Shown here one piece after another: positions 1 through 64,000 of a stretch of 64,000 nt of DNA; the first letter of the stretch is position 1, and the number at the start of each line of letters is the position of its first letter. The stretch comes from Apostichopus japonicus (taxonomy: Eukaryota > Echinodermata > Holothuroidea > Aspidochirotida > Stichopodidae), in the NCBI RefSeq assembly GCF_037975245.1, contig NC_092561.1:3887001-3951000 (forward strand), in the 5' to 3' direction. Made by a program: the position numbers and the translations under genes. Under the pieces are notes generated by a model that was not told where the DNA came from, made no database searches, and saw only the letters and a program-made list of their open reading frames with translations.

Positions 1-168
1 ATCCAATTAATATGTGTCAAAATATGTGTCAAAATACCCGTACGTATTTATTGGAATGAATCATTAATGTGTGTTCTCTATAGACAATCATTAACGTATG
101 ACATTTTACAGGTTCTACAGTATGGTCACTTAGCTTAAGGCGGTAATTTTGAAACACAAATACAGACG

Positions 169-3100
169 ATGTCTTCTTATGTTTTACAGCGAATGTTTCC
201 TCCGTTACTTAATACATTGTCTGATGGTGAACGTAACCAGAAAAATAGTTTTTTGGTGAAAGAAACAATATTGGGATCAAAATTCCTATGTCAAGAGACC
301 AGACTGGTGCTATATGGGCCAAATCCAAGGTTTTTAGTCTCGTTACTTTTGTGCGGTGAGCCTAGGCCTACTTCCCTTACACTAAGGCGAAGCGCCAAGT
401 CTTTAAGCTAGGAAATAGGATTGCACAAGTTCTATGCTAGTACTAGTAGTAGTACTTACTGTAGGCTAGGCCTAGGCCCTACTTTAAGCAGTAACTAATT
501 ATATCTGAATAAAGGCTAAGGTCTACTGCCCGACTGAATTGAACTTGATCGTCATGTTATGGAAAGTTACCGATGGTAGGGCAGCATGTGTTCTCAAGTT
601 TAGACTAATTTTAAAATGTGCCATCATTCATGACAAGGAAATCCACCATGTATGCTACAGTAATATATGTAGGCTAGGACTAACACTCACAGTAACACCT
701 AATAAACATGTTTTTGCCGACCTACTGTACATTCAACCATGTGTGGCATTTTACAACAACTGCTCAGTTTCAACAAATGTTTGCATGTACAAATACATGT
801 AACAATATCATGTGAGATGTGACCCATATGAGCACTGGTCAGTCACAGCTCTACAGTATGTTTGCTTGTCCTCAGTTACAGTATTCAGTGTGTTAGGGAC
901 AACATGTTTTCTCTTTAATGGACAGCAACGTTATAGCCTACAGGGGTACAGTATTGATCCAGATCATGTATTTGAGCTAGGAGATGAATAGGAACATAGT
1001 ACAAAGAGCAAAGTGGCACAAGTTTCTCAAACACAGGCACAGAGGAGTTGTATACAAGTACTGTACACTTGATTGTACAGTACGTACAGTTCATTTTGAA
1101 GTTAAAACTTGTTGCGGTAACATGTGTTAAGCAAGAACCCATGTGAAAGTAGTATGACCAATAGTGACTTCTCCAGTCCTAATTTGTACGTTTTACTGAT
1201 AAATCTAAAATTATCTGTATGAAACTGATGCAAGGTTGAAATTGCAATTTAAAATTCTTGGAAAGACAAAACTGGTTTCATTTTTAATTTTCAGTGATAA
1301 TACAGCCCTGCTATTCCAGTGTGCTGTTTCTTTTGCCATGGAAGGCCATATAGTGTTGTTTATTACGCAGGAGAAATTGATGTCCTTACCAATTGCTGTT
1401 GAGGGATCCCAGAAACCAGACCCTAGACTTATGAAACAGATTATTATCAAGTATGAATCTTATGATTTAATCACTTACCTACATTGTGTTAAATGTTCAT
1501 GGTTTTAAATGATGTCTGTGTTGAGAATTTGAAACACAGCAGGTGTACAGTATTAAAATAGCCATTCATGACTTCCACACAGTAATGTGAAATGAAGTGT
1601 CCAGCTTCAGGCCCACTTGTCAGGATCTTCCTTAGGACTGAGCCAATACCCACATCCCCACCACCTCCCCATCAGAATGCATGAATACTAGCTTAAACTG
1701 CTGGACCTTGATCTATCTCCCCTAGCAAGTTCTGTAAACTGTATGCAATTAAACTTGCCCTATTGGGCTCCAGATGTGTAAAAGTTTGATTAGAAAATGT
1801 TCAGTGCTCTTGAGAGCCAATAGAGCATTAACTTTGTAAAAGACATTTGTTGTATTTGAGAACAAATCTTTGCATAGATCTCAACACACTAAGAGATTAG
1901 AAATTTAGACTTGTACATCACCGCTGTAGCAACTTATGGATAACTGACCATGTAGAGAGTCATAAATTGTTCACTTAAAAAATGATTTTACACTAATTTA
2001 CACATACATTCGTATACCCATACTTTCTGTACTTGTAACATTTCCACACAACGCAAGTATAGTTGGAGCTGAAATGGCTTTAAATTATATACCGCTTGCA
2101 AGCCTCAATATCGTCTGTAAAGGGATTATACAGTACTTTCTGTTATTTATATAAATTTGATTCTTCTCATTCCCTGATAGATACTTGTCCAACCGTTCTT
2201 CTCTCCTTTTGGAACTGACACAGATACATTCAGCTAATCCAGCACCAGATATTATCATTGTGGATAACTTGGACTTTTACATATCTAATCCTAAGGTATT
2301 TACAGAATATCAGCTTTCTGGATTCCAAATTATTTGATATATTTTTATCCAATATATTTTGTGTTGGGTCTTCTGCAGATTTGTTTGAATAGAATATCCT
2401 GAATTAGCTGACAGCAGCTCACCACAGATTACGATTCAACATGCATTATATTGTATGTAGTCTACTGTGTAGGTTTATAATCAGGTAAATTATGTATTTC
2501 ATGACACCTACTGGTAAGTGCAGAGGTAGTGGATGAAACTACACACACCTCTGTGAGTGAATGTACGGGTCAAAGTTAGAAATCATTTTTCTCTGCTAGG
2601 GTTGCTTCCTCTGTTTGTGAGATATCATAGTTTAAATCTCATGTCAGGAGGCTGCCATATTGACGTTATCAGTTTGGTGTTGTAGTACGCAACATTACGA
2701 TATGAAACCTGTGACTTTACCTTTACTCTCTTTAAATAGTGTCAAACATGACTTTATCTTTACTCTCCGTAAACACTTTTGAATCGTGACTTTACTTCTA
2801 CTCTCCTTTAATAGTTACAATTGTGTTGACATTGCAGCCAGTCCCAATGCAGCACATGTTAAAACCTATAGGCCTATTTTTTAAGTTTCAGCATTGACAA
2901 AAACCATCTCTCTTACATAAAATAAATTTTAACTTATTACTCAGCACCTGTCCTGTTTTTCATGATATGTCATACACAAAGTCTCTTTTCTTATTCCAGT
3001 AAAATTTAAATCTCTTAACTCTTTTTTGACATCATCTTTAAATTTTTCTTCAGACTAACAGCATTTGCCAAGTGACAGCAGCACTCTGTGCCCATTTAAT

Positions 3101-4689
3101 TGATGCAGCCACTTACCTTGCCAGCAAAAGGTAAACTGGATTTTAATGTACACAGATACAACTAGTTGTTGCACTTGCAATGCATATATTCATTGACAGG
3201 TCATCCAACGCTGTTCGTGACTCATTTTAATGCATATTCATTGACAGGTCATCTATACGCTTTCAGTGACTCATTTTAATGCATATTCATTGACAGGTCA
3301 TCTATACGCTTTCAGTGACTCATTTTAATGCATATTCATTGACAGGTCATCTATACGCTGTCAGTTCACCTAGTTGGGAATTTTTTTTTCTATACTGTAC
3401 TGTCACGTCCTGCTTCAGAGCACTCATATTATCAGCATGAGCAGTATGAACATCGTGTTTCTATCAGTTAAAGGTTAGGAACTGTTTGCACTGTCAATAT
3501 GTGAGATTTGAAGCATAATAAGGGAGGACAGTACAGAGTGGTATTAGCACTGGAAAATTGTCCCAACTGGCTGGTCAGTGACTCATTTTAATGCATATTC
3601 ATTGGCAGATCATAGAAAATACTTGACAGTGTCAGTTTTCTTCCATTTCGTAGTCAATGAAAGCTCATCTGCACTAGGAGAGATACAAGATGTTGGCAAA
3701 TGTTTGTGTGTTCTCACAATGCATGCTCAGAATAGGTCATTTATGAATATACATTAGCTAGTGGAAAATGAAGAAATTCTCTCCATTCAACAAGTAGCAT
3801 CAAGTTTGCAGAGGATACCAAGTTTGCATCATTCATGTCGTTGATATAATGAGTTCATTTTTATTTTTCCAGAGCCAAGACTGAGCCACTGAGTGCATCA
3901 TTTGTACCTACCTGCGTACTCGCATCAATCTCTACGTCGGCCAGTGGTTCTTTCATTCCGTCAATGGACGTTTACAAGAAGTTCTTCCCTTTTACTTTTA
4001 CTGTAACAGGTAGAGTGTGCTAAGTCATCATAGACATTTCTACTTTAACACACTTGATAGATTTGACCCAAGATAGCACTCTAAGCTGACAGTCACTATG
4101 AAGTACCTTATATCTGTATGATGTTCCTGTCTTAGTGGCACACCAGTGACTCCTGTGTTACTTAGCCAGCATCCAAATATTACAGAATTGCATCATAAAC
4201 AGATTTGCAGGCCTACATCAGTACTTCAAAACGTGTTGACATTTGTTTATGAGATGCATAGCTAATTGCAGGGAAATATCAAAGAAATTTTACATGGTGA
4301 GCTCCTGTGTAGTGTCATTGATTGGCAACACAACTGTTCAATTCCACTCAGGTTTGGTGTTTACATAATACATGACTTGTAAGGTACAAATGTAGATAAG
4401 CTATAAATACAATGTTGCATGGTAAATCCATGTAGGGTTGTCTTGGTCAGCTAAAACTAACAGTTCTCAACATGCTATGTTTTATGACATCCAGTAAACC
4501 TTTATTCTCCTCATCACAGATCTAGAGGATGCTAACAACCTGAAGCAGCTTCAGTGCTGGATTGTAGATGAAGAATTACCACAATATGTAATCACTGTGG
4601 AGGTAACGGATACCATCAGAATTAAGGATGTTATGAAAGGATCAGAGCTGGATGCTGATTGGTCACAACCATATGATTCAGTCACATGA
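169..4689 (+). CDS. SWSAP1: SWSAP1-like ATPase, copy A (6 exons, 271 aa)
   Basis: Exons 169-329, 1295-1450, 2181-2295, 3054-3130, 3873-4009 and 4520-4689 join in one frame of 816 nt (271 aa plus TGA), all with GT-AG introns. The product reads like SWSAP1, the RAD51-paralogue-like partner of the SWIM-domain protein ZSWIM7 in homologous recombination (family knowledge). Exons 1 and 2 join to give GPNPSDNTALL at the Walker A position; the expected GKT is DNT, so the lysine is missing. Exon 3 supplies a Walker B-like strand, PDIIIVDNLDFY. Exon 4 (ICQVTAALCAHLIDAATYLASK) is a helix and exons 5-6 form a beta-rich C terminus ending DWSQPYDSVT. The ATG at 169 begins the conserved block shared with copy B. 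The last codons and stop lie in the first unit of a downstream tandem repeat. No other gene is close; a duplicate lies at 41,789. The family call rests on recognition and was not searched. Confidence 0.82.
3180..3365 (+). repeat. 49-bp tandem repeat in SWSAP1-A intron 4
   Basis: About three and a half copies of a ~49-bp unit containing CATTGACAGGTCATCTATAC and ending GTGACTCATTTTAATG. A further half unit lies near 3,580-3,610. Copy B has fewer adjacent units but a larger local duplication (44,823-45,420). Confidence 0.8.
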
Positions 4690-5040
4690 CATCACAAAGG
4701 AGATAACACACACCTATGAGAATGATGAAGGTTATGAGAGGATCAGCGCTTTCATGATTGATTCACTACAAACATCTGGTTCAGTTATTACACAGCTCAT
4801 GTGTTCAACCCATCACCATTATGGATGTTATGAATGGATGAGAGGTGGGTGCTGATTGGTCAAAATCATCTGGTTTAGTCACAATACAAGACACATAGGA
4901 TCACCATGGAGATAACCTACACCCATCAGCAGTATGGATGCTATGAAAAGATCAGAGGTGGGTGCTGATTGGTCAAAAGCATCTGGTTAAGTTACATGAC
5001 ATAACACATATGATGCTGATTGGTCATAAGCTTGTGATGT
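4622..5040 (+). repeat. Imperfect tandem repeat that includes the end of SWSAP1-A
   Basis: Units share GATGTTATGAAAGGATCAGA, then GATGCTGATTGGTCA, then a CATCTGGTTTAGTCACATGACA-like tail. The first unit is the last coding stretch of exon 6 with its TGA. Further units near 4,735, 4,820, 4,930 and 5,010 are noncoding and degenerate. The same layout follows copy B at 46,421-46,840. Confidence 0.75.
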
Positions 5041-6419
5041 AAGTTATGGCCTGGATTTCTCAGGCAAGTTTACTCAATTATGAGTGGATTTAGTGAATAA
5101 TGGTTGAATTTTGTCAAAAGTCTAAACTCGCTAAACTGTACAGTGGTGGCAGTGCCATAGATAGCTGTGAATTTCTTAACGTATCATTCACAATTAAATT
5201 CAACAGGGGTCTATCTCATTGAATATTCAACAGTTTCCATGGTAATGAAGTCCATGCAATCACAGAAAGTTCTATAAATAATATAGCCGGAAAATTCCAG
5301 GCCTTACTGGGCTTGAAAGGTAACTATTGCAATGGTTGTATATTTATGAGGACAATCTGTAGATTAATTTTTGAATTTGAAGAGCAAAAATTTGAGCAAG
5401 TTATTCCAGAAATTCCAGCCAAATGACTTCACAGAAAGCAGGACCTCGAAAATGAGCAAAAAAGAAAAAATAGCGTATAGGATAATTTTGTTGTTCCAGT
5501 TGTTTATAGTACTCTGTAGAATGAATGATTACAAAATCTCAAAATGTATCCATAATTTCTGGAATGAATTTAATACATGACCTGATATTATTTGTATGAA
5601 GAGAAAATTCCAGAATATCAAGTAAGAATGGCAGACCCTAAGCATTCTATGATATGAGAGAAGAAAGACCTAATTATTGGACGTTATAAAGAAAAACATT
5701 TAAATATTAATGTTACATACAATTATTGTTCTTTTCCTTCATATCTCTACATTTCTGTAAATATTTTGTACTTTGCTTCAAAATGGTACTGATGGATGCC
5801 TGCCCCCCCCCACCCATCCCCAAAAGAAGAAAAATTCAGGCCTTGTGTACAGTAATTTCCAACGATTTGCTTGTGAATAATACTTATGAGCGATTTACTC
5901 AATCTTCATATTCTCGAAGACATAACATTTGAGGCCCCATTGACATAATTTGATAAAATTGGTACCCATTAAGTACCACTGGGGGTGGGGGGGGGGGAGG
6001 AGATGTTTTAGGCATTTAAAGTGAATTTCATATTAATTAGATCACACAAATAAATCAATTTCTTACAATTATTGACATGAAATAATCAGTCAAATTAAAA
6101 CTTGTAAAAAAAGAACAAGGACTTCTCTGCTCTTATTTTCTAAATTGTACATATCATTTTAAAATAAATTTAGTGATTGTTATACTCTCCAAATAATGGA
6201 AGTCCGCAGCAGTTGCTTATCCCCTTTTCGGTATATCATTTCTCACATTTTATAGCCAGTTGCATTTCACGTACAAGCAATATAACACTATATGTAAATT
6301 ATATTGTACATTGAGTTGGTTACCAATGCCACACATGGTAGTTTTACATCATTTTTGAGATAATTGTATATTTCACAGAAGTTATGACACCATATTAAAT
6401 TTTACACACATGTATAGTG

Positions 6420-6665
6420 TGCTTATACATATTTTATTTATTTTATATTTATGAATATATATTTTAAATATAAATTTCAATATATAATTTATATTTAAAT
6501 ATATATATATATTTTCATATATATAATATATATATAATATACATATATATATTATATACATACAGTATATATTTTCATATATATAATATATATATAATAT
6601 ACATATTATATACATATATTTTCATATATATATATTTTGTATATTTTCATATGTATATATATTCA
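6420..6665. repeat. AT-rich simple repeat
   Basis: Almost entirely A and T, made of ATATATAT and TTTTCATATATATAATATATA units with a ~65-bp internal duplication (6,515-6,555 and 6,565-6,605). The open frame across it (MYIICILYIYYIY...) is low complexity and is not a gene. Confidence 0.9.
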
Positions 6666-6682
6666 TTTGTTTATACATCTAC

Positions 6683-7160
6683 AGCTGAAACACAGTTAGT
6701 GGCCATTATCACAGGAGGGTGCAGGTAGCCATGACTCACCTCTATCGTCAGTCAAAGGAAATGGTTCCATCGCGGATTTAATCTATGTTGTAAATATTTA
6801 AAAACGCACCATGTGACGTCTTAACGTCTAGTTATTTTCTAGGGAAGACTGGCAGATCCCCTACTGACACAGGAGTCAGCTACAACGACCTCAGGGCCCT
6901 ATCCACTCTTTTACAAGATCTTTAATTTACCTGTAGATTTTCCAAGAAGCTTGATATCCCCAAGTACAACAGGGTGGATAGTTATAGTCATTCCATCACT
7001 ACCTTCATGTGGCAGTTCTTAAACATGGCATCATGTACTCATTTCATCTCGCTTTTATTAGGAAGGTCTTATGCAATTACTACAGTACTATCAATGGCAG
7101 AAGCGATACACACATTTAATATTATAGTCCAGTTCCCTACTGTACTGTTGTTCATCTCGT
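6683..7160 (+). repeat. Dispersed block of the TRIM region (first copy)
   Basis: Starts with one partial unit of the ~72-bp GCTGACACAGTTAGTGGCC / GGAGGGTGCAGGTAGCCATG repeat. It continues with a segment (CAAAGGAAATGGTTCC, TCTAGGGAAGACT, GGGCCCTATCCACTCTTTTA) that recurs at 13,565-13,860 and 24,640-24,780. The tail, AGGAAGGTCTTATGCAATTAC, recurs at 14,410 and 24,820. Confidence 0.75.
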
Positions 7161-7945
7161 AAAGTAAAGGTGGCGTGTGAATGGGGAGAGGGGGGTGGGG
7201 GAGGGGTTGACGGTTTAATTGCTTTAATGTTTAATTGCTTTAACTAAGGTGGTTGCTCACTTTCCTTTAAAGGAATTCTAGTGAAATGATGTAAACTAAG
7301 AAGACCGATCTTAATCATCATGATCCGTTTCATATTAAAGTTTCTAGTTTTTTCAACAAATGTTGATAATTCCGTCCTCATCAGTTGTAACCAGCCTTTG
7401 ATATTCGATTCAGTGTGTGGTGTCTATTCTGGATATTTCTTTCCTTCATGTCTGTTTTTGCGGTTGACTTTATGCTGGTGTCTGTTGGAAAGAACATTTA
7501 TAAAGTTACAAGCATTGATCCAGTTTTCTCTTTTTCTCTCGTTTTGCCTGTTAAATTCCCTTTTCTGCCCTTTGTTGTTTATTTTATTGTTAATCAACTT
7601 AAGTTGGCGTTGCGATGTCTTGTCAACAACAGTACCATGATCTCGTTAGAATTCTTGAACTTTTCCTCTACGATTCCGTAAAGGAAACAGTGAACAAGTT
7701 TTGCACTTTAGTTTCATGTATATTGGGTTTGGGACATAACTTCTACAAATTCATATACTATTACTCGAGCTAAATTCAAGCAAATACTATCTTTAACGTT
7801 ATAAATATTATATACTACTTGGTCATACATAAAGTCAATACAGGAAGATGTTATCCTTGGTGATATTATAACAGTTGAATGTACCCATTAATTTTTGTTA
7901 TATCAGAGTATCCCGATCACAAAATTTATGATACTACTAATAATA

Positions 7946-10159
7946 TTAAAGCACGGAACACTGAGATATACTCACCAGACCATAACAAAGTATCTTTCCT
8001 GCATATGATGTAGCTACAAGTAGCTTCTCTCCCTCCTCTGTCATCAATGTTGTCAAACACCATGCTGTATCTTCTGTCCGTTTGGTTGTCAACAACTGCT
8101 GACCATCTTGACTGTACTGTGTGATGATACAGTTTCCAAAACTACGCCAAAAGATGTATACCAAACCTGCTCTGTCTGCACATATACTGTAAGGATACCA
8201 AGTCTCTCCGTCAATATCTTGTTGTGGAAGCTTGTATAGTAACTCTGCCTTCGTTTTAGATGTATCCATGGTGACAGCGTATGCACATCTACTCTCTTCA
8301 TCGCATATCAGCAGAACGCCTTCATGATAAAGGATATCTCTTGACCATTTTATAACCTCTGGCAGCTTCAGAGCTCGAATGAACTTCAATTCTTCATCAA
8401 ATATGAATAGCGATCCAATAGATGTACCTACAATGATGTGGCCACGTGTAGGATCAGTAGTTATACAAGTCGCAAACGTCACTGTCATCGTTTTGATATC
8501 ATCAAGGAGGGACGTGATATTATTTTGAGTAAAGGACCCATCGTGAATATTATAAACACCAACCTGATTGGATTCACACACCGAAGCTATCTTATCACGT
8601 GATAAAGCAGCACAGTGACGATTGGGATAAAGAGAGCTCCCTTTGACTACATCTATCTTGTCATGACGAATCTGATGTCCTTGTCTGTCTATGACAGTGA
8701 TAAATGATTGGTCACCTGATAATGTCCCAGAGACGGTGATGTAACCAGATCCGGTACTTGTTATACTGGTTAAAAAAAAATCATTAGCTTTGGTCACATC
8801 AACATCAACAACAGATTCTACATTATCCGATATATGTACTCTATCAATACACAACATTGGTAAATCATCCATTGTTATATCAGATAAAGATTCCATTTCT
8901 GGAAAATCTTTCATTATATCCTCAACTAGAGGTTCACTCGCAGCTCTTATATCAGGAATACACTGTGCATCAGTCCAGTGGTTATGTGATTCAAGGACAC
9001 TCGAAGCTATAGTAGACAAATTTTCAAACTTATTGACCCATTGATTCCAAAGATCTGATAAGTTTTGTGTTTCTCTAAGCTTGCGTTGCTGTTGTTCTTC
9101 TATTGTTTTATTTCTCTCATTCATTACTGCATCAAGTTTGTTCATTGCTTCGTCAATCTTTAATACTCTGTTTTCTATTTCATTTCGTCTGGTATCCTCA
9201 TTCTCTTTAAATTTCCTAATTTTTATTTTAATCATCCTGTCGTAATCTTCTCTTACTTTTCTAATTTTCTCTTCCATTTCTGTTTCTAATTCTTTCAATT
9301 CTTTTCGACTACTTTCATCAAGAACTGTTTCGAATCTGTTGAATTCTCCCTGTTCTTTCTCTTTCTTATTCTTTAACTTCCTGGTCTGATCTTCGTACTG
9401 AGTTTTCCATTTCTTTTTTGTATCTGCAACGATTGATGTAAGTTCTGCACTTACTTTGTCTATCTTATTAGTTAAGCTGGGTACATTTTCTTTCCGTTTT
9501 ACAAGTTCTTCCAATTCCTTCTGCAACTTCTCTCTTTCTTCTTTCGACACATTCCCAACGTCTTGTAGGTCATGACCTTTGTGTTTTCCATATGTACATG
9601 TTATACAAACAGGGAGGTTTCCGCAAGTACAACAACACAACTGAGCCATGTGTTCTGGGTGAGTATGGCACCTAGGAGCTTCCTTCAATGATGCAAGTTT
9701 TTCTAGTGTAAGGCTCTTTCCCTCAACATCTTTCAGAGCTAATACATTTTCCCGATGATCAGCAATCATCTTGTTGGTCAAGTGAAATCGATAGCACTTT
9801 TCACAAAGAAAATCTTTGCACTTAAAACAGTATGCTGTAACCTTTAACTTCTCTTCACAGCCAACACATTCCCTCTCTTCTTCATTTTCAAATGTTTTCT
9901 GTAGCTGGATAAACTGCAGCATACTTTTCATATGGAAGTCAGTCTTGAATCCATCTATTCTATTGTTTGGTATTTTACAGACATCTTTACAAAGAGGACA
10001 TTCAAATGTCCCAACCTGTCTTTCTAGTAAAGATTCCAGACATTGTTTACAGAATCTATGCAGACACGGTAATTGTTTCGGTTCTTTAAACAGATCCAAA
10101 CAAATTGAACATTCAAAGAATTTATCTTCGATGTCTTTCCAAGGAGATGGACAGGCCAT
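7946..10159 (-). CDS. TRIM-type RING/B-box/coiled-coil/propeller protein, copy C (737 aa)
   Basis: Probable RING E3 ubiquitin ligase of the TRIM family. The C3HC4 RING spans residues 17-57 (CSICLDLF, CLHRFCKQC, CPLC). A B-box 1-like finger follows at about 98-138 (CVGCEEK, CFKCKDFLCEKC) and B-box 2 at about 164-200 (CHTHPEH, CCCTCGNLPVC, HKGH). A long charged coiled coil covers about 220-400. The C-terminal third (about 480-737) has repeated beta-strand blades resembling an NHL/TRIM56-type propeller (inference). The chosen start is MACPSPW in the context AAAAATGGCC. A good 3' splice site (TTTCTTTACAG) lies 19 nt upstream, so the 36 upstream codons are probably intron and the 5' UTR is spliced. 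The coding region is one uninterrupted exon. The paralogue at 21,097 has the same length and all zinc ligands. The substrate is unknown; an innate immune role is possible for the family but not shown here. Confidence 0.9.
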   Translation of the reverse strand: MACPSPWKDIEDKFFECSICLDLFKEPKQLPCLHRFCKQCLESLLERQVGTFECPLCKDVCKIPNNRIDGFKTDFHMKSMLQFIQLQKTFENEEERECVGCEEKLKVTAYCFKCKDFLCEKCYRFHLTNKMIADHRENVLALKDVEGKSLTLEKLASLKEAPRCHTHPEHMAQLCCCTCGNLPVCITCTYGKHKGHDLQDVGNVSKEEREKLQKELEELVKRKENVPSLTNKIDKVSAELTSIVADTKKKWKTQYEDQTRKLKNKKEKEQGEFNRFETVLDESSRKELKELETEMEEKIRKVREDYDRMIKIKIRKFKENEDTRRNEIENRVLKIDEAMNKLDAVMNERNKTIEEQQQRKLRETQNLSDLWNQWVNKFENLSTIASSVLESHNHWTDAQCIPDIRAASEPLVEDIMKDFPEMESLSDITMDDLPMLCIDRVHISDNVESVVDVDVTKANDFFLTSITSTGSGYITVSGTLSGDQSFITVIDRQGHQIRHDKIDVVKGSSLYPNRHCAALSRDKIASVCESNQVGVYNIHDGSFTQNNITSLLDDIKTMTVTFATCITTDPTRGHIIVGTSIGSLFIFDEELKFIRALKLPEVIKWSRDILYHEGVLLICDEESRCAYAVTMDTSKTKAELLYKLPQQDIDGETWYPYSICADRAGLVYIFWRSFGNCIITQYSQDGQQLLTTKRTEDTAWCLTTLMTEEGEKLLVATSYAGKILCYGLVSISQCSVL

Positions 10160-10178
10160 TTTTGTCTCGAAATTATAT

Positions 10179-10940
10179 CTGTAAAGAAAATTATGATTAA
10201 TGTTAATTAATATCATAATTTGAATTAACAAATTGAGAGCATAACAATTAAGTAGAAAGACCTTCAATAAACTGAATTTGATAACTTTCCTTTGTAACCT
10301 ACAGTATGACTGGTATTTCTTACCCTGTAAACACAGAGGTCGAGAAATATTGGTGCAACCCGATCACTGACATAATGGAACTGTTCAGATACTTGTGGTT
10401 GATGAGATATATGTGTTTACAAGCAGTTTTTTACTATTCCCATTACGCCCCACCAACTCATGAATATGAAAAAGGTCAAAGTTGTTGCAAAGAGCATATA
10501 CACAGTACTTACTATGTTGTTACATCACCATACCAAGTATGAACTAAATCAGACATAGGGTTGAAAAGATATTGCCTATGAATTGTACGTTAACCCCGCC
10601 CACTCATCAATATGCATGAAATGGGAAGCATGAACAATAGAGCGCATTTACACAACATGGGGCATCTACCTACGGCACCAAGCATGACATTGACTCAACT
10701 TATGCTTCTTGATACAGCAAACAAAGCCCCCCCCCCCTCCCAACACACACGCCATCACGATTGAAAAGGTTACCAAGCCTACAGCATCATATAACCACAA
10801 AGAGTCACTCAGTGGCATGAGCAGTGGAGGAAGCTGGGAAGGGGCAAATTCAACTTTTCCCCAATTGATTAAGGTATGGCATTTAAACTTTGTGAATGGG
10901 CCAGAGGAGAATGAGCAATTTTAAATGGGGGAGGGGGGGG
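10179..10940. other. 5' flank of TRIM-C, shared with copy D
   Basis: Begins with the putative acceptor of a 5' UTR intron (AG at 10,179-10,180 on the - strand). The rest matches 23,330-24,080 and includes a poly-C run (10,728-10,738) and a poly-G run (10,925-10,943). No exon was recognised; the noncoding first exon of the TRIM gene may lie here. Confidence 0.55.
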
Positions 10941-11790
10941 GGGGCTGAACTTGGGTCATTATAGTAATACCTATGTCGCAATGTACAGTAGGAGTCCATA
11001 CGCAGAATTTTATGTTTTTTTAGCATCAACTGGTGCATTCTTTAGGTCTGTACATCAGGGGCGCAATCATGTGGGGAGGGGTGGGGGGGGGCAGGGGGAC
11101 ACATTTCCCTTTCTGAGGGTAAAAGAAAATAATATGGAGTGTCCCCCACCCAGGTTAAGTGGCTGACTTGTGTAGGCACTAGCCTTATATCAGGCTCATT
11201 ATGACATGTGCATCTCATAACGGGAGCTCAAACATTGTGCTGTGAGTTTATCATTGTTTCATTCTCATTTGCTCAACCCCCAATGAAAATTGAATTTTTC
11301 AACTGGGTTCAAAATATCAGAAATACAGATTTCATTAATATCTTAAATTAACTGAGTAACCTGGCCCATACACCGGTGAGGCAATGTGCTGAGCCAGGAA
11401 ATAAAGAAAGCCTGACAGCACTAATCTCCTTTCCAGTATATTATATATTATTTTTTTTTCACGTACAGGCAATATGACACTATATATAATATTTTGCATT
11501 CAGTTTGGTAAGAAATGCCACCTGTGATGATATTTAAGTGTTTTTGAGATAATTATATATCACAGGAGTTTTGACACAGATACTGCAGTATATGGTGCTA
11601 AGCCTGGGTACTAAGATGTTAGCCTGGCCATGTTGTTATAACACTGATACTCATTATACCTCAAGTTCTAGTTTAAAAGCTAACACTCTCAGTTTCCCAG
11701 CTCCCCTCCCCCCCCCCCCCTGAGATTTCCACTTCCTAAATGAAATGTAGTTTTGTATGGAAATTATCCATTGACAGCTCCAGCAGCATT
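10941..11790. repeat. Insertion relative to copy D
   Basis: Copy D joins its poly-G run directly to GGACTTCTTCCCAATTATTACT, whereas here the equivalent (GACTTCTTCCGCGATTATTACT) appears ~850 bp later. The extra DNA holds G/C runs (11,070-11,095, 11,701-11,720) and the motif CAGGGGCGCAATCATG, like one end of a small hAT element. It also holds a stretch at 11,455-11,585 similar to 6,255-6,395. No coding potential is seen. Confidence 0.6.
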
Positions 11791-11969
11791 TAATGAAATG
11801 ACTTCTTCCGCGATTATTACTTGACAATTAGAGTATTCTGTGATATCAGAGTGTAATATGAGGTTACTTGTGAGTAACTGTTTTAGAAGGCTATATAAGT
11901 GTCTATGCTAAAGTAACAGGTACAGTACAGTAGTAAGGGTATGTAATTGTTAAATGTAAGAATTTAACT

Positions 11970-13140
11970 AGAGCACCAATGGTGCAGAAGCTCATACCTT
12001 TTCGAGCTGAAAAATGTAGGGCCCACAAAACCAATTTTGGGCCTGTGAGGGATAACCCCCCCCCCCCCTAGCAGAATCCTGGCCACACCGCTGGCTATAA
12101 TTCCTACTGTATTTTCCCCTTTAAATCCTATTTTACCCACTCTCTCAAACAATACCACTGGCCTACCCTATTAAACTTTCTCCCCTCTACCTTAGCAGAC
12201 ATAACAAGCACTCCCTACAAGACATAACTTCACAAGCTGCCTACATACCTCAGGCTCAAAGACTTCTAAGAATCGGCAAGTGCTGATTGGCTATAGGGCT
12301 CTCATGCTTACAGTTCAACAGTTAATAACAACTCCCAGTCCTGCTTTAATTCCACTAAGAGCCTCTGCAGAGCTTAACCACAAATGTAAACAAACACTGC
12401 AGGGATTGGGAGACAAATTAAAGGAGCTTTGGCAAAAAGTGAAGGCTCAGATTTTTTTAAACAATGGGGATTAATTGTAACTAATTAACTTTTGACCAAA
12501 AATTTTTAGGCATCACCTTATTCATACACAATCCAACAATCATCAGTTCAACTTTGAATATGATCCATCGAAATCTTGAGGAGATTGAGATATTTGAAAA
12601 TATTACAAAGAATGACCCCCGATGACCCCCTAAATGACCTTTGACCTCAATTTTCCGAACACTCCTCGTAACTCTCATCCCGAGGAACATTGTGACCAAG
12701 TTTCATTATAATTGGCCATACACTGTACGAACAGGAGCAATTTGAAAATATAGGGCCGCGGCCCGGGCCACAAAAGACCCCTAGTTGATCTTTGATCTCA
12801 AATTCATGAACACCCTGAAGGTAAAACTACCATAGCACTATTGTGACAAACCCTCAACATTGTACCATGGAATCTGTAGGAGAAGAAGCATTTTGCGTAT
12901 TTCCACAAAATGGCCCATTACGGCCCACAGGTGACCTTTGGCCCCAAATTTTGGACCATCTCTGATGGCCCTATACCCAATGGTCCTTGTGTCCAAGTTT
13001 CATGAAATTCCATCAAACACTGTGCGAGTGGGAGCGGTTTTACCAATTGTTGACGGATAGAGTGATAGAGTGATAGAATGATAGAGTGATAGACGCGGCA
13101 CTGTAACAATAGCTCACACCAGCATGCTGGTATGAGCTAA
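11970..13140. repeat. 1.17-kb repeat-rich insertion relative to copy D
   Basis: Copy D reads TAAGAATTTAAGAATTTGTTG without a break; here ~1.17 kb lies between the equivalent halves. The insert contains the hAT-end-like CCTGGCCACACCGCTGG (12,070) and three or four degenerate units of ~150 bp (12,500-13,060) sharing TGACCTTTGACCTCAA and CCAAGTTTCAT. It also contains a GATAGAGTGATA run (13,055-13,095) and a palindrome-like end (TAGCTCACACCAGCATGCTG). This is dispersed-repeat material; no protein was recognised. Confidence 0.65.
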
Positions 13141-13194
13141 TAATTTGTTGCAATATATTGGTACAAAAAAATAACATGCACGGTTTTGAATGCA

Positions 13195-13570
13195 GCTGAT
13201 GACTAACACAACCAGCTGTCATGAAGCTGACACAGTTACAGTAGTGGCGTGTATCAAGGAGGGTGCAGGTAGCCATGCCTCAATACAACCAGCTGTCATA
13301 AAGCTGACACAGTTAGTGGCCTGTATCTAGGAGGGTGCAGGTAGCCATGCCTCAATACAACCAGCAGTCATAAAGCTGACACAGTTAATGTCCTGTATCA
13401 CAGGAGGGTGCAGGTAGCCATGCCTCAATATAACCAGCTGTCATGAAGCTGACACATTAAGTGGTGTGTATTTAGGAGGGTGCAGGTTGCCATGCCTCAA
13501 TATAACCAGCTGTCATAAAGCTGACACAGTTAGTGTCCTGTATCACAGGAGGATGCAAGTAGCCATGTCT
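13195..13570 (+). repeat. ~72-bp tandem repeat (about 5-6 units)
   Basis: Each unit contains ACCAGCTGTCATGAAGCTGA, then CACAGTTAGTGGCCTGTATC, then GGAGGGTGCAGGTAGCCATG and CCTCAATA. The same family recurs at 24,300-24,635 with about five units and once at 6,683. Confidence 0.88.
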
Positions 13571-13870
13571 CCATTGTCAGTCAAGGGAAATGGTTCTGTC
13601 GCGGATTTACTCTATATTTCATATTGTAAATATTTAAGAACGCACCATGTTACTTCTAAGCATCTATTTTGTCTAGGGAAGACTCGCATACCCACTACTG
13701 ATACGGGAGTCAGCTACTGTACAACGACGATCGGGGCCCTATCCACTCTTTTATAAGAACTTTAATTCACCTGTAGATTTTCCAGAAGCTTGATGTCCCC
13801 AAGTAAAACAGAGTGGATAGTTATAGTCATTCCATCATTACCTTCACGTGGCAGCTCTTGAACATGGTTC

Positions 13871-14377
13871 CATAGCTCCCAACTCTTGAGAAGGCAAATG
13901 CTGGTCCATGCCACGACTCGCCGTCCTGGGGGAGGGGTATAATGGTAGGGGGTGTCCCCCTCCCCTTTTTAATTCTTTTGGAATCCTGGTGATGCCTACA
14001 TGTAAACTGGTGGCACTTAGAAAGGCTTTTGTCATCCAAAATTTTCTGAGAAATATGAATTGTTTTGTGTGTAACATCAATAAATTGAATAGTAGGTGAT
14101 AATTCATTCTTTCCCGTGGCATGAAAATGTTCACTGCTCGCCCCAATGAAAAGAAATATAGGCTAATTTTAGGTTCAAATGATGCTGAAAGGAGGTTTTA
14201 TACTCTATTTTGCTTAATGCTAAAGAAATGATGGTTGCTAAGTCAAAATTTGATGTCATTTTTTTATGTATACTTGAAAATTACAATGCCAGTATTTCGG
14301 ACGCTTGCGCAGGTCAGCGGGCTTGGGTGTTAGAATGCTGGTCCAACCCGCGAAATGCGCGTCAGTTGGGAGCTCTG
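13871..14377. mobile_element. Small nonautonomous DNA element (MITE), copy 1
   Basis: Begins CATAGCTCCCAACT and ends AGTTGGGAGCTCTG, a short inverted repeat, with flanks TGGTTCCA and TGGTTTCA that look like an 8-bp target duplication. Copy D has an uninterrupted ATGGTACCATATGTC here. A related element in the opposite orientation lies at 34,585-35,074. The ends and duplication length fit a hAT-type MITE. Confidence 0.75.
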
Positions 14378-14699
14378 TGGTTTCATATGTCATTTGATCT
14401 GACTTTTGTTAGGAAGGTCTTATGCATTACTATCAATGGCAGAAGCGATACACACTTTTAATATTATAGTCAAATTCCTACTGCAATATGGTGTTTATTT
14501 TTATGAAAATAGTGTTGCCCAGGTACTGTTAAACTATTCCACAATGAATTTGTTAAATACCTATCATGGAACATTAATTCTAACTGTTCTTGATTCAAAG
14601 CTCTTTGTTTAACATCGTAATTAACTGCTGTAGTTTCGTTTTATAACCAACCCTGCACCATTCAATACTTTCGGGTGAAAATGGCCGAGAACTATACAT

Positions 14700-17539
14700 G
14701 GGTCAGATCCAAAACCTGTCAACCTCAGGGCTAAAATTTAGATGATCATAGTTATCAATTTTGATAGTTTTGTCCAAAAGAAGAACAATTTAAGCTTGCT
14801 TGGCAAAAAAATTAAATTTGTATGTTTCTTTGTTAACGAGTACTGCTTAATTATATCAACAATGTACTTAAACCAGCGTTATGGACGGAAACAGCAATTT
14901 GTGCCACTGAACTGCAAGGAATGATGGAATTCACAGGAATCTGCACCTGAATAATTGTTTATGGTACTGATCTCTCCAAAATAGTTTTTGGAAAAATTAA
15001 GTAGGGCATCCCTAATTAAGATGCTATTCGAGAAGAAAATCATTAATTCCGTCCATAACGCTACCTGATGTCATTAATCTCCTGGCAATTTTAAAGTTCA
15101 CTTCAGTGATAAAATTTGCATGTAATCTTCTGAAGGTTATCAATGCCATTAAGGATGAAGTGAAAAATTACCAGATTCTTGCATATTGATAAGCTGGGGT
15201 TCAATGAAACATCTGTGTTATGGATGGAATTAGGAAAACGTTATGGACGGAATGTGAATGTTATGGATGGAAATTACTTTCTTTGGAAAAACTATGCAGA
15301 ATGCTTTTTATTAAGTTAAATCAAAGACATCAAATGTGAATGAATGTTATTTAGGATGGAAAACCTTTTTTTACATGTACATTACAGTATTTTTCTAGGC
15401 TTTCAGGTGATGTTTTCCCTAATTAAAAAAAAAAAAAAAAGAAGAAATTTCTGTAAAAATCCCAAACTTTGAGGATTCTTCATTTCAAAATAGGGCAAAA
15501 CACCCTCCTGAAATTTTTTGTACAAACAGGGTGGTACTATATCTCTTCCAGAAAAAATTATCAGATTTTTTCAACATTACGCATTTTGAGTTATTGGCCG
15601 TCAAAGACGACCTCTTTTGTACATCGGAGCAGCTTAACAACTTCTTAAATTATTATTGAGAACAGCTAGAACCCTGAAATTTGTTTAGGGGTAAGAACTT
15701 TATACTTACAGTTGAAGTATAAAACCCTGACAGCTCTAACATGGTTACTTTGGTAAAAAATTGGCATCAAAACTCCTACCTCATGCTGAATCGCAGCATG
15801 AAATAGCAATTTTAGAGTTGCACAACTTGCAAACATATCATAGGTAAGCATTGTAATCATTATTTTGTAATGTTTGTACCAGACATAATAACCTCTGAAA
15901 GAATCAAGTACCCTGAAGCAATGGTTTAAGCAATTCATCACTAAAAATAGCACATTTTTTAGTGAAAAGTACAAAAATCGTATATTTTGACACTTTTAAG
16001 TGGACCTAACTCCACAAGACAATATTTTTGTAGCCTAATTTTTAATTTTCCTATTCTATGGGATAGACTCTATAGGCATCTGTAATGGAAAGGTAGTAGA
16101 ATGGTTAATTGCTGAGAAATGAGACCTCAAAAGTCAAGAAAATGCCATGGTGGCGACAAATTGCGGAATTTCAAAGTGTGATAAATCGGCCAATTGGAAA
16201 GCAATGCAACTGAAATTTTCAGAATATGCTTATTTTCATGATGGTCCAATCATACAAAAAATTTGGGAATTTTTGGAGAAGGTGCAGCAACAGCCATTCT
16301 TGATTTGACACGGAATGACCCTTAAAAATCCAAGTTGTCATGTCCTTATGCAACGTGGTTTTTGTGTATGAAGGAGACTGGTGGTTGGAAAAGGTGGACC
16401 AAATATCAGTTGACAGTAATGATGTCTATGTCTCCTTCCTACACCCTAAGGGCCCTACCAATAATTTCTTCTGGCCATCACCTGAGACAAATATCCCACT
16501 AGGAATGATCATGGGGAAACTAGAACAGCCTGTCCTCCTAATTTCAAGTAGCAAAGTGGGAATTGCAACAAAGGTGGTTGAATATATTAGGGACAAGTTT
16601 CAAAGAGATTGTGAGCCGTGATGGTGACGAAAATTTTGACAAATATGAATCGATGTATTTTGTTGAGATTGAAAAGTCTATTTCAAATTTTCATGACTGT
16701 TCAACCATACAGGCCTCCCATGTCCACAGTTTTATTTGCATGTGTTGTTTTCTTTCATACAAGCTTTGTAGACTGGTGAAACTTTGATTGCATTGGCATT
16801 GTTTGAAGGAGGTAAAGCCACAAAAGTGAAAAAAACAAATGGGAAAAGTACTGACAGCCTCTGCTTATAGTGCTGAGAGCCACCTGATGAGTACCTTCAG
16901 CAAGAGTGAAACTTTTCATGTGCTGTAGCAATTCATTTCAGGCTAATTCAATACTTTCCGTCCATAACATTCCGTCCATAACAATTCCTATTTCAGGACT
17001 AGCTCTTTCCCTTCTTATAATAAATTCAATTTTATTTGATATTATTACACATATTGGCCATAAGTATTAACTTATAACACACTCTTCACAATTCAAGAGT
17101 TGATCCTAAATCAGGACAAAACCTTCCGTCCATAACGTTGTACATTCCGTCCATAACACAGAATTTTGGTTTGGGGTAGTGGGTTAATAGAGGTACATTG
17201 AAGATTATGAGTGGGAGTATGATAAAGCTAAGGTACCAGGCCTGTGATGAAAAGTACCTGATACTTTGAAATCCTGAACACTTCACAGAGTTTTGACCCA
17301 CTATGAAGGTTGGTGGATATCGATCATTTTTCTGATTCCGTCCATAACGAACACCTAATTTGCATATTCAGACTAATATTGCACTACCCAATTAATTTTT
17401 TCCCGTTATATGGTAGAGGTATCCCAACTTAGATCAATCATGCATACCTTACCAAATACTAACTCTCACACTATTTTTGATGGGACTTTATCTCTGTGAA
17501 TTCCGTCCATAACATTGGCAGAGGTTTTGGATCTGACCC
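14700..17539. mobile_element. 2.84-kb TIR DNA transposon, type unassigned
   Basis: The left end GGGTCAGATCCAAAACCT is mirrored at 17,522-17,539 (AGGTTTTGGATCTGACCC), an 18-bp perfect terminal inverted repeat. ACAT flanks both sides (14,696-14,699 and 17,540-17,543), a likely 4-bp target duplication, and copy D lacks the whole segment. The motif GTTATGGACGGAA, or its GGATGG variant, occurs eleven times. Five are in the left part (14,878; 15,047 reversed; 15,217; 15,240; 15,260). Six are in the right part, all reversed (16,956; 16,970; 17,124; 17,145; 17,336; 17,501). They look like subterminal transposase-binding sites. An A-run lies at 15,424. The only coding remnant seen is at 16,340. Confidence 0.82.
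16340..16621 (+). CDS. Possible C-terminal exon of a transposon-encoded protein (93 aa frame)
   Basis: The frame contains VFVYEGDWWLEKVDQISVD, then VSFLHPKGP, then FFWPSP and a conserved-looking LISSSKVG segment. The pattern of a tryptophan-rich strand, 'V-F-HPKGP' and 'F-WP' resembles the C-terminal domain of uncharacterised transposon-related proteins in aquatic invertebrates (recognition only). It lies inside the 2.84-kb TIR element, so it may be the last exon of a decayed transposase or a captured host exon. No upstream exon was identified, and the ATG at 16,340 may not be a real start. Confidence 0.35.
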   Translation: MSLCNVVFVYEGDWWLEKVDQISVDSNDVYVSFLHPKGPTNNFFWPSPETNIPLGMIMGKLEQPVLLISSSKVGIATKVVEYIRDKFQRDCEP

Positions 17540-17556
17540 ACATATCATATAATAAT

Positions 17557-18253
17557 GGGTACCGTTGTTTTCCGCACACGTTACTTTCCGCTGAAACAAA
17601 ACGGTGTTTTCCGCAAACAAATTTGTCAGCGGAAAACAACGTTTTTTTCAGCGGAAAGTAACGTTTTTTTTTTGGAGAAACAGAATAACTTACTGAATTG
17701 ATTAGGCACATGGAAGGATTTAGGAAGATGGAGAAGATAGGATTTGACTGTAACAGGATAAAATGTAGCTTCGAGACTAGATTTAGGATACAGTAGCTAA
17801 GGTTGTACTTGTAGCTTAGGCTGTAAGGCTTACTTATACAGCCATTTTATTTCCAGCGAAAATCAAAGATACCGCCTTTCATACCTTTTTTTTAAACCAT
17901 CATTACGCGGGCCGAATTTTTAATACTTAATTAGATACTCAATCCTTCATAACGCGGGCGTCCCTTTGCCCTAGTATATATGCTTCTTTAATAATTCGTA
18001 ATTACAAACACCCCAAGCCTCCTCTAAATTATACGCAGCTTAACTTTTCTGACATGAACTCAGTCTAACCATCCTTGATCGACGTTCTTTGATACTTTCT
18101 CATGTTATTTTAATCATCCTGCCTGAATTTGGTATCTCAAAATTGCGGAAAAATATAGTGTACAGGTAAGTGAAAAATAGGTCTTTTCCGCATAAGAATT
18201 TTTTCAGCGGAAAGTAATCAGCGGAAAGTAACATGCGGAAAACAACTGAAACC
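17557..18253. mobile_element. 0.7-kb TIR element (MITE) beside the previous one
   Basis: The ends are inverted copies. The left is GGGTACCGTTGTTTTCCGCA followed by TTACTTTCCGCTG. The right, read in reverse, is GGTTTCAGTTGTTTTCCGCA followed by TTACTTTCCGCTG. The 9-bp TATAATAAT occurs on both sides (17,548-17,556 and 18,254-18,262), a target duplication of 8 or 9 bp. Copy D at 25,290 has the site without the element. Internal copies of CAGCGGAAAGTAA (17,640-17,665, 18,200-18,235) add subterminal repeats. No coding frame is seen. Duplication length fits hAT or MULE types. Confidence 0.82.
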
Positions 18254-20329
18254 TATAATAATACACTGTGTACTGTACCTTCATTCATTACCTAGGCTAT
18301 AGCGGAACAGAATAGTTACTAACCTTGTGCTTTTAGCTTTTAGTCGATGGAGTATTAAGTCCTTTGTAGTTCAAGTTAAAATATCAAACTTACTTGAATC
18401 CTACTTTATCCAGTTGTTGTTGTTTTTGCTTTTTTTGTTTTCAAAGAATCTAATTGAAAATACAACACACGAGACACAAAGTACCGATTTACGTCCAAAA
18501 CCAAGCGTCCAAGCGATAATACTGGAAATCCCCTGTTGCTGATTTGGGTGTTAACATATTGAGCAATTACCTTACACCCTCCCATAAATTAGTGAAGAGC
18601 CATATTTCTATGGACGGCCAATTGAGAAACTAATACAACGATGAAACAAATGAACAAGAAGAATAAATATTCAAAATGAAAGAAACATATGTAATACCAA
18701 TGTAAAAATTATGAAAGGCTGCATTTAAAAAGATAATTGAAAATAAATAGACAATCATGTAGCGAAACATACCAAACACATGCAACCGAATGATAAACAA
18801 GGAGCACTGGAAAGACAAATTCCACAATAAGCTGATTAATGATGTCCATTCAAACCTGCCGTAATAGCTCGAACGATAACGCAGGTCGTAGAGTTAAAAA
18901 TATTTGAACCGGATGGAAATTTTCTTATAATTGGTATGCCGCCCTCTATTCCATCATAGGCAGAATGTAGGTCTATAATAGATTGTCATCGTAATACTAT
19001 TCTTTTCAGAGGAAACTGCGTTGTCAAGGCAACTGCTGTTAATGAATGCATTTGATGCATTTTGTGACGTCGAGGAGTTTGAAAGAACATCTGTGTGTGT
19101 GTATTGTGACGACGCGGACATCTAAAAACAAGCTGTGTCGAATCCAGTACAACTGATATAAATAATATTCATACTGCCCATACTATCAGTACAAATGCGT
19201 TTAAGCGATACATAGAATTACAATAGATGCAAAAGAAAATGTCCCATCTGGGTATACTTCAAAATGAGAAAGAGAAATAGAGTATGAAACTGACGTTATA
19301 TCCGTGTTATACTTTAAAACTGGATAATCAAATACTTCTAAAATAATGAATATACGTCTAACTTATGCGCAGCAAATTGAAAGTATATTAGATACAAACT
19401 ATAAACATGGAAGGATGTTGCTAATCCATGGTATCCGTTATAGGAAAACAGAGTAATCAAAAAGTCCTTTATATGATTACATCGTAGCTTTAAAGATAAA
19501 GCATGACAAATTCGACTAGTTTTTGCCATCCCACAGGCTACACGAAAGCAAGATTGAGCATTGGAGGCTGCAACTAACTGTTCTCATTCGACATTATTAT
19601 CATTGAACAATTCAGAGCAACATTACGTTTGTTGCTATTTTCTAATAATACGGAGCGAGCTTGTCACCCTTCATATCACTTGCCACTCCTCTCTACTTTT
19701 GCATTATATTTACATAGACTCTTTCAGATCAAATACAATAGATACTATATGATCGAGCGAAATATCATAATCGTCTGTAAAGCACACAGATGCATCGTGC
19801 GTAGTGCGCTATACAAGAATATAAACATTACATTACATAAGAAGCAATGAAACCAGGCAACGGCTAAAGTAAGCTGGGGTCTTCAAGCAGGAAAAATACA
19901 TAGTTTTCCTATCTGAAATGATCTTCCGAATTGTAGAAAAAGATTATTTAAACCTGTCAATCAGATAAACACAAAATGTGAAGCGAAGTGATAATTCCAT
20001 TGCGATTTCTCCCACATGTTCATCTGGTAAATATAATCGTAAAGATACGTTCCCAGCTCCATAATTATTCGCATGAACGTCAGCAGTTCTACGCATATGT
20101 TTCAATGTACTTGATTTTCGAGATCTAACTTTATAAGTTCCATTGAAGTCATTTATTCAACTCCGCAAATATGAAAGCTCGGTCCCCCCTGAAACATATT
20201 CCTTCGCAGCCAACTTTAAGCGAGGTTTGGTAAAACATATGTCTACAGCAAGTATATCTTATGGTTTTGCGAATATATGATGTATCTACAGTAAGTACAG
20301 TAACCGCTAATCTAAAGGGGTTGAGGGTC
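18254..20329. other. Noncoding DNA between the TRIM blocks
   Basis: 18,254-18,620 matches 25,290-25,670 and closes copy C. From 18,620 to about 20,330 nothing elsewhere in the window matches, and no exon, RNA or transposon end was recognised; the open frames are short and unsupported. Confidence 0.6.
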
Positions 20330-21096
20330 GAATTGCTTAACGGACAAAGGTGGTGGCTCACTTTTCTTTTCCTTTCAAGTAATTCTAGTGAAATGATGTA
20401 AACTAAGAAGACCGATCTTAATCATCATGATCCGTTTCATATTAAAGTTTCTAGTTTGTTTCAGCAAATGTTGATAATTCCGTCCTCATCAGTTGTATAA
20501 CCAGCCTTTGATATTCAAGTGTGGTGTATGCTCTGGATATTCGTTTCTTTCATGTATGTTTTCCAGGAAGACTTTATTCTGGAGTCTGTTGGAAAGAACA
20601 TTTATAAAGTTACAAACGTTGATCCAGTTCTCTATAGTTTTGAAGCACAGCTAACAAATCCCTTCTTTTCTTTTCTTCTTTCCATTCTTGCCTGTTATGT
20701 TCCCTTTTCTGTCCTTTGTTGTTTATTTTCTTGTTAATCAACTTAAGTTAGCATTGCGATGTCTTGTCAACACGGTACCATTACAGTATCTCGTTAGAAT
20801 TCTTAATTTTTCTTCTTCAATTCCGTAAAGGAAATAGTAAACAAGTTTTGCACTTTAGTTTCATGTATATTGGGTTTGGGACATAACTTCTACTTATTTG
20901 TATACTATTACTTGAGCTATTAGTATTATTTTCAAGCAAAAACTATCTTTAAAGTTATAAACATTATATGCTACTGCCATACATAAAGTCAATACAGGAA
21001 GATGATATCCTTGGTGATATTATCTCACTTGAATGTACCCTTTAATTGTTATTACATCAGAGTATCCCGATAACATTTATGTTACTACTAGTAATA

Positions 21097-23310
21097 TTAA
21101 AGTAAGGAACACTGAGATATACTCACTAGACTATAACAAAACATCTTTCCTGACCGTGATGTAGCTACAAGTAGCTTCTCTCCCTCCTCTGTCATCAATG
21201 TTGTCATACACCGTGCTGCCTCTTCTGTCCGTTTGGTTGTCAAAATCTGCTGACCATCTTGACTGTACTGTGTGATGATACACTTTCCATCACCATACCA
21301 CAAGATGTATACAAAACCTGCCCTGTCTGCACATATACTGTAAGGATACCAAGTCTCTCCGTCAATAGCTGGTTTCGGAAGCTTGTATAATAACTCTGCC
21401 TCTGCTTTAGATGTATCCATGGTTACAGCGTATGCACATCTACTCTTTACATCGCATATCAGCAGAACGCCTTCATGATAAAGGATATCTTTTGACCATC
21501 TTATAATCTCTTGCAGCTTCAGAGCTCGAATGAACTTCAATTCTTCATCAAATATGAATAGCAATCCAATATTTAGTGTACCTACAATTATGTGGCCACG
21601 TACAGGATCAGTAGTTATACAAGTCACATACTTCACATCCACCGTTTTGATGTCATCAAAGAGGGACGTGATATTATTTTGAGTAAAGGACCCATCATAG
21701 ATATTATAAACACCAACCTGATTGGATGTACAAACTGCTATCTTATCACCTGATAAAGCAGCACAGTGACTACTGGGAAAAAGAGAGCTCCCTTTGGCAA
21801 AATCTATCTTGTCATGACGAATCTGACATCCTTGTCTGTTCAAGACAGTGATAAATGAATGTTCATATGATAATGTCCCAGAGACAACGATGTTACCAGA
21901 GCCGGTACTTGTTATACCAGTTATACAAAACCCATTACCTTTGATCATATCAATATCAACAACAGATTCTACATTATCCAATATATTTACTCTATCAAAA
22001 CACAATATTGGTAAATCATCCATTGTTACATCAGATAAAGATTCCATTTCTGGAAAATCTTTCATCATATCCTCAACTAGGGGTTCGCTCGCAGCTCTTA
22101 TATCAGGAATACACTGTGCATCAGTCCAGTGGTTATGTGATTCAAGGACTCTCGAAGCTATAGTAGACAAATTTTCAAACTTATTGACCCATTGATTACA
22201 AAGATCTGATAAGTTTTGTGTTTCTCTAAGCTTGCGTTGCTGTTGTTCTTCTATTGTTTTGTTTCTCTCATTCATTGCTGCATCAAGTTTGTTCATTGTT
22301 TCGTCAATCTTTAATTCTCTGTTTTCTATTTCGTTTCGTTTGGTATCCTCTTTCTCTTTTGATTCCCTAATTTTAATTTCAATCATCCTGTCGTACTCGT
22401 CTCTTATTTTTCTAATTTTCTCTTCCATTTCTGATTCTAATTCTTTCAATTCTTTTCGAGTCTTTTCGTCGAGAACTGTTTTGAATCTGTTGAATTCTCC
22501 CTGTTCTTTCTCTTTTTTATTCTTTAACTTCCTGGTCTGATCTTCGTACTGCGTTTTCCATTTTGCTTTTGTATCTGCAACGATTGATGTAAGTTCTGCA
22601 TTTACCTTGTTTATCTTATCAGTTAAGCTGGGTACATTTTCTTTCCGTTTTACAAGTTCTTCCAATCTCTTCTGCAACTTCTCTCTTTCTTCTTTCGACA
22701 CATTCGCAACGTCTTGTAGGTCATGACCTTTGTGTTCTCCGTACGTACATGTCAAACAAACAGGGTGGTTTCCACAAGTACAACAACACAACTGAGCCAT
22801 GTGTTCCGGGTGAGTATGACACCTTGGAGCTTCCACCAATGATGCAAGTTTTTCTTGTGTGAGACTTTTTCTCTCAAGATCATTCAGAGCTAATACGTGT
22901 TTCTGATGTTTGGCAAATATCTTCTTGGTCAAATGAAATTGATAACACTGGACACAAAGAAATTCTTTACACATAAAACAGTATGCTGTAACCTTTAACT
23001 TCTCTTCACAGCCAATACATTCCCTCTCTTCTCTGTTTTCAAATGTTTTCTGTAGCTGAATAAACTGCAGCATACTTTTCATATGGAAGTCAGTCTTGAA
23101 TCCATCTATCCTATTGTTTGGTATTTTACAGACATCTTTACAAAGAGGACATTCAAATGTACCAACTTTGCCTTCTATTATAGGTTCCAGACATTGTTTA
23201 CAAAATCTATGCAGACACGGTAATAGTTTCGGTTCTTTAAACAGATCCAAACAAATTGAACATTCAAAGAATTTATCTTCGATGTCATTCCAATGCGATG
23301 GGCAGGCCAT
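21097..23310 (-). CDS. TRIM-type RING/B-box/coiled-coil/propeller protein, copy D (737 aa)
   Basis: Intact paralogue of the gene at 7,946 with identical length and domain order. The RING is at residues 17-57 (CSICLDLF, CLHRFCKQC, CPLC), the B-box 1-like finger at about 98-138 (CIGCEEK, CFMCKEFLCVQC), and B-box 2 at about 164-200 (CCCTCGNHPVC, HKGH). A coiled coil spans about 220-400, with a beta-propeller-like C terminus. Most residues are identical. Differences cluster in the second half of RING, between the B-boxes and in the propeller (for example DKIAVCTSN against DKIASVCESN). Small compensating indels keep the length. The start is MACPSHW, after the same 3' splice-site sequence as copy C. 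Zinc ligands and frame are preserved in both copies, so both are probably functional and the variation may affect target binding (inference). Confidence 0.9.
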   Translation of the reverse strand: MACPSHWNDIEDKFFECSICLDLFKEPKLLPCLHRFCKQCLEPIIEGKVGTFECPLCKDVCKIPNNRIDGFKTDFHMKSMLQFIQLQKTFENREERECIGCEEKLKVTAYCFMCKEFLCVQCYQFHLTKKIFAKHQKHVLALNDLERKSLTQEKLASLVEAPRCHTHPEHMAQLCCCTCGNHPVCLTCTYGEHKGHDLQDVANVSKEEREKLQKRLEELVKRKENVPSLTDKINKVNAELTSIVADTKAKWKTQYEDQTRKLKNKKEKEQGEFNRFKTVLDEKTRKELKELESEMEEKIRKIRDEYDRMIEIKIRESKEKEDTKRNEIENRELKIDETMNKLDAAMNERNKTIEEQQQRKLRETQNLSDLCNQWVNKFENLSTIASRVLESHNHWTDAQCIPDIRAASEPLVEDMMKDFPEMESLSDVTMDDLPILCFDRVNILDNVESVVDIDMIKGNGFCITGITSTGSGNIVVSGTLSYEHSFITVLNRQGCQIRHDKIDFAKGSSLFPSSHCAALSGDKIAVCTSNQVGVYNIYDGSFTQNNITSLFDDIKTVDVKYVTCITTDPVRGHIIVGTLNIGLLFIFDEELKFIRALKLQEIIRWSKDILYHEGVLLICDVKSRCAYAVTMDTSKAEAELLYKLPKPAIDGETWYPYSICADRAGFVYILWYGDGKCIITQYSQDGQQILTTKRTEEAARCMTTLMTEEGEKLLVATSRSGKMFCYSLVSISQCSLL

Positions 23311-23329
23311 TTTTGTCTCGAAATTATAT

Positions 23330-24290
23330 CTGTAAAGAAAATTATGATTAATGTTAATTAATATCATAATTTGGATTTACAAATTGAGAGCATAAAAAAT
23401 TAAGTAGAAAGACCTTCAATAAACTGAATTCAATAACTTTTCTTTGTAACCTACGGTATGAATGGTATTTCTTGCCCTATAAACACAGAAGTCGAGAAAT
23501 TGGTGCAACTCGATCACTGACATAATGGAACTGTTCAGATACTTGTGGTTGATGAGATATACAGTATGTGTTTACAAGCTGTTTTTTTACTATTTCCCAT
23601 TAAGCCCCACCAACTCATGAATATGGAAAAGGTCAACGTTGTTGCAAAGAGCATGTACTTACTATGTTGTTACATCACTATACCAAGTATGAACTAAATC
23701 AGACATAGGGTTGAAGAGATATTGCCATTATATGAATTGTATGTTAACTCCGCCCACTCATCAATGTGCATGTAACGGGTAGCACAAACAATAGAGAACA
23801 ATTAATCAACATAGGGCATCTACCTACTGTACTAAGCATGACATTGACTCAACTTGTGCTTCTTGATGCAGCAAACAAAGCCCCCCCCCCCAACACACAC
23901 GCCATCACGATTACAAAGGTTACCAAGCCTTCAGCATCATATAACCACAAAGAGTCACTCAGTGGCATGAGCAGTGGAGGAAGGGAAGGGGCAAATTTAA
24001 CTTTTCCCCAATTGATTAAGGTATGGCGTTTAAACTTTGTGAATGGGCCAGAGGAGAATGAGCAATTTTAAATGGGGGAGGGGGGGGGGGATGGACTTCT
24101 TCCCAATTATTACTTGACAAGTAGAGTTATTCTGTGATATATATTATGTTACTTGTGAGTAACTGTTTTAGAAAGCAATTTTAAGTGTCTATGCTAAAGT
24201 AACAGGTTGTAACAGTATGTAATTGTTAAATGTAAGAATTTAAGAATTTGTTGCGATATATTGGTACAAAAAAATAACATGCACGGTTTT
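23330..24290. other. 5' flank of TRIM-D
   Basis: Matches 10,179-10,940 and then, across the sites of two copy-C insertions, 11,780-11,970 and 13,140-13,200. It contains a poly-C run at 23,881 and a poly-G run at 24,078. No exon was recognised. Confidence 0.55.
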
Positions 24291-24299
24291 GAATGTAGC

Positions 24300-24640
24300 T
24301 GATGACTAACACAGCCAGCTGTCACAGGCTGACACAGTTAGCTGTATCAATGAGGGTGCAGGTATAGCCATGCCTCAATACAACCAGCTTTCATAAAGCT
24401 GACACGTACAGTAAATATCCTGTATCACAGGAGGGTGCAGGTAGCCATGCCTCAATACAACCAGATGTATATGAAGCTGACACAGTTAGTGGTGTGTATC
24501 AAGGAGGGTGTAGGTAGCGATGCCTCAATACAACCAGCTGTCATGAAGCTGACACAGTTTGTGGGGTGTATCAAGGAGGGTGCAGGTAGCGATGCCTCAA
24601 TACAGCCAGCTGTCATGAAGCTGACACAGTAGTGGCCTAC
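24300..24640 (+). repeat. ~72-bp tandem repeat, copy-D array (about 5 units)
   Basis: Same family as 13,195-13,570: CCAGCTGTCATGAAGCTGAC, CACAGTT, GGAGGGTGCAGGTAGC, ATGCCTCAATAC. Unit order and variants differ from copy C, so the arrays have turned over since the duplication. Confidence 0.85.
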
Positions 24641-25074
24641 AACAACCTCAGGGCCTTATCCACTCTTTTACAAGCTTCTTTAATTCACATGTAGCTTTCC
24701 AAGAAGCTTGATGTCCCCAAGTAAAACAGGGTGGATAGTTATAGTCATTCCATCACTACCTTCATGTGGCAGCTCTTAAAATGGTACCATATGTCATTTG
24801 ATCTCGCTTTTATTGGGAAGGTCTTATGCATTACAACAGTACTATCAATAGCAGAAGGGATACACACATTTAATATTATACTTTAATACCTTACTGTAAT
24901 ATTGTGTTTATTATTATGGAAATAGTGTTGCCTGTACTTCCTAACTAATGCATTAAGTTTTTAAGTACCTATCATAGATTATTAATTATTACTTTACTTG
25001 ATTCAAAGTACTGTAGTACGTTTTAAGAAAAGTCACCTAGGAAAGAACCTGGGCATGAAAACCAAACAACCAAA

Positions 25075-25214
25075 CGACTGATCTGCTCTCAACCCCAGTA
25101 CGTCCCCTTGCATCAAGAGTGTGACTGTGTGATCATCGTCAGGTGTGTATCACGATTGACCTCGCAAGGAAACAGATACCACACATGATCTTGGCCAAAA
25201 GGCCGAGAAGTGAT
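25075..25214 (-). ncRNA. U2 snRNA-like retrosequence (probably a pseudogene or U2-headed SINE)
   Basis: Read on the - strand from 25,214 the sequence begins ATCACTTCTCGGCCTTTTGG, then CCAAGATCATGTGTGGTATCTGTT. This follows the first ~45 nt of U2 snRNA, including its exact 5' end. Beyond that it departs from U2, and no Sm site of the usual AUUUUUGG type was seen. Copy C lacks it: there the flanks (GATTCAAAG... and ...TAACTGCTGTAG) are adjacent. It therefore inserted after the duplication, and the insert may extend down to about 25,020. Confidence 0.65.
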
Positions 25215-25727
25215 TAACTACTGTAGTTTAATTTTATAATTTTTTGCACCACTCTATACTTCCGGGTTAAAATGGCCGAAAGCTATACAATATAATACAC
25301 TGTGTACTTTACCTTCATTCATTACCTAGGCTATGGCGTAACAGAAATAGTTACTAACCTTGTACTTTTTAGTCGATGGAGTATTAACTTTAAGTTCTTT
25401 TTGTAGTTCAAATTGAAATATCAAACTTACTTGAATCCTACCTATCCAGTTGTTGTTGTTGCTTTTCTTTGAAAACTAAATGAAAATACAAGACACAAAA
25501 TACCGGTGTACGTCCAAAATCAAGCTTCCTAGTGATAAAATTGGAAATCCCCTATTGCTGATTTTGGGTGTTAATGTATTGAGCAATTACCTTACATCCT
25601 CCCGTAACTTGTATATTGCTACATATTTTAGTGCACATTTGTGCAGAGCCATATTTCTACACGGCCGTGCGTACGTACATAATGTTTACAGGGTATTCGA
25701 GTTAGCATGGTAACGATGTGCCCTTGA

Positions 25728-25850
25728 AATAATAATGATAATAATGATAATAATGAAAATCATAATTACAATACATTTTAACTGTTTAATAATAATAATA
25801 ATTACAACAACAACAATAATAATTATAACAATAATAATAATTACAATAAC

Positions 25851-25903
<53 letters not shown>

Positions 25904-26035
25904 TAATAATAATAATAGCCTAATAATAATAGCCTAATAATAATAGCCTAATAATAATAACCTAATATAATAATAATAGTAATAATAATAGTAATAATAA
26001 TAATAATAACAATAATAGTAATAATAATAATAGCT
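25728..26035 (+). repeat. Degenerate (AAT)n microsatellite
   Basis: About 300 bp of AAT triplets with AAC, AAG, GAT and TAGCCTAAT interruptions. It directly precedes the LINE fragment. Confidence 0.93.
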
Positions 26036-27893
<1,858 letters not shown>

Positions 27894-28055
27894 ATCCAAT
27901 TAATATGGTCAAAATATGTGTCAAAATACCCGTACGTATTTATTGGAATGAATCATTAATGTGTGTTCTCTAAAGACAATAATTAACGTATGACATTTTA
28001 CAGGTTCCACGTTATGGTCACTTGGCTTAAGGCGGTAAATATGAAACACAAATAC
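27894..28055 (+). promoter_or_regulatory. Displaced 5' flank of SWSAP1-B
   Basis: This is the part of copy B that lies upstream of the start codon in copy A (1-158), including ATTTATTGGAATGAATC and GGCTTAAGGCGGTAA. In copy B it is now 13.7 kb from the ATG. Promoter function is inferred from position only; no TATA box or initiator was identified. Confidence 0.4.
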
Positions 28056-28790
28056 CTGTTTGAACGTAGCAGCCACTAAGAGCAGCCACTAACAGCAGCC
28101 AATAGTGTATACATCAACGTTACACGCCGTTGGCCACTGATGTTTGTACACTGTGACGAGCGCTGGGTACGCTGTGGCGGGAAAGTGGATCCCCAGCAGC
28201 CACTAAGGGCAGCCTAAATTAGCGGACAATAACAAGACTGCTACTTTTTCGTACCTGTTTTAAAGCGATAATAATTAACGCTATGAATACTGTAAAATGC
28301 CAATAATTGCACCATATGAGAGATGAGTTGTTGCTCTTTCATGTAATATAATTTTGGAATTTAATGGTGGACGAAATCTGCATCCATATTGAACTGAAAC
28401 TTGTGATCCTACCAAATCTTGTGGAGAAAGGCGTAAATGGCGGCAATTTTTATACCATTTTTTTTCTTTTTTTTTCAAATGTCTAAACAATTAATTTATG
28501 AGAATATGCAACAGTCAAGAGGGGTACAATGACGATGTTAAGTTATTCCTCTTACACGTGGTATGAAAAAACAGCCAGTAACACTTTGATTTATTGAAAT
28601 TCGATGGCTACAAACCGTTCGATCCTAACAGGAGTGGGATGCAAATGGGAAAATTAGCTCGAAACGCGCGGTAATGTGTTATGATCCAAACGTATTATAC
28701 GTATTATTATTTCAAAATCGGTTAATTTGAGTTATCGACCTAGTTAGGAGGTCCGGTTAGCATCAAATCAAAGAAAACAATATCTTCTTT
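28056..28790 (+). repeat. Left terminal region of the foldback element
   Basis: Starts with three CAGCCACTAA-type motifs (28,069-28,105) matching the inverted right end at 41,722-41,760; another CAGCCACTAAGGGCAGCC is at 28,195-28,212. The remainder is unique, noncoding sequence that grades into a degenerate first satellite unit near 28,740. Confidence 0.75.
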
Positions 28791-31700
28791 CACGTGTAAT
28801 ACCTACTATCGGTTACAAAGCCGATTTTTTTGACCAAAAGTGGCCTAAACGTTTTAAAATATTGATATTTTTTTTTCTTCTTCAAAATCATTTAATTTTA
28901 GTTATGGAGCCTACTGGCATGTCTGGTTAGCACCACATTCAAGTAGAAAGGTTCCTCTTTCACGTGGTATACCTCTACTATCGGTAACAAAAATGATTTC
29001 TTGACCAAAAATGGCCTTAAAGTTTTAACCCCAATACGGACATCTCTAAACGCGCTGTATATACGTAGTGTGTAATGATCAGAAATATTTATGATTTTTA
29101 TTTTTTTCAAAATCGATTAACTTTAGTTATGGAGCCTACTGGCATGTCCGGTTAGCACCACATTAAAGTAGACAGGTTCATCTTTCACGTGATATACCTC
29201 AACTATCGGTAACAAAATTGATTTCTTGACCAAAAATGGCCTTAAAGTTTTAACCCCGATACGGACATCTCTAAACGCGCTGTATATACGTAATGTGTAA
29301 TGATAAGAAAAATGGTTAATTTTTATTTTTTCAAAATCGATTAACTTTAGTTATGGAGCCTACTGGCATGTCCGGTTAGCACCACATTAAAGTAGACAGG
29401 TTCATCTTTCACGTGATATACCTCTACTATCGGTAACAAAAATGATTTCTTGACCAAAAGTGACCTTGAAGTTTTAACCCCGATACAGACCCTTCTCTAA
29501 ACGCGCTGTATATACGTTATGTGTAATGATCAGAAATATTTATGATTTTTATTTTTTTCAAAATCGATTAACTTTAGTTATGGAGCCTACTAGGATGTCC
29601 GGTTAGCACCACATTAAAGTAGACAGGTTCATCTTTCACGTGGTATACCTCTACTATCGGTAACAAAAATGATTTCTTGACCAAAAGTGACCTTGAAGTT
29701 TTAACCCCGATACGGACATCTCTAAACGCGCTGTATATACGTTATGTGTAATGATCAGAAAAATTTATGAATTTTATTTTTTTCAAAATCGATTAACTTT
29801 AGTTATGGAGCCTACTAGGATGTCCGGTTAGCACCACATTGAAGTAGAAAGGTTCCTCTTTTACGTGGTATACCTCTACTATCGGTAACAAAAATGATTT
29901 CTTGACCAAAAGTGACCTTAAAGTTTTAACCCCGATACGGACCACTCTCTAAACGCGCTGTATATACGTAATGTGTAATGATAAGAAAAATGGTTAATTT
30001 TTATTTTTTCAAAATCGATTAACTTTAGTTATGGAGCCTACTAGGATGTCCGGTTAGCACCACATTAAAGTAGAAAGGTTCCTCTTTTACGTGGTATACC
30101 TCTACTATCGGTAACAAAAATGATTTCTTGACCAAAAGTGACCTTGAAGTTTTAACCCCGATACAGACCCTTCTCTAAACGCGCTGTATATACGTTATGT
30201 GTAATGATCAGAAATATTTATGATTTTTATTTTTTTCAAAATCGATTAACTTTAGTTATGGAGCCTACTAGGATGTCCGGTTAGCACCACATTGAAGTAG
30301 AAAGGTTCCTCTTTTACGTGGTATACCTCTACTATCGGTAACAAAAATGATTTCTTGACCAAAAGTGACCTTGAAGTTTTAACCCCGATACTGACATCTC
30401 TAAACGCGCTGTATATACGTTATGTGTAATGATCAGAAAAATTTATGAATTTTATTTTTTTCAAAATCGATTAACTTTAGTTATGGAGCCTACTAGGATG
30501 TCCGGTTAGCACCACATTGAAGTAGAAAGGTTCCTCTTTTACGTGGTATACCTCTACTATCGGTAACAAAAATGATTTCTTGACCAAAAATGGCCTTAAA
30601 GTTTTAACCCCGATACGGACATCTCTAAACGCGCTGTATATACGTAGTGTGTAATGATCAGAAAAATTTATAATTTCTATTTTTTTCAAAATCGATTAAC
30701 TTTAGTTATGGAGCTTACTGGCATGTCCGGTTAGCACCACATTAAAGTAGACAGGTTCATCTTTCACGTGATATACCTGTACTATCGGTAACAAAATTGA
30801 TTTCTTGACCAAAAATGGCCTTAAAGTTTTAACCCCGATACGGACATCTCTAAACGCGCTGTATATACGTTATGTGTAATGATCAGAAAAATGTTAATTT
30901 TTAATTTTTTTCAAAATCGATTAACTTTAGTTATGGAGCCTACTAGGATGTCCGGTTAGCACCACATTAAAGTAAAAAGGTTCCTCTTTTACGTGGTATA
31001 CCTCTACTATCGGTAACAAAAATGATTTCTTGACCAAAAGTGACCTTGAAGTTTTAACCCCGATACAGACCCTTCTCTAAACGAGCTGTATATACGTTAT
31101 TTGTAATGATCAGAAATATTTATGATTTTTATTTTTTTCAAAATCGATTAACTTTAGTTATGGAGACTACTGGCATGTCCGGTTAGCACCACATTAAAGT
31201 AGAAAGGTTCCTTTTTCACGTGGTATACCTCTACTATCGGTAACAAAAATGATTTCTTGACCAAAAGTGACCTTGAAGTTTTAACCCCGATACGGACCAC
31301 TCTCTAAACGCGCTGTATATACGTAATGTGTAATGATCAGAAATATTTATGATTTTTATTTTTTTCAAAATCGATTAACTTTAGTTATGGAGCCTACTAG
31401 GATGTCCGGTTAGCACCACATTAAAGTAGACAGGTTCATCTTTCACGTGATATACCTCTACTATCGGTAACAAAAATGATTTCTTGACCAAAAATGGCCT
31501 TAAAGTTTTAACCCCAATATGGACCACTCTCTAAACGGGCTGTATATACGTAATGTGTAATGATCAGAAAATGGTTAATTTTTATTTTTTTCAAAATCGA
31601 TTAACTTTAGTTATGGAGCCTACTAGGATGTCCGGCTAGCACCACATTAAAGTAGACAGGTTCATCTTTCACGTGATATACCTCTACTATCGGTAACAAA

Positions 31701-32460
31701 AATGATTTCTTGACCAAAAATGGCCTTAAAGTTTTAACCCCGATACAGACCCTTCTCTAAACGAGCTGTATATACGTTATTTGTAATGATCAGAAATATT
31801 TATGATTTTTATTTTTTTCAAAATCGATTAACTTTAGTTATGGAGCCTACTAGGATGTCCGGCTAGCACCACATTAAAGTAGACAGGTTCATCTTTCACG
31901 TGATATACCTCTACTATCGGTAACAAAAATGATTTCTTGACCAAAAATGGCCTTAAAGTTTTAACCCCGATACAGACCCTTCTCTAAACGCGCTGTATAT
32001 ACGTTATGTGTAATGATAAGAAAAATGTTAATTTTTAATTTTTTTCAAAATCGATTAACTTTAGTTATGGAGCCTACTAGGATGTCCGAATAGGACCACA
32101 TTAAAGTAGAAAGGTTTCTCTCTCACGTGGTATACCTCTACTATCGGTAACAAAAATGATTTCTTGACCAAAAGTGACCTTAAAGTTTTAACCCCGATAC
32201 AGACCCTTCTCTAAACGCGCTGTATATACGTTATGTGTAATGATCAGAATTCCTTTTTTTTTAAATCGATTAACTTTAGTTATGGAGCCTACTGGCATGT
32301 CCGGTTAGCACCACATTAAAGTAGACAGGTTCCTCGTTCACGTGGTATACCTCTACTATCGGTAACAAAATGATTTCTTGACCAAAAGTGGCCTTAAAGT
32401 TTTAACCCTGATACGGACATCTCTAAACGCGCTGTATATACGTTATGTGTAATGATCCAA
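28791..32460 (+). repeat. Outer satellite array, left arm (~226 bp x about 17)
   Basis: The anchor CTCTACTATCGGTAACAAAA recurs about every 226 bp (28,972; 29,200; 29,430; ... 32,357), with a divergent first unit near 28,805. Each unit reads AATCGATTAACTTTAGTTAT, GGAGCCTACTAGGATGTCCG, then TCACGTGATATACC or TTACGTGGTATACC. It continues TTCTTGACCAAAA, AAGTTTTAACCCCGATAC, and CGCGCTGTATATACGT. Short minus-strand open frames inside units are shadows. Confidence 0.95.
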
Positions 32461-32469
32461 AAAATGATT

Positions 32470-33080
32470 AATTCCTGTGTGGGCAATTGGGCCTTTAAGG
32501 TTGCTGCATGGGTCCCGTTACAGTTAAAATATGAAGTCGTTGGTATTTTTGGATACCGCAATGTCCAATAGGGCCAACACCTCTAAACGAATTATCCTGC
32601 TTTTTGTTAACATAATCAAATCACGTGTGGGCCATGGGCCCTTGAAGCCATGGTAGAGGATAAATTTGTAGTCATAGGTTTTTCTTTTTTTAATACCCGA
32701 CAACCTTATGGTCCAGCGCCAATAAAAAGAAATCATACTGCTCTTTTTTCACATGATTAAATCATGTGTGGGCCACGGGCCCTTTCTGGCTGCTGTATGG
32801 GTCCTGGTACATCATAAAGTTGTTGTTAGTAGTATTTTTGGATACCCCAATTTCCAAAGGGTCCAATGCCACTTTAAGAATCACCCTGCTCTCATTTCAC
32901 ATAAATGAATCATATGTGGGCCACAGGCCTTTTTTGGTTGCTGCCTGCATGGGCCCATGTACATCATAAAGTTGCTGTAATTAGCATTTTGGGACACCCC
33001 AATGTTTAACTGGTGTACCGCAAAATGAATTATCCTTGTCTCTTTTCGCATGATTAATACCATTTTGATGGGCCCTTCTG
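32470..33080 (+). repeat. Inner satellite, left arm (~130 bp, about 4-5 degenerate units)
   Basis: Units share GTGTGGGCCA-GGGCCCTT, GCTGCATGGGTCC, GGTATTTTTGGATACC and CACATAATCAAATCA-like pieces. The first unit (32,470-32,610) is mirrored closely at 33,690-33,850. Confidence 0.8.
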
Positions 33081-33480
33081 CAGGGCCCGTCACAAGGTAC
33101 AATTACTGTCATTGCTATGGTTCTAAAAGTATCTTACTTTGAGTTTTATCCAGCGCTTTTGCCTTTCGTCTTTCACATGATTAAATCAACATTTGAGCCC
33201 CCTATTTTAATTGAAGGCACATTTAGACTACATACACGCACATTGTGTGGCACGGCAGCAACACATAACCTTGAATCCTGGTCATAAACGGACATAAGCT
33301 GCCCATTAAACCCTCTGTCTCTTTTCAAATCTTCTGGGTTCCCGGTCCAGTTGAGTATCGAATCGATGCAGACTGGGTTGAAAGTAAACGCGGGCCAAGT
33401 GCAGTGCAATGCAATAAACTAGGCTCACATCACTGCAAGATGCGAGCCATCATAATGACGTCACAGGTCGATTTACTGCA
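33081..33480. other. Unique core of the foldback element
   Basis: About 400 bp between the inverted inner satellites. No frame longer than ~78 codons, no recognisable protein, RNA or splice structure. It is too small for a transposase. Confidence 0.65.
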
Positions 33481-33857
33481 AATTTATCCTCTACCATGGC
33501 CCAGACAACATCAAGGGCCCATGGCCTACGCTTGATTTGATCATTTGCAAAGACACAAGGATTATTCTATAGTTGCATTGGACCCTTTATACATTGGAGA
33601 AACCAAAAAATACCATCTACGACTTTTATCTGTACCGGGCCCCAGGCAACAGCCATAAAGTGCCCATGGCCCACACATGATTTGATTATGTTAACAAAAT
33701 CAGGATAATTCTTTTAGAGGTGTTGGCCCTATTGGACATTGCGGTATCCAAAAATACCAACGACTTCATTTTTAACTGTAACGGGGCCCATGCAGCAACC
33801 TCAAAGGCCCAATTGCCCACACAGGAATTAATCATTTTTTGGATCATTACACATAAC
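33481..33857 (-). repeat. Inner satellite, right arm (inverted, about 2-3 units)
   Basis: Reverse complement of the left inner satellite: CCATGGCCCACACATGATTT (33,664) pairs with the copy near 32,625, and TGGACATTGCGGTATCCAAA (33,734) with that near 32,555. It ends in the start of an outer-array unit (ATCATTACACATAACGT). Confidence 0.85.
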
Positions 33858-34052
33858 GTAAATATATGTTGAATTTGACATGTTGATAGACGTAATGGCA
33901 TATTGGTATTTTGTCTCGATATGTTCATATGGAATTGTAACATGTTGATATCGAATTGGACATATATATTAACTTGGACACTCCACTTTCTTTTTCGACA
34001 TTTATGGAACGTTTGGCTCTCCGTACTCTTCGACTGTCTTTGTGTTATGTTT

Positions 34053-34394
34053 TCACTTAGTTTTGTATGAACTGATCATCTGATCACTGTATCGTCTCTG
34101 TATTCCAATCAAGTCTTGGTAATAAACAGAAAGTAATTCATCAATTCTTTTCATGTTGCGATCACTCAGCTGATTAGATTTAAGAACTTTCATTCTCGAT
34201 TCAGCATGACCAATTGTTCGTGGTACCGAAACTTTACGAACGTTTCTGGTAATACTATTTATATCTACATCTATATTAGTATGTCGGTTCAAGTCACCGA
34301 GAAGTAACCCAGACCAAAAAGCAGATGACGGTAATAAAACAGTCTCCAATTCTTTCATAAGTACTGGAGAGTAAAATAGATTGGGATCATACAT
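34053..34394 (-). pseudogene. Fragment of a transposon-derived protein
   Basis: A 113-codon frame contains FWSGLLLGDLNRH, then GHAESRMKVLKSNQL, then RIDELLSVYYQDLIGIQRRY. The spacing of 'W-LLLGDL-RH', a short 'E-K-LK' helix and 'R-D-Y-L-G' recalls the C-terminal part of MULE/SWIM-related transposon proteins in invertebrates (recognition, low certainty). The 5' side is interrupted by the hAT element at 34,408, so the gene is broken. It could be a relic of the factor that mobilised neighbouring elements, but nothing here shows that. Confidence 0.4.
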
Positions 34395-34407
34395 TTGTTC
34401 TTGTATT

Positions 34408-35413
34408 CACTGGCGGATCCAAGGGGGGGGGGCCAAGGGGGGCCATGCCCCCTCCCCCCAAAGGTGAGCAAAAAAGTGTTTCCGAACATCCGCTAAATCG
34501 TATGATTGGAAATTTAAAAAATCGAGAGGAATAGCAGTGGTAGACTAGTCTAAACCTTTTCGTTTTCTGGTTTAAAATTAAATGCAGAGCTCCCAACTGA
34601 CCCGCGATTCGCGGGAATTAGACCCGCAGTCTAACACCCAAACCAGCTGACCCGCACAAGCGTCCGAAAAAACCGCATTGTAATTGTCAAGTATACATAA
34701 AAAAAATTTGCATCGAATTTTGACTTAGCAACCATCATTTCTTTGGCATTTAGCATAATAGAGTATAAAACCTCCTTTACAGCATCATTTGAACCTTTGA
34801 ATTGGGGCGAGCAGCGAACATTTTGCCACGGGAAAGAATGAATTATCACCTACTATTCAATTTATTGGTGTTACACAAAAAAAAATGCATATTTCTCAGA
34901 AAATTTTGGGTGACAAAAGCCTTTCTAAGTGCCACCATTTTACATGTAGGCATCACCAGGATTCCCAAAAAATTCAATAGGGGAGGGGGACACCCCCTCC
35001 CCTTATACCCCTCCCCCAGGACGGCGATTCGTGGCATGGACCAGCATTTGCCTTCTCAAGAGTTGGGAGCTATGTAAATGTATGAGCATGAGGATTTACA
35101 GTTTAACACCATTTTGCAGTTACAGGCTGGTTGTAAGAAATTTATAACCTATGAGAAATAAAATTTCTTGAGAAAGATGATCCCAACTTTGTTTTATAAA
35201 TATTTTAGAAAATTACATCTGGGAAACATTTTTTTTAGAAGTAAATTAACATCACCATTGTACACTTTTGTCGCACCAAATTGCATCTGAGGGCATTCAG
35301 CAATAGAAAATTTTCCAAAGGGGAGGGGGACACCCCATCCCCTTAGACCCCTCCCCATATCACTCTAATGCCACTTTGGCCCCTCCCAAACAGAGGCCCT
35401 GGATCCGCCAGTG
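34408..35413. mobile_element. hAT-type nonautonomous element (1.0 kb)
   Basis: The ends are CACTGGCGGATCCAAGG and, reversed, CACTGGCGGATCCAGGG. A perfect 8-bp target duplication CTTGTATT lies at 34,400-34,407 and 35,414-35,421. These ends and the 8-bp duplication are typical of hAT elements. There is no transposase frame; it is G/C-run rich and hosts the MITE at 34,585-35,074. Confidence 0.9.
34585..35074. mobile_element. Small MITE, copy 2 (inside the hAT element)
   Basis: Begins CAGAGCTCCCAACTGACCCG and ends AGTTGGGAGCTATG, with flanking TAAATGCA and TAAATGTA. The interior matches 13,871-14,377 in the opposite orientation (for example GCGAGCAGCGAACATTTTG). This gives the nesting order foldback > insertion > hAT > MITE. 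Confidence 0.78.
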
Positions 35414-35957
35414 CTTGTATTTGATATGCTACTGGATGAAACTAAGTGTGAATATAGGGTTTGTCATGTCTCATAGAGAGTCTGTTTAACTTATAAGACG
35501 TTTTATTGTTGTGATAATATTACAAATTATACTTTTACAAAGAGGTAATGAGAAGAGAGATTAATATCGTCAGTCATTCTTTAGAACCTCAAGATCATAC
35601 TGCAGGATGATTCGTACTAGTGAACAAAAGTATCCGATCGTGTGTTAAATGTACAATGTATTCCACACAGACTTCATGTTGGTTATATGTGGTCTTATGG
35701 TACGATGTGAAGATTTTCTTGTCATGCCTCAAAAAGGTAAATGACTAACTTCTTTTGAAAGAAAATACAGTACGACGAAAAGTTATCAATTTTATTTGTT
35801 TACATATTTTGTCTATATAGTCTTATATTTCGGTACAGGTGGAGCACAGAAGTAGATTTGATACAAACAGTAGCTATGGAGCACAAATATTCAGTTTGTT
35901 CCGACAAGAAGGACAAAATTGAATCATAATTAAATCTAATCAAGAAATCAGTTTTGT

Positions 35958-38900
35958 TAGGGGTCTGTATCGGGGTTAAAACTTCAAGGTCACTTTTGGT
36001 CAAGAAATCATTTTTGTTACCGATAGTAGAGGTATACCACGTAAAAGAGGAACCTTTTTACTTTAATGTGGTGCTAACCGGACATCCTAGTAGGCTCCAT
36101 AACTAAAGTTAATCGATTTTGAAAAAAATTAAAAATTAACATTTTTCTGATCATTACACATAACGTATATACAGCGCGTTTAGAGAAGGGTCTGTATCGG
36201 GGTTAAAACTTTAAGGCCATTTTTGGTCAAGAAATCATTTTTGTTACCGATAGTAGAGGTATATCACGTGAAAGATGAACCTGTCTACTTTAATGTGGTG
36301 CTAGCCGGACATCCTAGTAGGCTCCATAACTAAAGTTAATCGATTTTGAAAAAAATAAAAATTAACCATTTTTCTTATCATTACACATTACGTATATACA
36401 GCGCGTTTAGAGAGTGGTCCGTATCGGGGTTAAAACTTTAAGGTCACTTTTGATCAAGAAATCATTTTTGTTACCGATAGTAGAGGTATACCACGTAAAA
36501 GAGGAACCTTTCTACTTCAATGTGGTGCTAACCGGACATCCTAGTAGGCTCCATAACTAAAGTTAATCGATTTTGAAAAAAATAAAAATCATAAATATTT
36601 CTGATCATTACACATAACGTATATACAGCGCGTTTAGAGAAGGGTCTGTATCGGGGTTAAAACTTCAAGGTCACTTTTGGTCAAGAAATCATTTTTGTTA
36701 CCGATAGTAGAGGTATACCACGTGAGAGAGGAACCTTTCTACTTTAATGTGGTCCTATTCGGACATCCTAGTAGGCTCCATAACTAAAGTTAATCGATTT
36801 TGAAAAAAATTAAAAATTAACATTTTTCTGATCATTACACATAACGTATATACAGCGCGTTAAGAGAAGGGTCTGTATCGGGGTTAAAACTTTAAGGCCA
36901 TTTTTGGTCAAGAAATCATTTTTGTTACCGATAGTAGAGGTATATCACGTGAAAGATGAACCTGTCTACTTTAATGTGGTGCTAGCCGGACATCCTAGTA
37001 GGCTCCATAACTAAAGTTAATCGATTTTGAAAAAAATAAAAATTATAAATTTTTCTGATCATTACACATAACGTATATACAGCGCGTTTAGAGAAGGGTC
37101 TGTATCGGGGTTAAAACTTCAAGGTCACGTTTGGTCAAGAAATCATTTTTGTTACCGATAGTAGAGGTATACCACGTAAAAGATGAACCTTTCTACTTTA
37201 ATGTGGTGCTAACCGGACATCCTAGTAGGCTCCATAACTAAAGTAAATCGATTTTTAAAAAAATAAAAATTAACCATTTTTCTTATCATTTCACATTACG
37301 TATATACAGCGCGTTTAGAGATGTCCGTATCGGGGTTAAAACTTTAAGGCCATTTTTGGTCAAGAAATCATTTTTGTTACCGATAGTAGAGGTATATCAC
37401 GTGAAAGATGAACCTGTCTACTTTAATGTGGTGCTAGCCGGACATCATAGTAGGCTCCATAACTAAAGTTAATCGATTTTGAAAAAAATAAAAATTAACC
37501 ATTTTCTTATCATTACACATTACGTATATACAGCCCGTTTAGAGAGTGGTCCGTATCGGGGTTAAAACTTTAAGGCCATTTTTGGTCAAGAAATCATTTT
37601 TGTTACCGATAGTAGAGGTATATCACGTGAAAGATGAACCTGTCTACTTTAATGTGGTGCTAACCGGACATGCCAGTAGTCTCCATAACTAAAGTTAATC
37701 AATTTTGAAAAAAATAAAAATCATAAATATTTCTGATCATTACACACAACGTATATACAGCTCGTTTAGAGAAGGGTCTGTATCGGGGTTAAAACTTCAA
37801 GGTCACTTTTGGTCAAGAAATCATTTTTGTTACCGATAGTAGAGGTATACCACGTAAAAGAGGAACCTTTCTACTTTAATGTGGTGCTAACCGGACATCC
37901 TAGTAGGCTCCATAACTAAAGTTAATCGATTTTGAAAAAATAAAAATTAACCATTTTTCTTATCATTACACATTACGTATATACAGCGCGTTTAGAGAGT
38001 GGTCCGTATCGGGGTTAAAACTTTAAGGTCACTTTTGGTCAAGAAATCATTTTTGTTACCGATAGTAGAGGCATATCACGTGAAAGATGAACCTGTCTAC
38101 TTTAATGTGGTGCTAACCGGACATGCCAGTAGTCTCCATAACTAAAGTTAATCAATTTTGAAAAAAATAAAAATCATAAATATTTCTGATCATTACACAT
38201 AACGTATATACAGCTCGTTTAGAGAAGGGTCTGTATCGGGGTTAAAACTTCAAGGTCACTTTTGGTCAAGAAATCATTTTTGTTACCGATAGTAGAGGTA
38301 TACCACGTAAAAGAGGAACCTTTTTACTTTAATGTGGTGCTAACCGGACATCCTAGTAGGCTCCATAACTAAAGTTAATCGATTTTGAAAAAAATTAAAA
38401 ATTAACATTTTTCTGATCATTACACATAACCTATATACAGCGCGTTTAGAGAAGGGTCTGTATCGGGGTTAAAACTTTAAGGCAATTTTTGGTCAAGAAA
38501 TCATTTTTGTTACCGATAGTAGAGGTATATCACGTGAAAGATGAACCTGTCTACTTTAATGTGGTGCTAACCGGACATCCTAGTAGGCTCCATAACTAAA
38601 GTTAATCGATTTTGAAAAAAATAAAAATTAACCATTTTTCTTATCATTACACATTACGTATATACAGCGCGTTTAGAGAGTGGTCCGTATCGGGGTTAAA
38701 ACTTTAAGGCCATTTTTGGTCAAGAAATCATTTTTGTTACCGATAGTAGAGGTATATCACGTGAAAGATGAACCTGTCTACTTTAATGTGGTGCTAACCG
38801 GACATCCTAGTAGGCTCCATAACTAAAGTTAATCGATTTTGAAAAAAATAAAAATCATAAATATTTCTGATCATTACACATAACGTATATACAGCGCGTT

Positions 38901-41605
38901 TAGAGAAGGGTCTGTATCGGGGTTAAAACTTCAAGGTCACTTTTGGTCAAGAAATCATTTTTGTTACCGATAGTAGAGGTATACCACGTAAAAGAGGAAC
39001 CTTTCTACTTTAATGTGGTGCTAACCGGACATCCTAGTAGGCTCCATAACTAAAGTTAATCGATTTTGAAAAAAATAAAAATCATAAATATTTCTGATCA
39101 TTACACATAACGTATATACAGCTCGTTTAGAGAAGGGTCTGTATCGGGGTTAAAACTTCAAGGTCACTTTTGGTCAAGAAATCATTTTTGTTACCGATAG
39201 TAGAGGTATATCACGTGAGAGAGGAACCTTTCTACTTTAATGTGGTCCTATTCGGACATCCTAGTAGGCTCCATAACTAAAGTTAATCGATTTTGAAAAA
39301 AATTAAAAATTAACATTTTTCTGATCATTACACATAACGTATATACAGCGCGTTTAGAGAAGGGTCTGTATCGGGGTTAAAACTTTAAGGCCATTTTTGG
39401 TCAAGAAATCATATTTGTTACCGTTAGTAGAGGTATATCACGTGAAAGATGAACCTGTCTACTTTAATGTGGTGCTAGCCGGACATCCTAGTAGGCTCCA
39501 TAACTAAAGTTAATCGATTTTGAAAAAAATAAAAATTAACCATTTTTCTGATCATTACACATAACGTATATACAGCGCGTTTAGAGAAGGGTCTGTATCG
39601 GGGTTAAAACTTCAAGGTCACTTTTGGTCAAGAAATCATTTTTGTTACCGATAGTAGAGGTATACCACGTAAAAGATGAACCTTTCTACTTTAATGTGGT
39701 GCTAACCGGACATCCTAGTAGGCTCCATAACTAAAGTAAATCGATTTTTAAAAAAATAAAAATTAACCATTTTTCTTATCATTTCACATTACGTATATAC
39801 AGCGCGTTTAGAGATGTCCGTATCGGGGTTAAAACTTCAAGGTCACTTTTGGTCAAGAAATCATTTTTGTTACCGATAGTAGAGGTATATCACGTGAAAG
39901 ATGAACCTTTCTACTTTAATGTGGTGCTAACGGACATCCTAGTAGGCTCCATAACTAAAGTTAATCGATTTTGAAAAAAATAAAAATTGTAAATTTTTCT
40001 GATCATTACACATTACGTATATACAGCGCGTTTAGAGAGTGGTCCGTATCGGGGTTAAAACTTTAAGGTCACTTTTGGTCAAGAAATCATTTTTGTTACC
40101 GATAGTAGAGGTATACCACGTAAAAGAGGAACCTTTCTACTTCAATGTGGTGCTAACCGGACATCCTAGTAGGCTCCATAACTAAAGTTAATCGATTTTG
40201 AAAAAAATAAAAATCATAAATATTTCTGATCATTACACATAACGTATATACAGCGCGTTTAGAGAAGGGTCTGTATCGGGGTTAAAACTTCAAGGTCACT
40301 TTTGGTCAAGAAATCATTTTTGTTACCGATAGTAGAGGTATACCACGTAAAAGAGGAACCTTTTTACTTTAATGTGGTGCTAACCGGACATCCTAGTAGG
40401 CTCCATAACTAAAGTTAATGGATTTGGAAGAAAGAAAAAAATCATTTTTTGGATCATTACACCTGAGATATACAGCGCGTTTAGAGATATCCGTATCGGG
40501 GTTAAAACTTCAAGGTCACTTTTGGTCAAGAAATCATTTTTGTTACCGATAGAAGAGGTATACCACGTAAAAGAAGAACCTTTCTACTTTAATGTGGTGC
40601 TAACCGGACATCCTAGTAGGCTCCATAACTAAAGTTAATGGATTTTGAAAAAAATATAAATAAATAACCATTTTTCTGATCATTACACATTTCGTATATA
40701 CAGCGCGTTTAGAGATGTCCGTATCGGGGTTAAAACTTCAAGGTCACTTTTGGTCAAGAAATCATTTTTGTTACCGATAGTAGAGGTATACCACGTGAAA
40801 GATGAACCTTTCTACTTTAATGTGGTGCTAACCGGACATCCTAGTAGGCTCCATAACTAAAGTTAATCGATTTTGAAAAAAATAAAAATCATAAATATTT
40901 CTGATCATTACACATAACGTATATACAGCGCGTTTAGAGAAGGGTCTGTATCGGGGTTAAAACTTCAAGGTCACTTTTGGTCAAGAAATCATTTTTGTTA
41001 CCGATAGTAGAGGTATACCACGTGAAAGAGGAACCTTTCTACTTTAATGTGGTGCTAACCGGACATGCCAGTAGGCTCCATAACTAAAGTTAATCGATTT
41101 TGAAAAAAATATAAATAAATAACCATTTTTCTGATCATTACACATTTCGTATATACAGCGCGTTTAGAGATGTCCGGATCGGGGTTAAAACTTTAAGGCC
41201 ATATTTGGTCAAGAAATCATTTTTGTTACCGATGGTAGAGGTATACCACGTGAAAGAAGTACCGTTCTACTTTAATGTGGTGCTAACCGGACATCCTAGT
41301 AGGCTCCATAACTAAAGTTAATCGATTTTGAAGGGGAAAAAAATCATTTTTTTAGATCATTACACCTTAGATACAGCGCGTTTAGTGATGTCCGTATCGG
41401 GGTTAAAACTTTAAAGCCACTTTTGGTCAAGAAATCATTTTTGTTACCGATAGTAGAGGTATACCACGTGAAAGATGAACCTGTCTACTTTAATATGGTG
41501 CTACCCGGACATCCTAGTAGGCTCCATAACTAAAGTTAATGGATTTAAAAAAAAAATCATTTTTCTGATCATTACACTTTAAGTATATACAGCGCGTTTG
41601 GGGTT
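35958..41605 (-). repeat. Outer satellite array, right arm (inverted, ~226 bp x about 25)
   Basis: Reverse complement of the left array. The anchor GTTACCGATAGTAGAGGTAT recurs about every 226 bp from 36,016 to 41,446. The last few units (from 40,430) are more divergent and vary in the A-rich spacer. Rare variants recur ~2.49 kb apart (36,700 and 39,200; 37,170 and 39,665), showing a duplicated block of 11 units. Confidence 0.95.
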
Positions 41606-41772
41606 TTATTTTCGCCAATCTAGCGTTTTTTCGTCATCTGTCGCTGGTAACACTGGTTAGAACAAACACACACGACCGCAGTTGTAGTACTGTGTGTCAT
41701 GTCTTACTGTCCTTTTTTTCTTAGTGGCTGCTGTTAGTGTCTGCTCTTAGTGGCTGCTACCTTCAATGAGGC
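41606..41772 (-). repeat. Right terminal region of the foldback element
   Basis: After the last satellite unit (AGCGCGTTTGGGG) come ~110 bp of unique DNA and three TTAGTGGCTGCT-type motifs (41,720-41,758), inverted relative to 28,066-28,110. It ends TTCAATGAGGC just before the target duplication. Confidence 0.8.
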
Positions 41773-41788
41773 AACACAAATACAGACG

Positions 41789-44700
41789 ATGTCTTCTTAT
41801 GTTTTACAGCGAATGTTTCCTCCGTTACTTAATAAATTGTCTGATGGTGAACGTAACCAGAAAAATAGTTATTTGGTGAAAGAAACAATATTGGGATCAA
41901 AATTCCTATGTCAAGAAACCAGACTGGTGCTATATGGGCCAAACCCAAGGTTTATAGTCTCGTTACTTTTGTGCAATGGGCCTAGGCCTAGGCCTACTTC
42001 CCTTACATTACAGTTACACTAAGGCGAAGCGCCAAGTCTTTAAGCTAGGGAGTAGGATTGCACAAGTTCTATGCTAGTAGTAGTATGCTACTAGCCTAGT
42101 AGTAGTACAGTAGTACTTACTGTAGGCTAGGCCTAGGCCCTACTTTAAGCAGTAACTAATAATATCTGAATAAAGGCTAAGGTCTACTGCCCGACTGAAT
42201 TGAACTTGATCGTCTTGTTATGGAAAGTTACCGATGGTAGGGCAGCATGTGTTCTCAAGTTTAGACTAATTTTAAAATGTGCCATCATTCATGACAAGGA
42301 AATCCACCATGTACAGTAATATATGTAGGCAGGACTAACACTCACAGTAACACCTAATAAACATGTTTTTGCCGACCTACTGTACATTCAACCATGTGTG
42401 GCATTTTACAACAACTGCTCAGTTTCAACAAATGTTTGCATGTACAAATACATGCAACAATTTTGCATATCATGTGAGATGTGACCCATATGAGCACTGG
42501 TCAGTCACAGCGCTACAGTATGTTTGCTTGTCCTCAGTTATTCAGTGTGTTAGGGACAGCATGTTTTCTCTTTAATGGACAGCAACGTTATAGCCTACAG
42601 GGGTACAGTATTGATCCAGATCATGTATTTGAGCTAGGAGATGAATAGGAACATAGTACAAAGAGCAAAGTGGCACAAGTTTCTCAAACACAGGCACAGA
42701 GGAGTTGTATACAAGCTTGACTGTACATGTACGTACAGTTCGTTTTGAAGTTAAAACTTGTTGTGGTAACATGTGTTTAGCAAGAACCCATGTGAAAATA
42801 GTATTCATGACCAATAGCGATTTCTCTAGTCCTTTGTACTGTACACTGTACTACTGATAAATCTAACAATTATCTGTATACTGAAACTGATGCAAGGTTG
42901 AAATTGCAATTTAAAATTCTTGCAAAGACAAAACTGCTTTAATTTTAATTTTCAGTGATAATGCAGCCTTGCTATTCCAGTGTGCTGTTTCTTTTGCCAT
43001 GGAAGGCCATACAGTGATTTTTATTACGCAAGAGAAATTGATGTCCTTACCGATTGCTGTTGAGGGATCCCAGAAACCAGACCCTAGACTTATGAAACAG
43101 ATTATTATCAAGTATGAATCTTGTGATTTTATCACTTTTCTACAGTGTGCTTTATGTTCATAGCTTTAAATGATGTCTGTGTTGAGAATTGGAAACACAG
43201 TAGGTGTACTGTACAGTATTATAATAGTCCACTCATGACTTTCACACAGTAATGTGAAATCAAGTGTCCAGCTTCAGGCCCACTTGTCAGGATCTTCCTT
43301 GAGGACTGAGACACAACCCTCAGAATGCATGAATACTAGCTTACTGTAAACTGATGTGATGGACCTTGATCTATCTCCCCTAGCAAGTTCTATAAACTGT
43401 ATTAAATTAAACTTGCCCATTTGGGCTCCATATGCAGATGTGAAAAAGTTTAATTAGAAAATGTTCAGTGTTCTTGAGAGCCAATAGTGTATTAACTTTG
43501 TAAAAGACATTTGTTGTATTTGAGAACCAATCTTTGCATAGATCTCAACACACTAAGAGATTAGAAATTTAGACTTGTACATCACTGCTGTAGCAACTTA
43601 TGGATAACTGACCATGAAGAGAGTCATAAATTGTTCACTTTAAAAATGATTTTACACTAATTAACACATACATTCGTATGTACCCATACTTTCTGTACTT
43701 GTAACATTTCCACACAACGCAAGTATAATTGGAGCTGAAATGACTTTAAATTACCCCTTGCAAGCCTCAATAGCGTCTGTAAAGGGATTATACAGTACTT
43801 TCTGTTTTTTATATAAATTTGATTCTTCTCATTCCCTCATAGATATTTTTCCAACCGTTCTTCTCTCCTTTTGGAACTGACACAGATACATTCAGCTAAT
43901 CCAGCACCAGATATTATCATTGTGGATAACCTGGACTTTTACATATCTAATCCTAAGGTATATTTACAGAATATCAGCTTTCTGTATTCCAAATTATTTG
44001 ATATATTTTTATCCAATATATTTTGTGTTGGGTCTTCTGTAGATCTGTTTGAAAAGAATATCCTGAATTAGCTGACAGCAGCTCACCACAGATTACGATT
44101 CAACATGCATTATATTGTATGTAGTCTACTGTGTACTTTGTGTAGGTTTATAATCAGGTAAATTATGTATTTCATGACACCTGCTGGTAAAATGCAGAGG
44201 TAGTGGATGAAACTACACACCTCCGTGAGTGAATGTACCTGTAGGTCAAAGTTAGAAATGATTTTTCTCCGCTAGGGTTACTTCCTCTGTTTGTGAGATA
44301 TCATAGTTTAAATCTCATGTCAGGAGGCTGCCATATTGACGTCATCAGTTTGGTGTTGTAGTACGTAACATTAGGATATGAACCTGTGACTTTACCTTTA
44401 CTCCTTAAACACTTTTTATCATGACTTTACCTTTACTCTCCTTTAATAGTTACAATCGTGTTGACATTGCAGCCAGTCCCAATGCAGCACATGTTAAAAC
44501 CTACATAGGCCTATATTTTTAAGTTTCAGCATTAACAAAAACCATCTCTCTTCCATAAAATAGATTTACACTTAATACTCAGCACCTGTCCTGTTTTTCA
44601 TGATATGTCATACACAAAGTCTCTTTTCTTTTTCCAGTATAACTTAAATCTCTCAACTCTGTTTTGACATCATCTTTAAATTTTCTCCAGACTAACAGCA

Positions 44701-46488
44701 TTTGCCAAGTGACAGCAGCACTCTGTGCCCATTTAATTGATGCAGCCACTTACCTTGCCAGCAAAAGGTAAACTGGAATTGACTGTACACAGTACACAGC
44801 TACAACCAGTTGTTGCACTTGCAATGCATATTCATTGACAGGTCATCTATACACTGGTCAGTGACTCATTTTAATGCATATTCATTGACAGGTCATCTAT
44901 AAACTGTCAGTGCACACCCATTTGGGACAATTTTGTTCTATACTGTAATGTCACGTCCCGCTTTCAGAGCACTCGTATTATCAGCATGAACAGTATGAAC
45001 ATCGTGTTTCTATCAGTTAAAGGTTAGGAACTGTTGTACTGTCAATATGAGTGCTTTGAAGCATGGATAGTACAGAGTGGTACTAGCAGTTAGGAAACTG
45101 TCCCAATTGGCTGGTCAGTGACTCATTTTAATGCATATTCATTGACAGGTCATCTATACACTGTCAGTGCACCAAGTTAAGACAATTTTGTTCTTTACTG
45201 TAATGTCATGTCCCGCTTTCAGAGCACTCATATTGTCAGTATGAACATAGTGTTTCTATCAGTTAAAGGTTAGGAACTGTTTGCACTGTCAATATGAGTG
45301 CTTTGAAGCATACTAAGGGAGGATAGTACAGAGTGGTACTAGCACTAGGAAATTGTCCCAACTGGCCGGCCAGTGACTCATTTTAATGCATATTCATTGG
45401 CAGGTCATATAAACATTTGTCAGTGTCAGTTTTCTTCAATTGCATAGTCAATGAAAGCTAATCTGCACTAGGGCAGATATATACAAGATGTTGGCAAATG
45501 TTTGTGTGCTTTCTAACAATGCATGCTCAGAAAAGGGCATTTATGAATATACATTAACAAGTGGAAAATGAAGCAATTCTCTGCATTCAGTGCATTCAAC
45601 AAGTAGCGTCAAGTTTGCAGAGGATACCAAGTTTGCATCATTCATGTCGTGGATATAATGAGTTCATTTTTATTTTTCCAGAGCCAAGACTGAGCCACTG
45701 AGTGCATCATTAGTACCTACCTGCGTACTCGCATCAATCTCTACGTCGGCCAGTGGTTCTTTCATTCCGTCAATGGACGTTTACAAGAAGTTCTTCCCAT
45801 TTACTTTCACTGTAACAGGTAGAGTGTGCTAAATCATCATAGACAACTCTACTTGATATATTTGACCCAAGATAGCATTCTAAACTGACAGCCTCAATGA
45901 AGCACCTTACATCTGTATGATGTTCCTGTCTTAGTGTCACACCAGCAACTCCTGTGTTACTTAGCCAGCATCCAAATATTACAGAATTGCATCATAAACA
46001 GATTTGCAGGCCTACATCAGTACTTCAAAACATGTGTTGACATTTGTTTATGAGATGCATAGCTAATTGAAGGGAAATATCAAAGAAATTGTACATGGTG
46101 AGCTCCTGTGTAGTGCCATTAATTGGCAACACAGCTGTTCAATTCCATTCAGCTTTGGTGTTTACATAAACATGACTTGTAAGGTACAAATGTAGATAAG
46201 ATATAAATACAATGTTACATGGTAAATCCATGTAGGGTGTCTTGGTCACCTAAAACTAGCAGTTCTCAACATGCTATGTTTTATGACATCCAGTAAACCT
46301 TTATTCTCCTCATCACAGACCTAGAGGATGCTAACAACCTGAAGCAGCTTCAGTGCTGGATTGTAGATGAAGAATTACCACAATATGTAATCACTGTGGA
46401 GGTAACGGATACCATCAGAATTAAGGATGTTATGAAAGGATCAGAGCTGGATGCTGATTGGTCACAACCATATGAATCAGTCACATGA
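41789..46488 (+). CDS. SWSAP1: SWSAP1-like ATPase, copy B (6 exons, 271 aa)
   Basis: Exons 41,789-41,949, 42,956-43,111, 43,843-43,957, 44,691-44,767, 45,682-45,818 and 46,319-46,488 have exactly the lengths of copy A and the same splice phases. The 271-codon frame is open with TGA at 46,486. It differs from copy A by scattered substitutions: N-K and F-Y in exon 1, and IVL to TVI in exon 2. At the Walker A position GPNPSDNT has become GPNPSDNA, so the hydroxyl residue is also lost. The Walker B-like PDIIIVDNLDFY is intact. The start codon lies 6 nt after the target duplication of the 13.7-kb foldback element, so the ancestral 5' flank is now at 27,894-28,055. Expression may depend on sequence in the element. 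The frame is open, so either the insertion is recent or the gene is still used. Confidence 0.8.
44823..45420 (+). repeat. Tandem duplications in SWSAP1-B intron 4
   Basis: The ~49-bp unit (CATTGACAGGTCATCTATA) occurs near 44,830, 44,880 and 45,140. A larger segment with GTCCCGCTTTCAGAGCACTC and GTGTTTCTATCAGTTAAAGG is present twice (44,950-45,110 and 45,205-45,370). Copy A has only one of the larger unit. Confidence 0.78.
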
Positions 46489-46840
46489 CACAACACATTC
46501 CATTACCAAGGAGATAACACACACCCATTATGAACGTTATGAAAGGATCAAAGCTTTGATGTATGATTCATCACAAGCATCTGGTTCAGTTATTACACAG
46601 CTCATGTGTTCAACCCATCACCATTATGGATGTTATGAATGGATGAGAGGTGGGTGCTGATTGGTCAAAATCATCTGGTTTAGTCACATGACAAGACACA
46701 TAGGATCACCATGGAGTTAACCTACACCCATCAGCAGTATGGATGCTATGAAAAGATCAGAGGTGGGTGCTGATTGGTCAAAAGCATCTGGTTAAGTTAA
46801 ATGACATAACACATATGATGCTGATTGGTCATAAGTTTGT
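46421..46840 (+). repeat. Imperfect tandem repeat that includes the end of SWSAP1-B
   Basis: Counterpart of 4,622-5,040. Units carry GGATGTTATGAAAGGATCAG, GGTGCTGATTGGTCAAAA and CATCTGGTT. The first unit is coding and contains the stop codon. Confidence 0.75.
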
Positions 46841-48479
46841 GATGTAAGTTATGGCCTGGATTTCTCAGGCAAGTTTACTCAATTATGAGTGGATTTAGTG
46901 AATAATGGTTGAATTTTGTCAAAAGTCTAAACTCACTAAACTGTACAGTGGTGGCAGTGCCATAGATAGCTGTGAATTTCTTAACGTATCATTCACAATT
47001 AAAGCAAATAGGGGCCTATCTCATTGAATATTCAACAGTTTCCATGGTAATGGAAGTCCATGCAATCACTGAACTATAAATTATATAGCCGGAAAATTCC
47101 AGGCCTTACTGGGCTTGAAAGATAACTATTGCAATGGTTGTATATTTATGAGGACAATCTGTAGATTAATTTTTGAATTTGAAGAGCAAAAATTTGAGCA
47201 AGTTATTCAAGAAATTCCAGTCAAATGACTTTACGGAAAGCGGTACCAAAAATGAACAGAAGAGAAAAACGAGCGTATAGGATAATGTTGTTGTTCCAGT
47301 TGTTTATAGTACTCTGTAGAATGAATGGTTACAAAATCTCAAAATTTATCAATCATTTCTGGAATGAATTTAAAACGATCTGATCTGATCTTACTTTAAT
47401 AAAGAGAAAATTCCAGAATATCAAATAGGAATGACAGACTCTATACTAAGCATTCTATGATATGAGAAAAGAAAGACCTAATTATTGGACGTTATAACTG
47501 AAAAAAAAAACATTTAAAGATTAATATGTTACATAAAATTGTTCTTTTCCTTCATATCTCTACATTTCTGTGAATATGTTGCACTTTGCTTCAAAATGGT
47601 ACTGATGGATGCCCGCTTGCCCTCGCTCCCCCACCCCCCTTCCAACAAAAGAAGAAAAATTTAGGCCTTGTGTAATCGTGAACGATTTACGTGAATAATA
47701 CTTATGAGCCATTTACACAATCTTCCTATTCTGGAAGACATAACATTTGAGGCCCCATTTACGTAATTTGATAAAACTACCCAGTAAGTACCACTTGGGG
47801 TGGGGGGGGGGGAGAGTTTTAGGCATTTAAAGTGAATTTCATATTAATTACATAACAAAAATAAATCAATGTCTTACAATTATTGACATGAAATAATCAG
47901 TCATATTGAAACTTGTAAAAATAAGAACAAGGACTTCTCTGCTCTTAATTTCTAAAATTTACATATTATTTTATATAAATTACACTTTGATAAAATAAAT
48001 TTAGTGATTATCATACTCTCTGCATTTGAAAATAAACAAACAATATATAATAAGAGAAAAGTTCTTTTTAAATAAAAATCAATTCTCAAAGTACAGTACA
48101 AGTCTATACAAATCTGTCTTGGAAAAAAATCAGCATTACTCAATATAAAAGAGAAAGATTCTGATGAAACATTTTGAACAGAAATACCTGAAAAATTGGA
48201 AATAATACTGAGGAATACAATTACTAATGAAGACTTAAAATTAATAGAAATATACCACCAGTGGCAAACTGGAAAATATTTCTCTTATTTTTACTCCTTT
48301 ATTTTAGGGGGAGGGAGAGAGGGGAGGGGGGTGATGAAGGAAGTGTCTGAACAAAATATCAGGAACATCATCATTGGTTGAAACAGCTTACAATATAGAA
48401 GATAGTCAGATCTTGTTAATGTCTAGCTGCTAAAGCTTTCTGTGCATGAGCTTGCTCTTAGATAATGTACCTAAAAGCC
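46841..48479. other. 3' flank of SWSAP1-B up to the 26-bp minisatellite
   Basis: To about 48,025 this matches 5,040-6,190, including a poly-G run at 47,803. 48,025-48,479 is unmatched, A-rich with a purine tract at 48,308-48,335. No gene, RNA or transposon end was recognised. Confidence 0.65.
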
Positions 48480-51244
48480 AGCTATGTGTATCAGTATACT
48501 CAGCTATGTGTTACAGTTTACTTAGATAGCTATGTGTATCAGGTTACTTAGATAACTATGTGTATCAGTATACATAGCTATGTGTACCGGTTTACTTAGA
48601 CAGCTATGTGTATCAGTATACATAGCTATGTGTATCAGCGTACTTAGCTATGTGTATCAGGTTACTTACATAGCTATGTGTACCAGTTTACTTAAACAGC
48701 TATGTGTATTAGTTTACCTAGCTAGAGCTATGTGTTACAGTTTACTTAGATAGAGCTATGTGATACAATTTACTTAGATAGCTATGTGTATTAAATTACT
48801 TAGATAGCTATGTGTTACAGTTTACTTAGATAGCTATGTGTATCAGTTAACTTAGATAACTATGTGTATCAGTATACATAGCTATGTGTATCAGTTTACT
48901 TAGACAGCTAAGTGTACCAGTTTACTTGAACAGCTATGTGTATCAGTTTACCTAGCTAGAGCTTTGTGTGACAGTTGACTTAGATAGAGTGTATCAGTTT
49001 ACTTAGATAGCTATGTGTATCAGTTTACTTATATAGCTATGTGTATCAGTTAACTTAGCTAGCTATGTGTATCAAATTACTTAGATAGCTATGTGTTACA
49101 GTTTACTTAGACAGCTATGTGTATCAGTTTACTTATATAGCTATGTGTATCAGTTAACTTAGCTAGCTATGTGTATCAAATTACTTAGATAGCTATGTGT
49201 TACAGTTTACTTAGATAGCTATGTGTATCAGTTAACTTAGATAACTATGTGTATCAGTATACATAGCTATGTGTACCGGTTTACTTAGACAGCTATGTGT
49301 ATCAGTATACATAGCTATGTGTATCAGTTTACTTAGACAGCTAAGTGTACCAGTTTACTTGAACAGCTATGTGTATCAGTTTACCTAGCTAGAGCTTTGT
49401 GTGACAGTTGACTTAGATAGAGTGTATCAGTTTACTTAGATAGCTATGTGTTACAGTTTACTTAGACAGCTATGTGTATCAGTTTACTTATATAGCTATG
49501 TGTATCAGTTAACTTAGCTAGCTATGTGTATCAAATTACTTAGATAGCTATGTGTATCAGTTTACTTACATAGCTATGTGTTACAGTTTACTTAGACAGC
49601 TATGTGTATCAGTTTACTTATATAGCTATGTGTATCAGTTAACTTAGCTAGCTATGTGTATCAGTTTACTTAGATAGCTATGTGTATCAGTTTACTTAGA
49701 TAGCTATGTGTATCAGTTTACTTAGATAGCTATGTGTATCAGTTAACTTAGCTAGGTATGTGTATCAGTTTACTTAGATAGCTATGTGTATCAGTATACA
49801 TAGCTATGTGTACCGGTTTACTTAGACAGCTATGTGTATCAGTATACATAGCTATGTGTATCAGTTTACTTAGATAGCTATGTGTATCAGTTTACCTAGC
49901 TAGAGCTATGTGTTACAGTTTACTTAGATAGAGCTATGTGTATCAGTTTACTTAGACAGCTATGTGTATCAGTTAACTTAGCTAGCTATTAGTGTTTGCA
50001 CGGGTTATCCGGGTACCCGGGTACCCGCCCGACGCGATACTACCCGGTTCCTAATTTATTACCCGAATCCTACGCAAAGTGTGATTGTTTTAAAAAAAAA
50101 ATTGCAAACCGATGGTTAGGCAGATTTCCCATTGACTTAGTGTGTTTTTAGGCTACCATTTGGTCGAAGATAACAGCAATAACGAAAGCTTTCCATAGAT
50201 ATCTTATAACTGCGTCACAATTTCAGCTAATAAACAGATGGCTAGGCTAGATTACCCCCATTGACTTAGTGTGGTGTTAGGCAACCATGTGGTCGAAACA
50301 GCAATAACGAAATGGATGTCTTATAACTGCGTCACAACTTCAGCAAATGAACAGATGGTTAGGCTTAGCTAGATTTCTCATTGACTTAGTGTGGTGTTAG
50401 GCTACAATGTGGAAGAAATTATTATTTATTTATTCGTTTATTTCATAGAAGGAAAGGCTGACAAGGAATTTTACGAGATGTTTATGGATTATAGACGGGA
50501 TAACTAAAAAAAAATCGCAAGTGGCTTTTTACTAATCGTTTATTCCAAATGCGATCAAATTGCACGAATCGCGCAATCTCGCGGTTAATGCAAACCCTGG
50601 GCCTGCATTATAGATAGAAGTAGTAGTAACAACTGCGAGCTAAATTGGATATTTATATGGTTTGATCCAATAGACGTGCACGAGCAAGCATGAGCAGCGG
50701 CGGCAGTGCGATGTTAGTAGTAATGCTAATTATAATTAAATAATTAATTTATTAACAAGTTAATAAAAGAAACAAAAGCAAATAAAAATTATTGAGGAAG
50801 GTTTTTACCTTATCTTACACCTACGTATTTGAACATGAAAACATTGTCAGTAGAGAATATAATGCATTTATTACAGCATCCAATATGTAATTTCTTGAAA
50901 ATCGTGATACACGAGGGTAAAATTTTTTCCGGGTACCCGGATACCCGACGGGTAACGGCCCTCGGGTACCCGGTTCCCGATTTTTGGACCCGTGTAAACA
51001 CTACTAGCTATGTGTATCAGTTTACTTAGATAGCTATGTGTATCAGTTTACCTAGCTAGAGCTATGTGTTACAGTTTACTTAGATAGAGCTATGTGTATC
51101 AGTTTACTTAGATAGCTATGTGTATCAGTTAACTTAGATAGCTATGTGTATCAGTTTACTTAGACAGCTATGTGTATCAGTTAACTTAGCTAGCTATGTG
51201 TATCAGTTTACTTAGCTAGCTATGTGTATCAGTTTACTTAGATA
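48480..51244. repeat. 26-bp minisatellite (about 65-70 units), 3' end of the cpRas gene
   Basis: The basic unit is CTATGTGTATCAGTTTACTT plus AGATAG, with variants CAGTATACATAG, TTACAGTTTACTT and CTAGCTAGAG. It is interrupted once by the hAT element at 49,990-51,003. The last unit runs into the final exon of the cpRas gene: on the - strand GCTATCTAAGTAAACTGATA supplies its last codons and TAA. Confidence 0.92.
49990..51003. mobile_element. hAT-type nonautonomous element inside the minisatellite (1.0 kb)
   Basis: The ends TAGTGTTTGCACGGGT and, reversed, TAGTGTTTACACGGGTCC form inverted repeats. The 8-bp CTAGCTAT is duplicated at 49,982-49,989 and 51,004-51,011 and comes from the minisatellite. 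Subterminal CGGGTACCCG palindromes occur at both ends. A ~120-bp internal tandem repeat (TTGACTTAGTGTGGTGTTAG) lies at 50,100-50,420. No transposase frame is seen. Confidence 0.9.
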
Positions 51245-54200
51245 GCAGCTGAAAAGTTTCGACTGGTAACAGCTTTCATCCTGTAGAAGAGACTGGCCGT
51301 TCTGTCTGAAATATTCTTCCTTCTTTGCTTTTTCTAAAAGTAAAGAAAGGAAGAGATTTAAAACAATATTAGTAATTCTTAGATTTTATAATTTGGATAT
51401 CAATGGGCATCTTCCAATCTGAATTTCAATGATATGTCATTACCAGAGGACCAAAACTGTGAGAGCTGATGATGATTCTGTTTTCAAACTTTTTGAAAAC
51501 ATTGAAGATCTCTATCCTCTTATTTAAAGGTGTTTTTTGTCTTCTAGTTTTGCTGTCACTTGGTATCCCATTGGTCAACCTGTGTTGTATACATTTATTT
51601 GGATAATCCCTCTTTTTGAATGAGAGATGTAGTGAAAATTGATTAATTACTCCAAATAGGTTAGTTAATCCAGTACAGAAAATTTTGTGTCCAAAGAATT
51701 TTTAATATTGTATTTACTTTGAAAATACACAAAATTTCATTGCACCTAAATTCATTATGTACAGTATTTGCAAACCCAAATTGCAGCTCCAAGGCTAACT
51801 TTATAAAAAATGAGCTTCTCGGGTCATTCTATATTGATGAATGGATTAAGCTTTCTTTATGAAAACTGAAGTGGACTAACCAAAGAGCAAGATGGTACTA
51901 ATGGGTGCAGTGATTATGTAAAAGTGAAAGATGCAAATCAAAACGAAATGGATACAAGAGTGAAATATTGGTAGGGTATACAAACACATTGGCTAACACT
52001 CACCTACTGACTTTATGACCCTCCCCCCCCCCGCTGACCCTCTTCCCCTTCCCCCCCTTTTTGACACTCACCTTCTGACTTATGACCCTCTTCCCCACCT
52101 TTTGACACTTACCTTCTGACTTTATGACCCTCTTCCCCCCCCCACTTGACACTTACCTTCTGACCCTCCTCCCCCCCCCCTTCTTGACACTCATCTTCTG
52201 ACTAATAACCCTCTCTTTACCCTTCTTGACAGTCACCTGACCTATGACCCTCTTTTCCCCCCCCCCCTTTCTTGACTCTCACCTTCTGACTTTATGACCC
52301 TCTCTTTACCTTTCTTGACAGTCGCCTGAATTACGACCCTTCTTTCCCCCCCCCCCCCCTTCTTGACACTCACCTTCTGACTTTATGACCCTCTCTTTAC
52401 CTTTCTTGACAGTCGCCTGAATTATGACCCTTCTTGACACTCACCTTCTGACTTATGGCCCTCTCTTTACCCCCTCCTGGCACTCTAGAGGGCTTTGGAT
52501 CTAGTTCGTCATCTTCCTCTACGTCACTCAAGTTTTCTCCAATCTCAAGCAACTCACGCTGAACATAAGAGTAACGTGAACAGAAACGTAGAAAGCACAA
52601 TGTGACGAAAAATGGTTGCATCTTGAAGTACTTTTTTTTTTTGTGTGATTGATGAAATAGCATATTAAACTTGAAGTTTGAAATAATTGGAAATGAATGC
52701 TGGTAATGGATATATGGCTAAAAACACAATGACACTTATGTGATAATCTCCAGGATTATCTTTAAGAACAAAGCAGATATGATCATACATATTCTTCTAC
52801 TTTCCAACAGAATGTAGTTCTTATCAATATTTTATGAAAATGTTGCTTTTGGAATGGTTATGAATGATTCTGTTCTCTACCTAGACAAAACATTTCAAAA
52901 TATTATGCTTTACTCTATGAAAATCACCTACTAGATTGGTGAGAACCTACTCAAACAAGATCATTTTCAGGAATCGGACAGTGCAAGACATCTGAAAATT
53001 GTTATTCAAACACTAACTTTTGAACAAAGCAAGATTTTAATCACAAACATCTTTCAGTAACTTTGATAAATAAACCAAATTTGAAAGATGCAAACTGCAA
53101 CACTAGATTCTCATTTGATGTATCAGTCTTCTTATTATGTTTGATGACTCTTATTTGTGTATCAGTTCATACTTAAAACATCAAATCATCCTGGCTGGGT
53201 TTGAGAAAGTTGCTGTTCTTGCAGCCGAATAAGAGCAGGATTGGCATAAACAGTGATGCTATGATAATGTGATCATTTGGCAGGTATTACTAATCATGCA
53301 TTTAGCAAGCATAATTATCAGCTCTCCTTGCAGCGGTGATATAATTATTCATCTTAAATAAACCCACATACCTTCTGCGCTTTGTTGATTTCATGTTGCA
53401 TAGGTGCCACACTGGCAATATAAGCTCCATATATCTCTTCCCCATCACCTCGTTGCTCTCTGAGAAAGTCAAGGGAATAATAATCATAATAATTAACAGT
53501 TCTAATATAGCTCAACTTACAATAAAGTCTAGCCGTGCTGTACTTAACCCTGGTCATTGGTAACTTGTCACACCTACACACCAAAGTGTGCACAATTCAA
53601 ACAATCTCTCCTGGGGCACCAAAGTGCACCACAGCCATGTGTCCCCTGGGGGACTTCCCATAGGGTGCAGCCACAAACCAGCGCACGCAACTATATTTAC
53701 AAGTCACCTCGCAAGTCCCCATTTATACATCTGGGTGAAGAGAGGCAATGGAGGTAAAGTGCCTTGCCCAAGGACACAATGCAATGATCTGGCCAGGGCT
53801 CCTACCTGTAATCCTTAGATCACAAGTCCACTGCCTTAACCACGTAACCACAACGCCCCCACTGGGAAGTCATTTATAACACACTGTAGCTGAGGTGTGG
53901 TAAATGCTTTCTGTCACATGATTGACTTACAAAGGGATCGACACCAACTAAGGGCTGGATAGGCTAAGTTGGTAGAGCGCTGGGCTTGTAACCCGGAGGT
54001 CACCGGTGGAATCCCATTCCAGCCATAAATTCCTTTGCTCTATTTCAATGTCCAAAGTATCCCAGCCAGTATTCATTTACTTGTATAGCACAATAGACTT
54101 AATGGTCATTGGTGATAGTAATGTTAGGTTTGGTCAAGAGGTAAGCCAAGTACGATAAGCATACATTAAATATTCACTGCTAGATACTATGACTAATGAG

Positions 54201-57200
54201 AATTATTTCGTTGGGGAAATATAACATTTTTAATAAATTATTGGAATATTATTTGTACGTTTAGGATGATGGCATACAAGATTTATAAAATAAGGACAAA
54301 CTCAATTAACTTGATGCAACATTCATGCTAACACTCAATCAAAGTATAAGAACTTGTTTTCAATGCCAAAAACAAAGATCTAATCGTAGCTACAAAGTTC
54401 TTTCCTGGATGCAACTATTCCTTTCATATCCAGTTTACTTAAGCTTTTAACTTTTCAAACCACATCATTTTCCAATCACCCTTTCAATTCTCAGCTAACA
54501 TAGTTTATAAACTTACGCATGTCTCTCGACAAGTTTCTGAGTCACAAGAGCGTTCATCTGTGCTTGACCAAAGTCTCCTTCCACTGCAAGTTTTGCCGCA
54601 TTCTGAGCAGCATGTGCACCCACAATAGCAACATTGGCATCTGAAAGAAGATATCAAAGAAATATCAAGTATGTGCACCCACAATAGCAACATTGGCATC
54701 TGAAAGAAGATATCAAAGAAATATCAAGCATGTGCACCCACAATAGCAACATTGGCATCTGAAAGAAGATATCAAAGAAATATTAAGTATGTGCACCCAC
54801 AATGACAACATTGGCATCTGAAAGAAGATATCAAAGAAATATCAAGTATGTGCACCCACAATAGCAACATTGGTATCTGAAAGATGATATCAAAGAAATA
54901 TCAAGCATGTGCACCCACAATAGCAACATTGGCATCTGAAAGAAGATATCAAAGGAATATCAAGCATGTGCACCCACAATAGCAACATTGGCATCTGAAA
55001 GAAGATATCAAAGAAATATCAAGTATGTGCACCCACAATAGCAACATTGGCATCTGAAAGAAGATATCAAAGAAATATCAAGTATGTGCACCCACAATAG
55101 CAACATTGGCATCTGAAAGAAGATATCAAAGAAATATCAAGCATGTGCACCCACAATAGCAACATTGGCATCTGAAAGAAGATATCAAAGGAATATCAAG
55201 CATGTGCACCCACAATAGCAACATTGGTATCTGAAAGAAGAAGATTGGAAGGAAATAACAACCCTGCTTCCAAGATGGAATACAAAATCAAACTAAATTC
55301 TAATTTTGTAGCATTTTGAAAGTCAAATTGTCATCATTTTCCTAATGATGCAAAATTCTTCACCTCAGCTTCAATGAAAATACCTTAATATATACAGTGA
55401 AATGAAGGGAACTACAAGTTTGTACTTTGCTCAAGAACCTTAAAAGTATAAATCTACCTCCTGGTTAAATCTGACAACACCATCATGAAATCTTGAAGTT
55501 GAACGAAAAGCCTGGATTACAATGTACATTTTGGGTATTAAAACTGATGGGAAATGCTAATTACATAAACAATGACCTATTTCAGTTATCCACGGCTGTG
55601 TATTCCTGGATTGATTGATTCACAATATCAACCCTCAGCAATTACCAGATCTGTAAACATTCTGCCTCATGATTTCTCCAACAATTGAGGTCACTGTAAT
55701 TACCTTTCGGATTGGGGAGTCACTCAAAATTGGGAAAAAAAGGTCCTGAAATCATTGTCTCATCACCATGTAAAGATTCATACAAAGGAAGGAAGAATTT
55801 AATTATAATGTCAAGAAAGGGAGAAAGAGGAATAACCCACAAAAGTAAGTGAAAAAGAGTAATAATGAATCCTGTGACTTAAAGGGTGTGAAGACTTGCA
55901 CAAAAAGAAACGTCTAATGCCGTTAATCTTACCTAGTTTCGAATGAGGTGTAACAGTAGTGTTAGACACCACCATCAACCCCAGAAAATACACACACAGC
56001 TTGCTACCATCGGTAATTAGACACTAGTGTACAGTCAGTACATAGAGCTGCGGTTAATACCCACAGCACAGTGTACAAACAATACAGCGATGGACATCTC
56101 AGGTCCAGCTAAAGATAACAAGGTATCACGTTTTATTACTGTACTGTCTGCATTTTGTAGCGACAAGAAGAAAACGTCATTTGCAAGCAACAGAAAGTTA
56201 ACTTTTTCAGATGGCCTCAAGCGATTTGGGTGAGTCTTCAATGCCTTTAAATGTCGTACTCACTCTGTTCAGCAAATTCTCTGTTTCTTGTGACTGGTTT
56301 ATTCATGGTGATGAGGCGTAGATACTGGCCCCCATCACGCCCTGTGAAGCTGATTTGTACTTGAAATGGTAGTTCCTCCAGGCCATTGATCATGCTGTGC
56401 TCAGCACCGACTAAATCATAGATGGGGTCATTTTCTGGGGAGTAGGAGAATAGAAACGAATAAAACATATAATAAAACAATAAACAGTCCATAATATCAA
56501 TGTAATATACGGAAGACAGCCAAACTGGTTCAAATTGGTTGAGTGCCCATTTGCATGTGCTCATCTGCATATCAGGTTGGCACTCATTCAATCAAGAGTT
56601 GGGTGAGGGGTTAGCTCTAAGTTTGGACCAATCAGGTTCAAGGGCAGAGTGTGTGCCCTGTGCATCGGGTCTTAATTTGTTATTTCGAATCCAGGGTTTA
56701 AGGGTCTCCTAAAGACATATCGGGGAGTTTAAGTTTATCTCCCGAAGCCTTCAGACGTAGAACAGTGGGGTCCCTAGTTTATATTTATGGTCTGCATTTA
56801 TGCCTGTGCATTTTAATTATCCCAAGTTATAGTTATATTCAGAGTTAATAAAAAGGAACTTATTATCAAATATCCGCTTTTTTTTTCTTCTTTTTTACTC
56901 CATTTATTCAGCATATTTTATATTTGTAACATAGCAAAAACATATTGTCATAATTATAATCATCTTTTACAATTCTTGCATAGAACATGTTTAAATGAAG
57001 TTTCAAGAACGGAACAACTCTGGGCATTCAGAAAATGCATGTTGAAATTGAATATAACTTACTTTATCTTTCTTACACTTACTTGATTTTGAATGGATAT
57101 AACGTTCAACATCAATTGCAAACTTAATTTTATAGAAAAAAATCGAAAATATTTGGTAAGTTCTTATTTCGCTTACAATCATAGATATAATACTTCATGT

Positions 57201-60200
57201 GTATTATAAGAAAATTATATGGGTGACTATATCCATTTCCGTACCCGAAAATTTTTTTTTTTTTTGAAAAGAAGAATTGTTGCTTTAAAAACCGATTCTC
57301 TAATCTAATATGAAAGATCCAGTAAAATTACAGTCCCAAAATAGATGTTCGATATTCTCAGTTTCTCTGTTACAGAAGGAACAGACCTCTGTATCATTTA
57401 TACCCATCGACGCTAAAAGTTTATTTGTTGCAATAATACGGTGTAAAAATTTAAACTGAAAGTATTGGAGCTTTGCATCTAATACAGTGTAGTATGGAAT
57501 CTTAAAAAACCTGTCCCAGTCTTGTTTGGTCAGATCTTTAAAGGAGCAACTCCATTTCTCTCTTGCAGTCGGAACTTTTGATAAACGATGTAAATATCCG
57601 CTTTGGAGATTACTTATTAAGACTTTCCTGTTACACTCGGTTCAACGTTATTAGTGTAAGGCCCGGCTTACCGTTACCTGGAACTATCAAAATAAGCCTT
57701 ATACAATTCCACATCGTCATAATTACTGTGTTCTCTATGTTTAAGATTAATCTTCAACAAACCAGGGCAGAGTTTAGCTAGTTACAGGTAACAACAGAAG
57801 TCATAAAGAAAAACTATCATGTCTGCTTTAAAAGCACTAAAATACCATTATTACAATCTCTTTACAAACCAAATTAAGATACGCATTATGTAATGTAGTA
57901 AACTGACAAAGGAATGGGTATGAGAACTTAGGTGAGTGTGGGAGGAAGGGGGTGAGATGAAAGACAAAGAGGAGTGAAGGGGGAGGGGATGGAAAGGCAA
58001 AGAGGAGTGAAAGGGGGAGGGGATGGAAAGGCAAATGGAGAGGGGGTGGAAAAGGGGACAGGGAATTAATGATTTCAGTTTCTAGCTGTAGATGGTAACA
58101 TTGAAATATCATCCATAATGTAATATACTATATGAGAAATTATTGCATCTTACCTTCAGTTTGAAAAAAAGTAGTTCCTCCTTTGTTATCATACAGAACT
58201 GGAAACATAGAAACAGAATAGACTAACAACATCAACATGTTTAAAATACCGAATTTCTCAGCATTCTGGATAATAATCAGAAACGACTGAGCACTCACGA
58301 TAACATCAGATCAAGTTGCTAATTAAGAGCTCACAATTGTATACAAAATATGTTAATTGAATGATAACTACCTTCCTTTATTCTCGTCTTCCTCACACCA
58401 AACTCAAAAGTGACTTCTGTGTCCGCCCTAACATTGCCCGCAGTTCTGCTTGTATGACAACTCAAATCATCACCCTGGTCACGGAAATACCTTGGCAAAG
58501 GGAGAAAAATAACAAAATTTAAAAATATTTCCTAACATATTGTCTAGCAGATCATTAAATCACTGAACCAAGTAGCTCAAACTCAAAATTTCTGCTTGAA
58601 GCTGAAAAACAGGGTTTCCATCAAAAGAAGCAACATCAAATATTGTGACCTTGTTACAACACCAGCAATACTGAGGAATATAATAGTTCTGAGTTGAGCA
58701 ATGAACCAACAGTCTATGTTTACTAAAGTGAGATTCAGAAATGTATAGCATATTAGACTTACAGTCCTCTGTGTAAGACCATTTTCACAGACACTTGAGT
58801 TGCTAGAATGGAATCTTTTATTACATCTTCAAATGTTTCGTTCAGTTTAAGTGGATCCACAATTGTAACCTGTTTGAGAGAAGTTATACACGAGTTAAGT
58901 GATAATGTAGATTAAAAAACTTCACTGCTTCATTTCCATCATGATGTACTAATTTCTGCAATACTTGTTGCTTCTTGTCTCTGGAATGTACCTAATTTCT
59001 TAAATCAATAATTTAAGCATGAACAATTTTAAACAAGGTATGCATGTTTTCCACTAATACTAATGAACCATAAAAATCAACATTTGGATTAATCTCTGTG
59101 CTATCTAAGTATTTTATAAAAATGATATTTGCAGAACAGCAGGATCTTCATCAAATATTGAACAAACCTCTACATGACTTACTTGGGAACTGTTTCATTC
59201 GATATAAAAAAATTAATGAAAGAATGTAAAACCTTAAGAAATTCTCTCTACATATTTGATTCTGACAAAGTAACTTCTCGTTAATTGTCATGCTGCTCAC
59301 CCTGCCACCAGTCTTATCTGCAACATTACCAAGTTCAATGACTCTGCAATCTTCACCTTCTATAGATAGCACAGAAACACAAACACTGGGAAAGAAAGAT
59401 CATTAACATTAATTAATTATGCAAGACTGCAGTCTCGCTTGCTAATGGGTTTTATTGATTACCTCATAGGATTAATATCAACATAGAAACCACTGGTGAA
59501 CAGCACTCCGTTGTGTGTAGTCTATTATAGCTATGTTATAGCTGTATTATAGCCATGCTGTTAACATATTATAGTAATGCTGTAAAGATATTATAGCTGT
59601 GTTAAGCTATGTTCTAGCTGTACTATAGCTGTGTTATGACTATGTTATAAACATGCAAGGGCGTAGGAACCGGGGGGCTGGGGGGGCACCAGCCCCCCAG
59701 TGAAAAATATAGAGGGGCGGAAGTATCATTCCGCCCCCCACTTCGCAAGTCAGAAAACCCCTTTTTCATTTCCAAATGAGAAAAAAATCTCATTTGGAGC
59801 ACCAAATTGCATCTAAGGCCAGGTGAAAATGCAAAATTATATACAAAATGGAGTGGGTGGGTTGAAGTGTGCTATATTGCACCAAATTGCATCTGAGGCC
59901 ACCTGGAAATGCAAAAAACCCCCCTTAGACCCCTCCCCAGGCCGGCCATCAGTCTTCAGCCCCCCCAGTCAAAAGTACCTTCCTACGCCACTATAAACAT
60001 GTTATAGCTGTAATATAGCCATATTGTAAACATATTATAGCTGTGTTATAGCTGCATTATAGCTATGTTATAGCTGTATTATAGCCATGACGTAAACATA
60101 TTATAGCTGTGTTAAGCTATGTTCTAGCTGCACTTTAGCTGTGTTATGACTATGTTATTAACATATTACAGCTGTGCTATAGCTCTATTATAGCCATGTT

Positions 60201-62782
60201 GTAAACATAATCTATGTTAAGCTATGTTGTAGCTGTACTGTAGCTGTGTTAAAGCTGCATTATAGCTATGTAATAACATGTTATAGCTGTATTAGGCCAA
60301 TAGCTATATTAAAATATTATTATAGCTATGTTAAAGCTGTTTCAAAGCTATCCTATAGCTGTGTTAAAGCTATGTTATAACTGTGTTATAGCTGTACTAT
60401 ACTGTAGCTGTATTACAGTCATGTCAAAAATGTGTTACAGCTATGTTATATCTGTGTGTCAAAGCTATTGTATTCTATTGCTACATTGTGGCTGTATTAT
60501 AGCCATGTTGTAAACATATAATATCTATGTTATAGTTCTTGTATCTTCTCACCTTTCACCATTACATGTAATATCAAATACCCATTTGTGTAATTCATGT
60601 ATCCACAAATAACCCATCAAATTCTGAAGGGGTACAGCTATAACTGAACATAACATAGCATAACAATTAATATTTATATAGCGCTATTCCATCTAGATCA
60701 TAGCGCTTGTGACACAGACACAAATTAGCATGGAAATAGGTGAGTCTTAAGAGTACTACGAAATTGAGAGATATTGTCAGTTTCTCTTATAGTACGAGGG
60801 AGATTGTTCCATGACTGTGGACTGGCTACACTGAACGATTTCTGACCCAAGACCTTGTTCGTTCTAGAAACATTCAAGCGGGTTATGTCATGAGTAGAGC
60901 GGAGAGTTCTTTGAGGAGTATATGGTGACAGTAGATTGGATAAATAAACAGGTGCAGTATTGTTCATGGATTTAAAGACAAAAAGACAGAGTTTAAACTG
61001 AATCCTTTCCCTTATTGGCAGCCAGTGGAGTTCTTTAAGTGTTGGAGTAATGTGATCTCTCTTGGATATGGAACATACCAACCGGGCAGCATTGTTCTGA
61101 ACACTATATTTGTGTTGAACTACACCAGGATCAATGAAGATTACCCAAAATGCAATCTGGTGCCTTACCCTGCATCTCTAGCATGGCAACCTACATCTTC
61201 AAAGAATCCCATGGACTGTTGATAAATATCATCGTCAACCTCTTGCATCAGTCCCATGCCGACGTTAGCCAAGCCATCTGTACAAATCAGGACCTTTGAC
61301 CCTGACCTCTGGGATGCCATGGCAACTGAAATAAGTAAGGCTGGACCTAGAGCTGTTTGGCCACCTTCAGTAAGGCTGAAAGAAACAAACAAAATTATCT
61401 CTTGAAATCATAGTGATGTCTTTCCCATCTTCAAACATAACATTTCTAGTTATGGATAAGACAAGAACTGCATGCCACTAATTTTTCATCAGCAAACAAA
61501 TGTAGTTCAGAACACTGAACCCATCTTCTTGACTAATAATTTTCCCAACGAGAAACTTGTTACCATCAATTTTTCAACAAAAAAACTCCAACCGTATAAC
61601 CTTCACCTTCCATTTTTTTCAAATTTTCAATATTTGTATTCATTATATTTCATATTTTTGAATTTTCTTTTAGATTTTATATAACATTTTGCATTTTCTA
61701 TTTTTCTCTTTGATTTTCATAACAATTGTTTATTTTTGTACATTCATCTAGTATATTTTTCTACGCCACTTGATATCTTATTTTCTTATGATTGGTTTAA
61801 TCTTTCTTTGTATTTTGTTGTAAAGCGCAACCGAAAACTTTGCCGGGGTTGCGCTATATGAAATTCAATAAATAATAATAATAATCATAATTTACTCGAT
61901 TTTCTTCCTTTCACCACCTTGTATTAATCTAACGTTGGACAGTACCACTCTGTTAGAAATTTGGACGTTGTGATGTAAAGTACACACCACAACTAGTGAT
62001 AGCAGCCAATGCCTCTCCAGATCCAAGCCTTACCTAAACACTTTATCTGCTAAGCACCTCTTGACTTCAGCAATTGGCAAAGATTCGGGCATTGCGGTTC
62101 CTAGTTCCACCAGGCTCTGAAAATCAGTCAGCCCGGCACCTTCCAGTGGTATTGGAGGTGATGTACCATCTCCTATTATTGTTACCTGAAAATTAAGATA
62201 TCAAATATGTTCATTCTACTTTATTCAAACGATATAGCAGACTTGAAAGTATTATGAATTTTCAGGAATACATTTTAAATACATCTTGCATTAGTTTTGT
62301 TGAATAAATATTTAAAGTCAAAACATTTCAGATTTTTGGTATTTCAAATTTTAGATTTTGCTGCTTTGTGTCCCTTTTTATCCACATTTCCCTCCACTCC
62401 ACCTCACCCGCCCATGCACCAACCTCCCTCCATTCACCCCCCCACCACCCCCCCAAAAATCTATATTAGATCCCAGACTTTCATCAACACGTTAACCTCT
62501 TTATAATTTGGCTATTTTGAACAGTTTGAATTTGACTTTTCTGTGTTCATAAAAGTTACCTCACTGAAAATGTTGTCTACTCTATTCTTCTATCTTTTGT
62601 TATACTTGTAACAGATTTGAAATGTCACAAGAAGGAAAACACAAACAGTGTTACCTGATGAATGAAATCGTGGGTGCACATTTAAGGCTTACCGTGTCAT
62701 TAAAAGCGACGATTCCGACACGTTTATTTGGATAGTTGGCTTCAAGGTTGTTCAGTTGTTTATCTATCGCTGACTGCATGGC
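51238..62782 (-). CDS. CPRAS1: Circularly permutated Ras protein 1-like, 3' part (12 exons, 465 aa seen)
   Basis: Twelve exons join in one frame with GT-AG introns: 62,782-62,693; 62,185-62,034; 61,375-61,169; 59,385-59,301; 58,869-58,763; 58,490-58,372; 58,198-58,154; 56,434-56,264; 54,640-54,517; 53,459-53,372; 52,558-52,445; and 51,333-51,238 (TAA). The first four encode a von Willebrand A/Sec23-24 trunk-like domain (NKRVGIVAFNDTVTIIGDG, LTEGGQTALGPALL, GSKVLICTDGLANVG, VCVSVLSIEGEDC). The next give beta strands (VTFEFGVRK, LPFQVQISFTG, YLRLITMNKPVT). A helical tail follows (AIVGAHAAQNAAKLAVEGD), then the acidic NLSDVEEDDELD and ISDRTASLFYRMKAV. This layout fits the Sec23/24-like portion of cpRas proteins (recognition). 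The GTPase part must lie upstream, beyond the window. At the last intron a weaker pair (donor at 52,471, acceptor at 51,305) also keeps frame; the chosen pair has the better polypyrimidine tract and an AAG|GTGAGT donor. Confidence 0.78.
51985..52470 (-). repeat. C-rich tandem array carrying 5' splice-site copies
   Basis: About ten irregular units of ~40-60 bp (CTTGACACTCACCTTCTGAC, TTATGACCCTC, then a poly-C run). On the gene strand each well-kept unit has GTCAGAAGGTGAGTG or GTAAGT, a strong donor. The unit at 52,436-52,470 is the real donor of the penultimate exon. Other donor-like copies are near 51,991, 52,064, 52,104, 52,148, 52,274 and 52,365. Confidence 0.82.
53560..53865 (-). mobile_element. 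Probable tRNA-derived SINE in a cpRas intron
   Basis: Read on the - strand it begins GGGGGCGTTGTGGTTACGTG, then GTTAAGGCAGTGGACTTGTG. This resembles a tRNA D arm (box A) and anticodon arm with a degraded box B further on. Downstream is GTGTCCTTGGGCAAGGCACT, a motif common in the conserved central domain of metazoan SINEs (family knowledge). The 3' limit is uncertain. Confidence 0.6.
53953..54025 (+). tRNA. tRNA-Thr(TGT)-like sequence, probably a pseudogene or SINE head
   Basis: The acceptor stem GGCTGGA pairs with TCCAGCC and is followed by A. The D arm TAGGCTAAGTTGGTAGAGC is close to the box A consensus. The anticodon stem CTGGG/CCCGG encloses CTTGTAA, giving anticodon TGT. The T arm is poor: loop TGGAATC instead of TTCGAAT, and only three of five stem pairs. 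A functional tRNA is therefore doubtful. It lies within a cpRas intron on the opposite strand. Confidence 0.5.
54602..55245 (-). repeat. 59-bp tandem array carrying 3' splice-site copies (11 units)
   Basis: Eleven near-identical 59-bp units start every 59 bp from 54,612 to 55,202. On the gene strand each holds ATATCTTCTTTCAG followed by ATGCCAATGTTGC, which is the acceptor and first ~30 nt of the exon at 54,640-54,517. The unit nearest the exon is the true acceptor; the other ten are upstream intronic copies. Since 59 is not a multiple of three, use of a neighbouring upstream acceptor would shift frame. Confidence 0.93.
57245..57570 (-). mobile_element. LINE 3' fragment (L1/Tx1-like) in a cpRas intron
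   Basis: Translating the - strand from about 57,570 gives WSCSFKDLTKQDW, FQFKFLHRIIATNKLL and the zinc-finger-like CSFCNRETENIEHLFWDC. A stop and a short A-rich tail (T-run at 57,250-57,263 on +) follow. It is homologous to the fragment at 26,036 but too diverged to be a recent sister copy. Confidence 0.8.
59515..60540. repeat. TATAGCTGTGTTA-type minisatellite in a cpRas intron
   Basis: About 0.7 kb of 12-14-bp units such as TTATAGCTATG, TTATAGCTGTA and GTAAACATA, with imperfect higher-order order. It is split by the element at 59,656-59,991. Confidence 0.88.
59656..59991. mobile_element. Small hAT-type MITE inside the minisatellite
   Basis: The ends are CAAGGGCGTAGGAACC and, reversed, GTGGCGTAGGAAGG. 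TATAAACATG flanks both sides (59,646-59,655 and 59,992-60,001), giving an 8-10-bp target duplication from the minisatellite. It carries GGGGGG-rich subterminal palindromes and two copies of GCACCAAATTGCATCT. Confidence 0.82.
60655..61110 (-). mobile_element. LINE 3' end (CR1/L2-like) in a cpRas intron
   Basis: The 118-codon frame at 60,725-61,081 reads HITPTLKELHWLPIRERIQF, then FKSMNNTAPVYLSNLL and SFSVASPQSWNNLP. This is the characteristic C terminus of CR1/L2-type reverse transcriptases. The 3' UTR ends in GCGCTATATAAATATTAATT, typical of these families. It is 5'-truncated and inserted just downstream of the exon at 61,169-61,375. Confidence 0.88.
61735..61895 (+). mobile_element. LINE 3' tail remnant, opposite strand
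   Basis: GTAAAGCGCAACCGAAAACT and GGGGTTGCGCTATATGAAAT, followed by AATAAATAATAATAATAATC. This is the hairpin-and-triplet-tail type of 3' end found on L2/CR1-like LINEs. The body upstream is T-rich and uncoded. Confidence 0.6.
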
Positions 62783-64000
62783 CTACAAAAAGAACAAAAA
62801 AAAAAGCACAGACAAGCAGTTAAATAGCTGACACTATATAAGTGTAAGAAAAATAGATAGACTCAGATGATTCTCGACAGCTGTGGGTGAGTTCTGATTG
62901 GCCAAGGGCTATTGGATTAAGGGTTCCATTAACAAACAGGAATTATGTTAAATACAAAAACATCGATAAGCAAGAATCGAGTACAAATAAACTGGGCAGA
63001 TATCATGTGAAGGGTGGTATTCCTTTACTTATGCTTCACACTCTCCATTCCCAATCTAATGTTCTCCATTTTCTATCCATTACCGTAGCAGATTTCTCTT
63101 GCAGGCTTGTGGCCTCCTTTGAGTGATAGGAATTATTCTAACTATACCAAGCAAACTGTAGAAAGGTAATGATATCCTTGGTCCGTTGTCATAACAGATA
63201 TGAAGATAGGTCAATGAGAAGTGGGGAGGGGGATGGGAGGAGGAGGTGAGGGAGCTACATGGGACACAACTACATTCTCTTAAACAATGACTTTAGGCAC
63301 CAAATAAATGTTTCAGATCATAAAAAATAACTAGTTTCAGTCCAGCTAGGTCATGCTTCTATACCAATTGTTTATTTGGAGAAATAACCTCTAGGCTCAT
63401 CAATTGAAGTGGCTGGACTACCTAGTCTAAGATACTAACCATAAGATCAGTTCCTCAGATGCGACACAAGATTTAATTAAGAAAACCTTTGACTTGTATT
63501 GTCTCAACTAACATGTTTCCTAAACATTAGACATTTGTCAAGGGTAAAATGGTATTGAATGTAATCTAAGGGTGTTTTATTACAATATGAAGTTCACAGA
63601 ACTTGCTTTGGTGGAAATTTTGAGAATTTATAAAACAATGGATTAACATTTCCATAAAGGCCTGAACTGAGAAGCTGACGTCCTCATTAAAAATATGCTA
63701 GATATTCAAATATGGTCACCTTTGGTCATTATTCTTAAAACTGTTTTTATAACAATCTTTGATGAAATTTTCCTCACTGGGACATTCAATCATCTTGTGT
63801 GTTCCTCAAAAATGTCTGAGAACAATTTGGAGAGTAAAGACCTCCAGGAAAGTAAATTTTTGAAAACTTCTAGCAATTATATAGCATGCTATAATTTGGG
63901 GCCTTTACTGACTATCTTTAAATTAGCCTTAAAAAAGCATTCCAGAGATCAAGCATATTTTAATGCTGAATATTTTGGTAAATATGAATTATAGCCACAG
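62783..64000. other. Upstream intron of the cpRas gene, no exon recognised
   Basis: The exon at 62,693-62,782 starts in phase 0 after a TTTTTGTAG acceptor, so coding must continue upstream. No further exon with good splice sites was recognised before the window edge. A purine tract lies at 63,220-63,255. The 99-codon + frame at 63,695 has no recognisable domain. Confidence 0.5.

Follow-up and report, generated by a model that had tools for sequence, protein, structure and literature searches.

A dispersed foldback-shaped transposon family carries its own satellite as inverted arms in the genome of Apostichopus japonicus

The 64,000-nucleotide stretch of the Apostichopus japonicus genome analysed here (the window; C1:3887001-3951000 of a 671.6-Mb, 35-contig assembly) contains one copy, 13,719 bp in length, of a dispersed transposon family. 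The family shows inverted ends, 9-bp target-site duplications, inverted satellite arms, a transposase remnant and two orientations of the core, and its ~227-bp satellite occurs only within this transposon in the samples listed. We consider it probable (roughly 0.8) that these non-autonomous, foldback-shaped elements belong to a cut-and-paste family of the Mutator/Rehavkus type and that their arms have grown in place, letting the core invert. Structurally it is a foldback element: long inverted arms of tandem repeats surround a loop, and the whole is mobile with target-site duplications. The sequence-only reading of the window, which had proposed a foldback transposon with satellite arms, is thus borne out by the existence of a dispersed family with conserved ends, by perfect 9-bp duplications in 23 of 25 elements and by inverted arms in the end loci.

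The features of the window copy are collected in Table 1. Its tips read ACCTGTTTGAACGTAGCAGCC and, inverted, GCCTCATTGAAGGTAGCAGCC, with a 13-bp motif in tandem copies inward of both, and reading both ends confirmed the inverted termini with TAGCAGCCACTAAGAGCAG that had been claimed. Of the bounds first proposed for the element (28056..41772) the right one holds; its left edge lies at 28054. The two inverted arrays of a satellite described as ~226 bp are also present, with units of 215-228 bp, mostly 225-227 bp; the unit anchoring (16 + 25), like the comparison with the 760-bp member described below, used a slice of the window element that stopped 9 bases early. Diverged satellite-like units can be discerned by eye toward the inner side of the left subterminal region (28460-28860). 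An inner satellite had been reported as inverted and ~130 bp in period: the inverted repeat stands, but its diverged units are nearer 150 bp (TRF period 152). The core holds a hAT-like insertion, which is missing from two family copies (L075 and L077), and to which an inverted piece at 13871-14377 of the window is related (87.9%). The neighborhood is itself repetitive, with 198 perfect AAT repeats in a row a short way upstream of the transposon (26787-27380), a 26-bp minisatellite in two arrays (48480-49989, ~59 copies, and 51005-51246, ~9 copies) and a 59-bp tandem repeat at 54609-55241 (10.7 copies, 96% matches).

Table 1. Features of the window copy and of its empty site (positions in the window).
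Feature	Position	Strand	Basis or remark
Natural empty site: one AACACAAAT within the paralogous block	153..161	.	Sequence and self-comparison
Left 9-bp target-site duplication AACACAAAT	28045..28053	.	9/9 against right copy
Left TIR with copies of 13-bp motif AGCAGCCACTAAG, putative transposase-binding sites	28054..28112	+	End reading; genome search with tip
Left subterminal region, single-copy within element	28113..28866	+	Satellite onset nearly constant, 30/30 left-end loci
Left arm, ~227-bp satellite array, 16 anchored units	28867..32465	+	Tandem-repeat scan and unit anchoring
Inner inverted repeat, first arm	32435..32643	+	Self-comparison
Core (loop), flipped relative to ends in this copy	32466..35960	.	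~3.5 kb
Inner inverted repeat, second arm	33658..33864	-	Self-comparison; 95.7% against first arm
117-aa open transposase remnant with proposed catalytic E (PRTIGHAESRMKVLK)	34053..34406	-	Translation, alignment
hAT-like non-autonomous insertion in core; ends CACTGGCGGATCC, 8-bp duplication CTTGTATT	34408..35413	.	
Right arm, inverted array of ~227-bp satellite, 25 anchored units	35961..41599	-	Tandem-repeat scan and unit anchoring
Right subterminal region	41600..41715	.	
Right TIR with tandem 13-bp motif copies	41716..41772	-	End reading; genome search with tip
Right 9-bp target-site duplication AACACAAAT	41773..41781	.	9/9 against left copy

The direct repeat at the two edges had been read as 11 bp. 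The repeat is real, but 11 bp was rejected in favor of 9 bp (AACACAAAT) plus a chance AC, the element's first two bases matching the next bases of the target. We assign AC to the element because other copies too start ACCTGTTTG directly after their 9-bp duplication; counted in this way, the inverted repeats, though imperfect, reach the very tip on both sides and directly adjoin the duplication. An uninterrupted copy of the target is indeed present in the paralogous block, at 153-161 rather than at 148-158 as first placed. The block aligns on either side of the insertion (1-163 with 27894-28055 at 94.5%; 153-2768 with 41773-44441 at 90.8%) and is a natural empty site, paralogous rather than allelic. 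It belongs to one of two old segmental duplications in the window, each ~90-91% alike (1-6170 / 41773-47981 and 7261-10943 / 20368-24090), the first of which is interrupted in one copy by the transposon.

Other elements carry the same type of duplication, as the sequence-only reading had expected within a range of 9-11 bp: it is a perfect 9 bp in 23 of the 25 elements with both flanks in the fetched loci, the exceptions being C14:26098156 (7/9) and C3:13396426 (2/9). Twenty-six flank comparisons were made, of which 22 gave 9/9; among the four that did not, two were mispairings within a nested pair on C3, where the element at 27568093-27587913 is inserted in the right terminal region of that at 27567996-27604782, and the outer element gives 9/9 on correct pairing. 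A core copy of the nested C3 element harbors pieces of an LTR retrotransposon (L082 1932-3212 and L088 3-1208, near 27573-27576 kb).

The genome-wide search with the termini shows dispersal well beyond chance. Allowing up to two mismatches, the left 21-mer occurs at 107 sites (51 + 56; reversed control 0 + 6) and the right 21-mer at 96 (53 + 43; control 0 + 0). Bracket matching of ends no more than 45 kb apart gave 63 left/right pairs, spanning 359 bp to 36,787 bp, in the 672-Mb genome; the pairs are bracket matches, some of which were confirmed via their flanks. The input to pairing was the 100 left ends listed of the 107, and 85 right ends, obtained by omitting 14 of the 96 sites (two-mismatch variants) and adding three right ends from another search. 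Divergence over the outermost 630 bp averages 1.6% (maximum 4.6%) among 29 of 30 left ends, and ends so similar imply that much of the family's spread is recent. At one locus (L045, C1:18638341-18640192) a second short element starts 6 bases past the right end of a 14.8-kb element.

If the arms recombine with one another, then the core between them would be inverted while ends and flanks remained untouched. Relative to the ends, the core is flipped in 15 and unflipped in nine of 24 copies; the count comprises 24 core rows, two of which (L065 and L075) were oriented from one end only, and leaves out three transposase-rich remnants (L078, L086 and L087), all unflipped. Mapped onto a tree of the cores, orientation changes at least six times, and the strongly supported branches alone force three changes, the tree being shallow, with 12 of 21 inner branches unresolved, a bootstrap that had not settled and one row with 19% of columns. 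Clear clustering of orientation on the tree was not detected: 87 of 500 shuffles for flipped, and 78 of 500 for unflipped, need as few changes. Exchange between the inverted arms would most simply explain the two orientations. We found no paper on loop inversion in foldback elements in the one open-licence library searched.

It is also conceivable, though rather unlikely, that the orientations arose by gene conversion or template switching between copies, yielding chimaeras, or by aberrant transposition with hairpin or circular intermediates. Movement of sequence among copies predicts that outer arm units lack any likeness specific to their element, and this is what is seen. In the window copy unit identity is 92.4% within the left arm, 92.2% within the right and 92.4% between them, with one pair of units (L06/R06) 100% identical, a single case; for 170 outer units of 21 elements there was no signal of homogenisation between the arms of an element, the observed value being equalled or exceeded in 244 of 500 shuffles. 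Likeness between outer left and right units is no greater inside one element than from element to element, and hence exchange between arms within an element is not seen in the three to five outermost units. Galileo provides a precedent, with chimaeric copies and growth of its terminal inverted repeats by copying described in PMC3573991. Against exchange between copies stands the group L068/L083/L084/L085 (support 100/98): its near-identical cores are flipped in three copies and unflipped in one, with ends and duplications intact, for which one exchange within an element is the simplest account.

What moves the family can be approached through its core. The window core holds a 3' remnant of a transposase gene that keeps, of the catalytic part, the E region only. 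An intact relative (L091, 662-6499; 1,946+ aa) contains PHD, DDE-like, UCH and Ulp1 domains. The PHD finger (residues 185-228, E 3.4e-5), found also in P0001 and P0004, is encoded by a part of the gene that neither the window copy nor any other family copy read contains. An alignment recovered motifs D, D, HxCxxH and E in the intact relative and in as many as nine relatives. Pfam gave no match to a MULE family for the DDE region in seven of seven sequences, the best Foldseek match had an E of 0.012, with none at E <= 0.001, and a first AlphaFold2 model was poor (pLDDT 49) and was not used. A homologue search by alignment returned distant or irrelevant matches only; the only named relative is a protein from Holothuria leucospilota (55% identity over 35% of the query). 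We found no paper on a PHD-UCH-Ulp1 transposase in that open-licence library; ubiquitin- and SUMO-protease domains are noted separately, in other transposons, in the Ginger paper (PMC2836005).

An autonomous relative with identical ends, the existence of which the sequence-only reading had left to a search, was not found with either of two transposase pieces. The 117-aa piece gave 57 matches (64/64 candidates scored), and a 119-aa piece that includes the first catalytic D gave 26 (36/36 scored); all family copies among them are truncated or frame-broken. The sole long match of the 119-aa piece at family level is its degraded source copy on C8, the next being 68% identical. That 68% relative, at C16:30306411 and C16:30303585, has short frames and is closer than L091 in the region of the first D but not in the last exon (49%). 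Intact-looking relatives encoding the long protein (PHD, DDE-like, UCH, Ulp1) include C12:23370126, C4:13382921, C3:51159, C8:17331395 and C14:1017334, and frames of equal length in two and in four places suggest recent copies. As neither search brought up an intact autonomous copy carrying these termini, the enzyme that mobilises the family can only be inferred. Mobilisation by a factor encoded elsewhere, as first proposed, holds for the window copy, but part of the family's own gene for a transposase survives in the core, and the kind of factor can therefore be named: PHD-DDE-UCH-Ulp1, Mutator/Rehavkus-like. Such an enzyme, acting in trans, would recognise ~60-120 bp at the outside of each end, a stretch found even in the shortest member read, and move the whole element.

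The transposase piece might instead be a passenger within a TU- or FB-like foldback unrelated to Mutator/Rehavkus. We think this improbable, even though the core is truncated and, as a whole, non-coding, and no intact enzyme turned up in an element with these ends. The same piece is present in all of the many core copies, and 9-bp duplications suit the Mutator/Rehavkus group. Moreover, a 7.6-kb element (C10:11850831-11858461) has the family's ends, and its left satellite is immediately followed by coding remnants of DDE and UCH, which lie in the ancestral orientation.

The satellite behaves as a part of the transposon. Its onset lies at a nearly constant inner position in all 30 left-end loci, and it is present inside 29 of 30 right-end loci (the other is L044). 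A 24-base satellite word has 1,339 exact copies in the genome (control 0). The 100 sites listed are all on contig C1, with about 1,239 further sites outside the listing; 99 lie between the paired ends of three elements, and the remaining one, placed by eye, is 1.2 kb inside an unpaired left end (C1:12717816). A search with the full unit gave 589 matches from the 27 candidate regions scored of 222. All 150 listed fall inside 20 elements jointly spanning 0.3 Mb, 141 on the strand predicted by a simple midpoint split and nine, located near the middle of an element or in the nested pair, off it. The ordinary arrays lacking these termini that would have spoken against the sequence-only reading were absent: no free array occurs among the 100 of 1,339 word sites and 150 of 589 unit matches listed.

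Short members hint at how the arms were built. One (L092; 644 bp between tips) has ~120 bp on the left and 103 bp on the right in common with the window copy; it lacks any match to the satellite and, by eye, a good duplication. Another (L093, 760 bp; duplication 8/9 by eye) has a single satellite unit, ~83% like those of the window, in right-arm orientation. In L013, L023, L025, L028 and L030 plus and minus arrays stand head to head within ~11 bp, and in L039 they meet within 142 bp; in longer members a core separates the two arms. This series, from no unit through one unit and head-to-head arrays to core-bearing elements, fits growth in place and loss of the core, the order of events being one that we infer from the sequences. 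The satellite would have started as a unit already residing in the element, with unequal exchange multiplying it there, and loss of the core would yield the short head-to-head members. Capture of a free genomic satellite that was later dispersed along with the transposon is highly improbable: exchange of sequence between satellites and transposons is known (PMC10218199), but there is no free array in the listed samples, the 760-bp member holds one diverged unit between family ends, and the outermost units of the right arm are the most diverged (unit 0 at 89.7%, against 93% inward).

There is very little chance that faulty assembly produced the inverted arms or, short of that, the core orientations, for although multi-kb arms of near-identical repeats are difficult to assemble, the same layout recurs at unrelated loci with perfect duplications, and both orientations are present in short elements, the flipped ones measuring 7.9, 9.6 and 10.2 kb and the unflipped ones 10.7 and 11.9 kb.

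The classical foldback elements, TU of sea urchins and FB of Drosophila, have inverted arms of tandem repeats around a loop, with short repeat units. The window element resembles them in this layout. The architecture is already known from Rehavkus-1_TC, Tetris and Galileo; what appears new here is the length, the confinement of the satellite, the inversion of the core and the naming of the likely transposase type. Accordingly, of the unusual unit and arm size claimed at first, the length of arms and element stands but the unit does not (Tetris ~220 bp, Galileo ~140-210 bp, Rehavkus-1_TC 164 bp). We found no paper on such an element in holothurians in the open-licence library searched.

MULE target duplications are given as 8-11 bp (PMC6446971), a range that includes the 9 bp of the window family, and a further likeness to MULEs is a DDE domain with a C/H-motif insertion in the intact relatives, of which the window copy keeps the E part. 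Rehavkus is described, in Arthropoda and Annelida, as having 9-bp duplications, a PHD finger and a minisatellite (PMC6446971), with satellite or minisatellite repeats in or next to its inverted termini and a unit of 164 bp in Rehavkus-1_TC of Tribolium castaneum from Repbase (PMC10218199, PMC6446971). The window family shares the 9-bp duplication and the satellite at inverted termini, compared by description only. It differs from Rehavkus-1_TC, as there described, in its ~227-bp unit, arms of 16 + 25 units (window copy), elements of up to 26-37 kb, recurrent core inversion, the addition of UCH and Ulp1 in intact relatives and a host outside Arthropoda and Annelida.

Tetris of Drosophila virilis has ~220-bp repeats, foldback arms of up to 1,735 bp and 8-10-bp duplications, and its repeat occurs also in free satellite arrays of up to 66 copies (PMC4079207). 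The account in PMC4079207 resembles ours in that Tetris is a non-autonomous foldback with a short relative sharing its ends (DAIBAM), no transposase copy found and a satellite born inside a transposon; in contrast, the present arms are several kb long, no free array occurs in the listed samples and the core allows the type of transposase to be named. Galileo of Drosophila has arms of up to 4.2-4.7 kb with ~140-210-bp internal tandem repeats, which contain extra transposase-binding sites (PMC3688188, PMC4168063, PMC3573991). It is similar in arms lengthened by internal tandem repeats and in short two-arm members, but on these descriptions belongs to the P-element superfamily, with 7-bp-type ends, and is unrelated by transposase. 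Tm1 of root-knot nematodes, a Mutator/foldback element with asymmetric outer motifs, unequal numbers of arm repeats and mostly 9-bp duplications, is also alike, but its units are reported as 13-15 bp and its elements as small (PMC3169594).

A large dispersed element with its own satellite as mirror-image arms shows how a tandem repeat can live and spread inside a transposon, and touches the old questions of how satellites originate and spread and why foldback arms grow. We tentatively suggest, as an idea that may well need revision, a transposable satellite, which would persist in its genome almost exclusively as the paired, inverted arms of a single giant family of transposons. The arms would act as a recombination engine, repeatedly inverting the core and bringing elements to lengths between about 8 and 26 kb or beyond; transposition would need only the outermost ~100 bp, and PHD-DDE-UCH-Ulp1 transposases with their own deubiquitinase and SUMO protease would serve the family. 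The intact relatives join a transposase to ubiquitin-hydrolase and Ulp1-type domains. With a series of same-end elements in one chromosome-scale assembly, satellite birth, arm growth and recombination between inverted repeats can be traced copy by copy, and recurrent inversion of the core provides a direct, countable read-out of long-inverted-repeat recombination in an animal germ line.
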